Shown here piece by piece: positions 1-41,984 of a stretch of 41,984 nucleotides of DNA. The translations under genes and the position numbers were made by a program. Positions within the stretch are counted from its first letter, which is position 1. Each line of letters begins with the position of its first letter. The stretch comes from a virus: IMG/VR virus record IMGVR_UViG_3300027082_000003, positions 1-41,984 of that record, one strand, 5' to 3'. Below the pieces are notes generated by a model, which searched no databases, was not told the origin of the DNA, and saw nothing but the letters and a program-made list of their open reading frames with translations.

Positions 1-196
1 ATCCGGTCAGTATATTAAAAACGCCGATGAATTGAATGATAATCCTTACTTTATGTATAGAGCAGTAATCAAAAGTTATATAGCAGAGTTATTTCCGGAA
101 GATTCGCCGAAGTTATTCAGTTTTGTTTTAGTATTATCAGATAGAGCGCAGAATTTTTGGTCTAAAGATATTACGATACAATTAGAATGGGACTAA
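1..196 (+). CDS. C-terminal end of a structural-region protein (5' truncated by window)
   Basis: An open frame enters at base 2 and runs 64 codons to TAA at 194-196. The visible part ends in a hydrophobic, mixed alpha/beta stretch (FVLVLSDRAQNFW) and finishes with LEWD. It sits 21 bases before the tail adaptor gene and therefore lies in the head-to-tail gap of the late operon. Too little is present to assign a family; a head completion or structural role is inferred only from position. Confidence 0.6.
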   Translation, partial: SGQYIKNADELNDNPYFMYRAVIKSYIAELFPEDSPKLFSFVLVLSDRAQNFWSKDITIQLEWD

Positions 197-217
197 CCTC
201 TTTAAAGGAGGGATAAT

Positions 218-751
218 ATGACAGGTTCAGATATATTAAGTTATGTAGAAATGAGAATGGGCGTAACAGTAGATTCTGACAAGGTTTTAGTCGCTATTAA
301 CGAGGCCTTGGACAGACTTAACGACCACGGCTTATTATACGGAACAATCACAGTTGACGTTACGGACGAGGACGAAGAATACTCTTTGCCTAATGATTTC
401 ACTTTTGTAGAAAAGGTATTCGTGCTTGATGGTGGCGATGTATATTTATACGAAGGGTTTCATTATAGGAACGGTATCATATATTTCAACGATGAAGAAA
501 AATTTGAAATAATAGCGCGTAAAATGCCAAAACATTTAACTGCTATCGGTGACAGTTTTACCGACCTACACAAAATGTATCATCAAGGAGTTAAATTCTA
601 TGTATTGGGTTGGTTTAAAGAAAACGATGATGACCAGGACCCTGCTAGTAAAAAGTATTATAAACGTGCTTTTGATACTTGGAAGAACGCAAAAACACAA
701 TTACACAGGAGTAAAGAAAAGGGCAAAGTCCTTGTGAAACGTCGTGCCTAG
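218..751 (+). CDS. Podovirus tail adaptor / tail tubular protein A-like
   Basis: This 177-residue protein starts at ATG 218 behind a clear AAAGGAGGG. The N-terminus (SDILSYVEMRMG...INEALDRLNDHGLL) has the layout of podovirus adaptor proteins (P22 gp4 / T7 gp11-like): a helical start followed by a beta-rich segment with YSLPNDF. These proteins form a ring of 12 below the portal and join head to tail. The next gene encodes a nozzle protein, the usual partner, and the two overlap by 8 bases. The family call rests on pattern and gene order, not on an alignment; the basic C-terminus (KGKVLVKRRA) is normal for a phage joining protein. Confidence 0.6.
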   Translation: MTGSDILSYVEMRMGVTVDSDKVLVAINEALDRLNDHGLLYGTITVDVTDEDEEYSLPNDFTFVEKVFVLDGGDVYLYEGFHYRNGIIYFNDEEKFEIIARKMPKHLTAIGDSFTDLHKMYHQGVKFYVLGWFKENDDDQDPASKKYYKRAFDTWKNAKTQLHRSKEKGKVLVKRRA

Positions 752-2225
752 TAATTATAAAGTAGCGATGTTAAATGATTTCAGCCCCGGCTTAAACGTT
801 GATTTGCCAGAAGAGTTGGTTCATCGTAAAGAATTAACTATTGCAAAAAATGCAGATATATTAAGTCGGGGTGGTATAAAGAAAAGGTTCGGTAACGAAC
901 AAAAAAATTCGACAAGTTATTCGGCCCAGGTAGAAAATTTAACGGAATGGACAAAACCAAACGGCGATAAACCTAAATTGGCTTTGATTGGTTCAGATTT
1001 ATGCACATTAGACAGTTCTTATGCAAAGACTTCAATACAGACGTTGGCTAACAAACAATTACCGCATTTCTCTTTTCAAGGTAAATTTTATTTCATAGAT
1101 GGTAACGAATATTATGAATATGACGGTTCTAGTGTGTCGGCAGTAACACCAGATGGTTCTAGTGATAATGACCTTTCACCGATAAGGAAATGTAAATACG
1201 CCATTAGACACCCCAAGTCCAACCGGTTTTTCTTCGCAGGAAATCCAGACGATGTTGGGGCAGTTTATTATAGCGAATATAACGCACCTAATTATGTTAA
1301 AAATACAAGTGTTGTATATCCACAGGAAAATGAAGGTGAAGTTATCGGTATAAGGCTTATGTTGGACGCCGTATTGATATTTTATAGAAATGGTATCCAG
1401 GTTTGGCGTGGGCAGGACCCAGAAAAAAACGCAGTATGGGAACAAGTGCCTACCTCTCACGGGGCCTTATCTAGTGACGCAATCGAAATGACTACCCAGG
1501 CTATGTTGACCCTTTCCGACGCCGGTTTATACGCTTTAGGCCCCAATATTATTGGTGTGCCGATGGGAACTGAAACCGAAGGCAGATTTATAGACAATGT
1601 TGCAAAAGATAGAGTGATGTCGATAATAAATTCTATAACGAACCCAGAAACGGCCGTCAGTTTATTTGATAGAGCCAACCAGGAATTATATATTGCTTTT
1701 TGTGATGATGGAACAGGGCGCAATAATAAAGTTTTAGTATATAATTTTTCAACAAAAGGTTTTAGTTTATACGAAGATATTTCAATTAATGATTTTCTAC
1801 AATTAGACGACAATACTATTTTGGCCGGAACAGAAAACTATATAATAGAAATGAATACAGGCACTAGTGATGTTAATGTATCCAATGGAGGCGAAAATAT
1901 AATAGATTTTGCTATCCAGACTTCTGAACTTAATCTTGAACAACCATTTAATCGCAAGAAAGTAGAACAGGTTTTTATAAAGTTTAGGAATTATGGTTCT
2001 TCACATTCTTTTGATATAACACTTATGGTAGATGGTGAAATAGAACAGACTTATACTATATCTGGCGATGATAATAAACCACAGGTTATGACACATCGTA
2101 AGAAAACAACGCTTGTTGGCAACACGTTTAAGATAAAAATTGATGAAAGTATGTATAGTGAAATGGAAATATACAGTATAGGATTTGTCTATAAAGTTGT
2201 TAGAACGGACGGTGAAATCGTATGA
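744..2225 (+). CDS. Tail nozzle / stabilization protein (P22 gp10- or T7 gp12-like)
   Basis: A 493-residue protein starting at GTG 744, which overlaps the adaptor gene and is probably translated by coupling because its own ribosome site is weak. The N-terminus carries DFSPGLNVDLPEELV followed by AKNADILSRGGIKKRFG, the typical opening of podovirus nozzle proteins. The rest is beta-strand rich with repeated propeller-like segments (FSFQGKFYFIDGNEYYEYDG, VYYSEYNAPNYV, NQELYIAFCDDG). Length, order directly after the adaptor and this signature support a tail tube (nozzle) role at the distal end of the short tail. It ends in ATGA overlap with the next gene. Confidence 0.7.
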   Translation: MPSNYKVAMLNDFSPGLNVDLPEELVHRKELTIAKNADILSRGGIKKRFGNEQKNSTSYSAQVENLTEWTKPNGDKPKLALIGSDLCTLDSSYAKTSIQTLANKQLPHFSFQGKFYFIDGNEYYEYDGSSVSAVTPDGSSDNDLSPIRKCKYAIRHPKSNRFFFAGNPDDVGAVYYSEYNAPNYVKNTSVVYPQENEGEVIGIRLMLDAVLIFYRNGIQVWRGQDPEKNAVWEQVPTSHGALSSDAIEMTTQAMLTLSDAGLYALGPNIIGVPMGTETEGRFIDNVAKDRVMSIINSITNPETAVSLFDRANQELYIAFCDDGTGRNNKVLVYNFSTKGFSLYEDISINDFLQLDDNTILAGTENYIIEMNTGTSDVNVSNGGENIIDFAIQTSELNLEQPFNRKKVEQVFIKFRNYGSSHSFDITLMVDGEIEQTYTISGDDNKPQVMTHRKKTTLVGNTFKIKIDESMYSEMEIYSIGFVYKVVRTDGEIV

Positions 2226-2572
2226 CTATTGAGCATAATATGCGTGACCCTAGAGCGCAACAACAAAATGAACAGTTTGAACAAGATATGGAGTTACCGG
2301 CAGAACACTCATATACACATAAAACCGGTGGTGATGATGAAATTACTCCAGGCGATATACAAGCAGAAACACCTTCCGGGGCGCAAAGTAAAGTCGATAC
2401 ACACGAAAGCAAAGATAACCCGCATAGCAATTCACAACCCATAGTTTCTGGAACCACCGCTAATAGGCCTAGTGTATCTAAAATAGGCTATCAATATTTC
2501 GATACTGATTTAGGATATGCTATTTGGTGGAATGGTTCAGATTGGGTTGACGCAACAGGAACAGTAGTATAA
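2222..2572 (+). CDS. Small virion protein with fiber-type C-terminal motif
   Basis: This 116-residue protein overlaps the nozzle gene by four bases. Its first two thirds are polar, charged and probably disordered. The end (ANRPSVSKIGYQYFDTDLGYAIWWNGSDW, split here as ANRPSVSKIG / YQYFDTDLGYAIWWNG) matches a motif common in tail fiber and spike proteins, where a short YFDT...WWNG...W unit caps or joins fiber domains. A fiber-linking or tip role is inferred. It is much shorter than a full receptor-binding protein, and no other fiber gene is visible, so it may be the only recognisable adhesin-like part. Confidence 0.5.
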   Translation: MTIEHNMRDPRAQQQNEQFEQDMELPAEHSYTHKTGGDDEITPGDIQAETPSGAQSKVDTHESKDNPHSNSQPIVSGTTANRPSVSKIGYQYFDTDLGYAIWWNGSDWVDATGTVV

Positions 2573-2588
2573 GAAAGGAGTTGATTTT

Positions 2589-3152
2589 ATGGCTTTTCCT
2601 TGGTTACTATTATCGGCAGGTTTAGGGTTAATAAACGCAGGTCAACGAAAAAAACAAGCCGAGAACCAACCAAAACCGCCCGAAAAAATGTCTTATGATG
2701 AGGCATATGGTAGGGCAGAAGAAATGTTAGAACCACGGTATCAAGAGAATAGAGAACAGGTTATGAGTGATATAAATAATAATCTAGTCAGCCGTGGCTT
2801 TTATGGACAAGCCCCAGGTGACGCTATGAGAGCAGAAACTATGGGCGATATGCAATCACAATATGAAAGTCAGTTAGTAAAAACTGCTATGGATATACAA
2901 AATCAAAATTTCAATATGGACTATAAACAATATCAAGCAAATTTACAAAACGAACAACAACAACCAAATTTAATGGGGACCGCAGGTAAAATACTAGGTG
3001 GCTTTATGGCCGGACCAGGCGGTAGTGCTATTGGACAAGCCTTTGCCCAAAACTTTATGGGACAAGGTAGTGTCGGTGGTATGCCTAGCGGTGCTGGAGG
3101 TTCTACCGGAGTTTCCGGTGGAATAGGTTACACAGATGACTATGCTTGGTAA
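2589..3152 (+). CDS. Probable internal virion / ejection protein, small
   Basis: A 187-residue protein with AAAGGAG before ATG 2589. It begins with a hydrophobic segment (WLLLSAGLGLINAG, residues 4-17), continues as a Gln/Asn/Met-rich helical region, and ends Gly-rich (KILGGFMAGPGGSAIGQAF, then a GGMPSGAGG tail). An amphipathic helix core plus Gly-rich membrane-active segments is typical of podovirus ejection proteins, such as P22 gp7 and T7 gp14 type. Its position between nozzle and two large internal proteins agrees. No direct family match is claimed. Confidence 0.5.
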   Translation: MAFPWLLLSAGLGLINAGQRKKQAENQPKPPEKMSYDEAYGRAEEMLEPRYQENREQVMSDINNNLVSRGFYGQAPGDAMRAETMGDMQSQYESQLVKTAMDIQNQNFNMDYKQYQANLQNEQQQPNLMGTAGKILGGFMAGPGGSAIGQAFAQNFMGQGSVGGMPSGAGGSTGVSGGIGYTDDYAW

Positions 3153-3181
3153 TATAAAGTAACACCGAAGGGGGTGTAATA

Positions 3182-5182
3182 ATGGCATTTGACGATTTTG
3201 CGCAAGGATTTTTACAAGGATTTGGTGAAAGTGGAGGCGTTCAGAAAGTATCTTCCTGGGCGGGTCGCAATATAGCAGGAGGGAAATACTATAATCCGTA
3301 TGACGACCCAGAGTTTATGCGTGATTTGCAGAAGGCACAACAAATGGGTTCTGAAAAAGGCTATCGTGATTTTGCACAGGAATACCATAAGTTTATGCCT
3401 CAAAACGAACAGGGGAATTATTCACCTAATAAAATGGCTAATGATTTCTTTGATATATCACAGAATATTGGAGGTATGGACGCCAACACGCTTAAATCAG
3501 CTATAATAAACAGAGCAATCCAGGGCCGACCATACGAGGACCTTATGCAGACTTATAATCAAAATATACAAGGTGACAAGTTAAGTCCCGATGTTATAGG
3601 AGGGCTTACTCCCCCGGAGGAATCCTGGACAAAGCAGATGATTAATGACCCATACTTTCAATTAGCAGACCAAAGTCCACTTGCGAGGAACGTGTTAGCA
3701 GAAAAATACGGGGAAAACCTTGTAAGAGAGTTTGGTGATAATGTAGTTCAAAACCAAAATCTAGGTTCTAATGTAGAAGAACAGGCGTTGGGTATTTTGA
3801 ATAATTTACTCAACAACAATCAAGGATTTTCACAATTAGAATTATTATCTAAAGGGGCTAAACAATTAAATGACGAAGAAATATCATATTATCAGAACGC
3901 AGGATATAATGTAACAGAATTGAATGAATACCCAGGTTATTATATAATTGGTAACCAGATGCCACAAGAACAACAAACACAAGTTGATATGACTAAATTG
4001 GGTCCGATGTTAAATAGTAATAATAGTTTTGTTAAACAGATGGCCTGGGATAAAATTAAAAGTTCTCAACAAGGCCAAGATTTAATAGATAATGCGACAC
4101 AATATATGAATACGGCAGGTGGTGGACGGGCCGGTTTACAGGCAAGTAGAGCCTATGATAGCACCGAAGATTTCGCACGTGATTTAATATCAAATATGTA
4201 TGCACCACAAATGGAACAACAACAACAAACAGAACAAACACAATATACTATGGAAGAATTTATGAAGTATAGCCCAGAAGAAAAATTAGGGGTTATCAAC
4301 AATCTTTTAGGATATACAAACAGGAATCAAGAAGGCAATATAACAGGGTTTGATGAACAAGGTATCCAAAGATTTATGAATAATTATCCAGGCCTCAATC
4401 CACGTGGTGTTTTAGATTACTATATGCAAAACCAACGTTATTTTGATAATATGATGAAAGAAATGAATAACAAAAATACTGCAAACGGTTATAATTTAGG
4501 CGATTGGAATATCACAGGCGGATATGACGCTTATAATGGTGGAAAACAACTTACTGATACACAATCTGGTATGTTATATTATAGCGTCCCTAATTATGAA
4601 ACTATGGAATTAACTCCCGGACCACCTGTTGTTCAATTTGAACCTGATAATGCGGGAGGTTTAATTGCTAAAACTGTTCAAGTTACCGGTAGTGGTAAAT
4701 ATAGTCAAGAAATTAATAGAAAAGAGAATTTAACTGACCCACAAATATTTGAACAGATAGTTAATACGGCAGAACAAAACAATATTGGTAAGCAAGATAA
4801 AGACGGTAACACTTATTATACAATTAATGGTTATAACCTCTATCCAAACGGGCGTGAAGTTCCACCAGGGGCTTTACAAGAAGATACAAACAAAGGTCCA
4901 GGACCTATCAAACAATTTTTGGGTAATGTGTGGAATAATATTACAGAAGGTCCGGAAAACCAACCACAGAACAAAGGTGATATGAGCAACACTTTTGATA
5001 AAGCGATAAGTGATTTAGAAGAGAATTATAATAAGATGAACCTTGATATGACATTTGATGAATTTTTGGCCCAAACTATAAGCAAGGATAAATATAGAGA
5101 ACAATTAAGAAATAAATATAACTTTAGCGATTACTTACTAGATAACTTTATGAAAATCTATGAGGCTAAAAAGGAGGGTTAA
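3182..5182 (+). CDS. Probable internal virion / ejection protein, 666 residues
   Basis: ATG 3182 follows AGGGGGTG. The protein is rich in Gln, Asn, Tyr and Met, largely helical, with no recognisable enzyme motif. It starts with MAFDDFAQGFLQGFGESGG, resembling the start of the preceding protein in composition. It lies between a small ejection-type protein and the giant polyvalent protein, the same three-gene layout as the internal core proteins of T7- and P22-like phages. The end overlaps the ribosome site of the giant gene, so their translation is probably coupled. The function is inferred from position and composition only. Confidence 0.5.
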   Translation: MAFDDFAQGFLQGFGESGGVQKVSSWAGRNIAGGKYYNPYDDPEFMRDLQKAQQMGSEKGYRDFAQEYHKFMPQNEQGNYSPNKMANDFFDISQNIGGMDANTLKSAIINRAIQGRPYEDLMQTYNQNIQGDKLSPDVIGGLTPPEESWTKQMINDPYFQLADQSPLARNVLAEKYGENLVREFGDNVVQNQNLGSNVEEQALGILNNLLNNNQGFSQLELLSKGAKQLNDEEISYYQNAGYNVTELNEYPGYYIIGNQMPQEQQTQVDMTKLGPMLNSNNSFVKQMAWDKIKSSQQGQDLIDNATQYMNTAGGGRAGLQASRAYDSTEDFARDLISNMYAPQMEQQQQTEQTQYTMEEFMKYSPEEKLGVINNLLGYTNRNQEGNITGFDEQGIQRFMNNYPGLNPRGVLDYYMQNQRYFDNMMKEMNNKNTANGYNLGDWNITGGYDAYNGGKQLTDTQSGMLYYSVPNYETMELTPGPPVVQFEPDNAGGLIAKTVQVTGSGKYSQEINRKENLTDPQIFEQIVNTAEQNNIGKQDKDGNTYYTINGYNLYPNGREVPPGALQEDTNKGPGPIKQFLGNVWNNITEGPENQPQNKGDMSNTFDKAISDLEENYNKMNLDMTFDEFLAQTISKDKYREQLRNKYNFSDYLLDNFMKIYEAKKEG

Positions 5183-5183
5183 G

Positions 5184-8100
5184 ATGGCGGATTTAAACTT
5201 TGATGAAGAAGATTTTAAAGAAAATTATAACCAACAAAACAACAACCAACAAAATAACGACCAACAATCCAAAAAACAACAAAATAATGTCCAACAAAAC
5301 AACGATATGGATTTAAACTTTGACGCGGAGGATTTTACTCCTGGACAATATTCGCCGTCTTTCGACACTCCGGCCGAGTTTGAAATACCTTCCATAGATT
5401 TAGGTGAAATATATAAAGGTGTCAAAGGTGGATTTCAGACCTTTGGCGAAAATATGGGCAAAATACAGAATTTACTTACAGGCGGAACCGCCCAGATGGG
5501 TGGAGGAATAGCCAAAACAGGTGATATGTTTAACGAACTTATAAGACAAGAAGAAGTAGATACTGTATTCGATGATTTTGCCGAAAAATCTTTTAATATT
5601 TCAAAAGAGAGTTTTGCTAAAGGTGAATGGTATCCAGACCAAAAAATTATGGAAGATATAAAACAAGGTAATATCAAGGACGCCGTAGGTAAAGCGGTTC
5701 AAGGGGCTATTAAGAATATACCACAATTAGCCTCTATGCAATTAATGGGTGGTATAGCAGGTGTTGCTGGTCCTGTGACACAAGGTGTAGGTAGTCTTTT
5801 AGGGCAGACCTCAATAACTCCTGCCTTAACAAAGATACCTTTAATATTTTTATCAGCGTCCGCAACAGGACAAAATTATCAGAATTTAGAGGACCGCGAT
5901 GATATATCAATTAATAAAAAAGTTGCCTCTTCTATTGGACACGGGGCGATAGAATTTGCGACAGAGAGTATGGGGACTATGAGATGGGCCGGCGAATTAG
6001 CGAAAAGCAATCCCGTAGCAGACCGCGCCTTGAAGAATCAATTGCATAACTGGGCCAAATATATGGTCCTCAATACAGGTGAACGTGGCCTGGACGAATT
6101 TTCAGAAGAAGTTGTAGCCGGTATAAGTGGCGACCTCTATGATTATGCTTTGGGTATTTCTGATAAGTCGTTCTATGAAATATTAACAAGTTATGACGAA
6201 TACTTTAACGAAGGTATTCCTGCCTTTTTAAGTGCAGGTGGTATGTCGGCAGGAACCACTTTCCAGAACGCTATGGCTATGCGTCAACAAAACCAACAGG
6301 TTAAAGATAGGCGTGTTAAGGCCGACCAATTAGTTAATTGGTTAAAAGATATTCACCCAATGAATTTTGATGAACAGGCCCTAGAGAAAGTTAGAGAGGA
6401 CGCTTTATATAGAGAGAAACCAGAGGCTTTAAGGTATCATTTCCAGGACGTTGCGAACAAGATAGAAAAATATCAAGGTATAACCATAGACGAGGCGTCC
6501 AAACTATTTAACAATATGGTTACACAAAATGTTGATATTCAAGAAGTTTTGCCCGGAATATTAGAAGGCAAACCAGAACAATTAGAGCCGGGTGAAACTG
6601 AAATACCAGAACAAACCGAAGATGAAACAACAATAAAACCAACACAAGAATTGTTGTCTGATTTATTTATAGATGATGAAACAATTATAGATAATCAAAT
6701 CATAGGTGAAGATGGGAAAATAACCTATCAGCCTATGGAAGAACTAAAAAATATTCAAAGAGGTTATGGCAACCCAGAAAACTCTATTTTTACCGATGAA
6801 ACTCAATCTGAATTTACAACTGAATTTAAGCAAACACTTGCTAAATATATTAAAGACAAAATAGATATACAGGAAAATTTTGTGCAAGGTTCAACAAACA
6901 CTTATCAACAATTATTGAGTGGTTTAGAACAAGATTTAGGGGAAACTATACAAGAATCAACACAGGCCGAAGGTGGACAGTTAGATTTTGACGCAGAAGA
7001 TTTTGTGCCGGAAACTTCTTTTGAGTATGAGCAGGAAATATCAGAAGAGGAACAAGCCGGTTTAGAAAATATGATTAACAATATAAACCGCAAGTTGCAA
7101 GAAAACGGTATCGACAATCGTATTGATGTTAAGGTTGTAAATGAAGTTAAGGCTGATTTAACCAACGAATTGTTACAGGAACACGACATAAGAGAAGGCG
7201 AAGAACCACAAGTAGAAGGACGTATTAATATAGAGAATGTTGATAACAAGTTAAATTCTGTTATCGAAGTGGCTTTATCACCGGATAAACCTGTTACAGA
7301 AACAGTTATTCACGAAACCGCTGAAATGTGGCTTGAAATGTATAAACAATCAGACCCGGATAGATTTCAGGCTTTAAAAGATAATATAATCGAACGTGCA
7401 GATAAAGACGATGTTTCTGATGATGAGGCCCGTGAATTTATGGCTAGGTCTTTAACAGATAATATGCTTTCACAACAGACCCAAGACCAACAATCGCAAT
7501 CATTTATCCAGACCGTTGTATCTAAATTTAAAGAATATTTCAAAAAATTAATGAAAAGGTTAAGATATTATAACGAACAGGTATATCCTAATCAACCGAC
7601 AGAGTTGAAAGAACAGGCCGATAGATTTGCTAACGAAGAGTGGGACTATATAGCCACAGAGGCCCAAAAAGCCGATGAATTTATGGCCGAAAGATACGCT
7701 ATTCAAAATAAACCATTTCAATATAAAAACCAGGTTATTGATTTCATAGACCAACATTACAATAATAATGTTCCTTTACAAGAACTTCCAGGTAAATTAA
7801 TGCAGTTGGAAGGTGTCAATAAAAATGCTTTAGAAGAGTTTGGTATATTGGACCTTCTTAATTCAGAAAATGATGTCTTATCTAAAGAGGCCGTTAAAGG
7901 TTATTTAGAGGCGTATAGCCCAGAATTTAAGATTACACAATTAGATTCAAATATTAGTCCAGAGTTAAAAGAACTCAAAGAGGATATCGAAATAGACCTA
8001 ATGCAAAACTATGAAATACCCTGGATTGACGGTGTTGTAGAGGATTTCAACAAAACATTAGAAACTGTTATACCGGCCATTAGTATGGATTTTGCCGATT

Positions 8101-11100
8101 TTCATTTATTCATACCAAAAACCGAAGTAAAAGAACCATTAACAAAAGAGTTGGATAAAACATTTTCAAATTTAAGTCAAGATGATGTTCGAGATTCTAC
8201 AAAGGCAGATTCTAGGCAAGAATTGAATAATGAAACACAAAAACGTTTATACGACATTATAAATAAAAGTAAGTTTGATAACAGACAGGAATGGGCTAAA
8301 TTTATTAAATTTTATAATAACGTTAAAATCAACACAGGGAGGGCAGATTTATTACAAGTTGTCTTTAACTCATTGACTTCTAAAAAGTTTGAATATGATG
8401 AAAACATTCAAAATCCTAATAGAATATTCTTTGATGAAAACAATAACTTTAAACCAAATTTAGCAAAAGATATGTTAAAAAGGGTCGCCCGTATGCGAAA
8501 CGCTTTAGACGATGGTCAACAAACAGTTATGGAGGAAGTTATAGAAGGCAAAAAAATAAGTGACGAGGAAGTAGAATCGTTAATTGATGATTACGTAGAA
8601 CAAATAGATAAATTTTTAAATGAAATGCCCAATAAAGAATTAGAAGTAAGACAAAAAATAATAGATAAATATAACAATGTGGTTAAAAATAATTATATAG
8701 GCCAAAACCAAGTCGAAAACATAATAAATCCTAAAATGTGGAATGAACACAATAGCCCAAATTATGATAGTGAAATAGTAAGGTTGACAACAGAATTAAT
8801 TGAAGAAACACCACAAAATAGTTCAATAGATTGGGCTGAAACGGTCCCTATTGAACAATGGCAAAGTATTAAGGGGATAGTAGAAAACTTCACAGAAGTA
8901 GCGCCGAAGATAGAGGAGTATTTTAAAACCGTTCACAGAATGGAAAACACAGATAATACCAAATATGTAAATTATACATTACGCCATAGAGGCGAAGAAT
9001 ATGAAAACAATAATTACCGCGAAGTGTTATTAAGATTAAAAGAAGGCGTTATTGAACACAGGGGTCATTTTAGCGAACAACCTAATGTTTTATATCATAT
9101 GCGCATAAGGGACGCTTTATCTAAAACCCAAGAACAATATGAACAGGACGCAGTTAATGATAAATTTGCAGACCGAACATTATTTCTAGAAGAGGTCCAA
9201 AGCGATTATTTGCAGGAAAAAGGCAATATTTATCCGTTTAAGTTGCCAGAACAAGTAATATCTGAATTAAATAAAGAAATAGATAATGTCCGTCCTGTTA
9301 TATCTAATCTAGCGCACTTCTTTAAAATAACTAACGGTATGACTTACGAACAAATTCAAAATGAGCTAAATAAACTAATTGATAGAAACAGTTTAGAACT
9401 ATTTACTATATTATCGGAGGACGCACAAAGCACACTCAAAGATTGGATATTGCAGAAAGCACCGGTAAGAGATATAGAAACTGTCGAAAAAAGGTTTAAG
9501 AGAAGGTTCAGTAATAAAAAATGGCGCAAAATTAGAGAAAATATTATAGAACGTGGAGTAATAGAAACTCAAAATGGTAAAGAAGTTTTTGGGCCTTTAT
9601 ATCAATTAGGGAACAATATAGAACAAGGTTTAAGAGAGTTGAGAGGCGAAAGAGAAGGGCGTAGATTTAGTGAAGGTTTAAGCGCTGAACATTTACAGTT
9701 TTTACGCGACAATACACCAAATCAACACAATCCTTTGGCTAGAGAGTTTTGGGGCCAGGAAGGTGAAATAGGTCAATACAGGAATGTTTTAGGTCGCGAG
9801 GCCTGGAAATCTTTAGCGTGGCGACACGCTTTACGTCTGGCAACCGAAGAAGGATATGACCGTTTAGCCTGGACTTTACCCGCCCAACAAGCAGAAAGGT
9901 TTTTAGATAGTTGGGAGGATTTTTATGAAAATATATATTTCAAAGACGCTAACAAATATTTAGCGAAGGAATTTGAAAGGGCCGGTTTAAATTACAGAGA
10001 TTTCACAGACTTTGTTATAACAGGTTATGAAGATACTTTACCAGAAGGCCCAGATTATAGTTTCGCCGAGTTTAAGGACAAGATTTTAAACCAATACTAT
10101 GAAGTAGATTATCAAGAACAACTTGGTAGTGGCGACACAAATGTATATACCGATGAAATACAAGCAGATAGTGTCGAAGAGGCCAGGAGTGAATTTAAGG
10201 ACTTATACCCGGACGCAATAATAAATAATATAAGAGAAATTAAAGCCGGAGGACAAGGCGACCAAATGGGTTACTATATGAATCTATCCGTTGAGATACC
10301 AGAACAATTACGCGAGAAGTTTGCCCAGGAAGATATATCATTATATGACATAAGGACCAATGACGCTGATGTTATATTAAGACAATATAATGAATGGTTC
10401 CCGGCTGAACAGGTCCAACCTGTTGATGTGGGTAACGAAAATGTAGGGTTTACTTCTGATAATACAGTTAGTCACGAATATGAATATCAATTATTAGACA
10501 TACAAGATATTATGGCCTCTTATCATTTCAACGACAATACATTGAACGCCGTAAAGACAGAAGGATTTCCTAAATTCGCACAACCCAGACTTGCGCGTGG
10601 CGAGAAATTAGACGCGTCAGAGTTAAGGCGTAAATTATTAACCATAAAACAGAGGGGATTAAATCCTAAACTTTGGCTTATTCAGAACAATCCTATGCTA
10701 TCAGAAGGTTCCCCTGTGGTCTGGAATTATAACAACAGGCCGATAGTGGTCGTTGGTAACAACAGATTCAATCTTATCGACCACCTTTACAGAAACAACC
10801 GGGGCGAAGAGTATAAAGAAGTATTAAAAGAGAACGCTGAAAAAGTAGGAATCGACCCGGCTCAAATAGATAATATGGATAAACCGATTATCGTAAGAAA
10901 ACTATCAGACGATGTAATAGATGAAGATATAGAGAAACTTGCCTTTGAAGGTAACAAAGAGGGCAAAGAGAAGATGGACTATCAATCCTTATCTATGCAA
11001 TTGAGTGAATATATAGACAATAGTTTCATCGGAATGTTGGACGCAGAATCCTCTATAACTTCACAGAAAAATTCAGACGCGGTTGCTAACTTCTTACAGG

Positions 11101-14100
11101 ATTTAGGACCGGCTTTTCAAAACCTAGTCAAACCAAGCCCTGACAGGTCAAGAACAGGTGTAGAACTAACCCAGGAAGGCGAACGGGTTATAGAAATGGC
11201 TATGTTTGCTAAAGTTTATGAAAGCCCGGATTTAATCAACGAATACTATGAACGCACCGATTCTACAATGAAAACAATACTAAAATCGTTAATCGAAGTT
11301 ACTCCGCGTATGGTTAAAGCAAAGAATATTTTACAAAATTCTGATGTAGAAACACAAAGATATGATATTTCAGAAAATCTAGCAAACGCAACAGAAATAT
11401 ACAGAAATTATCAAAATAATAAATACAACAAATCTACCGGTGAAGTGCAATACGAAACAGTAGATGATTATATAGAATTTCATTATGAAGGTCAGAGTTT
11501 AACAGGACAATTAGAGGCCTCACAATTAGACCTAGCATTAGCGAAGTTTATGGGGTCCGATTTCTATAAACGTTCATATAAGAGAATATCTGGTGTGTTA
11601 GACGTTTATCTAGATACCATAAACAATATTGTAGAGAACGCTAAAAACCAATCGATGTTCGATGTTGAACAACCAGGTCCCCAGGAATTAATCAAAAAAT
11701 CAATAGAATCATTTGAACAAGCCTGGGAGGCGGAACACTCAACAACCGCACCTGGACAATCAGAAATGTTTGCTAAAACAGACACTACCGGACCATACGA
11801 TAACTATATACTATCACGTGCCGTGTCTAAAGTAAGTGAAATTAATGATTTTGACCCCGCCGAGAAGATGAACGCCGAAGATAAGGCGGAATTAGAACCT
11901 ATCAATATTAACAGAATAAACGACCATATATTCAACAACATTTTACCATTTAGAAAAGATAGATTACCGTTTGGAACTGCCGGGGCTTATTATCCTGCCC
12001 AGGATAGAGTATCACTAACACGTGAGCATATGAACAATTTCGACACTATGTTACACGAAGTCGGTCACTATTATACTCACGAACTGAATCTTGACGCCGG
12101 TAAATATACTAGACAGGGTTTATTCTCAACGATGGTGCAAAGCAACGAACAACGCGGAAGGGACTTCCCCTGGAAAGCATACGAGGCTAGTGAAATACCG
12201 GGTGAAGTTTCAGCAGAATACTTTATCATATATCTATCAAATCCGGTTATGGCGAGAAAATTACACGAAGGATACTATCAGTATATTAACCAAAAATTAA
12301 GTGAAAACCCAGAAATGAAACAGAATATAGTTGACTTGCAGAAAATGATGAGGCGTTGGGATTCAATGTCCGATGTTGAAAAAACAAGAAACGTAATAGA
12401 TAAAGAAGGTAGAACATATAAATCACAGATTATCACAACAACAGACCGAATCGTCCAGAAAATATTTAATGACCTATATCCTATTAAAAAAGCAGGGGAA
12501 TACTTGATGGAAAAGGGTGATTTATATGAGTATGACGTATCGGACTATGATAACAAGACGCCGGAAGAGTTAGACGCAGAAGGTGGCGTATCGCTTGAAG
12601 AAAACCCATATAGGATAGCACTAGATGGACAGGCAAGATTACACCCTAATATCAAAGCGTTCACCAAAACAGGCCAAATTGACCCATATACATTTGATAT
12701 AGTCGGACCTTCCTTTAATGATATATTAAGCGAAGTAGAAGATTATATAGGCACGAGTAAAACAGTAGGTGATTTTGAGGCATATTGGGTCGCCAAACAC
12801 GCGCTTGAAAGAATGGAAAAAGGTAAACTTTGGGCTGGTGAAGAAGGGCCTGTTAGTGAACAACAGTTAAGAAATACAGTAGATGAATTATACCAACCAG
12901 GATTCGATGTAGCAATAGATAAATTCCAGAGTTTCTTTGATACCATATTACAATGGCAAGTATATTTTGAAATGATAGACCAAAAGACCAAAGAATTAAT
13001 TTCAGATTACTATGAATTTTATATACCGTTAAACAGAACAGTAGATAACGGCGGTCAATCTAGCGCCGGTAAGAGGTTAGTAAACTTGCCGTCCGTAGTG
13101 CAACAGGCGATAGGTTCCAACGAGGCTTTTGCGTCACCAATAGGCAATATATGGGAAAATATAGTTGATACATTTAGAGTAGGCCACAAAAATAAAGTGA
13201 TGGCCTCATTAGTAAAACTACAACAAAGGGTTCCGGGTGGTGGCGAAGTTCTTGCTATTAAACGTAATTTAAGCCAACAACAAGTAGAACCCAACCGTGT
13301 TAAAGCAGTTATCAATCAACTTCATAGTGAAGGACAATTAACTAATGTAGAAAAACAATCATTACTCCAAGACTTAAATAATGAAGAAACCGCCCCACGT
13401 GTAATGAAGTTATTCAAGAATGTAGTTTATCAACAAAACGATTTACAAATGGGCGACCACGAATATTTAGTAAGAATAAATGGACAAAAATATATTGTTG
13501 AAATAAACGACCCCGCTATTGAAGAGGCCGTCACAGGACTAGATACAAACAATTTCCAAAATGAAGGCACATTTTTAGCAGGTGTTCGTAAAGTTACTTC
13601 AATGATGAAAACAGGTGCAGTTATTCACCCTTATTTTTGGATAAAGAATCTTGTAGCCCGTGACCCTTTCACATCAGCAACGTTTGCAGAAGGTATGAGA
13701 GGAACCGGTAAAGAAGGTGCATTAAAGAACTTCAATCCTATAATAGACCCCTTACGCGGACTAATAGAAACATTCGGGGACGCCAAAGATACTGATTCTT
13801 ATAAAACATTATTTGAAATATCGGGTGGTTCTAGGTCTGGTATAGTAGCAGATATGATAAGAAAAGCAGAACAGGGTGATTTCAGCGCAGAAGAATTACT
13901 TAAAACAAAAGATATGAAATTCTATAAAAAAGTAATGAACGCTATGGGCTTACCAGTAAGACTTTTAGAAAATATGGCCCAAAGGTCCGAGGATTCATCT
14001 AGATTAGGATACTTCAAAAAACATTTAGACAACGCAGAACTAGATAAAATGTCACCAAGGCAGAGAAGATTATTTATCCTTGAAATAGCAGAAGAGGCCC

Positions 14101-15233
14101 GGGGCGAAATAAATATCAATTATAGAATAAAAGGTAGTTGGGCTAGACAGGCGGACGTTCACGCTTATCCGTTCTTAACCGCACAGTTAAACAATATGAG
14201 AATGGTTTACAATAAAATGAAGAACCCTAAAACGGCAGTTAAATTCTTATTGAAAGGTATAATATATCACACAATACCAAACTTATTACTGTGGTTCTGG
14301 AACCGAGATAAAGAAGAATATCAACAGTTACCAGCGTGGCGTAAATTTGGATTTAAAAATCTAGTTTTAGAAAATCAAATTGGACCTATTAAAACAGTTT
14401 CAGTTCCAAACCTGTATTCCGCACCGATAGCATTTTTTGATGAAATAATGTTTGGTAAGTCGGCGGAATTTATAGCCAACGCTATATATCAACAGGATAA
14501 TGATTTTGGCGAAGATTTATCCGGGTTCTTAAAACAAGCCTGGGGTCAATCATTACCGACTAACTTTATACCACACATCGCAACACCGGTATATGAACTA
14601 ATAAGTAACAAAGATTTATTTACAAATAATCCGTGGTTACCATATAACGAAAGGGGTTTACACCCAACACAACAGTATGGACCATATACAAGCGAGTTAG
14701 CAAAAGATTTATCAAACTTTATAAACAATACACCAGGATTAAATAAATTAGGCAAAGCAACCTCACCGCGTTATATAGAACAACAAGTGGAAAATCTATT
14801 ATCAACATCGGGTAAATCTATATTAAATCTATATGGATTGTTCTTTGGTGGCGAAGGCGCCAAGGAATACTTACAGAAAGATTTCCCTATCAAACAACCA
14901 ACAATGATACAAACACAAGCAGTAAATGAATTTTACAATAAATTGGACCACTCCCGCAAGGTAATAAAATCCTTTGAAAAGACACAGGAACGTAACAGAC
15001 AATCACAAGAAAGGAGTGAACCTAAATATTCACGCCGGGAGTATCAAGAGGCTAAACGTGCTTATTCGATATTACAAAGCACTAATCAATCAATGGCCCC
15101 AATAAGACAACAGATGAAACAAATTGATAGAAACGATAATATTCCCGATGAACGTAAAGAAAAGATTCTTTATGATTATAGAAAACAAATAGTAGATAGA
15201 GCCAAAAACGCATTAAACGCTATTGGAGAGTGA
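5184..15233 (+). CDS. Giant polyvalent virion protein (3349 aa) with zinc metallopeptidase motif
   Basis: I chose ATG 5184 because AAGGAGGG sits 5 bases upstream; the open frame extends 8 codons further. The gene is 24% of the window. Visible parts, in order: a Gln/Asn-rich start with motifs LNFDEEDF (4-11) and LNFDAEDF (44-51), and a third copy LDFDAEDF at 600-607; a Gly/hydrophobic, pore-like region about 70-250; a degenerate zincin HETAE at 710-714; a conserved polyvalent segment with LFLEEVQSDYLQ (about 1333) and WRHALRLATEEGYDRLAW (about 1550); a helical LPD-type segment (about 2050-2170); HEVGH at 2291-2295 with candidate third ligand E2341 or E2345; and an LPD38-like end with HPYFWIKNLVARD (about 2814) and a membrane-like stretch (about 2975-3045). 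Such proteins are packaged and injected with the DNA; protease activity in virion maturation or in the infected cell is inferred. Confidence 0.75.
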   Translation: MADLNFDEEDFKENYNQQNNNQQNNDQQSKKQQNNVQQNNDMDLNFDAEDFTPGQYSPSFDTPAEFEIPSIDLGEIYKGVKGGFQTFGENMGKIQNLLTGGTAQMGGGIAKTGDMFNELIRQEEVDTVFDDFAEKSFNISKESFAKGEWYPDQKIMEDIKQGNIKDAVGKAVQGAIKNIPQLASMQLMGGIAGVAGPVTQGVGSLLGQTSITPALTKIPLIFLSASATGQNYQNLEDRDDISINKKVASSIGHGAIEFATESMGTMRWAGELAKSNPVADRALKNQLHNWAKYMVLNTGERGLDEFSEEVVAGISGDLYDYALGISDKSFYEILTSYDEYFNEGIPAFLSAGGMSAGTTFQNAMAMRQQNQQVKDRRVKADQLVNWLKDIHPMNFDEQALEKVREDALYREKPEALRYHFQDVANKIEKYQGITIDEASKLFNNMVTQNVDIQEVLPGILEGKPEQLEPGETEIPEQTEDETTIKPTQELLSDLFIDDETIIDNQIIGEDGKITYQPMEELKNIQRGYGNPENSIFTDETQSEFTTEFKQTLAKYIKDKIDIQENFVQGSTNTYQQLLSGLEQDLGETIQESTQAEGGQLDFDAEDFVPETSFEYEQEISEEEQAGLENMINNINRKLQENGIDNRIDVKVVNEVKADLTNELLQEHDIREGEEPQVEGRINIENVDNKLNSVIEVALSPDKPVTETVIHETAEMWLEMYKQSDPDRFQALKDNIIERADKDDVSDDEAREFMARSLTDNMLSQQTQDQQSQSFIQTVVSKFKEYFKKLMKRLRYYNEQVYPNQPTELKEQADRFANEEWDYIATEAQKADEFMAERYAIQNKPFQYKNQVIDFIDQHYNNNVPLQELPGKLMQLEGVNKNALEEFGILDLLNSENDVLSKEAVKGYLEAYSPEFKITQLDSNISPELKELKEDIEIDLMQNYEIPWIDGVVEDFNKTLETVIPAISMDFADFHLFIPKTEVKEPLTKELDKTFSNLSQDDVRDSTKADSRQELNNETQKRLYDIINKSKFDNRQEWAKFIKFYNNVKINTGRADLLQVVFNSLTSKKFEYDENIQNPNRIFFDENNNFKPNLAKDMLKRVARMRNALDDGQQTVMEEVIEGKKISDEEVESLIDDYVEQIDKFLNEMPNKELEVRQKIIDKYNNVVKNNYIGQNQVENIINPKMWNEHNSPNYDSEIVRLTTELIEETPQNSSIDWAETVPIEQWQSIKGIVENFTEVAPKIEEYFKTVHRMENTDNTKYVNYTLRHRGEEYENNNYREVLLRLKEGVIEHRGHFSEQPNVLYHMRIRDALSKTQEQYEQDAVNDKFADRTLFLEEVQSDYLQEKGNIYPFKLPEQVISELNKEIDNVRPVISNLAHFFKITNGMTYEQIQNELNKLIDRNSLELFTILSEDAQSTLKDWILQKAPVRDIETVEKRFKRRFSNKKWRKIRENIIERGVIETQNGKEVFGPLYQLGNNIEQGLRELRGEREGRRFSEGLSAEHLQFLRDNTPNQHNPLAREFWGQEGEIGQYRNVLGREAWKSLAWRHALRLATEEGYDRLAWTLPAQQAERFLDSWEDFYENIYFKDANKYLAKEFERAGLNYRDFTDFVITGYEDTLPEGPDYSFAEFKDKILNQYYEVDYQEQLGSGDTNVYTDEIQADSVEEARSEFKDLYPDAIINNIREIKAGGQGDQMGYYMNLSVEIPEQLREKFAQEDISLYDIRTNDADVILRQYNEWFPAEQVQPVDVGNENVGFTSDNTVSHEYEYQLLDIQDIMASYHFNDNTLNAVKTEGFPKFAQPRLARGEKLDASELRRKLLTIKQRGLNPKLWLIQNNPMLSEGSPVVWNYNNRPIVVVGNNRFNLIDHLYRNNRGEEYKEVLKENAEKVGIDPAQIDNMDKPIIVRKLSDDVIDEDIEKLAFEGNKEGKEKMDYQSLSMQLSEYIDNSFIGMLDAESSITSQKNSDAVANFLQDLGPAFQNLVKPSPDRSRTGVELTQEGERVIEMAMFAKVYESPDLINEYYERTDSTMKTILKSLIEVTPRMVKAKNILQNSDVETQRYDISENLANATEIYRNYQNNKYNKSTGEVQYETVDDYIEFHYEGQSLTGQLEASQLDLALAKFMGSDFYKRSYKRISGVLDVYLDTINNIVENAKNQSMFDVEQPGPQELIKKSIESFEQAWEAEHSTTAPGQSEMFAKTDTTGPYDNYILSRAVSKVSEINDFDPAEKMNAEDKAELEPININRINDHIFNNILPFRKDRLPFGTAGAYYPAQDRVSLTREHMNNFDTMLHEVGHYYTHELNLDAGKYTRQGLFSTMVQSNEQRGRDFPWKAYEASEIPGEVSAEYFIIYLSNPVMARKLHEGYYQYINQKLSENPEMKQNIVDLQKMMRRWDSMSDVEKTRNVIDKEGRTYKSQIITTTDRIVQKIFNDLYPIKKAGEYLMEKGDLYEYDVSDYDNKTPEELDAEGGVSLEENPYRIALDGQARLHPNIKAFTKTGQIDPYTFDIVGPSFNDILSEVEDYIGTSKTVGDFEAYWVAKHALERMEKGKLWAGEEGPVSEQQLRNTVDELYQPGFDVAIDKFQSFFDTILQWQVYFEMIDQKTKELISDYYEFYIPLNRTVDNGGQSSAGKRLVNLPSVVQQAIGSNEAFASPIGNIWENIVDTFRVGHKNKVMASLVKLQQRVPGGGEVLAIKRNLSQQQVEPNRVKAVINQLHSEGQLTNVEKQSLLQDLNNEETAPRVMKLFKNVVYQQNDLQMGDHEYLVRINGQKYIVEINDPAIEEAVTGLDTNNFQNEGTFLAGVRKVTSMMKTGAVIHPYFWIKNLVARDPFTSATFAEGMRGTGKEGALKNFNPIIDPLRGLIETFGDAKDTDSYKTLFEISGGSRSGIVADMIRKAEQGDFSAEELLKTKDMKFYKKVMNAMGLPVRLLENMAQRSEDSSRLGYFKKHLDNAELDKMSPRQRRLFILEIAEEARGEININYRIKGSWARQADVHAYPFLTAQLNNMRMVYNKMKNPKTAVKFLLKGIIYHTIPNLLLWFWNRDKEEYQQLPAWRKFGFKNLVLENQIGPIKTVSVPNLYSAPIAFFDEIMFGKSAEFIANAIYQQDNDFGEDLSGFLKQAWGQSLPTNFIPHIATPVYELISNKDLFTNNPWLPYNERGLHPTQQYGPYTSELAKDLSNFINNTPGLNKLGKATSPRYIEQQVENLLSTSGKSILNLYGLFFGGEGAKEYLQKDFPIKQPTMIQTQAVNEFYNKLDHSRKVIKSFEKTQERNRQSQERSEPKYSRREYQEAKRAYSILQSTNQSMAPIRQQMKQIDRNDNIPDERKEKILYDYRKQIVDRAKNALNAIGE

Positions 15234-15237
15234 TGTT

Positions 15238-15579
15238 ATGTCTGATAAAAATGAAAACGGCAGAGTTGAGTATAATCAAAAGTTAATAACAGAGTTAAGA
15301 AAGACGGTGGACCAGGGGTTCACTAGGGTAAATGACAAACTAGATAGTATGAGGGCAGACCACCAGGAACAAGTAAATAGTTTTTATTCCCATTGTGAAA
15401 CAAAACGCGAAAATATAAAAGAGGATATTAAAGAAAATAACGAAAACGATAAAGAACTAGACGACAGGCTAGATGATATTGAACGCCGTATGTATGTCGT
15501 TTTAGTAACCGGTATGGGTTTGGGTGGTGTGTTTGGTTATTTCGTCAATGCTATTATGGAAAAATATATAGGGGGGTAA
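15238..15579 (+). CDS. XhlA-like coiled-coil membrane protein, lysis region
   Basis: Start taken at ATG 15238, 7-8 bases after GGAGAG; an in-frame TTG lies five codons upstream. The 113 residues form a long charged coiled coil (about 10-83) followed by one membrane segment (YVVLVTGMGLGGVFGYFVNA, about 86-107). This is the layout of XhlA-type proteins, which work with a holin. It lies directly before the muramidase gene (3-base gap), which supports a lysis-accessory role. No catalytic motif is present. Confidence 0.55.
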   Translation: MSDKNENGRVEYNQKLITELRKTVDQGFTRVNDKLDSMRADHQEQVNSFYSHCETKRENIKEDIKENNENDKELDDRLDDIERRMYVVLVTGMGLGGVFGYFVNAIMEKYIGG

Positions 15580-15582
15580 TAG

Positions 15583-15996
15583 ATGGAAAAACTTGTCGAA
15601 CAATTAGAGTTACACGAAGGCAAGGAAAACAAGGTCTATGAAGATACAGAAGGGGTCCTTACGATAGGATACGGTCGCAACCTAGAGGATAAAGGTCTAT
15701 CCGACAAAGAGTGTGAACTTCTGTTAAGGAACGATATTAAAGAGTGTAAGAGGGATATGGAAAACTATTTTTGGTATATATCCCTTGATGATATAAGAAA
15801 AAGGGTTATATTAGATATGCGCTATAATCTAGGATTGGGAGGCCTTCTATCTTTTAAGAATATGATTAAAGCCTTGAAAGAAAAAGATTATATGAAGGCC
15901 TCACAAGAAATGTTAGACAGTAAATGGGCCGACCAGGTAAAGACTAGAGCCACCCGCTTGGCAAAAATGATGGAAACAGGTGAAGATTATGGATAA
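15583..15996 (+). CDS. Endolysin: T4-type lysozyme (GH24 muramidase)
   Basis: The 137-residue protein has the GH24 catalytic triad in the expected spacing: E12 in LHEG, D21 in YEDTEG and T27 in LTIGYG. These correspond to E11, D20 and T26 of T4 lysozyme. The C-terminal half has the family's DMRYNLGLGGLLSFKNM and SKWADQVKTRATRLAKMM segments. It cuts the MurNAc-GlcNAc bond of peptidoglycan. There is no signal peptide or SAR segment, so it needs a holin, and two candidates flank it. The gene overlaps the next start by 8 bases. Single-domain T4-type muramidases are more usual in phages of bacteria with an outer membrane. Confidence 0.9.
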   Translation: MEKLVEQLELHEGKENKVYEDTEGVLTIGYGRNLEDKGLSDKECELLLRNDIKECKRDMENYFWYISLDDIRKRVILDMRYNLGLGGLLSFKNMIKALKEKDYMKASQEMLDSKWADQVKTRATRLAKMMETGEDYG

Positions 15997-16195
15997 AAAT
16001 AATAACGGAGTAGCGGATAAATTTGAAGGCTATCTTTTACTTGTATTTAGTGCCGTCCTTGTGTTAAGTGGTTTATTTGGCGCAGGGGCCGAATGGTTCT
16101 CTGAATCGTTTGCCCAGGTGATTATAGTTATCGGTATGGCCGGTCTATTGGGTGATGAAGTAATAAAACAGGTTATATTACGAAGGGGGCGTTAG
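15989..16195 (+). CDS. Putative holin, two membrane segments
   Basis: Start chosen at ATG 15989, which overlaps the muramidase stop; a GTG three codons upstream is possible. The 68 residues contain two hydrophobic segments (about 14-33 and 42-57) separated by a short acidic loop, a polar N-terminus and a basic end (LRRGR). Size, topology and position beside the endolysin match class II holins, which open the inner membrane to release the muramidase. The N-terminal DKNNNGVADKFEGY is seen in several phage holin-like proteins. Function is inferred. Confidence 0.6.
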   Translation: MDKNNNGVADKFEGYLLLVFSAVLVLSGLFGAGAEWFSESFAQVIIVIGMAGLLGDEVIKQVILRRGR

Positions 16196-16196
16196 A

Positions 16197-16553
16197 GTGA
16201 CTAAACAACATTATATATGGATAGCAATTGCAGTTATTGTGGTGATAGTCGCTATCGTGTTCGGTCTTAAATTCGCCGGTATGGTCGGCGGTTTATTGGG
16301 ATTTGGTGAATATAAGAGAGAAAAAAAGAAGGCCGATAAAATCAAAGAATCAGCCAAAAAAAATAAAAAAGAAAAAGATGAAATAGTAAAAGAAGTCGAA
16401 GAAACCACGACAAAAACTAAAGAAGTAATAGAAGAAAATGAAAAGACTAAAGAAAAGGTCAAACAGGAAGATAAAAAGAAGGAAGAACTTGATGATAGGT
16501 TAGAGGATTTAGAAGATGATACAAGCAAATACTTCAACGAAGGGGGCGAATAA
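16197..16553 (+). CDS. Membrane-anchored coiled-coil protein, probable inner-membrane spanin
   Basis: Begins with GTG 16197, one base after the holin stop; the ribosome site is GAAGGGGG within the holin end. Residues 7-30 are one strongly hydrophobic segment with a Gly motif (GMVGGLLGFG), followed by a very charged Lys/Glu coiled coil to the end. An N-terminal anchor with a coiled coil is the architecture of Rz-type inner-membrane spanins. The next gene, overlapping by one base, has a signal peptide and its own coiled coil, as expected for the partner. No sequence match to known Rz is claimed. Confidence 0.45.
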   Translation: MTKQHYIWIAIAVIVVIVAIVFGLKFAGMVGGLLGFGEYKREKKKADKIKESAKKNKKEKDEIVKEVEETTTKTKEVIEENEKTKEKVKQEDKKKEELDDRLEDLEDDTSKYFNEGGE

Positions 16554-17011
16554 TGAAGAAAATATATGTAATTATATTGGCAATCGTTCTTCTGTTCGCT
16601 TTTGTTATTCCGGCGATGGGCCAATCAGACATAGATATAAACGATTTGGACATACCGGAGGACAAAGAGGTCCTAGAACAAAAATATATTAGTCTAGCAA
16701 AAGACTATCTGGAGTTACGTGAATTAACTTATGAATACAAGGACCTTGCGGAAAAAAGAAGGGAACGTATAACGGAACTACAATCACAAATAGATGGATT
16801 AAAAACGAGTTACGATTCTTTACACAATAATATAAAAGAACTATCTAATAAATATGATAAACTATATAAACACAACCAAGAATTATACGATTTGGTTGAC
16901 GAGTTGATTAAAAAAAGCAAAAAAAGATTAACCATATCTGGTGGCCTCAATGTAACGCCAGGAAATCTTAAAAACACCGGTGTTATAATAATGAGTGGTT
17001 ATCAGTTTTAA
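16553..17011 (+). CDS. Secreted coiled-coil protein with terminal beta segment, probable outer-membrane spanin partner
   Basis: ATG 16553 overlaps the previous stop by one base. Residues 1-23 form a classical signal peptide with cleavage after PAMG. A long helical coiled coil follows (about 35-122). The last 27 residues switch to beta strands and end RLTISGGLNV...IIMSGYQF, with a terminal Phe as in outer-membrane beta proteins. There is no lipobox Cys, so it is not a classical Rz1 lipoprotein. Together with the preceding gene it could connect inner and outer membranes at lysis, which would imply a diderm host. It is the last gene before the late terminator. Confidence 0.45.
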   Translation: MKKIYVIILAIVLLFAFVIPAMGQSDIDINDLDIPEDKEVLEQKYISLAKDYLELRELTYEYKDLAEKRRERITELQSQIDGLKTSYDSLHNNIKELSNKYDKLYKHNQELYDLVDELIKKSKKRLTISGGLNVTPGNLKNTGVIIMSGYQF

Positions 17012-17031
17012 CCAACAACATACTGTAATAA

Positions 17032-17060
17032 TGCCCCTATAACTAGGGGTAATTTTTTTT
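17032..17060 (+). terminator. Rho-independent terminator of late operon
   Basis: A 6-bp stem CCCCTA (17034-17039) / TAGGGG (17044-17049) with loop TAAC, extended by a G-T and a T-A pair, followed by eight T at 17053-17060. It lies 20 bases after the last lysis gene and just before the early promoter. Confidence 0.9.
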
Positions 17061-17071
17061 GCTCAAAATCC

Positions 17072-17100
17072 TTGACAAACTATTATATTGGTGTTATGAT
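17072..17100 (+). promoter_or_regulatory. Early rightward sigma70-type promoter
   Basis: TTGACA at 17072-17077, a 17-base spacer, and TATGAT at 17095-17100; this is close to the sigma70/sigmaA consensus. The start of transcription would be about 17107. It drives the regulator, Gam, Bet, SSB and replication operon. The late terminator upstream isolates it from read-through. Confidence 0.88.
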
Positions 17101-17102
17101 AT

Positions 17103-17140
17103 AGGTAAGTCAATTGGTTCTAACTCCCTCTAATAGAACT
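17103..17140 (+). promoter_or_regulatory. Start-site operator element plus inverted repeat in early leader
   Basis: AGGTAAGTCAATTGG at 17103-17117 begins two bases after the -10 box and covers the start site. Nearly the same sequence stands at the start sites of both promoters near 29.4 kb, so it is a likely shared operator. Next to it, GTTCTA (17117-17122) and TAGAAC (17134-17139) form a perfect inverted repeat with an 11-base spacer, a second possible binding site, close to the regulator gene at 17155. Confidence 0.6.
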
Positions 17141-17154
17141 AAAGGGTGGTAAAA

Positions 17155-17367
17155 ATGAAATGGAAAGTAGATTACAAAAAAATTAAAGTATTGCGACAAA
17201 GATATGGATTTTCACAACAGGATATAGCGGAAATTATAGGAACCACACAGGCGATGGTATCTTTGATTGAACAAGGCAAACGTAACATCACTATTGATAA
17301 ATTATTGGACCTTGTTGAATTTTTTGGAGTAGAACTAGAGTATTTTATTATTAAAAAGGAGGAATAA
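17155..17367 (+). CDS. Xre/Cro-type helix-turn-helix regulator
   Basis: Start chosen at ATG 17155 behind AGGGTGGT; a GTG three codons upstream also exists. The 70 residues are one HTH_3 domain: IKVLRQRYGFSQQDIAEIIG, recognition helix TTQAMVSLIEQGKR, and a closing helix DKLLDLVEFFGVEL. As the first gene of the early rightward operon, with an inverted repeat and an operator-like element in its leader, it probably represses or times its own operon, in the way of Cro. It lacks any cleavage or multimerisation domain, so it is not a CI-type inducible repressor. Confidence 0.85.
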   Translation: MKWKVDYKKIKVLRQRYGFSQQDIAEIIGTTQAMVSLIEQGKRNITIDKLLDLVEFFGVELEYFIIKKEE

Positions 17368-17369
17368 AA

Positions 17370-17990
17370 ATGGGCGAACCCGCTAAAAATGTCAAGGAAC
17401 TTAAAGAGGAACGTTGGGGTGAGCAACAAAAGGAAATCCTGGAACAAGAAGATTCGTTTAAGGTCGATGATGAAAAGAAAGCAAATTGGGTATTAAGACA
17501 GATTAGACACCTGGAAAAGAAAAAGGCAGAGAAGGAAGAAATGGCCGAAGAACAGATTGCTGACATTGAAGAGGAAATTGCCGAAATCGAACAATGGTTA
17601 AAAAAAGAGAAGGAACAATTGGATAACAAAATAGAACATTTTAAAAGTTATTTAAAGGAATATGCTTATAATAAGAAGGAAGAAGAAGAGGACTTCAAAA
17701 CTTTAAAACTTCCTTTCGGCAAAATACAATTTAGAAAACAACGTGATTCTTATAACTACAAAGAAGAGGAACTTCTGGATTCGGTCAAGGTCAATAAATT
17801 GTTTAAAGAGGACCCGGACATTATCAAAGTAAAGGAACGCGTCCAAAAGAGGAATTTAAAGGGTTTAATCAAAGAGGGACGTTTAGAAGTTACTGACGAT
17901 GGGCGTGTAGTTGATACTGAAACCGGGAACGTTTTAGATGGAATACAGGTAACATTGGGTCAAGAAGAGTTGAAAATCAAGGTAGATTAA
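17370..17990 (+). CDS. gam: Host-nuclease inhibitor, Mu Gam-like
   Basis: The 206-residue protein starts two bases after the regulator stop, behind AAGGAGG. A long N-terminal coiled coil (about 40-105) is followed by the family's core, LKLPFGKIQFRKQ, then a helical part and the ending VDTETGNVLDGIQVTLGQEE. Mu Gam-type proteins bind linear duplex ends and block RecBCD/AddAB-type exonucleases. It stands just before a Bet-type annealing protein, a usual pairing in phage recombination modules. This phage thus seems to protect free ends during replication or packaging. Confidence 0.85.
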   Translation: MGEPAKNVKELKEERWGEQQKEILEQEDSFKVDDEKKANWVLRQIRHLEKKKAEKEEMAEEQIADIEEEIAEIEQWLKKEKEQLDNKIEHFKSYLKEYAYNKKEEEEDFKTLKLPFGKIQFRKQRDSYNYKEEELLDSVKVNKLFKEDPDIIKVKERVQKRNLKGLIKEGRLEVTDDGRVVDTETGNVLDGIQVTLGQEELKIKVD

Positions 17991-18005
17991 AGGGGGTTAT
18001 TTTTA

Positions 18006-19307
18006 ATGAGTAATAGAGATATAACTGAAAGTAATAAAGAGATAACTGAATCAAGGCAAGAATTGGCTGAAAAGTTAGAAGAGAAACGTGATGTAATTAA
18101 AAGGACGATTGCTAAAGACGCAAATAATGATGAATTAGAAATGTTTATGTATTTGGCTAAACAATATAACCTGGACCCTTTTATGGACGAGATTTACTTC
18201 TGGAAATTCGGTAACGACCCAACTATAATGACAAGTCGTGACGGATATTTAAAGATAGCGAACCAAAATCCGCATTATGAGGGTATTATATCCGATGTTA
18301 TCTACCAGAATGATACTTTTACTAAAAACGGGCCGGATATTGCAGACATAAAACATTCTTATAACGTAAAAAATAGGGGCAAAATAGTTGGGGCTTATGC
18401 TTTTGTCTATCGCGATGATAGAAAGTTTCCGGTCTATGTATATGCACCGTTCAATGAATATAACAAAAGTAATAAGATTTGGAATGGTTATTCTTCCGCT
18501 ATGATTAAAAAAGTTGCTGAATCACAAGCGCTTAAAAGGGCCTTTAGTGTATCTGGTTTAGTTGCTAAAGAGGAAATGGATATGAATGAAAGTGGTAACA
18601 ATCAAAATAAATCGTTTACTTTTGGTGATTCTAGTGGTGGTAAAGATAGAGGCAAACCTCAAAAGAAACCAGAAAAACAAACCGATGAAGAAATCACAGA
18701 ACAATATACTAGCCACGATGATAGGTCCGATAATCAAGCACCACCAGAACAAGAAGAACCCGAAGAAGAGGTTCACGATGTGGAGTATGAAGAAGTTAAT
18801 GAGGAAGAAGAAGTTGAAGAAAAAGATTATACTTTAGAAGAACTAGCGAGTATAAAAATTAACTTTGGAAAACACAAAGGTAAAACCCTGGGTGAGATAC
18901 CAGAGGGATATGTCGAATATATCGCAGAAAACGCCTATGATGAAGAGTTAAAGGTTTTAGCAGGGAAATACCTTCAAAGGAAAGAAAAACCCGCCAAAAA
19001 CGATTCTGAACCTTCTGACAGGCAATTAGAAGTGCAGGAAATATGTAATAATAAAGCGGAACGGGTAGAGGCCACACAATTAAGACAGGAATTTGCTAAT
19101 AGATATGATGAAGATTTTACAAGTGTTGATGATATGAACCAAAAGACCTACTTGCAATATATAAAAGAACTCAAAGAATTGTTGGCTGATATTAGAGAAG
19201 AGGATATTAACCCCGATGAATATGAAGGGCCGGAAATATCGGGTGCAAAAGAAGGCGACGTTGACTTATCAGACGAAGAAGTGCAAGAACTATTTGATAA
19301 TATGTAA
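18006..19307 (+). CDS. bet: Bet/RecT-family single-strand annealing protein with ExoX-C-like tail domain
   Basis: 433 residues. Residues about 25-195 form the phage Bet/RecT domain: LAKQYNLDPFMDEIYFWKFG, TSRDGYLKIANQNP, VYVYAPFNEYNK and the hallmark SAMIKKVAESQALKRAFSVS. An acidic linker follows (about 235-275). Then comes a module INFGKHKGKTLGEIPEGYVE, the fold found at the C-terminus of ExoX-type exonucleases and in small phage proteins. The end is helical and acidic. It anneals complementary single strands during recombination-dependent replication or repair. No lambda-type exonuclease gene follows, which is unusual for a complete Bet module; the DUF1064 nuclease downstream could act with it, but that is inference. 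Confidence 0.88.
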   Translation: MSNRDITESNKEITESRQELAEKLEEKRDVIKRTIAKDANNDELEMFMYLAKQYNLDPFMDEIYFWKFGNDPTIMTSRDGYLKIANQNPHYEGIISDVIYQNDTFTKNGPDIADIKHSYNVKNRGKIVGAYAFVYRDDRKFPVYVYAPFNEYNKSNKIWNGYSSAMIKKVAESQALKRAFSVSGLVAKEEMDMNESGNNQNKSFTFGDSSGGKDRGKPQKKPEKQTDEEITEQYTSHDDRSDNQAPPEQEEPEEEVHDVEYEEVNEEEEVEEKDYTLEELASIKINFGKHKGKTLGEIPEGYVEYIAENAYDEELKVLAGKYLQRKEKPAKNDSEPSDRQLEVQEICNNKAERVEATQLRQEFANRYDEDFTSVDDMNQKTYLQYIKELKELLADIREEDINPDEYEGPEISGAKEGDVDLSDEEVQELFDNM

Positions 19308-19319
19308 AGGAGTGAAATA

Positions 19320-19649
19320 ATGAGTAAACAACCGACAATGAATGAAACGGAGTTAATGAATAGTTTAGTGAAAACAAAGGTTAAAGAACTTTATAGGCAC
19401 TTGAATAAAAATAGAATACAAATAGCCGGTGCGATGGCCGGTGCTAAATTTGTTGATATGGAAAAGCAGAACAAGCGGGAATGGAAGATGGTATTATACT
19501 TTTCGCCTAATCTTGATTTAGAGAAGAATATAATCAATGATAATTCTAAAATGTTACGGCGGAGGCTTACACGTATGTTCCGCCGGGACCCGCGTATGGA
19601 AAACGAACTTATGGTGATTGATGTTGAGGCCAGACAAGTGCCGAAATAA
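19320..19649 (+). CDS. Unknown basic protein in recombination operon
   Basis: 109 residues starting at ATG 19320 after AAAGGAGTG, 12 bases past bet. I do not recognise it. It is mostly helical at both ends and has a central beta part (WKMVLYFSPN), and a very basic stretch (KMLRRRLTRMFRRDPR, about 78-93) that could contact nucleic acid. Its position between bet and a Bro-N protein suggests an early role in DNA metabolism. Confidence 0.75.
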   Translation: MSKQPTMNETELMNSLVKTKVKELYRHLNKNRIQIAGAMAGAKFVDMEKQNKREWKMVLYFSPNLDLEKNIINDNSKMLRRRLTRMFRRDPRMENELMVIDVEARQVPK

Positions 19650-19663
19650 AGGGTGGTGATACA

Positions 19664-20029
19664 ATGAAAGAAGTTATTTTTACTAGCAAATTCGATGAAA
19701 CTGATGTAAGGTTCTTCCAAAACAAGGATTCAGAAGATGAACGTGTTTTTTTAAACCGTAGGGATATGGGCGAGGCGTTGGGATACAAATATCCAATGCG
19801 TTCGATAGCAAAACTACATTACAGATATAAACCACACTTTGTGGGGCGGGTAGAAAAAGATACCGCTATGATTAATGATGTCGAACAGGATATGATTTTT
19901 TATACAGTAAGGGGCGTAAAAGAGTTATGTAAGATTTCGTCACAGTATAACGCGTTGGACTTTTATTCTTGGGTTAAAAAGGAGGTCAATGATAATGCAG
20001 AAGTATTTTCTGATAGGCAACCTGGTTAA
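19664..20029 (+). CDS. Bro-N-like (antirepressor N-domain) protein
   Basis: 121 residues behind AAAGGGTGGTG. The arrangement EVIFTSKFDETDVRFFQNK...FLNRRDMGEALGYK...SIAKLHYRYKP...FYTVRGVKELCKISSQ...WVKKEV matches the N-terminal domain of Bro/phage antirepressor proteins, which bind DNA or modulate repressors. The usual C-terminal partner domain (KilA-C or ANT) is missing, so this is a single-domain version. The last 35 bases overlap the SSB gene in another frame. Confidence 0.6.
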   Translation: MKEVIFTSKFDETDVRFFQNKDSEDERVFLNRRDMGEALGYKYPMRSIAKLHYRYKPHFVGRVEKDTAMINDVEQDMIFYTVRGVKELCKISSQYNALDFYSWVKKEVNDNAEVFSDRQPG

Positions 20030-20300
20030 AGACCCAGAATTACGTTATACCGGTGATGGACTTGCTTATTGTAGGTTTACTATTGCTGAAAATGATACCA
20101 AAAAAGATGGTTCACCGATGTTTTTTAGTATAGTCGCTTTTGGGAAGTTGGCGGAGGCTTGTGGTAAGTATTTGGAAAAAGGACGTAGGGTTCATATTGT
20201 TGGGGAAATATTGAAACAAGAAAAGAAAATTGAAGGCGAAAATAAAACGATAACCTATCATAAATATAGGGTGAAAGCAAGAGAAGTCAAGTTTTTATAG
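19995..20300 (+). CDS. ssb: Single-stranded DNA-binding protein
   Basis: I chose ATG 19995 because GGAGG (19981-19985) lies 9 bases upstream; ATG 19989 would be only 3 bases away. The 101 residues are a full OB-fold: YFLIGNLVKDPELRYTGDG, CRFTIAEND, FFSIVAFGKLAEACGKYLEKGRRVHIVGEI, ending in a final strand (VKAREVKF). The acidic C-terminal tip of bacterial SSB, which recruits other repair proteins, is absent. It coats single-stranded DNA during phage replication and recombination; the gene lies between bet and the replication initiator. Confidence 0.9.
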   Translation: MQKYFLIGNLVKDPELRYTGDGLAYCRFTIAENDTKKDGSPMFFSIVAFGKLAEACGKYLEKGRRVHIVGEILKQEKKIEGENKTITYHKYRVKAREVKFL

Positions 20301-20315
20301 GGGGTCTAGTTATAT

Positions 20316-21101
20316 ATGGCAAAAAAGCCTGGATATTATGCGATTATTCCGGCCGATGTCAGATATGATAATGACCTCAAAGGCAACGAAAAGTTATTAT
20401 ATGGCGAAATAACGGCTCTTGCTAATAAAAGGGGTTATTGTTGGGCTAAAAATTCTTACTTTGCTAAATTATATGATGTCAATTCGAGGACCATTCAAAG
20501 ATATATAAATACCCTTGAAAAGAAAAAGTATATTATAACTCAAAGTAATAGTAGCGGACGCGTTATTGTCATCAATCCTACAACAGGGGTGACAAAATTG
20601 TCGGAGGGGGGTGACAAAATTGTCACGGGGGGTGATTCTGAAACCCCAAGCGACAGTAAGGATAAAAGCCTAAAAAATCGGCCGAATATTACAAGTATTA
20701 ATAATACAAGTAATAATAAACCTAAAGAAAAAGAAAAATATACTAAAAAGAAAAAGAAATTCAGCGAAGAAGTTTACGACTTATGGGAAATCTATTTAAC
20801 AGTTTTTGAAGGTGTATATAACCCGCGGACATTTCCAGATAAACGCAAAAGAAGAATAAAGGCTAGGTTAAAGATTTATGATTTTGAAGAAATAAAAAAT
20901 GCACTTGTAAATATACGTAATTCAGATTATATGTGTGGTGATAATGACGCGGGGCGTGTTTATGCGACACCGGAGTATTGTTTTCGAAACGATGAAATCA
21001 TCGAACGTTGGCTTAACAAGAACATAAAGGACAAACAGAGTAAAGACAAGGACCTGGACCAATTAAAAGAACTGTGGAGTGAATTAGATAAGGAGGAATA
21101 A
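20316..21101 (+). CDS. Replication initiator / replisome organizer with N-terminal winged helix
   Basis: 261 residues, ATG 20316 behind TAGGGGGTC. The N-terminal 85 residues (YYAIIPADVRYDNDLKGNEKL, GYCWAKNSYFAKLYDVNSRT, IQRYINTLEKKKYI) form the HTH_36-type winged helix of phage replication initiators. A polar linker (about 88-150) is encoded by DNA carrying repeated GGGGTGACAAAATTGTC units, which appear in protein as TKLSEGGDKIVTGGD. A helical C-domain resembling DnaD/O-type loaders follows (about 155-230). The protein probably binds these iterons and recruits the helicase through the loader at 21931, as with lambda O/P and SPP1 G38P/G39P. Confidence 0.75.
   Translation: MAKKPGYYAIIPADVRYDNDLKGNEKLLYGEITALANKRGYCWAKNSYFAKLYDVNSRTIQRYINTLEKKKYIITQSNSSGRVIVINPTTGVTKLSEGGDKIVTGGDSETPSDSKDKSLKNRPNITSINNTSNNKPKEKEKYTKKKKKFSEEVYDLWEIYLTVFEGVYNPRTFPDKRKRRIKARLKIYDFEEIKNALVNIRNSDYMCGDNDAGRVYATPEYCFRNDEIIERWLNKNIKDKQSKDKDLDQLKELWSELDKEE
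20586..20635 (+). repeat. Iterons inside initiator gene (candidate origin)
   Basis: Two copies of TGACAAAATTGTC at 20590-20602 and 20612-20624 start 22 bp apart, each preceded by GGGG and itself nearly palindromic (TGACAA, two central A, TTGTCA). A decayed third start, GGGGTGA, follows at about 20629-20635. Iterons within the initiator gene are the usual origin layout in many lambdoid and low-GC phages. Confidence 0.65.
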
Positions 21102-21104
21102 CTA

Positions 21105-21404
21105 ATGTCTGAACGAGTAAAATTTTATGTCAGAAGTGTTAATGATATCCAAAGATTATTTAAGTCAATAAAAAAAGATGAAATAGACCTATTGGAAAAA
21201 GAATTAAAAGATAAAGGATACGAAGTAACTTATGATATAGATGAAGACAATAATACATTTTGCCTAGGCACACACAAAAATAATAAAGTTGTAATAGTAA
21301 CAGTAGCACAATTAGCAGAAGAAGATTTTTATGTAGAATTATTAGGCAAATATATAGCATTATTTAGATTATATGACCAAATAACAGGTGATAGTAATGA
21401 GTGA
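21105..21404 (+). CDS. Unknown protein next to initiator
   Basis: 99 residues, starting 3 bases after the initiator stop with AAGGAGG upstream. Not recognised. It has a helical N-half (VRSVNDIQRLFKSIKKDEID) and a mixed centre (YEVTYDIDEDNNTFCLGTH), acidic overall. The end overlaps the next start. It belongs to the replication operon by position only. Confidence 0.75.
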   Translation: MSERVKFYVRSVNDIQRLFKSIKKDEIDLLEKELKDKGYEVTYDIDEDNNTFCLGTHKNNKVVIVTVAQLAEEDFYVELLGKYIALFRLYDQITGDSNE

Positions 21405-21918
21405 ATTAGAAGTAGGTCAAAAGGTTGTTGTTGGTGGCGAAACCGGTGTTATTAGAGATAAAAAACCTCATTACCAGGTAGATTTTGATGATGGTTTTGG
21501 TTGGTTCGATAGGATAGATATACAAACTTTAGAAGAATTTGGACTGAATAAAGATTGGAAATATGAACCAGGGGATATGATAATCAGAAAACACAAGATA
21601 CATACTGCATTAGTATATAACATTGCCGATTGTGATTATATGAAAGAATTATATTATATTGAAAGTCCTTTTTGTGAAAAAGCGAATGCCTGGGACAAAG
21701 ACAAATTAGAAAAATTAACTAAAAAGTATATACCTTTTGATTTCAACGTTGGTGATTTATTAGAAACCAAACCTTCTGCAATGCCGATGGAAGTAAAAGT
21801 TGTTGATATAGATTATACCGGCGAAATTTATAGAATAAAAGGTGTCGAAACCGGTAAAATATTTCATAGACAACGTAGATGGGTAGAAGAATATTTTGTG
21901 TTAAAATTGCCTTTTTAA
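21397..21918 (+). CDS. Unknown protein with two SH3-like beta modules
   Basis: Start chosen at ATG 21397 (AGGTGA upstream), giving 173 residues; the frame extends three codons further. The N-terminus, LEVGQKVVVGGETGVIRDKK followed by YQVDFDDGFGWF, looks like a small KOW/SH3-type barrel, and a second such segment appears near residue 115 (FNVGDLLETKPSAMPMEVKV). No catalytic motif seen. Lies in the replication operon; similar small barrel proteins recur elsewhere in this genome (23501, 27992). Confidence 0.7.
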   Translation: MSELEVGQKVVVGGETGVIRDKKPHYQVDFDDGFGWFDRIDIQTLEEFGLNKDWKYEPGDMIIRKHKIHTALVYNIADCDYMKELYYIESPFCEKANAWDKDKLEKLTKKYIPFDFNVGDLLETKPSAMPMEVKVVDIDYTGEIYRIKGVETGKIFHRQRRWVEEYFVLKLPF

Positions 21919-21930
21919 AGGGGTGGAATA

Positions 21931-22467
21931 ATGAATAAAAAGAAAACGATGGAACTATTAGTTTTGATTAACTCTTTTTATGGTAATCAGTTTAAATTTC
22001 CTAAAGAATCGACCACTTCTAGTAAAATAATAGTTAGGTCCTGGCACGATATGTTGAAGGATTTATCCTTTGAGAAGGCGACAGAGTTAGTTAAGAGGTA
22101 TAATCTAGAAAACCCACAATATCCACCTTCGCCCGGCCATATTTTACGTCTAGCCCAGGAAGAAAATGATAATGAAGTATCGCCGGACGAGGCTTGGTAT
22201 ATGCTTAACGAGGCTATCAGTAGTATTGGTTGGTCCTACAATCCAGATAAAGTAAGGGAAAAGTTACCACACCTTGTGATTAAAGCCGGTGAAATGTTGG
22301 GAATGAGTGCTATCGCTTACAACCAGGATAACTATTTAGAAAAGAAATATAAGGACGTTTACAGAAACCTTTTAGAAGAAAAAAGAAAGGGCAAACAGAT
22401 GGAATTATTAGAAGGACAAGAAAACAAAAATTTATTACAGGGGGAATCACAAAACGATGAAAATTAA
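21931..22467 (+). CDS. Helicase loader-like protein (SPP1 G39P type)
   Basis: 178 residues, AAGGGGTGG upstream. The first 75 residues show the layout of the phage replicative helicase loader/inhibitor family: a helix ending in INSFYGNQFKF, then VRSWHDMLKDLSFEKATELV, then PQYPPSPGHILRLAQE. Such proteins bind the host or phage replicative helicase and hand it to the initiator at the origin. Downstream of a winged-helix initiator, as in SPP1, this is a coherent pair. No helicase gene is visible, so it would have to load the host DnaB/DnaC helicase. The call is by pattern. Confidence 0.6.
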   Translation: MNKKKTMELLVLINSFYGNQFKFPKESTTSSKIIVRSWHDMLKDLSFEKATELVKRYNLENPQYPPSPGHILRLAQEENDNEVSPDEAWYMLNEAISSIGWSYNPDKVREKLPHLVIKAGEMLGMSAIAYNQDNYLEKKYKDVYRNLLEEKRKGKQMELLEGQENKNLLQGESQNDEN

Positions 22468-22711
22468 TGAAGTTATTTCGGACGAGGAAATATTTACGCG
22501 TGTTGAAGATGGTGAAAATTATCAAGAAATAGCGGACGAGGTTGGTTGTCACCGTAAAACTATCGGTAGGCATTACCGTGCTTATTGTAAAGAACTTAAA
22601 GAGAACACGCCATCAAATAAAGGTTATGAATATGAAATTAATTTCGGGCGTGAGCAGACTATCTACAATAAAATTGCCGGATTCTTTAAAGCACTCAATC
22701 CATTTTCATAG
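22457..22711 (+). CDS. Small helix-turn-helix protein
   Basis: 84 residues overlapping the loader end by 11 bases (ATG 22457 after AGGGGGAATC). Residues about 8-50 form a clear HTH: DEEIFTRVEDGENYQEIADE, turn VGCHRKT, recognition helix IGRHYRAYCKE. This resembles resolvase/sigma-like HTH domains without any partner domain. The C-terminus ends IAGFFKALNPFS. Possibly a regulator of middle or late genes; no target can be named. Confidence 0.7.
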   Translation: MKINEVISDEEIFTRVEDGENYQEIADEVGCHRKTIGRHYRAYCKELKENTPSNKGYEYEINFGREQTIYNKIAGFFKALNPFS

Positions 22712-22722
22712 TGGTGGTCCTG

Positions 22723-23028
22723 GTGGATAAAGAAAAAATAGTCGTTGATAATAAAACATATGGATATTTCATACCGGATAAAGAGGCTATTCTGGTAGTA
22801 AGTGATGAAACACCATTTCCAGAATTACAAGGGTATATGTTAAGGACTAACATAATTAAAAAATATAAACCTAAAAAAATAGTTATCCTGGATAAAGTAA
22901 TTAACAAAAAACATAGTATTGATTATGAATTTTTAAGATTAAATTGTTATACTTTGAACTTTGATGATGGTATGTATTACGCTATTGAAGAACAATATTT
23001 AGACACTAAAAAAATAAAAGGGCGATAA
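22723..23028 (+). CDS. Unknown protein
   Basis: Start uncertain: GTG 22723 is preferred, with GGTGGT just upstream; GTG 22711 would add four residues but has no ribosome site. About 101 residues, not recognised. Alternating strands and helices (YGYFIPDKEAILVVSDETPF, KPKKIVILDKVINK) suggest a small alpha/beta protein. Confidence 0.65.
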   Translation: MDKEKIVVDNKTYGYFIPDKEAILVVSDETPFPELQGYMLRTNIIKKYKPKKIVILDKVINKKHSIDYEFLRLNCYTLNFDDGMYYAIEEQYLDTKKIKGR

Positions 23029-23039
23029 GGAGTGATTGA

Positions 23040-23393
23040 ATGGATTTTAAACAAATAACAAGCCAATTCTATGTTAATTTTTATATGGTGAAAAACGACA
23101 ATGGTTATATTAAATATCATAAAAAAAATAAATATCAAGAATTGATATGGGAACTCTTTTTAAAAGAATTAGAAGAAGATAAATATTATATAATTGCCCC
23201 GGAATCTTACAAGAAAAATGTAACAAATTCTGGACACGAATATAAAAAAAGAATTATATTCAGCGATGGTTTTGGTAACCTGGAAGAATTAAAAGAAGAG
23301 GTTATTGATTATTTAGAAGAACAAGAACTTACAGAAGAATATTTTGATGAACTTTTAGAAACGGGTAATATTGATTGGATAGAAGAAGAATAA
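23040..23393 (+). CDS. Unknown acidic protein
   Basis: 117 residues, AAGGAGTGATTGA before ATG 23040. Not recognised. N-terminal half has aromatic residues and beta strands (FYVNFYMVKNDNGYIKYHKK), the C-terminal third is a very acidic helix (LEELKEEVIDYLEEQELTEE). The gene is followed by a 100-base gap holding a strong stem-loop. Confidence 0.7.
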   Translation: MDFKQITSQFYVNFYMVKNDNGYIKYHKKNKYQELIWELFLKELEEDKYYIIAPESYKKNVTNSGHEYKKRIIFSDGFGNLEELKEEVIDYLEEQELTEEYFDELLETGNIDWIEEE

Positions 23394-23403
23394 ATTTACT
23401 ACC

Positions 23404-23486
23404 CCCGCCGGTTATGGCAAGAGAAAATCAATAATTAAATGGAGGTGTAAAGCCTCAAATATATTTTATAAATTTTGTCCGGCGGG
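23404..23486 (+). promoter_or_regulatory. GC-rich long stem-loop in 107-base gap
   Basis: CCCGCCGG (23404-23411) pairs perfectly with CCGGCGGG (23479-23486), closing a 67-base loop. Within it, GAGG (23442-23445) and CCTC (23453-23456) form a second hairpin with loop TGTAAAG. No T-run follows, and GAAAGGGGTG, the ribosome site of the next gene, starts directly at its 3' foot, so it is more likely a translational or mRNA-stability element than a terminator. Confidence 0.6.
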
Positions 23487-23500
23487 AAAGGGGTGATTAG

Positions 23501-23674
23501 ATGGATAACAAATACAGTATAGGGGATAAAGTATTATTAGAATATGGCGGAGGATATGGAGTATATTCAGAAATAATTGACTGGCGTTATAGTCCCAAGA
23601 CAGGTTATAGTTATGAGATTGAGGATAGACCTGGCAGGTATTGGAAAGAGGAACGCATATTAGAGGGTGATTAG
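23501..23674 (+). CDS. Small SH3/KOW-like protein, 57 residues
   Basis: ATG 23501 follows AAAGGGGTGATT; the stop at 23672-23674 is followed at once by ATG of the next gene. The sequence, YSIGDKVLLEYGGGYGVYSE followed by IIDWRYSPKTGYSYEIED and a closing YWKEERI, reads like a small five-stranded SH3-like barrel such as phage proteins that bind nucleic acid or protein partners. Not assigned to a family. Confidence 0.75.
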   Translation: MDNKYSIGDKVLLEYGGGYGVYSEIIDWRYSPKTGYSYEIEDRPGRYWKEERILEGD

Positions 23675-24127
23675 ATGGGTTGGAATAAACTACCTAAAGA
23701 GTTAGAAGGCAGAGTTAAATCAACTGTCGGTGCTAAAGATAAAGAACTTAAACAATTAGAAAAGGCGACAAAAAATAAATATCATAACAAAAAGACGGTG
23801 GTTGACGGACATAAATTTGATTCTAAATTAGAGGCCAGGTATTATAAGAAGTTAATAACGCTTAAAGCGACCGGCAAGATAAAAGAATTAGAATTGCAAC
23901 CTATGTTTAGACTACAAGATGGTTTTGACGATAAAGAAGGCAACCACCACCGCCCTATTAACTACAAGGCGGACTTTGACATAACCTGGGCCGATAACTA
24001 CCAGGAAATAGTGGACACCAAAGGTAAGGAAACAAGCGTCTATAAGATTAAAAAGAAATTATTCTTAAAGAAATACCCGGATATTAATTTTAGAGAAGTA
24101 AGGGAAGAAGATTTAGAAATGTTTTAA
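23675..24127 (+). CDS. DUF1064 family PD-(D/E)xK-type nuclease-like protein
   Basis: 150 residues. The conserved opening KYHNKKTVVDGHKFDSKLEA carries E53; then YKADFDI with D100 and QEIVDTKGKETSVYKIKKKL with D114 and K116. This E...D...DxK pattern is that of the RecU/endonuclease-like fold; DUF1064 proteins are widespread in phages of low-GC bacteria. A role in processing recombination intermediates beside Bet and Gam is likely but not shown. The N-terminal 30 residues are a charged extension. Confidence 0.75.
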   Translation: MGWNKLPKELEGRVKSTVGAKDKELKQLEKATKNKYHNKKTVVDGHKFDSKLEARYYKKLITLKATGKIKELELQPMFRLQDGFDDKEGNHHRPINYKADFDITWADNYQEIVDTKGKETSVYKIKKKLFLKKYPDINFREVREEDLEMF

Positions 24128-24139
24128 AGGGGTGAGTTG

Positions 24140-24319
24140 ATGTCAAACAAATTCAACGCTAATCAATGCAAGAATTGTATTAAATATTATCGCGGTGTTA
24201 GAGGTAATTGCTTGGCTTTTTTAGACAATAAACACCCGTTAAAAGACAAAGAAGATAACTGTATAGCCTATGTTCCAATCCGTTTTGTTTTCAAGACAAA
24301 TAAAAAGAACCCCGCGTAA
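24140..24319 (+). CDS. Small cysteine-rich (zinc-binding type) protein
   Basis: ATG 24140 is preferred over TTG 24137 because AAGGGGTGA lies at the right distance. 59 residues with four Cys: CKNC near residue 9, then NCLAF and NCIAY. This spacing suggests a single small zinc site. The stop codon lies in the loop of the terminator hairpin, so the last residues (KNPA) are encoded by the stem itself. It is the final gene of the early rightward operon. Confidence 0.75.
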   Translation: MSNKFNANQCKNCIKYYRGVRGNCLAFLDNKHPLKDKEDNCIAYVPIRFVFKTNKKNPA

Positions 24320-24332
24320 TTGCGGGGCTTTT
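24310..24332. terminator. Bidirectional terminator between convergent operons
   Basis: CCCCGC (24310-24315) and GCGGGG (24322-24327) form a 6-bp GC stem with loop GTAATT. On the + strand it is followed by CTTTTCGTTT; on the - strand by GTTCTTTTTA. It can therefore end both the rightward early operon and the leftward operon, whose last gene stops at 24336. Confidence 0.88.
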
Positions 24333-24335
24333 CGT

Positions 24336-24413
24336 TTATCCTCTTCTCGCACCATAGTATATTAAAAATAACATATATGCTACAAATAACACGGCCAGGA
24401 TATTCTTAATCAT
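24336..24413 (-). CDS. 25-residue membrane microprotein
   Basis: ATG at 24413 lies inside the last codons of the upstream gene (start overlaps its GAT GAT TAA end), so translation is probably coupled. The peptide MIKNILAVLFVAYMLFLIYY plus GARRG is one hydrophobic helix with a basic end, giving a predicted N-out or C-in single-pass topology. Ends right before the terminator. Function unknown; small phage membrane peptides often act on host membrane proteins or in lysis timing. Confidence 0.6.
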   Translation of the reverse strand: MIKNILAVLFVAYMLFLIYYGARRG

Positions 24414-24690
24414 CGGACCACAACCTCTGTGATATAATTTCCATCGCATAAGTGGTTATTTCATTGTCGGCCCGGAGTTTAGACAAAGCGTTGGATATTG
24501 ATTCTAAACGCCTTCTTTCACGTTGGCCGGGTAATTGTTCAAACCTGGCCTCTAATTTATTAGACACGGACCTGGTTCCATTCAACACGTTAGACAGGTG
24601 GCCTTCTGTTACTTCTAATAGATTAGACATAGTTTTTTGGTCTAAATCATAGTAGTCCATATATTCTTTAATATCATTCGTTTTTATCAT
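24406..24690 (-). CDS. Small Xre-like HTH regulator
   Basis: 94 residues; ATG 24690 has AGGAGTGATTTAGAAG upstream. Residues about 12-45 are helix-turn-helix: YYDLDQKTMSNLLEVTEGHL, SNVLNGTRSVSNK, which follows the Xre pattern including the NxLNGxR recognition end. A helical tail with RERRRLESISNALSKLRADN follows. It is near the end of the leftward operon, unlike the regulator at 17155, and may be the second half of a switch between the two operons. This is inference. Confidence 0.75.
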   Translation of the reverse strand: MIKTNDIKEYMDYYDLDQKTMSNLLEVTEGHLSNVLNGTRSVSNKLEARFEQLPGQRERRRLESISNALSKLRADNEITTYAMEIISQRLWSDD

Positions 24691-24826
24691 CTTCTAAATC
24701 ACTCCTTAACCGCTTTAAATCCCTGGCCCGTTGTGTATCGCGCCCGTTTATTAAATCATCTTTTGCGTGTTCATATTCTTCATCTACCCGTTTATAAAAT
24801 CCTTCTTCACCTATATACATTGGCAT
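24674..24826 (-). CDS. Unknown charged 50-residue protein
   Basis: ATG 24826 follows AAAGGGAGTGAATAA. The frame runs 50 codons to TGA at 24674-24676 and overlaps the start of the HTH gene. Sequence is very charged and helical (FYKRVDEEYEHAKDDLINGR). Not recognised. Overlap and ribosome site make it a real gene despite its size. Confidence 0.7.
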   Translation of the reverse strand: MPMYIGEEGFYKRVDEEYEHAKDDLINGRDTQRARDLKRLRSDLEDDKNE

Positions 24827-24828
24827 AT

Positions 24829-25044
24829 TTATTCACTCCCTTTGGTTCTGTGGTCTATATCTTTTTGTATTTCCTCTAAACACCTATCACACAAACCCAT
24901 ATGCAGTTGTTGAGTATCAAACCAATTGTGACACCTTTTGCACCGTTGTTCACCGGTGTAATAATCTCTTTCGCCCCTCATCATAAAACCCTCCATTAAT
25001 GGTTCAAATTTATAGTAAAAACGTTTATCTTCTTCGCTATACAT
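24829..25044 (-). CDS. Small zinc-ribbon-like protein
   Basis: Start at ATG 25044, with AGGAAAGGCG upstream overlapping the previous gene's end; the open frame reaches further to 25098 but has no ribosome site there. 71 residues with CKRC and CDRC spaced by 15 residues, a standard zinc-ribbon/knuckle pattern. N-terminal part YSEEDKRFYYKFEPLMEGFM is helical. Partner unknown. Confidence 0.75.
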   Translation of the reverse strand: MYSEEDKRFYYKFEPLMEGFMMRGERDYYTGEQRCKRCHNWFDTQQLHMGLCDRCLEEIQKDIDHRTKGSE

Positions 25045-25049
25045 TTTAA

Positions 25050-25241
25050 TTACGCCTTTCCTAACGGCATACCTATTTTTATATAACACATTGTGCAATA
25101 AAATTGGTTTGTTTCCGGATTGTAGGTCCCTTCTTCATTTTTGATAACCTCTTCAATAGTTTTATAGTCGGTGTTCTTTAGTAATTCCTGGTATTCGTTT
25201 ATTTCTGACGCCTTACGTCCACACTCTTTACACTTTGGCAT
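25050..25241 (-). CDS. Small zinc-ribbon-like protein
   Basis: 63 residues after AAAGGAGTGATATT. CKEC at residues 4-7 and CTMC at about 49-52 give two CxxC knuckles with a helical insert between them (NEYQELLKNTDYKTIEEVIK). This resembles small treble-clef or ribbon proteins of phages. It sits directly before another CxxC protein (24829-25044), so the two may work together. Confidence 0.75.
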   Translation of the reverse strand: MPKCKECGRKASEINEYQELLKNTDYKTIEEVIKNEEGTYNPETNQFYCTMCYIKIGMPLGKA

Positions 25242-25245
25242 AATA

Positions 25246-25518
25246 TCACTCCTTTAAAATTGTGTCCTCTATAACCTTATTTATGGCGCTTTTAAGGGCA
25301 ACATCCATAAAAGTTTTGGCCCTTTTATAATTTTGTAAACGCATTAACTCTTTTTGTATTTCCTCGCCGTGTTCTTGATAAAACTTTTCTGCTAATTGTT
25401 TATGATTTTCACCACCAAAGCCCAGGGCGATAAATAACTGTTCGCCTATCCGGTCCATAACTGTTGCCTTATTTAACATATCAAATTTAACTTCGCGTTC
25501 AACACTTTGTTTTCCCAC
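25246..25518 (-). CDS. Unknown helical protein
   Basis: 90 residues from GTG 25518 with AGGGAGTGATATT upstream. Predicted all-helical and basic/acidic mixed (NKATVMDRIGEQLFIALGFG, HKQLAEKFYQEHGEEIQKEL). Not recognised. The start codon is GTG, while most of its neighbours use ATG. Confidence 0.75.
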   Translation of the reverse strand: MGKQSVEREVKFDMLNKATVMDRIGEQLFIALGFGGENHKQLAEKFYQEHGEEIQKELMRLQNYKRAKTFMDVALKSAINKVIEDTILKE

Positions 25519-25522
25519 AATA

Positions 25523-25681
25523 TCACTCCCTATTAAATAAACTTGGTTGCTCTACAATCTTTAAGTCCACGCCTAACATATTTTCATAAGGGGCCTTTTC
25601 TAAAATCAAGACCCCTTTGTTCATACTTTCCCTAATTACTTTACCTTCTTTTGTTATCAACAAATATTTAGTATCTGACAT
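25523..25681 (-). CDS. Unknown 52-residue protein
   Basis: ATG 25681 after AAGGTGGTGAGT; stop TGA at 25523-25525, which lies within the ribosome site of the next gene. Sequence YLLITKEGKVIRESMNKGVL followed by ILEKAPYENMLGVDLKIVEQ suggests a short beta-hairpin plus helix. Not recognised. Confidence 0.7.
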   Translation of the reverse strand: MSDTKYLLITKEGKVIRESMNKGVLILEKAPYENMLGVDLKIVEQPSLFNRE

Positions 25682-25683
25682 AC

Positions 25684-25761
25684 TCACCACCTTCTTACGT
25701 TAATATAGTCTATGAAGTATGATATTACCACGGCTGACACCAAAATTATAACCATCTTCAT
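25684..25761 (-). CDS. 25-residue membrane microprotein
   Basis: ATG 25761 follows AGGGGTGG; a second in-frame ATG stands two codons on. The peptide MKMVIILVSAVVISYFIDYI plus NVRRW is a single hydrophobic helix with a basic C-terminus, the same size and design as the peptide at 24336. Its stop codon lies inside the ribosome site of the next gene. Function unknown. Confidence 0.6.
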   Translation of the reverse strand: MKMVIILVSAVVISYFIDYINVRRW

Positions 25762-25772
25762 ATGTTCCACCC

Positions 25773-26081
25773 CTAGTTGATAATTTCGTTTATATGTCCC
25801 ACCAATTCATCGGCCACTTCACTTACAATATAAAATACCTCTTGGTGTTGTTCCATAAAAACCTTTGGTATTGCCGGGGCCTTTATATCTTCCCGGTGTA
25901 ATGTTCCATCTATTTCAATGAACCTGTTTAGATATATGCGGTTCCGGTCAGTAAATATAGTTAATGTGATATATTCTAGTGTTTTGCCTTCTTTTGTCCG
26001 GACCGGCCAGGTAAAGTTGTGTTCAATCGGTCCCATTTTTTTCAATTCGTTAAGTATTTCATTCTTTTTGTCCTGGTCCAT
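25773..26081 (-). CDS. Unknown protein
   Basis: 102 residues, ATG 26081 after GGAGGGGGAG, overlapping the upstream gene by 23 bases. Mixed alpha/beta: a beta-rich middle (GKTLEYITLTIFTDRNRIYL) and a helical end (FYIVSEVADELVGHINEI). Not recognised. Part of the tightly packed leftward operon. Confidence 0.75.
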   Translation of the reverse strand: MDQDKKNEILNELKKMGPIEHNFTWPVRTKEGKTLEYITLTIFTDRNRIYLNRFIEIDGTLHREDIKAPAIPKVFMEQHQEVFYIVSEVADELVGHINEIIN

Positions 26082-26487
26082 CTTTAAACTCCCCCTCTAA
26101 TAACATATTTAACGCCTGTAAAAATTTAAAACTAATCATATGTTGCACTTCATCATTTAACTCCTCTAATAACTGCATAGCATTTATCGGACCTGTTATA
26201 CCGGCCATTTGTGTTATTTGATTTATTTTTAAATTGTCGTCCTCGTCTAAATTATAAACGAACCCGGCCCCCATTAAGAAGTCCAATTCTGTTTCTTCGC
26301 CGTCTGGTGTGATAATCTTTATTGGTTGTTTACTGTTTTTTTCTTGATATTTTTTAATAGTTTTGATTAAATTTTTCTCTAAAATATCAGCGTATTTGTT
26401 GGCGTCCTCTTCGTTTATGTCCCCGCTAAAAGCCTCGCTTAATAATCTTTTTGCCTTCTCTTCATCATAATTGAAATCTTCACTCAT
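26059..26487 (-). CDS. Unknown acidic protein
   Basis: 142 residues, ATG 26487 after AAAAGGAGTGATATTAA. The N-terminal 50 residues are an acidic helix (YDEEKAKRLLSEAFSGDINE), the centre has a short beta stretch (PIKIITPDGEETELDFL), the end is helical (FKFLQALNMLLEGEF). Not recognised. It follows a 100-base gap with a GC-rich stem-loop. Confidence 0.75.
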   Translation of the reverse strand: MSEDFNYDEEKAKRLLSEAFSGDINEEDANKYADILEKNLIKTIKKYQEKNSKQPIKIITPDGEETELDFLMGAGFVYNLDEDDNLKINQITQMAGITGPINAMQLLEELNDEVQHMISFKFLQALNMLLEGEFKDGPGQKE

Positions 26488-26532
26488 TTAATATCACTCC
26501 TTTTATTATTTTGAAGTATAATAACTCCACAA

Positions 26533-26563
26533 GGACCAGGGTAGGAGTAGTAAAACCTGGCCC
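26533..26563 (-). promoter_or_regulatory. Intergenic stem-loop A of leftward operon
   Basis: On the minus-strand RNA, GGGCCAGG (26563-26556) pairs with CCUGGUCC (26540-26533), 8 bp including one G-U that would be a mismatch on the other strand. The 15-base loop contains ACUCCU, complementary to the AGGAGU ribosome site downstream. It lies in the gap between the 26587 gene and the 26487 start. No U-run follows. Confidence 0.65.
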
Positions 26564-26586
26564 CCGTGCAATCTTATACTTGCAAT

Positions 26587-26910
26587 CTATGGTGTTATTT
26601 CGTAAAATACATAATCGTCTTTTATTTCATCATATACTTTACACAATACCTTCTTGTCCTGGTTTAAAAATACACTATCAATATACTGCGTTTCTTTCAA
26701 AAATCCGGCTTGTAGGTGGTTTTCGAGCACTATTTCGTAGTGTCTATCCTGGTAGGTGTAATCTTTTTTTGAAAATGTAATTTCATTACTTCTTTGAGTT
26801 GTATATTTATCGACTAATTGTTTTAATATATGCTTTAAACCGTGTATTTCTAATTCTGTTGGTGTCCCGGCGTTTACATATCCTTTGTGTTCGCCTCTAA
26901 CTTCAATCAT
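26587..26910 (-). CDS. Unknown protein
   Basis: 107 residues; ATG 26910 overlaps the end of the upstream gene, with GGAGGCGATAACTA as ribosome site. Beta-rich, with many Tyr and charged residues (FSKKDYTYQDRHYEIVLENH). Not recognised. Its end is followed by stem-loop A. Confidence 0.75.
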   Translation of the reverse strand: MIEVRGEHKGYVNAGTPTELEIHGLKHILKQLVDKYTTQRSNEITFSKKDYTYQDRHYEIVLENHLQAGFLKETQYIDSVFLNQDKKVLCKVYDEIKDDYVFYEITP

Positions 26911-27275
26911 TAGTTATCGCCTCCTATATATTTTTGATATAATTTCCCTATGAATAAAACATTAAACATTTTAAGATAATTGACTAATTCGTTTATTTCC
27001 TCTTTGGCTATCGCTTTGGCCTCTTCCTCTTCCATTGATAACGGCAATCCATATAAACCGCCGGACGTAATATATTCTATCTTAAAGTTATATTTTGGTC
27101 TTTCCATCGGAAGATATACCGTCGCCTCGGCTCTTATATAATAACCTTGGTCTATTTCACTTGGTTTATGCTCAATCTTAATTCCTCTTAATATCGGTTT
27201 ATTTGGTCTAGTGCTTGATATTTCTTTAACAGTTTGAAAAGATACACTTTCTTCTAAATCTTTAAAATCAATCAT
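26910..27275 (-). CDS. Unknown protein
   Basis: 121 residues, ATG 27275 after AAAAGGAGTGAATTTTA. N-terminal part IDFKDLEESVSFQTVKEI, then beta strands (YYIRAEATVYLPMERPKYNF) and an acidic helix (MEEEEAKAIAKEEINELVNY). Not recognised; overlaps the next gene by one base, so the two are coupled. Confidence 0.75.
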   Translation of the reverse strand: MIDFKDLEESVSFQTVKEISSTRPNKPILRGIKIEHKPSEIDQGYYIRAEATVYLPMERPKYNFKIEYITSGGLYGLPLSMEEEEAKAIAKEEINELVNYLKMFNVLFIGKLYQKYIGGDN

Positions 27276-27293
27276 TAAAATTCACTCCTTTTT

Positions 27294-27530
27294 TTATAAT
27301 ATTAATTCTTCCGCTTGTTTTACTTTCTCTTTTGCCGAATTATAAAATCCGGCTTTCAGTAATTGTTTTGCCTCTTTTACTATTTTATAAAATTTTATAT
27401 TTTTAATCTGGTCCTGCTCTATTTCTTCCATTCCTTCAATTTTAAACAACAATAAACCGCTTTTACCATCTTTATTATTTCTAGTGGTTCCCCCGAATTG
27501 TTCTGCGTTCGACATATCGTCAATAAACAT
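27294..27530 (-). CDS. Unknown protein
   Basis: Start at ATG 27530, 8 bases after GGAG; GTG 27539 lies in the ribosome site itself and is unlikely. 78 residues: an N-terminal polar part with FGGTTRNNKDGKSGLLLF and a helical C-terminal half (KIVKEAKQLLKAGFYNSAKE). Not recognised. Preceded by stem-loop B. Confidence 0.7.
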   Translation of the reverse strand: MFIDDMSNAEQFGGTTRNNKDGKSGLLLFKIEGMEEIEQDQIKNIKFYKIVKEAKQLLKAGFYNSAKEKVKQAEELIL

Positions 27531-27553
27531 TTTATGCACTCCTTTTTAAGATT

Positions 27554-27575
27554 GGACCGGGAGTAAACCCGGCCC
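27554..27575 (-). promoter_or_regulatory. Intergenic stem-loop B of leftward operon
   Basis: Minus-strand RNA: GGGCCGGG, loop UUUACU, CCCGGUCC. Eight pairs with a G-U at the same place as stem-loop A, showing the element belongs to the leftward transcript. It lies between the 27584 gene end and the ribosome site at about 27539; no U-run follows. Confidence 0.7.
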
Positions 27576-27583
27576 GTGTTATT

Positions 27584-27940
27584 TTACCTTCTTGCGACAA
27601 ACATTTCCAACCATATTCTTGTTGAAGGTCCGGCCGGTTGTATATACCATTGTTCGTGGCCGTCCGGTCCTGGTGTGCTTTCGTGTAATTCATAACAATT
27701 GATATTACTCTTTTTGTCGCCATAAAATTCTTGATAGAATACGGCCTCGCCTGTTGTATTTGGCAGTATAATTTCGCTTGAACTATTGGTCGATGTTCTG
27801 ATATAAACATTTTTAATTTCTGATAGGTCCTCAATTCCTTCCTGGTCCATTTTCTCATTTAGGTCGTCTAGGTCAAAAGCGTGAACTTCCGGCAGTTTGT
27901 CAATATGCTTTTTAATATTTTCATTAGTGATTTTATCCAT
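27584..27940 (-). CDS. Unknown protein
   Basis: Start at ATG 27940 behind AAAAGGAGTGATTAAA; GTG 27949 would sit in the ribosome site. 118 residues. Helical N-terminus (NENIKKHIDKLPEVHAFDLD) and beta-rich C-terminus with Trp and Pro (GPDGHEQWYIQPAGPSTRIW). Not recognised. It lies between stem-loops B and C. Confidence 0.75.
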   Translation of the reverse strand: MDKITNENIKKHIDKLPEVHAFDLDDLNEKMDQEGIEDLSEIKNVYIRTSTNSSSEIILPNTTGEAVFYQEFYGDKKSNINCYELHESTPGPDGHEQWYIQPAGPSTRIWLEMFVARR

Positions 27941-27960
27941 TTTAATCACTCCTTTTATTT

Positions 27961-27982
27961 GGACCGGCTTTTACACCGGCCC
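27961..27982 (-). promoter_or_regulatory. Intergenic stem-loop C of leftward operon
   Basis: Minus-strand RNA: GGGCCGG, loop about UGUAAAAG, CCGGUCC, again with a G-U at the third pair. It occupies the gap between the 27992 gene end and the next ribosome site. The loop resembles the TGTAAAG loop of the hairpin at 23442-23456 in the opposite operon. Confidence 0.7.
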
Positions 27983-27991
27983 TGGTTTTAG

Positions 27992-28174
27992 TTATTCTGT
28001 AAAATTGTTTTTTAACTCCAGGTTATCTTTATTGATCCATTTTTCTACCACATCGCCTAATTCTACGTTTAACACTCTTAATAACACCTTATCTTCTTTG
28101 ACTTCAAGCACGTCCGCCACAAATTCATTGTAAACGCCTTCCTTAAATATTTGCACCTTATCACCTTTTTGCAT
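27992..28174 (-). CDS. Small SH3-like barrel protein
   Basis: Start at ATG 28174; the frame can extend three codons to a TTG. 60 residues: QKGDKVQIFKEGVYNEFVAD, VLEVKEDKVLLRVLNVELGD, VVEKWINKDNLEL. Alternating strands with a GDKV opening suggest an SH3/KOW-like barrel similar in design to the product of 23501. No clear family. Confidence 0.7.
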   Translation of the reverse strand: MQKGDKVQIFKEGVYNEFVADVLEVKEDKVLLRVLNVELGDVVEKWINKDNLELKNNFTE

Positions 28175-28175
28175 A

Positions 28176-28580
28176 TTAACCAACTACCTTCCCGTGTCTA
28201 TCGGTTTCAAAATATCTTTTTTCGCCGTTTCTATTTGCTATAATTCTGATTGAAGGACCAATTCTTTTTATATTTGTCACGTTTGCTAATATTTCTAATT
28301 CTCTGAACCCGTCCATTCTTTCTAATTGCTCAATATATCCATCGTTTACAAATTCATCTAATGCGCATAACTCCAACCAATCAGCGATTTTAGTGTGAAT
28401 ATTATTAATTGCTAACCATTCTAACACAATATTTCTTAAATGGTCGTATCCTTCAATATCAGAATTGACGGCAAAGTTTGTAAAATTATGAGGTCCGTTG
28501 TAAAGATTTACGGTTCTTGCACCTTCCTGGGCCTTATATTCTATACCATCGTGGACGTAAACAATTTCTTTTTTACTCAT
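28176..28580 (-). CDS. Unknown protein
   Basis: Start at ATG 28580 after AAAAGGAGTGGTTTTA; GTG 28589 is in the ribosome site. 134 residues. N-terminal strands (KEIVYVHDGIEYKAQEGART), then helices (LRNIVLEWLAINNIHTKIAD, WLELCALDEFVNDGYIEQLE). Not recognised. It ends with a basic segment (RIIANRNGEKRYFETDRHGK). Confidence 0.75.
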   Translation of the reverse strand: MSKKEIVYVHDGIEYKAQEGARTVNLYNGPHNFTNFAVNSDIEGYDHLRNIVLEWLAINNIHTKIADWLELCALDEFVNDGYIEQLERMDGFRELEILANVTNIKRIGPSIRIIANRNGEKRYFETDRHGKVVG

Positions 28581-28605
28581 TAAAACCACTCCTTTTAATT
28601 ATTTT

Positions 28606-28653
28606 AGAGGTTTTACCCTCTAGTAGAGAGCCGGGAAGGTTTACGCCCGGCCC
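28606..28653 (-). promoter_or_regulatory. Intergenic stem-loops D and D2 of leftward operon
   Basis: Two neighbouring hairpins in an 82-base gap. D (28653-28628, minus-strand RNA): GGGCCGGG, loop CGUAAACCUU, CCCGGCUC. D2 (28621-28606): AGAGG, loop GUAAAA, CCUCU. They precede the ribosome site of the 28580 gene. D shares the GGGCCGG stem of A-C. Confidence 0.7.
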
Positions 28654-28671
28654 TAACTACAAGATAAAGCC

Positions 28672-28914
28672 TTATTCGTCGGCCTGGTCCTCTTTATCCA
28701 GGAAGTTTTTATATTCTATTTCATACCCGGCCTCTTTGTATGCTTGAATATCTTTGAATATATCACGCTGAATTGCCGGTTTATAATCTTTCTTGTATAT
28801 TGCACGGTAGAAGGTGCTTTGTCCTGTTTGGTGGTTTTCCAGGTAAACAACTGCATTTTTTGACACGCCATAGGTTCCTTTGCGGACCACGATTTTGCGT
28901 TCAGTTTGTGGCAT
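28672..28914 (-). CDS. Unknown basic protein
   Basis: 80 residues. ATG 28914 overlaps the stop of the upstream gene. Strands at the start (RKIVVRKGTYGVSKNAVVYL), then a basic/aromatic middle (STFYRAIYKKDYKPAIQRDI) and a helical acidic end. Not recognised. Followed by stem-loops D and D2. Confidence 0.75.
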   Translation of the reverse strand: MPQTERKIVVRKGTYGVSKNAVVYLENHQTGQSTFYRAIYKKDYKPAIQRDIFKDIQAYKEAGYEIEYKNFLDKEDQADE

Positions 28915-29288
28915 TATTTAACACCTTCTAACTCTTGGTCGAATACTTCTTCCCAATATTCTTTATTCTTGCCGTATAGACCGCCACTTGCGGACCAATC
29001 GCCCACCTTCTCTGGACTACCCCAACAATTTATAGGTAAACGGTTATAGACATACTTTACAATATCAACAAGGGCCTTTTGGTTCTCTTTGTCCGCCCGT
29101 CCGACCGCCTTTTGTAAATCATTCTTTAATACCGCCTGACAGAAGTGACCAGGTAAACGGCCTGTGATTGCGTAATGGTCTAAAGCGTTTTTGGTCCTGG
29201 TTGGTATTTCAATACCGGTTCCCTCTGTTGTGAAAAGGTGTTCCTCGTGGTATTCTCTAATCTTATTCACTTTTGTGCTACTTAACAT
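28914..29288 (-). CDS. Conserved phage protein of unknown function, first gene of leftward operon
   Basis: 124 residues, ATG 29288 after AAAAGGAGTGGG. The central part, YAITGRLPGHFCQAVLKNDL, QKAVGRADKENQKALVDIVK, YVYNRLPINCWGSPEKVGDW, is a motif I recognise from hypothetical proteins in many phages of varied hosts: G-F-AVL-NDL-A-RAD-N-L-I--Y-Y---P--CWGS. Its function is not known to me. As the first gene after the leftward promoter it is probably the most abundant early product of this operon. Confidence 0.8.
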   Translation of the reverse strand: MLSSTKVNKIREYHEEHLFTTEGTGIEIPTRTKNALDHYAITGRLPGHFCQAVLKNDLQKAVGRADKENQKALVDIVKYVYNRLPINCWGSPEKVGDWSASGGLYGKNKEYWEEVFDQELEGVK

Positions 29289-29320
29289 TTTTTACCCACT
29301 CCTTTTGGTTGGTGTTTTGC

Positions 29321-29335
29321 CCGGCTTGTCGCCGG
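29321..29335 (-). promoter_or_regulatory. Leader stem-loop E of leftward operon
   Basis: Minus-strand RNA CCGGC, loop GACAA, GCCGG, in the 5' leader between the promoter and the first gene's ribosome site. Five GC pairs and a GNNAA-type loop. It shares the CCGG core of stem-loops A-D. Confidence 0.5.
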
Positions 29336-29359
29336 TTCTTAACTATTTGACTTACCCTT

Positions 29360-29387
29360 ATTATATCAGTTTGATATCGGTTTTCAA
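29360..29387 (-). promoter_or_regulatory. Leftward early promoter
   Basis: On the minus strand: TTGAAA (29387-29382), 16-base spacer, TATAAT (29365-29360). Transcription would start at about 29353, inside operator copy 1. It drives the leftward operon from 29288 to 24336. Confidence 0.8.
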
Positions 29388-29400
29388 CTTGGCATATAGC
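29371..29400 (+). promoter_or_regulatory. Rightward promoter opposite the leftward promoter
   Basis: TTGATA (29371-29376), 18-base spacer, TATAGC (29395-29400), with operator copy 2 at the predicted start. It overlaps the -35/spacer of the leftward promoter, so the two may compete. Downstream lies the small terminase gene. The -10 box is weak. Confidence 0.5.
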
Positions 29401-29492
29401 CGTTAGGGTAAGTTAAATGGATTATACTCTAAAATACTCCCTCAAACTCTTTTATTCGGACTAATTCATTCCTTTTCATATTGGCCCTAAAA

Positions 29493-29521
29493 TTGATGAT
29501 GTGCCGATATTCTGTTATGCT
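29493..29521 (+). promoter_or_regulatory. Possible promoter for small terminase
   Basis: TTGATG (29493-29498), 17-base spacer, TATGCT (29516-29521); a TATAAT overlaps at 29521-29526 but without a good -35. It lies 28 bases before the terS start. Moderate match only. Confidence 0.4.
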
Positions 29522-29548
29522 ATAATTGACAAGAAAGAAGGTGTTATA

Positions 29549-30010
29549 GTGGCACGTAAAAAAGACTTTAATGTTGAAGATTTTGAAAGGTTTTATAGGT
29601 CCTATGAAAACTATCTTATAGACCAAAGCAAAGACCAGGAATACGTTCCCTCTATTGCCGATTTTTGCTATCACGCCGGTATTACCTACCATACGTTTTG
29701 GCAGTATGCACAATATCCTTTGTTCTCTAATGTTATTGACCGTATTAAGTTGCTTATATTGCGGTATGTTATACAAGCATTACTGAATAGGACTAGTGGT
29801 TCTACTAGTGGCCTTAAATTCTACTTAAAGAATGTATATGGTTGGACCGATACTAAAGAGATAACACAAAAAATCACCGATAGCACCGGCAATAAAAAGA
29901 AAATAGACCTTTCAAGACTATCAGACCAGGAACTAGACCAACTTGAACAACTACTGTTGGCCGGTTCTGATGAAGAAACCTACGATATTACACCAAAGGA
30001 CCAGGACTAA
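29549..30010 (+). CDS. terS: Small terminase subunit
   Basis: Start chosen at GTG 29549 because GAAGGTG precedes it by 5 bases; the open frame reaches back to 29501 with no ribosome site. 153 residues. The N-terminal 70 residues hold a DNA-binding HTH (PSIADFCYHAGITYHTFWQY), the middle is helical, and the end has the family marker GSTSGLKFYLKNVYGWTDTK followed by LSRLSDQELDQLEQLL. It recognises phage DNA for packaging with TerL. Notably terS stands 3.9 kb before terL, separated by the probable origin, a structured RNA and small genes, rather than directly adjacent. Confidence 0.8.
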   Translation: MARKKDFNVEDFERFYRSYENYLIDQSKDQEYVPSIADFCYHAGITYHTFWQYAQYPLFSNVIDRIKLLILRYVIQALLNRTSGSTSGLKFYLKNVYGWTDTKEITQKITDSTGNKKKIDLSRLSDQELDQLEQLLLAGSDEETYDITPKDQD

Positions 30011-30250
30011 AACATCATATAACGAACAGAATAGGGCCTTCTATGGACCGATACCCACTTAATGATATAATACCATTGGTTAAGGTATAAATACGTCTTT
30101 AAAGGTGTATTGTGTGCTTTTTATATGGTCCAGGTGGTCTTTGTGGTGGTCCTATTTCAATCAATTAGAGAAGGTAAAATAAAGTCAAAGGGGTAGGGGG
30201 GGTTGTCCGAAATTTGAAAGCCGTTTGAATTATTAAAGGGTAACTAACCT

Positions 30251-30350
30251 AAAATAATATATAATTTTTCAAAACCTATTACCATCTTTTACCAACAAAA
30301 TAATATATATAATATTCAAAAACCAATTACCAATTATTTACAACAACAAA
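30251..30350. repeat. Two imperfect tandem repeats of about 50 bp
   Basis: Copy 1 runs from AAAATAATATATAATTTTTC at 30251 to ACCAACAAAA at 30300; copy 2 from AAAATAATATATATAATATT at 30297 to CAACAACAAAA at 30350. Both contain TCAAAAACC/TCAAAACC followed by TTACCA. Part of the AT-rich candidate origin. Confidence 0.55.
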
Positions 30351-30387
30351 ACATAAAGAACTAAAGACCTATAAAGACCTAAAACCA

Positions 30388-30423
30388 TATACTAACTATA
30401 TATTATATATACTAACTATATAT
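30388..30423. repeat. Direct repeat TATACTAACTATATAT, with an inverted copy downstream
   Basis: Identical 16-base copies at 30388-30403 and 30408-30423, 20 bp apart (two helical turns), framed by CCATATA and TATATGG. An inverted partial copy, TAGTTAGTATA, lies at 30584-30594. The spacing suggests sites on one face of the helix. AAAGACCT is also repeated 10 bases apart at 30363 and 30373. Confidence 0.55.
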
Positions 30424-30600
30424 GGGGTCTATTATAACAAACGCGTCTATTATTACTATTAGTTATATTAGCATACGAATATGTTTTATATTATTTAGTA
30501 TATTATTATTTATTATAAGTATATATTAAGTGATATATTAAATATATATTACTTAATAAATACGTGTAAGTATATATTATAGTTAGTTAGTATATTATGA

Positions 30601-30629
30601 AGGGGTGACAATTTTGTCATAGGGGGTGA
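30601..30629 (+). repeat. Third iteron copy beside AT-rich region
   Basis: TGACAATTTTGTCA at 30606-30619 is the exact reverse complement of the initiator-gene iteron TGACAAAATTGTCA (20612-20625). The flanks also match: GGGG before and GGGGGTGA after, at the same spacing. The GGGGGTG also serves as ribosome site for the small gene starting at 30632. Confidence 0.65.
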
Positions 30630-30631
30630 AA

Positions 30632-30796
30632 GTGATTTACACTAAAGAGCAGGTTAAGCACATAAAACAATATATAGGGTTTGAACCTAAAGATTGTGAA
30701 CATAATGTAGGTGGTAGTTGCATACACCCGGTTATAGACGGTGAACATATAACTTGGTGTAATTTAGAGGATTGCCCATTAGATTTCGATGTTTAA
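30632..30796 (+). CDS. Small cysteine-rich protein, 54 residues
   Basis: GTG 30632 follows AGGGGGTGAAA at a good distance; stop TAA 30794-30796. Sequence YTKEQVKHIKQYIGFEPKDC, then EHNVGGSCIHPV and WCNLEDCPLDF gives four Cys and several His, a likely one-zinc knuckle. Its ribosome site is the tail of the iteron, so binding of the initiator there could affect its expression. Not assigned to a family. Confidence 0.7.
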   Translation: MIYTKEQVKHIKQYIGFEPKDCEHNVGGSCIHPVIDGEHITWCNLEDCPLDFDV

Positions 30797-30827
30797 AGTA
30801 AATATTCTTAATATTTGAACAAATTAC

Positions 30828-30857
30828 TTGACAAATTATAACATCGCGTTATATAAT
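30828..30857 (+). promoter_or_regulatory. Strong promoter before structured RNA
   Basis: TTGACA (30828-30833), 18-base spacer, TATAAT (30852-30857): both boxes are perfect consensus. Start expected at about 30864. The first open reading frame with a ribosome site is 350 bases downstream. Confidence 0.88.
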
Positions 30858-30863
30858 TATAAC

Positions 30864-31214
30864 AAGTTAGCATAAACCTTTTTAGAAAGTGTTACGCAAC
30901 AGATTCTTTGGGGGTGGTCGTTGAACCTAAAAATTCAAGGCCTACCGGTGAGGCCCACGACTAATACACCGGTTACTGAATTTAATAAAGGTTTAGAGTA
31001 GTCTTGGCGGACCCGCTTTAAACCAAAGTTGTTCGACCAAACCCTGCAAAAAATCGCGACATATTGCAGGTATTCCCAATCTTACATTTCTTAAACGTAA
31101 AACACATATATTACTAACAATACACCAATACTTTAGGCCTCCACTTCTTTTGCACTCCTTTTTCACAGAGATAGTGTTTTTTTGTGGGGGCCTTACTTTA
31201 TTAAGGAGGTTAAG
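30864..31214 (+). ncRNA. Highly structured noncoding RNA or long 5' leader
   Basis: From a consensus promoter to the first start codon there is no gene but many paired elements: AGAA/UUCU hairpin with tandem AG/GA and inner UGUU/AACA (30884-30907); UGGUCG (30915-30920) with CGACUA (30958-30963); UUGAA/UUCAA (30921-30938); GGCCU/AGGCC (30939-30955) whose loop ACCGGUG pairs perfectly with CACCGGU (30967-30973), a 7-bp pseudoknot; UAAACCUUU (30873-30881) with AAAGGUUUA (30987-30995); CCUGCAA/UUGCAGG (31043-31070); AGGCCUCCAC/GUGGGGGCCU (31135-31193). A weak hairpin before T7 (31177-31183) may be a terminator or attenuator. GGUUUA can instead pair with UAAACC at 31019-31024, so two states are possible. 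It matches no RNA class that I know. Confidence 0.6.
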
Positions 31215-31448
31215 ATGGACAAAGATAGTGATATATACATTAGAATGAAAATTTTAGACGCAAAGTTAGCCGAATTAGAAAAAGACAACGATGATATGGA
31301 AGAACCGATTAAGTTTTTAGCAAGACAGATGGTTAAACTTGGTATAGACGACCACGTTGATGATTGGGTAGTTGAAGAATATGTTGACGAAGTCAAAGAA
31401 GAAATTAATAGGGTTCGCTTAATGACATTAATGACGGGGGAGGAATAA
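31215..31448 (+). CDS. Unknown acidic helical protein
   Basis: ATG 31215 with AAGGAGG 5 bases upstream; the frame extends to a TTG at 31182 that lies in the leader hairpin. 77 residues, acidic and helical (RMKILDAKLAELEKDNDDME, DHVDDWVVEEYVDEVKEEIN). Not recognised. First gene under the structured leader, whose CUCCUU (31155-31160) can pair with its ribosome site. Confidence 0.75.
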   Translation: MDKDSDIYIRMKILDAKLAELEKDNDDMEEPIKFLARQMVKLGIDDHVDDWVVEEYVDEVKEEINRVRLMTLMTGEE

Positions 31449-31714
31449 TGGGAGAATACGTAAAGTTATCGCTTGAACACTATGAAAGATTGAAGGACAA
31501 ACAGGAAACGACCGAACATATCGAAGAAACTTACGATTATCTTACTAAAATGATGTCTAACTCACATAAAGTGACAGGTCAAGAAGTAGATGGTTTAAAT
31601 AGAGAATTGGTCGTTTATTTAGATGAACACAGGTTAAGGGATTTGTTTAGGGCAACGGTCGGAATGGACCAGACTTTAGACTTTGAATTAAAGTTCATAA
31701 TTGATAGGGGGTAA
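31448..31714 (+). CDS. Unknown protein
   Basis: 88 residues; ATG 31448 overlaps the previous stop (TAATG) and GGGGGAGG precedes it. Mostly helical (KLSLEHYERLKDKQETTEHI, TYDYLTKMMSNSHK). Not recognised. It belongs to the unit after the structured leader. Confidence 0.75.
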   Translation: MGEYVKLSLEHYERLKDKQETTEHIEETYDYLTKMMSNSHKVTGQEVDGLNRELVVYLDEHRLRDLFRATVGMDQTLDFELKFIIDRG

Positions 31715-31716
31715 TA

Positions 31717-32187
31717 ATGACAGGGTTAATTTTGATAATAGTGGGTTTGGTGATAAGTAATATCGCATTTGGTATCTTATTTCTACACGAAAATAACAAA
31801 AGAGGAAGTTTAGAGAGGCAGTTATCTATCTGGAAAGATGAATATAACCATATAGAATGCAGAGTAAAGAGATATGATAGAAAAATAGATGAACTAAAAG
31901 AGATAATAGAGGATAAAGAAGAAAAAATTATCCATTGGAGTGATTTGGCAGACAAAAGAGCCGAGAAAATCCGGAAGTTAGAAAGAAAAATATATAAATT
32001 AACAAGAGAATCACAAGATTTAGTGGTAACTTTTAACGATAACAACACCAAACAGTTTTTAAATATAGTAGAAGATAGGGTTCAATATAACCACCCGGAC
32101 GATGTAGCGGTCCATATATTCAAAGACGATAACGATAAAGAATATACAGTAAAGGAAGATTATATAAAAGCAATAGAACCTGTATAG
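31717..32187 (+). CDS. Membrane-anchored coiled-coil protein
   Basis: 156 residues, ribosome site GGGGG in the previous gene's end. Residues 3-23 (GLILIIVGLVISNIAFGILF) form one membrane segment; then a long charged coiled coil to about residue 100 (EIIEDKEEKIIHWSDLADKR). The C-terminal 50 residues are a small mixed domain (DDVAVHIFKDDNDKEYTVKE). Function unknown; being outside the lysis cassette, it is less likely a spanin. Confidence 0.75.
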   Translation: MTGLILIIVGLVISNIAFGILFLHENNKRGSLERQLSIWKDEYNHIECRVKRYDRKIDELKEIIEDKEEKIIHWSDLADKRAEKIRKLERKIYKLTRESQDLVVTFNDNNTKQFLNIVEDRVQYNHPDDVAVHIFKDDNDKEYTVKEDYIKAIEPV

Positions 32188-32197
32188 GGGTGTTTTG

Positions 32198-32401
32198 ATG
32201 GCAGTTGAGAAGAAAAAATTTACGGCAATGAAATTATTAGATAAGCACGAAGAAATTTCAGAAAATATCAAAGAGGCCAAACGCGAAATAAAGGAACTAG
32301 AATTTAAGAAAAAGATACATAAGGACTATTTACGCAGACAGGTAGCCAAACAGAAGGCCTTAAAGAAAGAATTGCTTAATAACCACGGGTTTAGTGTATA
32401 A
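32198..32401 (+). CDS. Unknown basic helical protein
   Basis: Start at ATG 32198 after AGGGGTG; TTG 32195 is adjacent. 67 residues, one long Lys/Glu-rich helix (HEEISENIKEAKREIKELEF, KKIHKDYLRRQVAKQKALKK), probably a coiled coil. Not recognised. Confidence 0.7.
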   Translation: MAVEKKKFTAMKLLDKHEEISENIKEAKREIKELEFKKKIHKDYLRRQVAKQKALKKELLNNHGFSV

Positions 32402-32411
32402 GGAGGTAAAA

Positions 32412-32696
32412 ATGGATAGGCTTAACGGCAAATATCACTTTTTTTATAGTAAAGAACAGGAAGAATTGATAAAAGATATGCGACCTAATCATACTAATCA
32501 TAAAAAAACTTATGTTAATTTATATAAAACTGGTAAAAATAATGTTACAGAATTTATTCAATATACAGAAATGGTCCACGAATTTAATATGGGTAAAGCG
32601 AACTATACTCCGCACGATGAACGGTTTGATGATTCTAGAGAAGTGGCCGTAGTAGAGGACCCAGAGATAATGAGAGGCGAATCTTATGACCGATGA
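32412..32696 (+). CDS. Unknown protein
   Basis: ATG 32412 with AAGGAGG upstream; the open frame extends six codons further. 94 residues, polar with a His/Asn/Tyr-rich centre (KDMRPNHTNHKKTYVNLYKT) and an acidic end. Not recognised. Overlaps the next gene by 11 bases. Confidence 0.7.
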   Translation: MDRLNGKYHFFYSKEQEELIKDMRPNHTNHKKTYVNLYKTGKNNVTEFIQYTEMVHEFNMGKANYTPHDERFDDSREVAVVEDPEIMRGESYDR

Positions 32697-32868
32697 TAAA
32701 TTAAAGACCAAAAGAAAATTAAATTATCCAATAGAATGTTCAAGTTGTGGCTTTCGTCCAAATGAGATTAAAGACCACGACGAAAAAACGCCCGGTTTAA
32801 GGGTATTTCCAGGAAGTTGCCCAGAATGTGGCGCTTATACCAGGCCGGTGTTTGAAGAAAGAAATTAA
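32686..32868 (+). CDS. Small zinc-ribbon protein
   Basis: 60 residues with CSSC at about 18-21 and CPEC at about 45-48, a two-knuckle zinc ribbon, with a polar linker between. ATG 32686 overlaps the previous gene; AGAGGCGAA lies upstream. Similar small CxxC proteins occur at 24829 and 25050. A nucleic-acid or protein adaptor role is likely. Confidence 0.75.
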   Translation: MTDDKLKTKRKLNYPIECSSCGFRPNEIKDHDEKTPGLRVFPGSCPECGAYTRPVFEERN

Positions 32869-32896
32869 CGAATGTTTATATAACCTCCTTACTTGT

Positions 32897-32944
32897 GGTG
32901 GAGTTTTTACCCACGTTTACCAGGGGCGTGGGTTCCTCTTCACC
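32897..32944 (+). promoter_or_regulatory. Leader stem-loop before the 32966 gene
   Basis: Within the 97-base gap, ACCCACG (32909-32915) pairs perfectly with CGTGGGT (32927-32933), loop TTTACCAGGGG; outside it, GGTGGAG (32897-32903) can pair with CTC (32936-32938) and CACC (32941-32944) across a TT bulge. There is no T-run. Placed right before the ribosome site GAAAGGAAGTG, it looks like a translational control or stability element. Confidence 0.55.
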
Positions 32945-32965
32945 GTTACTGAAAGGAAGTGAAAA

Positions 32966-33853
32966 ATGGAATTAGAAAGACTTTTAAAAAATTATTTGAG
33001 TTATAAAGGATACAAAACTCCAATAAAAATTATAGAATATTTTCATAACCAAAAAAAAGATACGATTGAAGTTAAATTCATAGATGATAACCTTACTTAT
33101 CCCATAGAAGAAATGATTGATTTAGAATATTTAGAAGAATATAAAAACCAAACAGTAAGAGCAGATTATGACTATCAAATGGTTTGTCGTGAACCAATGA
33201 CGGCGACCGAAGAAAAATTAGAACGTGATGTGATGTTCGGCCAAAGAAGTGATGAAGAAATTATCAAAAAATGGGCGGAACGGAAAGATAAAGAGTTAGC
33301 GAAACAATTTTTGGCAAAGAAAGGCTTGAATGTTGATAGAGTAGAAGGAGTTAGGTATTTTAACAATTTAGAAATGTTCGAGATAACTTTTTGTAAAGGC
33401 GCTGATAAAAGAACTTATTGTTTTCCAGAACAGGAGGTTGAAATGTCTTTAAAAGATTTGATGAACCCAGAAGATATTCCTACAAGACCACCAGGAATTA
33501 TAACAGAAAAAAAGACTTTGGAGGAACTTGAACTAGAAATGAATAATAATCATAGTGCAGACGCTATGGCTTATATGTTGAGAAATCAATTTGGTTTACC
33601 GGCAGAAAATAAAAATAAGGAGGAAAAAGAAGTGAATTATAATTTGTATGAGGTTATTTTGGTTGAAAAGAGGGAACCTGGGACAGAACCGGATATTTTG
33701 ATAGACAAGAAGGTTGTTGCTAAAAACAGAGAACACGCCAAAGGCAAAGCAGGAGTTAATGAATATTTAGAACCGGCAGATTATGATACCACAAAGTTTG
33801 TTATAACAACAAATGAATTATTTTATATCAGAGAAGTAGAAGATGGTGAATAA
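32966..33853 (+). CDS. Three-module protein with two internal in-frame start sites
   Basis: 295 residues behind AAAGGAAGTG. Module 1 (1-159) is charged alpha/beta. Module 2 begins at ATG 33443 (MSLKDLMNPEDIPTRPPG), 5 bases after a strong AGGAGG, and contains NNNHSADAMAYMLRNQFG. Module 3 begins at GTG 33632 (NYNLYEVILVEKREPG), 8 bases after AAGGAGG. Both internal starts are exactly in frame. Either three ancestral small genes fused when stop codons were lost, or the cell makes three nested proteins from one frame. Lies just upstream of terL. No module is assigned a function. Confidence 0.7.
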   Translation: MELERLLKNYLSYKGYKTPIKIIEYFHNQKKDTIEVKFIDDNLTYPIEEMIDLEYLEEYKNQTVRADYDYQMVCREPMTATEEKLERDVMFGQRSDEEIIKKWAERKDKELAKQFLAKKGLNVDRVEGVRYFNNLEMFEITFCKGADKRTYCFPEQEVEMSLKDLMNPEDIPTRPPGIITEKKTLEELELEMNNNHSADAMAYMLRNQFGLPAENKNKEEKEVNYNLYEVILVEKREPGTEPDILIDKKVVAKNREHAKGKAGVNEYLEPADYDTTKFVITTNELFYIREVEDGE

Positions 33854-33878
33854 TATATAGCAGAAAAGGTTGGTTACT

Positions 33879-35486
33879 ATGACAGAACAACATTCTAGTA
33901 GAGTATATAGAATAAAAGAAAAATTAGAAGTTGACCCTATAAATAGAGTAAGGTTCGAGAAACTTAAACGCGACCCCTATATGTATATTAACGAAGTTGT
34001 AAGTATAGAGGATAAAGACGTTGTAGGTTCTGTTATCGACTTTGATTTATGGGAGGCCCAGGAAAAGGCCCTTTCTAAAATGATAAATAATAGGTTATCA
34101 GTAGTATTAAAAGCGCGTCAGCTAGGTTTATCCTGGTTGGCGCTTTCTTATGGAACACATATTGTTGCTTTCAATCCCGGCAAATCAGTATCCGTTATTT
34201 CACAGACGGAAGAGGACGCTAAAGAACTGATACGCCGGGTTGATTTTATTTTAAGACATTTGCCTAATTGGTTAATCGTTTCTAAAGATACAGAAGAGGA
34301 AGATTGGGAAGAAAATACAACAGGTATATGGTTCGAGAAAAGGGCTTTATCTATCCAGATACACTTTCCAGATGAAGAGGATTCGTTCTTTAAAGGCTAT
34401 ACTTCCTCACCAGGTTCAGCACGTTCATTTACTGACAATCTAGTAATTATGGACGAATGGGCGTTTCACCCGATGGCCGAAGATATTTGGACTTCCGCTT
34501 ATCCGACAATAAATAGGCCCACAGGTGGTAAAGTTATCGGTATTTCAACAGGTGAAAGAGGCACGTTCTTTGAAGAAATATGGAATGACGCAGAATGGGA
34601 GTTTGAACTGACAGGTGAATCCGGACGCGGAAGAAATGGTTTCGTTGGTATCTTCCTGCCCTGGGATTCAGACCCTAGGCGTGACAGAGAATGGTATGAA
34701 AGAACCAGAAGAGCATTACCACGCACCTACCGCAAAGAATATCCTTCCTCACCAGAAGAGGCCTTCTCAATCGGTAAAGGCGCTATGTTTCCAGAGTGGA
34801 ACAAAGAAATACACGTTATTCACGACAAGGCTTGGTATCCGCCAGATTCTTGGCGTATTGTTGGCGCTTATGATGGTGCTTATAAACAACCGGCTTTTGT
34901 CTGGGTTGCTATCTCTAACGATGGTTGGGCGGTCGCTTACCGCGAGTATTATGATTCCTTCGTAACCGACCCCGAACAAGCAGAGGCTATCCGTGCGCTT
35001 TCACGTGATAAAGACGGAAGGCCAGAACAGATTGACTATATCGTTGCTGATACGTCCTGTTGGGCTAAAAGCCAGGATAGTGGAAAATCAACGGTCAAAA
35101 TATTCCGCAACCACGGGATAGGGCCGATTAAAAAGGCTGATAAAGACAGAATTATGGGTTGGAGGCGCTTACACGAGTGGCTTAAACCTTTAAAAGATGA
35201 AGATGGTAACTATATTCCGGATAGGTTCGGCGACCCACTTGCTAAACTACGTGTTACTCCGAATTGCCCGAATATTATCAGAACTATACCGGGTTTACAG
35301 TATAATGAACACAAACCAGAAGATTTAGACAACGGACAAGAGGACCACCTTGTTGACGCTTTGCGCTATTTGGTTATGACTTTCAGTAATAACGATAGGA
35401 TACACGTTCCTAAAATGGAAAAAAGAAGGCGTGAAAAGAAACGCAAGAAAATGATAGAACCCATTTCAAAAGAAGTGGGGTATTAA
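33879..35486 (+). CDS. terL: Large terminase subunit
   Basis: 535 residues from ATG 33879 (AGGTTGG upstream; a TTG three codons earlier is possible). ATPase motifs: Walker A-like KARQLGLSW (K78 to W86), Walker B LVIMDEWAF with D192-E193, and coupling motif GISTGERG. The nuclease domain shows D332 in GAYDGAY, D391 in VADTSCW and D489/D493 in EDHLVDALRY, the RNase H-like acidic set. It pumps DNA into the prohead and cuts it. The C-terminus is very basic (KRRREKKRKKMI). Confidence 0.93.
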   Translation: MTEQHSSRVYRIKEKLEVDPINRVRFEKLKRDPYMYINEVVSIEDKDVVGSVIDFDLWEAQEKALSKMINNRLSVVLKARQLGLSWLALSYGTHIVAFNPGKSVSVISQTEEDAKELIRRVDFILRHLPNWLIVSKDTEEEDWEENTTGIWFEKRALSIQIHFPDEEDSFFKGYTSSPGSARSFTDNLVIMDEWAFHPMAEDIWTSAYPTINRPTGGKVIGISTGERGTFFEEIWNDAEWEFELTGESGRGRNGFVGIFLPWDSDPRRDREWYERTRRALPRTYRKEYPSSPEEAFSIGKGAMFPEWNKEIHVIHDKAWYPPDSWRIVGAYDGAYKQPAFVWVAISNDGWAVAYREYYDSFVTDPEQAEAIRALSRDKDGRPEQIDYIVADTSCWAKSQDSGKSTVKIFRNHGIGPIKKADKDRIMGWRRLHEWLKPLKDEDGNYIPDRFGDPLAKLRVTPNCPNIIRTIPGLQYNEHKPEDLDNGQEDHLVDALRYLVMTFSNNDRIHVPKMEKRRREKKRKKMIEPISKEVGY

Positions 35487-35488
35487 TT

Positions 35489-35677
35489 ATGGAAACAAAA
35501 GTGGCTTTGGGGGTGATTGATAAAATTAGACCTTCATCGTTTGAAATAGAGCCGGAGGACTATGGATACCACGCACTATTGGTCGCTATTGTAGCGAATG
35601 ATGAAATGTCAGCCGATGAATGTAATAGGCTTGTAAGGGGTAAACAAGTGGTTAAAAAAGACTTTTGTGTAAAATAG
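35489..35677 (+). CDS. Unknown small protein
   Basis: 62 residues starting 3 bases after terL. Predicted mixed fold: KVALGVIDKIRPSSFEIEPE, DYGYHALLVAIVANDEMSAD, ECNRLVRGKQVVKKDF. Not recognised. It is the last gene before the palindromic promoter region at 35682. Confidence 0.65.
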   Translation: METKVALGVIDKIRPSSFEIEPEDYGYHALLVAIVANDEMSADECNRLVRGKQVVKKDFCVK

Positions 35678-35681
35678 CGTT

Positions 35682-35709
35682 TTAACACTTTATAACAATT
35701 TGTTATACT
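35682..35709 (+). promoter_or_regulatory. Promoter overlapped by a perfect 17-base palindrome
   Basis: TTAACA (35682-35687), 16-base spacer, TATACT (35704-35709). TATAACAA, central T, TTGTTATA (35691-35707) is a perfect palindrome covering the spacer and most of the -10 box. A dimeric regulator bound there would block or reposition RNA polymerase. It precedes the portal, scaffold and capsid genes. Confidence 0.6.
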
Positions 35710-35770
35710 TAAAATAGAGAACAGAACGGAATACAATTACTTTTAGTTATATTGGAGGTATTAAAATATT

Positions 35771-36052
35771 ATGGTAAGACCACAACAAGGTATTCAAGGT
35801 AGTGGCCCATCGCCCGGTCCCCAAAGACAGGCACAACCGCAGGGACAACCCCAGGGACAACGCCAGGGGCAACCACAACAAGGGCAAATGCCACCACAAA
35901 TGCAACAGTTGGTAAGGCGTTTTATGAGTATGGACAAACAGAAATTGTCAGTAATGTTGGCCCAGGCCGTTATGCAAATTCAGCAACAACAAGGCGCACA
36001 GGGTCCCCAACAGGGAGGCCAGGTAAGAAGGAACCCACCTAACACTAGATAA
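35771..36052 (+). CDS. Gln/Pro-rich low-complexity protein
   Basis: 93 residues, ATG 35771 after TTGGAGG. Mostly repeats of QPQGQ/QQGQ units, with one helical core (MQQLVRRFMSMDKQKLSVML). Composition matches the Gln-rich N-terminus of the scaffold protein (38241). It may be an accessory head-assembly or virion protein; no enzyme motif. Confidence 0.7.
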   Translation: MVRPQQGIQGSGPSPGPQRQAQPQGQPQGQRQGQPQQGQMPPQMQQLVRRFMSMDKQKLSVMLAQAVMQIQQQQGAQGPQQGGQVRRNPPNTR

Positions 36053-36066
36053 AGCGGGTGTTTTAA

Positions 36067-37989
36067 ATGTTAATAACAAACGAGCAAAAACAAAAAACGC
36101 AGGAAACTTTACAATTATTTAACTATTATGAAAATTACAGGCGTGATTACAGAGAAACCGCACTTGATAATTATAAAGATTTAGTAGGATACAAAAAGCA
36201 GTTGGACGAGGACGACCCGCGTTCTAACCTGCATATTCCCCGCGTTTATCAGATAGTGGACACGATTAGAAGTCGTCTTGTTATGGCTTTTTTCAAACGC
36301 GAACCTTATTTCGAGTTTTTGCCTTCACCTACACGTCAGAATATGTATTCTAAACAATCGGCGGAAGAGAAGGCCAAAGTTGCGTCCAATATCGTGGACC
36401 AACAATTAAACCGGAATAATATCGTGTCAAAATTTTATGATTTTGTTACTTCTTTTCTGACCTTCCCACTAGGAATTATGAGTGTGGGTTGGCGTTATGA
36501 GGAAAAGATGATAAGGCGCAGGGTGCCGGAACCAGAGATACAAAATACCAGGTTTGGTTATTATAAGACAGGCAATTATGTTTATGTTCCTTATGAGCAA
36601 AAAGAGGTTGCTTTTGATGATAACCATATCGGTAACGTAAATTTCTTTGACTTCTGGCCGGACCCACGGGCGACAGATATATCTAACGCCAGGGGAGTAT
36701 TTCATAGAGAATTTTTAACTTGGGAAGAAGTTGTTGATAGAATAGAGTTTTATCGCAAATTAAATGAAGGGACTATTTATCAGACCCAGAGAGATGATTT
36801 AGGCAACGCACAAAGTTTGGAATCCGGACGTTCTATTTTAAAGAACGCCGTTGAACAATCAGATGGTGACGAATATGATGTATATAGTAATTTAGACGAC
36901 AGAAAAGAAAACAAGAATGAATTATACGAGTTTATGCACTATTGGGAGCCGGACAAACATAAAATAATCATAAATAGACAACAGATAGTATATGAAGGTC
37001 CGTCACCTTATTGGAGGCACGGCGAATTACCGTTTGTTACTGCCTCTTTTGAAAGATTACCCAATCAGATGATGGGACAAGGTGCAATAGATTTCTTACA
37101 CGATTTACAACAGGAAGAAAACGCTATTCACAATCAACGTTCAGATAATGTTAATATGATTTTGAACAAAATGTGGAAAGTTAAGAGAACCGCAGATATT
37201 GATGAATCACAGTTGATTTCACAACCACACGGTATAATTCACGTTGACGAACCCGATGATATAGAACCTATCGAATTTAACGATGTCGTGGCCTCTAGTT
37301 TTCAACAACAGAATATCATATCACAAATTATGGAAAATACACTAGGAACACCACCTATTATGCGTGGTGCAGAAGGTAGAGGCAGTTCGACCGCAACAGA
37401 GGTTATGAAACAAACAACTAACGCCGGTATGCGTTTCGATGTTAAGATTAGACTTTATAATGAATTAGGATTGCAGAGATTGGCTTATTTAATGGATATG
37501 AATAATCAGCAGTTTATTAGTGATGAACGTATTATCAAGATGAAACAAGAAGGTGTCGAACAATGGAGGGCAGTTGAGCCTAGAGAAATTATTGGTGAAT
37601 TTGATTATAGACCTGCTACACCATCTATCGACCCAGGCGCTAATAAACAGGTCAGACGTGAGCAAATGACAATGTTAATGCAGACTTTACTCAATATGCA
37701 GATTCCTTATGTTGATTACTATAAACTTATTAAAGAGTGGATTGAAGAGTTTGATATTCCAAACCCGGAATCCTTCTTATTACCGAAGGACCAGGCTAGG
37801 GAAATAATGAAACAGATGATGTTACAACAACAAAAAGAAGAGCAAGGAAAAGATAGTAAAGGTAAAGCAAATAACAATCAACCCACAATGGCCCAACAAC
37901 AGGTCAATGCTAATTATGGTAAAAAGAGGTCTGGTTCACCACAACAACACGGACCAACACAAGAACGCAAAAGTGGGCAGGTGAGATAA
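36067..37989 (+). CDS. Portal protein
   Basis: 640 residues after AGCGGGTG. The N-terminal third has the podovirus portal layout: YYENYRRDYRETALDNYKDL, RSNLHIPRVYQIVDTIRSRL, VASNIVDQQLN, NVNFFDFWPDPRA. The middle holds MMGQGAIDFLHDLQQEENAI and the long GRGSSTATEVMKQTTNAGMR helix, where the crown/stem helices of the ring lie. It forms the DNA entry vertex and binds terminase and adaptor. Length and position (terL - portal - scaffold - capsid) fit. The C-terminal 60 residues are Gln-rich. Confidence 0.85.
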   Translation: MLITNEQKQKTQETLQLFNYYENYRRDYRETALDNYKDLVGYKKQLDEDDPRSNLHIPRVYQIVDTIRSRLVMAFFKREPYFEFLPSPTRQNMYSKQSAEEKAKVASNIVDQQLNRNNIVSKFYDFVTSFLTFPLGIMSVGWRYEEKMIRRRVPEPEIQNTRFGYYKTGNYVYVPYEQKEVAFDDNHIGNVNFFDFWPDPRATDISNARGVFHREFLTWEEVVDRIEFYRKLNEGTIYQTQRDDLGNAQSLESGRSILKNAVEQSDGDEYDVYSNLDDRKENKNELYEFMHYWEPDKHKIIINRQQIVYEGPSPYWRHGELPFVTASFERLPNQMMGQGAIDFLHDLQQEENAIHNQRSDNVNMILNKMWKVKRTADIDESQLISQPHGIIHVDEPDDIEPIEFNDVVASSFQQQNIISQIMENTLGTPPIMRGAEGRGSSTATEVMKQTTNAGMRFDVKIRLYNELGLQRLAYLMDMNNQQFISDERIIKMKQEGVEQWRAVEPREIIGEFDYRPATPSIDPGANKQVRREQMTMLMQTLLNMQIPYVDYYKLIKEWIEEFDIPNPESFLLPKDQAREIMKQMMLQQQKEEQGKDSKGKANNNQPTMAQQQVNANYGKKRSGSPQQHGPTQERKSGQVR

Positions 37990-38241
37990 ATTAGTAACGA
38001 AAAGAGAAAAGCAGAGGCAAAACTTATAAGAAGTTTATCAACCCACAGAGGGTATGATTTATTAAAGGAAAAGATGGAAAGTCAGATGGAAACCATTAGA
38101 CAGACGTTGGAAGAAGGTAAGGCTGATAATTATGGCGAGTATAAGGAAATGGCGGGTAAGATTCAAGGTATTAAGAAAATTTTTAAATACGTTGAATTTC
38201 AAAAGAACCAAGACAAAAAATTTAAGGAGGCAAATAACTAA
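37990..38241 (+). CDS. Small conserved-type phage protein, apparent AUU start
   Basis: An open frame of 84 codons begins right after the portal TAA at ATT 37990, 5 bases after AGGTGAG, and ends TAA at 38239-38241 overlapping the scaffold ATG. No ATG, GTG or TTG lies in frame before ATG 38073, 28 codons in. The upstream part (LIRSLSTHRGYDLLKEKMES) resembles the H-G-L-E pattern of small helical proteins found between portal and scaffold in other podoviruses, so it appears to be coding. ATG 38073 (AAAGGAAAAG upstream) would give a 56-residue form. It may be a head-assembly helper. Confidence 0.6.
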   Translation: MSNEKRKAEAKLIRSLSTHRGYDLLKEKMESQMETIRQTLEEGKADNYGEYKEMAGKIQGIKKIFKYVEFQKNQDKKFKEANN

Positions 38242-39602
38242 TGCCAGGAATTTTTGGAACAAACCCGAAGGACCGTGAAGTAAGTAACGAGAATCCTTTG
38301 GGGCTAGACAGGAGTAAAGTGGCCCACGATGAAGGTGGACAACCACAAGGTAATGGAAGTCAAGGCAACGCAGATGAACAGAGGGCAAGGCAGTTTATGA
38401 ACCAGGCACCACCTATTCCGGACAATCAAAACCAGGGACAACCTCAAACTCAACAGAGGCCCCAACCAAACTATGAACCGCCACAACAATCGCAACCGAG
38501 GTCACAAACACAACCTCAACCACAACAAACGCAACAAGAACCGCAACAAGAGCCACAACAACAATCACAACCGGAACCACAGGTGTCTAGTCAAGACGAT
38601 ATGGAACGCAAGATAAAGTATATTACCGAAAAATTCGATGGTGGCGACGATTTAGAGAAGTCTATGGTCGAATTGGGTAATAAACTAGGTGAAAATATTG
38701 ACCCGACCTCTTTTAACACGACAGAGGAAGTAGTTAATAAATATATTGAATTAGAAGAAGAATTAGGACGTAGGGGCAATCAACAAAACCAACAACAAAC
38801 TCAAAATCAAAGACAACAACAGATACCGAACCAAGAAGAACTATTAAGGCGTGAAAATCAGACCTTAAAGGCTATTATTAACAATCTTAACCAGGCAGGT
38901 GTGACACAACAGAATCCACAACAACCACAACCTCAACAGGGACAGTTTAATCGCGACCAACAAGGTAGATTTCAAGCACCTTTATATAATCAACAGAATC
39001 CACAACAGAATCCACAACAACCACAAACTAATGATAATCGCGAACAACACAATATGTCTTTAGAGGAAGTAACCCAAAAGTATATGGACGAAGTAGATAA
39101 GAAAGACTTTTGGAATAAACCAGAAAAAGTTATAGCGAACCTGTCAGCCAAGATAGCCAACGATATAGCAGAAAATAAGATAAATGAAACAATGCAGAAA
39201 CAACAAGCCCAGCGTCAACAGGAAGAACAGACTAAAAAATTATACAATCACGTAGTAAACCAGGTTGAAGAAGTTAAACAAAAATATGGGGAACAAAATT
39301 TCAAAGCCGTAGAAGATGAAGTTGACCGTTATTTGCGTAACAACCAATATTTGATGTTACCGGAATTTGGTAACGGCATAGAATTTGCCTATCAGAAAGT
39401 AATGAATATGAAACGCGCCAATCAAAGGCAAAACCAGGCGCAACAATACAACCAAAAAGAACAATTTAGGAAGAAAAACGCTGATATAAATAATTCTAAC
39501 GCCGATATGATACCAGGTAATCAAAATAACCAAATGTCACAGGTTCAAAAAGAAAAGCAAATGATATTCGGTCAGCCTAAAGGTAATGGAATTTTCGGAT
39601 AA
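38241..39602 (+). CDS. Scaffolding protein (Gln-rich)
   Basis: 453 residues, TTTAAGGAGG upstream, ATG overlapping the previous stop. Residues about 30-110 are Gln/Pro-rich and disordered; a helical core follows (DDMERKIKYITEKFDGGDDL, EEVVNKYIELEEELGRRGNQ), another Gln-rich segment (about 225-270) and a helical C-half. High charge, helices, disorder and a position between portal and capsid are typical of phage scaffolds, which guide capsid assembly and then leave. No protease motif is seen here. Assigned by context. Confidence 0.75.
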   Translation: MPGIFGTNPKDREVSNENPLGLDRSKVAHDEGGQPQGNGSQGNADEQRARQFMNQAPPIPDNQNQGQPQTQQRPQPNYEPPQQSQPRSQTQPQPQQTQQEPQQEPQQQSQPEPQVSSQDDMERKIKYITEKFDGGDDLEKSMVELGNKLGENIDPTSFNTTEEVVNKYIELEEELGRRGNQQNQQQTQNQRQQQIPNQEELLRRENQTLKAIINNLNQAGVTQQNPQQPQPQQGQFNRDQQGRFQAPLYNQQNPQQNPQQPQTNDNREQHNMSLEEVTQKYMDEVDKKDFWNKPEKVIANLSAKIANDIAENKINETMQKQQAQRQQEEQTKKLYNHVVNQVEEVKQKYGEQNFKAVEDEVDRYLRNNQYLMLPEFGNGIEFAYQKVMNMKRANQRQNQAQQYNQKEQFRKKNADINNSNADMIPGNQNNQMSQVQKEKQMIFGQPKGNGIFG

Positions 39603-39605
39603 ACA

Positions 39606-39648
39606 ATAGTTTTGGCTAATCGAACTCCCCCTATGGTCGAAACTATTA
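39606..39648 (+). promoter_or_regulatory. Hairpin in leader of capsid gene
   Basis: AATAGTTT (39606-39613) pairs with AAACTATT (39641-39648), with an inner TCGA/TCGA contact. The loop holds ACTCCC (39625-39630), an exact complement of GGGAGT (39665-39670), the capsid ribosome site. The element could restrain capsid translation or process the mRNA. No T-run follows the stem. Confidence 0.5.
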
Positions 39649-39678
39649 AATCTAATAAAATACAGGGAGTGAACAATA

Positions 39679-40872
39679 ATGGCTACTGATTTTGCAGGTA
39701 GAAACTTGTGGACCGGTTCTGCTGGTTCGCCAGTAATGAGTTACAACATTGACTCTGACCGTAGGGATATTGATGTGGCGAGTGATATACCACAACTAGT
39801 GCCTTCCGCCACACCATTTTTAACAGTTTTAATGAGGGCAAGAAAGACACCCGTAAATTCTCTTGAATTTATGTGGTATGATGAGGACGAACCTGTTTGG
39901 TACACCCAAGCAAATGGTGATTATAACGATTCTGTTACTACTGTCACCGTTGACGACGCGTCCTTCATTAAACCGAAACATATTATCAAAAATACCGCGA
40001 CAGGTGAGATTATGAGAGTTACAGGTGTGTCTGGTAATGACTTAACCGTTGATAGAGGATACGGTTATGACGCCGATACTACAACAGGAACACAAGCAAC
40101 TGCGGGTTCCTCGGACGATTATATTATGTTACTACACACCGCTATGGAAGAAAACTCTGATGTTCCAGAAACTTACGCAACACAACCTAATAAGGAGTTC
40201 AATTATGTCCAAACCTTTAGAACCCCATTTGATGGTTCTATGGATAACGAACTAGAGGCTAAAAAAGCCGGTGATTCTACTAGGGTTCGTTTAAGAAGGT
40301 TGAAGGCTATTGAACACCGTATTGGTATTGAAAGACAGGTTACTTTCGGTGAAAGAAAAGAGGACGTTTCTAATAAAATCCGTATGACAGGTGGGGTTTT
40401 ACAGTATATTAAGACTAATAACTATAATGTAGGCTCTACTAACAACGGTATCTTAACCGAGGCTGAATGGGAGGCCTTCACAGAAATGGCCTTCAAATAT
40501 GGTAATAAGGACGTAAAACTCTTTGTTACTTCCAGGAAGGTAGGTTCTATCTTAAACCAATTCGCCTCTGACCGTATCGTAACAACTTCTGGCGAAGATA
40601 CTTACGGTATGAAGTTAAAGAGGATTGAAACCTTCCACGGCGACATTATCATAGCGACAACCAGATTGTTTGAACACGACTATGAAGGTATGGGTGTCGT
40701 GCTTGATGTCGAGAATATTGATTACCGTCCATATGGCGGATATGACACTAAACTCCGCGCTAATATTCAACCCGATTCTTTAGACGGTTGGATGGACGAA
40801 TATATGACAAAGGCTGGGTTAAGAGTAAGACTAGAAAAGACACACGCTATTTTATCTGGCGTGACTAAATAA
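39679..40872 (+). CDS. Major capsid protein (DUF5309/SU10-like)
   Basis: 397 residues, CAGGGAGTGAAC upstream. HK97-fold features: N-terminal arm, long helix with AGDSTRVRLRRLKAIEHRIG, GERKE segment, and a beta-rich peripheral domain. The layout with DVASDIPQLVPSATPFLTVL, LRRLKAIEHRIGIERQVTFG, VLQYIKTNNYN and a final DGWMDEYMTKAGLRV resembles the DUF5309/SU10 capsid family of podoviruses and siphoviruses. An internal Ig-like insert is possible at about 85-125 (VTTVTVDDASFIKPKHIIKN). Flanked by scaffold and decoration genes. Confidence 0.82.
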   Translation: MATDFAGRNLWTGSAGSPVMSYNIDSDRRDIDVASDIPQLVPSATPFLTVLMRARKTPVNSLEFMWYDEDEPVWYTQANGDYNDSVTTVTVDDASFIKPKHIIKNTATGEIMRVTGVSGNDLTVDRGYGYDADTTTGTQATAGSSDDYIMLLHTAMEENSDVPETYATQPNKEFNYVQTFRTPFDGSMDNELEAKKAGDSTRVRLRRLKAIEHRIGIERQVTFGERKEDVSNKIRMTGGVLQYIKTNNYNVGSTNNGILTEAEWEAFTEMAFKYGNKDVKLFVTSRKVGSILNQFASDRIVTTSGEDTYGMKLKRIETFHGDIIIATTRLFEHDYEGMGVVLDVENIDYRPYGGYDTKLRANIQPDSLDGWMDEYMTKAGLRVRLEKTHAILSGVTK

Positions 40873-40887
40873 ACTTAACCTATAAGC

Positions 40888-40915
40888 AGGGAGGGCCTTT
40901 GGCCTTCCTTGTTTT
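40888..40915 (+). terminator. Terminator after capsid gene
   Basis: A 10-bp stem (AGGGAGGGCC at 40888-40897, GGCCTTCCTT at 40901-40910, two G-T pairs) with loop TTT, followed by GTTTT. It is probably partly leaky, so that more capsid mRNA is made than decoration mRNA; the genes downstream continue in the same direction. Confidence 0.7.
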
Positions 40916-40939
40916 ATGAATATAAGGAGTGATAATTTA

Positions 40940-41314
40940 ATGCCTAAACGTGACGAAAACGGAAAATTCATTAGTGAAGATAAGGCTAAAAATCAGAAGG
41001 AAAAAATTAAAGAGAAGGAAGAAAAACGTAAAGAAACAGAAGAGAAGGAAGAAAAGCCTGAAAAGATTACTAAACCGGCTATCTATTCCTGTAACTTCTA
41101 TAATATGCAACTTGCCGTTCAATCACACAACAAAATTAAGGACAAAGATGGCAAGGTAGTTAAATTTGAACGTGGCAAACATATTAATTTCCAGAACGGT
41201 AAATATGAAACAAATGATAAGGAAGAGATTAAATTCCTGGACGCTTGGGATAAGGGTATTTTACGCGACCCTCTTATCAATATTAGCAAGGTCCAGAACC
41301 AAAAATATGAATAG
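40940..41314 (+). CDS. Unknown head-region protein
   Basis: Start at ATG 40940 after AAGGAGTGATAA; the frame extends eight codons into the terminator. 124 residues. The first 55 are highly charged Lys/Glu (EDKAKNQKEKIKEKEEKRKE); the rest has a compact beta-like part (SCNFYNMQLAVQSHNKIKDK, FERGKHINFQNGKYETND). Not recognised; possibly a head completion or accessory protein. Confidence 0.7.
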   Translation: MPKRDENGKFISEDKAKNQKEKIKEKEEKRKETEEKEEKPEKITKPAIYSCNFYNMQLAVQSHNKIKDKDGKVVKFERGKHINFQNGKYETNDKEEIKFLDAWDKGILRDPLINISKVQNQKYE

Positions 41315-41327
41315 GGAGTGAATATAA

Positions 41328-41663
41328 ATGGCTAATTTTGAAATGGTAGGGGACCACGCAGGTCTAAACCCTATTAAATCTTATGGTTTACCTTTTAAAT
41401 TTTTAACAGGGACAATAGATATGGGAACCTATGCGACAGGTGGCGAAGATTTGAGTTTTGATTCCTTTTTCAATAAAGGTGTCGTCCAATGTTTTATAGG
41501 AAACAAAGATGGTTATGTCTTTGAATATGACCCTGTAAACGAAACAGTTAAGGCTTATTATGCTGATTATGACGCAAGTGCAGATGGTGCTTTAATAGAA
41601 GTTCCGAACGAAACAGACCTATCCGGCGTAACAGATATACCGTTCTTTGCGGTGGGATATTAA
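41328..41663 (+). CDS. Structural protein of head region, unknown fold
   Basis: 111 residues, AGGGAGTG upstream. Beta-rich with Gly and acidic residues (GTIDMGTYATGGEDLSFDSF, DGYVFEYDPVNETVKAYYAD). Small beta proteins at this place are often capsid decoration or minor head proteins. No specific family named. Confidence 0.65.
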   Translation: MANFEMVGDHAGLNPIKSYGLPFKFLTGTIDMGTYATGGEDLSFDSFFNKGVVQCFIGNKDGYVFEYDPVNETVKAYYADYDASADGALIEVPNETDLSGVTDIPFFAVGY

Positions 41664-41675
41664 GGAGGGGTTTAA

Positions 41676-41933
41676 ATGTCTAGAGTAAGCATTGAAGGTT
41701 CAAAAGCAATAGATGGTAAAAGTGTTACACCAAACGATACAGAAGATTTATCGGCAGTAACCAACGGTATATATTTAGGCGCTAAAGGTGATTTACAGGT
41801 TACTTTAGAGCATATGGGCGATGGTGAAAGTATTACCTTTGTTGGTTTACCAGCAGGGACTATACACCCGTTGAGAGTTAAAAGAGTATGGGCGACCAAC
41901 ACTACCGCAACTGATATTATAGCAGTATATTAG
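41676..41933 (+). CDS. Head decoration-like protein
   Basis: 85 residues, AAGGAGGGG upstream. The pattern VTPNDTEDLSAVTNGIYLGA, GDLQVTLEHMGDGESITFVG, LPAGTIHPLRVKRVWATNTT, ATDIIAVY is one I recognise from small phage head/decoration proteins (PA-VTPSD--L-----IYVG--GDL-V---------F--V-AG--LPVRV-RV-ATGTTA--I-A-Y). It lies after the capsid genes as expected and probably binds the outer capsid surface. Confidence 0.7.
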   Translation: MSRVSIEGSKAIDGKSVTPNDTEDLSAVTNGIYLGAKGDLQVTLEHMGDGESITFVGLPAGTIHPLRVKRVWATNTTATDIIAVY

Positions 41934-41944
41934 GGTGTGATGAT

Positions 41945-41984
41945 ATGGAAATAGGTATCGAAATAAAAATAGGTAAAGGGTTGA
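41945..41984 (+). CDS. Start of a gene truncated by window end
   Basis: ATG 41945 follows TAGGGTGTGATGAT. Thirteen codons are visible (MEIGIEIKIGKGL), a Gly/Ile alternating beta-like start. It may encode another head or structural protein; too short to name. Confidence 0.55.
   Translation, partial: MEIGIEIKIGKGL

Follow-up and report, generated by a model that had tools for sequence, protein, structure and literature searches.

A candidate leader RNA with a predicted attenuator hairpin between terS and terL of an uncultivated tailed phage

What does a strong promoter serve when it is followed by some 350 bases that show no coding signal? This question is raised by a locus in the IMG/VR virus record IMGVR_UViG_3300027082_000003, of which we analysed the whole stretch from position 1 to 41,984 (hereafter the window; complete record, 41,984 bases, 36% GC). 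Judged on its sequence, the contig is a tailed phage, and it carries genes for a lysozyme (15583-15996), a Mu Gam-like protein (17370-17990), a RecT-like protein (18006-19307), the terminase subunits terS (29501-30010) and terL (33870-35486), a portal-like protein (36067-37989) and a major head protein (39679-40872). For uncultivated phages, regulatory and free RNAs have been poorly sampled, and the RNA that this locus would encode is a well-delimited candidate with regard to its start, end and structure.

We consider the best explanation, at a probability of roughly 40%, to be an accessory transcription unit made up of a promoter, a leader RNA and an attenuator, residing in the variable stretch that separates terS from terL, which would give a short RNA and, through read-through past its 3' end, feed a run of small genes. 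As far as can be read from the DNA, the RNA has a clearly defined start and a probable end and is credible as an orphan candidate, rather than demonstrated as a new RNA class. What this single orphan sequence offers at present is a target for mapping transcripts and for homology searches to come.

Promoter, reading frames and neighbouring genes

The plus strand carries a sigma-70 promoter at 30828-30857, in which TTGACA (30828-30833) and TATAAT (30852-30857) are separated by an 18-bp spacer. The 12/12 match, which the first-pass annotation had described as perfect, was confirmed and is the sole one in the 42-kb contig, where 0.03 would be expected (mean of 100 shuffled contigs). Based on the position of the -10 element, the RNA would be expected to start near 30864. 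A promoter scan of the interval from 30828-30857 through to terL found no second strong promoter on the plus strand.

Coding potential was assessed as codon log-odds trained on the clear genes of the same contig. No coding signal was found in any of the six frames from about 30800 to the Shine-Dalgarno sequence of the open reading frame (ORF) at 31215, as the values stay below zero in every frame and turn positive only in that of this ORF; the earlier claim of about 350 gene-free bases after the promoter is thereby upheld. An antisense ORF at 30993-31166 was considered as a gene and rejected, being without coding signal by the same measure.

The first gene past the RNA encodes an acidic, helical product of 77 amino acids (31215-31448, plus strand), for which no relative was found in the viral contigs searched. 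It is followed by further small ORFs (31448-32868, plus strand; starts at 31448, 31717, 32201, 32394 and 32686), which are co-directional and lead toward terL at 33870. The genes at 31448-32401 have no counterpart in the related phages fetched, searches of Pfam, PHROGs and PADLOC with the downstream proteins gave no toxin family, and single-sequence AlphaFold models of these proteins were poor.

Besides the RNA feature and the small-gene run, the interval from terS to terL comprises an AT-rich non-coding stretch and a gene of 56 amino acids (30626-30796), which contains cysteine and adjoins the promoter on its upstream side. In the AT-rich part, positions 30500-30600 contain long inverted repeats of the TATATATTAAGT type, with a folding z of -3.5. 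Right behind terS, an extended -10 promoter-like site (TGATATAAT, 10/12) is located at 30044-30071, and on the minus strand a promoter-like TTGAAA-16-TATAAT with TG ahead of the -10 (29360-29387) heads the leftward block at 24406-29288.

Folding of the candidate RNA

Minimum-energy folds were compared, stretch by stretch, with those of 500 dinucleotide shuffles. On the plus strand, the 5' segment (30864-30907, 44 bases) has a structure at chance level (z -0.2) and is followed by a first structured module (30908-31046) with a z of -3.3, for which 3 of the 500 shuffles (0.6%) were as good. The subsequent linker (31047-31134; 88 bases, 30% GC, 6 G) is unstructured (z -0.1), and the second structured module (31135-31193) reaches a z of -4.6 to -5.2, equalled by none of the 500 shuffles. 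Also for the slightly wider stretch 31130-31200, the z is -5.2 with 0/500 shuffles, and the window 31100-31199 was second in significance among 986 windows covering the region in this contig and nine related loci. Taken whole, positions 30864-31193 give a z of -3.15, and scores near -3 are modest. Among all 351-base windows of the contig, the region ranks 5/835 after dinucleotide correction and is thus unusual, not unique; other windows, mostly in coding parts, have equal or better minimum free energy (MFE) z-scores.

These results bear on several statements of the first-pass annotation, which had listed at least seven paired elements in a large structured RNA and regarded its long perfect helices as improbable by chance. 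Pairing beyond chance is retained for the two modules, while the 5' segment and the linker fold as their shuffles do. The argument from perfect helices is not confirmed: the longest perfect inverted repeat of the region measures 9 bp and is ordinary in shuffles. A promoter-driven structured non-coding candidate stands, and "large" or "highly structured" would be an overstatement, since an unstructured linker splits the two modules.

The predicted fold of the first module has, on the plus strand, a closing helix (30916-30920/31034-31038), a helix at 30931-30937/30977-30983 and a hairpin at 30990-30999/31015-31024. It also includes an H-type pseudoknot with exact Watson-Crick stems (30939-30973), in which stem 1 is GGCCU/AGGCC (30939-30943/30951-30955) and stem 2 joins the 7-nt loop ACCGGUG (30944-30950) exactly with CACCGGU (30967-30973). 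With a stacking energy of -27.5 kcal/mol, it surpasses every other perfect Watson-Crick H-type pseudoknot of the contig, whichever strand is considered (runner-up, -20.5), and none of 600 shuffles of the region equalled it. The nested fold retains the 7-bp helix at a pair probability of 0.99 and drops the GGCCU stem, the imposition of which costs 7 kcal/mol with stem 2 not yet credited. By our own estimate stem 2 would contribute about -15 kcal/mol, from which the penalty usually charged for a pseudoknot (7-15 kcal/mol) has to be set off; the knotted form and the plain hairpin differ little in estimated energy, and the knot is possible, not certain. Given this small difference, and since ACCGGUG pairs with CACCGGU whether or not the GGCCU stem is present, more confidence attaches to the 7-bp pairing than to the knot. 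The perfect 7-bp pseudoknot reported earlier is thus borne out in its exact pairing, whose stacking energy shuffling did not reproduce, and as a possible topology.

In the second module, AGGCCUCCAC (31135-31144) pairs with GUGGGGGCCU (31184-31193) in a 10-bp helix with one U-G. Inside this helix lies a weak hairpin (31152-31177), which continues into U7 (31177-31183). The energy of the complete hairpin is -23.8 kcal/mol and that of the inner one -4.3 kcal/mol. The strong helix is followed by UACUUUAUU and, after a gap of 9 bases from the hairpin end, by the AAGGAGG Shine-Dalgarno sequence (31203-31209) and the ATG at 31215 of the first downstream gene (together 31203-31217, plus strand). The module is not a canonical terminator, as its U7 lies inside the hairpin, after the weak inner stem, and the tail of the strong stem is UACUUUAUU; owing to this tail, it was not listed by a scan for consensus terminators. 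From its predicted fold, it is probably an inefficient terminator or attenuator. The order expected of an attenuator leader, namely promoter, structured leader, terminator-like hairpin and gene, is present, with an atypical U-tract. We further speculate that the G-poor, C-containing single-stranded linker (31047-31134) would suit Rho loading.

Homologue searches and related phages

Covariance models of Rfam 15 gave no match at the gathering threshold. Relaxing the cut-off to E<=5 brought up no more than two families, CRISPR-DR21 (17.5 bits against a gathering score of 48) and RMST_1 (13.2 bits against 40), both clearly chance matches, and the earlier statement that the RNA fits no known class is thus in line with this search. 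ARAGORN detected no tRNA or tmRNA. A group I intron was considered and rejected: GACUA/UAGUC flanking the knot recalls P7, but P4-P6 do not fit and there is no Rfam match. The RNA had no blastn match in GenBank phages or plasmids, and its exact hairpin, sought in IMG/VR, was absent there. A degenerate pattern of the pseudoknot matched IMG/VR twice, in GC-rich DNA and overlapping ORFs, and both matches were judged to be chance. Fifteen-mers of the first module gave 32 matches in IMG/VR, with flanks lacking similarity.

Relatives by terL were drawn from IMG/VR and from a few metagenome-assembled genomes (MAGs). Neither blastn nor nhmmer found a homologue of the RNA over 57 loci of these relatives, and their whole records yielded a single 20-base match, attributable to chance. 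A single-sequence covariance model, run on the window plus 56 loci (57 sources in total), found only the window itself. Across 398 genomes from the phylum of a Clostridia MAG, the same model gave one match (E 0.008 per genome), which we regard as chance since it lies antisense inside a coding sequence resembling isocitrate dehydrogenase.

One relative (L002) is nearly identical to the window but starts at about 32364, i.e. downstream of the RNA, and the closer of the remaining relatives have a terL that is about 55-60% identical. Where their contigs extend far enough, the gene order is terS, a G-rich motif, variable small genes and terL. The RNA and the 31215-32401 genes are absent from L005, L007, L008, L009, L010, L012 and others, and the matching position in the relatives has no promoter of 11/12 or better, which together indicate that the unit occupies an exchangeable part of the genome. 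Small cysteine-rich ORFs occur at the matching place of the 56-amino-acid gene in relatives too, a likeness in position. The G-rich motif (GGGGGGGAGGGGTGTC-like) is found in the window at 30180-30215, just 3' of terS, and also near ~530 in L005, ~3930 in L007, ~4310 in L008 and ~4290 in L012 (five related phages in all); in relatives, an AT-rich TATAATATATATACC-like stretch comes after it. This motif is possibly a cohesive-end or packaging site.

A proposed leader with attenuator and the competing explanations

According to the reading that we favour, the strong sigma-70 promoter would initiate an RNA at about 30864, in which a compact, pseudoknotted 5' domain (30908-31046), a single-stranded linker and a stable hairpin (31135-31193) precede the Shine-Dalgarno sequence of the 31215 gene. 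The hairpin would most likely halt a large share of transcription and release an RNA of ~320-340 nt, and the remaining transcription would pass it and provide messages for the small genes that begin at 31215, which we infer to depend on this read-through. The 5' domain might then function in cis, as a sensor or antitermination element modulating read-through, or as part of a released RNA acting in trans.

Comparable arrangements exist in well-studied systems. The strong lambda late promoter pR', placed in front of the late genes, drives an untranslated 6S leader of ~200 nt, which ends at the terminator tR' that is bypassed by antitermination. The locus described here resembles it in its strong promoter, untranslated leader and terminator-like hairpin before genes, but no Q-like protein or qut-like site was identified in this phage, there is no sequence relation, and the promoter has the 56-amino-acid gene immediately upstream, with terS farther upstream. 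The pseudoknotted epsC/EAR element and the put RNA of HK022 are promoter-proximal structured RNAs that alter read-through of downstream terminators in cis. Likewise, the RNA here is promoter-proximal and structured with a candidate pseudoknot, although it has no Rfam match to epsC. In the RCd22-abiF locus of C. difficile phage phi027, most transcripts end at a terminator that precedes the gene, and a fraction extends past it (PMC12373285). That system shares with the present one a promoter (sigma-A there), a structured non-coding RNA, a terminator, a promoterless downstream gene and co-transcription by read-through, which in our case are predicted from sequence.

This part order is also what would argue for a module of an RNA antitoxin and a protein toxin (type III or AbiF-like), built of promoter, structured RNA, terminator and toxin gene as in the RCd22-abiF prophage locus of C. 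difficile (PMC12373285). RCd22 is ~100-130 nt long and has two abiF motifs (RF03085) as well as the abiF gene (PMC12373285), whereas the phage RNA here has neither repeat units nor an abiF or ToxI-type match in Rfam, and the downstream proteins, which include no abiF-type toxin, are without toxin match in the three databases searched; such a module is highly improbable. A translational switch in cis, in which the 5' end (30875-30891) would mask the Shine-Dalgarno region (31194-31211) by base-pairing, is very unlikely. The 17-bp helix in question is part of the MFE fold of 30864-31214 with a probability of 0.8-0.95, which drops to 0.25-0.3 once 26 bases are added. The apparent support came from a cut inside the 3' hairpin and vanished with the cut at the hairpin end, where the energy gain is within chance (reached by 7% of 5'-end shuffles and 23% of leader shuffles); the cost of opening the Shine-Dalgarno sequence is likewise unremarkable (15% of shuffles, rising to 76% when part of the ORF is added). 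An alternative helix (30873-30881/30987-30995) was rejected at about 13 kcal/mol above the best fold, and with both pairings set aside nothing beyond the layout speaks for the riboswitch-like character proposed in the first-pass annotation. Even less plausible is an element acting at the DNA level through protein-binding ACCGGT palindromes: two copies of this motif, ~24 bp from each other, do sit in nearly palindromic surroundings, but the symmetry suits an RNA hairpin, with its odd 7-nt loop and second strand, rather than two matching DNA palindromes, and the site is ~80 bp past the expected start site.

Two other accounts carry more weight, each of them unlikely. One, credible all the same, is a phage RNA gene that has a promoter and a terminator to itself and whose product acts in trans on RNA or protein of the host or the phage, e.g. 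as a decoy, the downstream genes being read from elsewhere or by leakage. It would be consistent with the unique perfect promoter, the compact 5' domain and terminator-like 3' hairpin, the G-poor unstructured linker that could base-pair, and the moron-like insertion missing from relatives; however, the terminator is non-canonical and the genes from 31215 are served by no other good promoter. We rate as rather unlikely an ordinary long 5' untranslated region with a strong promoter and one hairpin close to the ribosome-binding site, the pseudoknot-like pairing being accidental or functionless. The chance-level folding of the 5' 44 nt and the 88-nt linker, a z of only about -3 over the whole region with equally strong MFE z-scores elsewhere, and the lack of a homologue showing constraint fit this account, but not a pseudoknot that is the strongest of the contig and unmatched in 600 shuffles, nor the 0/500 shuffles at 31130-31200; a 350-nt untranslated leader would also be long by phage standards. 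The first-pass annotation had allowed both a cis leader and a trans-acting RNA; of the two, a leader with an attenuator is favoured because a strong hairpin lies just 5' of the Shine-Dalgarno sequence and the downstream genes have no other good promoter.

With regard to phage RNAs already described, the cabRNA of staphylococcal phages is a structured RNA of ~400 nt that is sensed by bacterial cGAS and triggers CBASS, and the cabRNAs of different phages have no mutual homology (PMC10686824). The parallel with the RNA here is confined to two respects, terS-terL location and size. The cabRNA of Phi80alpha-vir is inside the terS/terL coding sequences (PMC10686824), and the present RNA is intergenic with its own promoter. 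GOLLD and ROOL, grouped with OLE as ornate RNAs, are structured RNAs that phages or prophages carry and whose function is not known (PMC12286853); compared with these three, the RNA here is shorter, is unstructured over a large part, is not near tRNA genes and has no Rfam match. It is doubtful, yet conceivable, that we are looking at an undescribed class of phage structured RNA, in which an unstructured linker joins a pseudoknotted 5' domain to a 3' attenuator hairpin and which forms a movable unit between terS and terL, serving as a sensor that controls read-through into the small accessory genes or as a free anti-host RNA. If the RNA does control read-through or act on the host, an RNA moron would be added to phage biology. 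Farther along the interval, positions 32869-32960 form a second short non-coding leader, with an ACCCACG/CGTGGGT hairpin and a CCTCC stretch, 5' of the gene at 32966.
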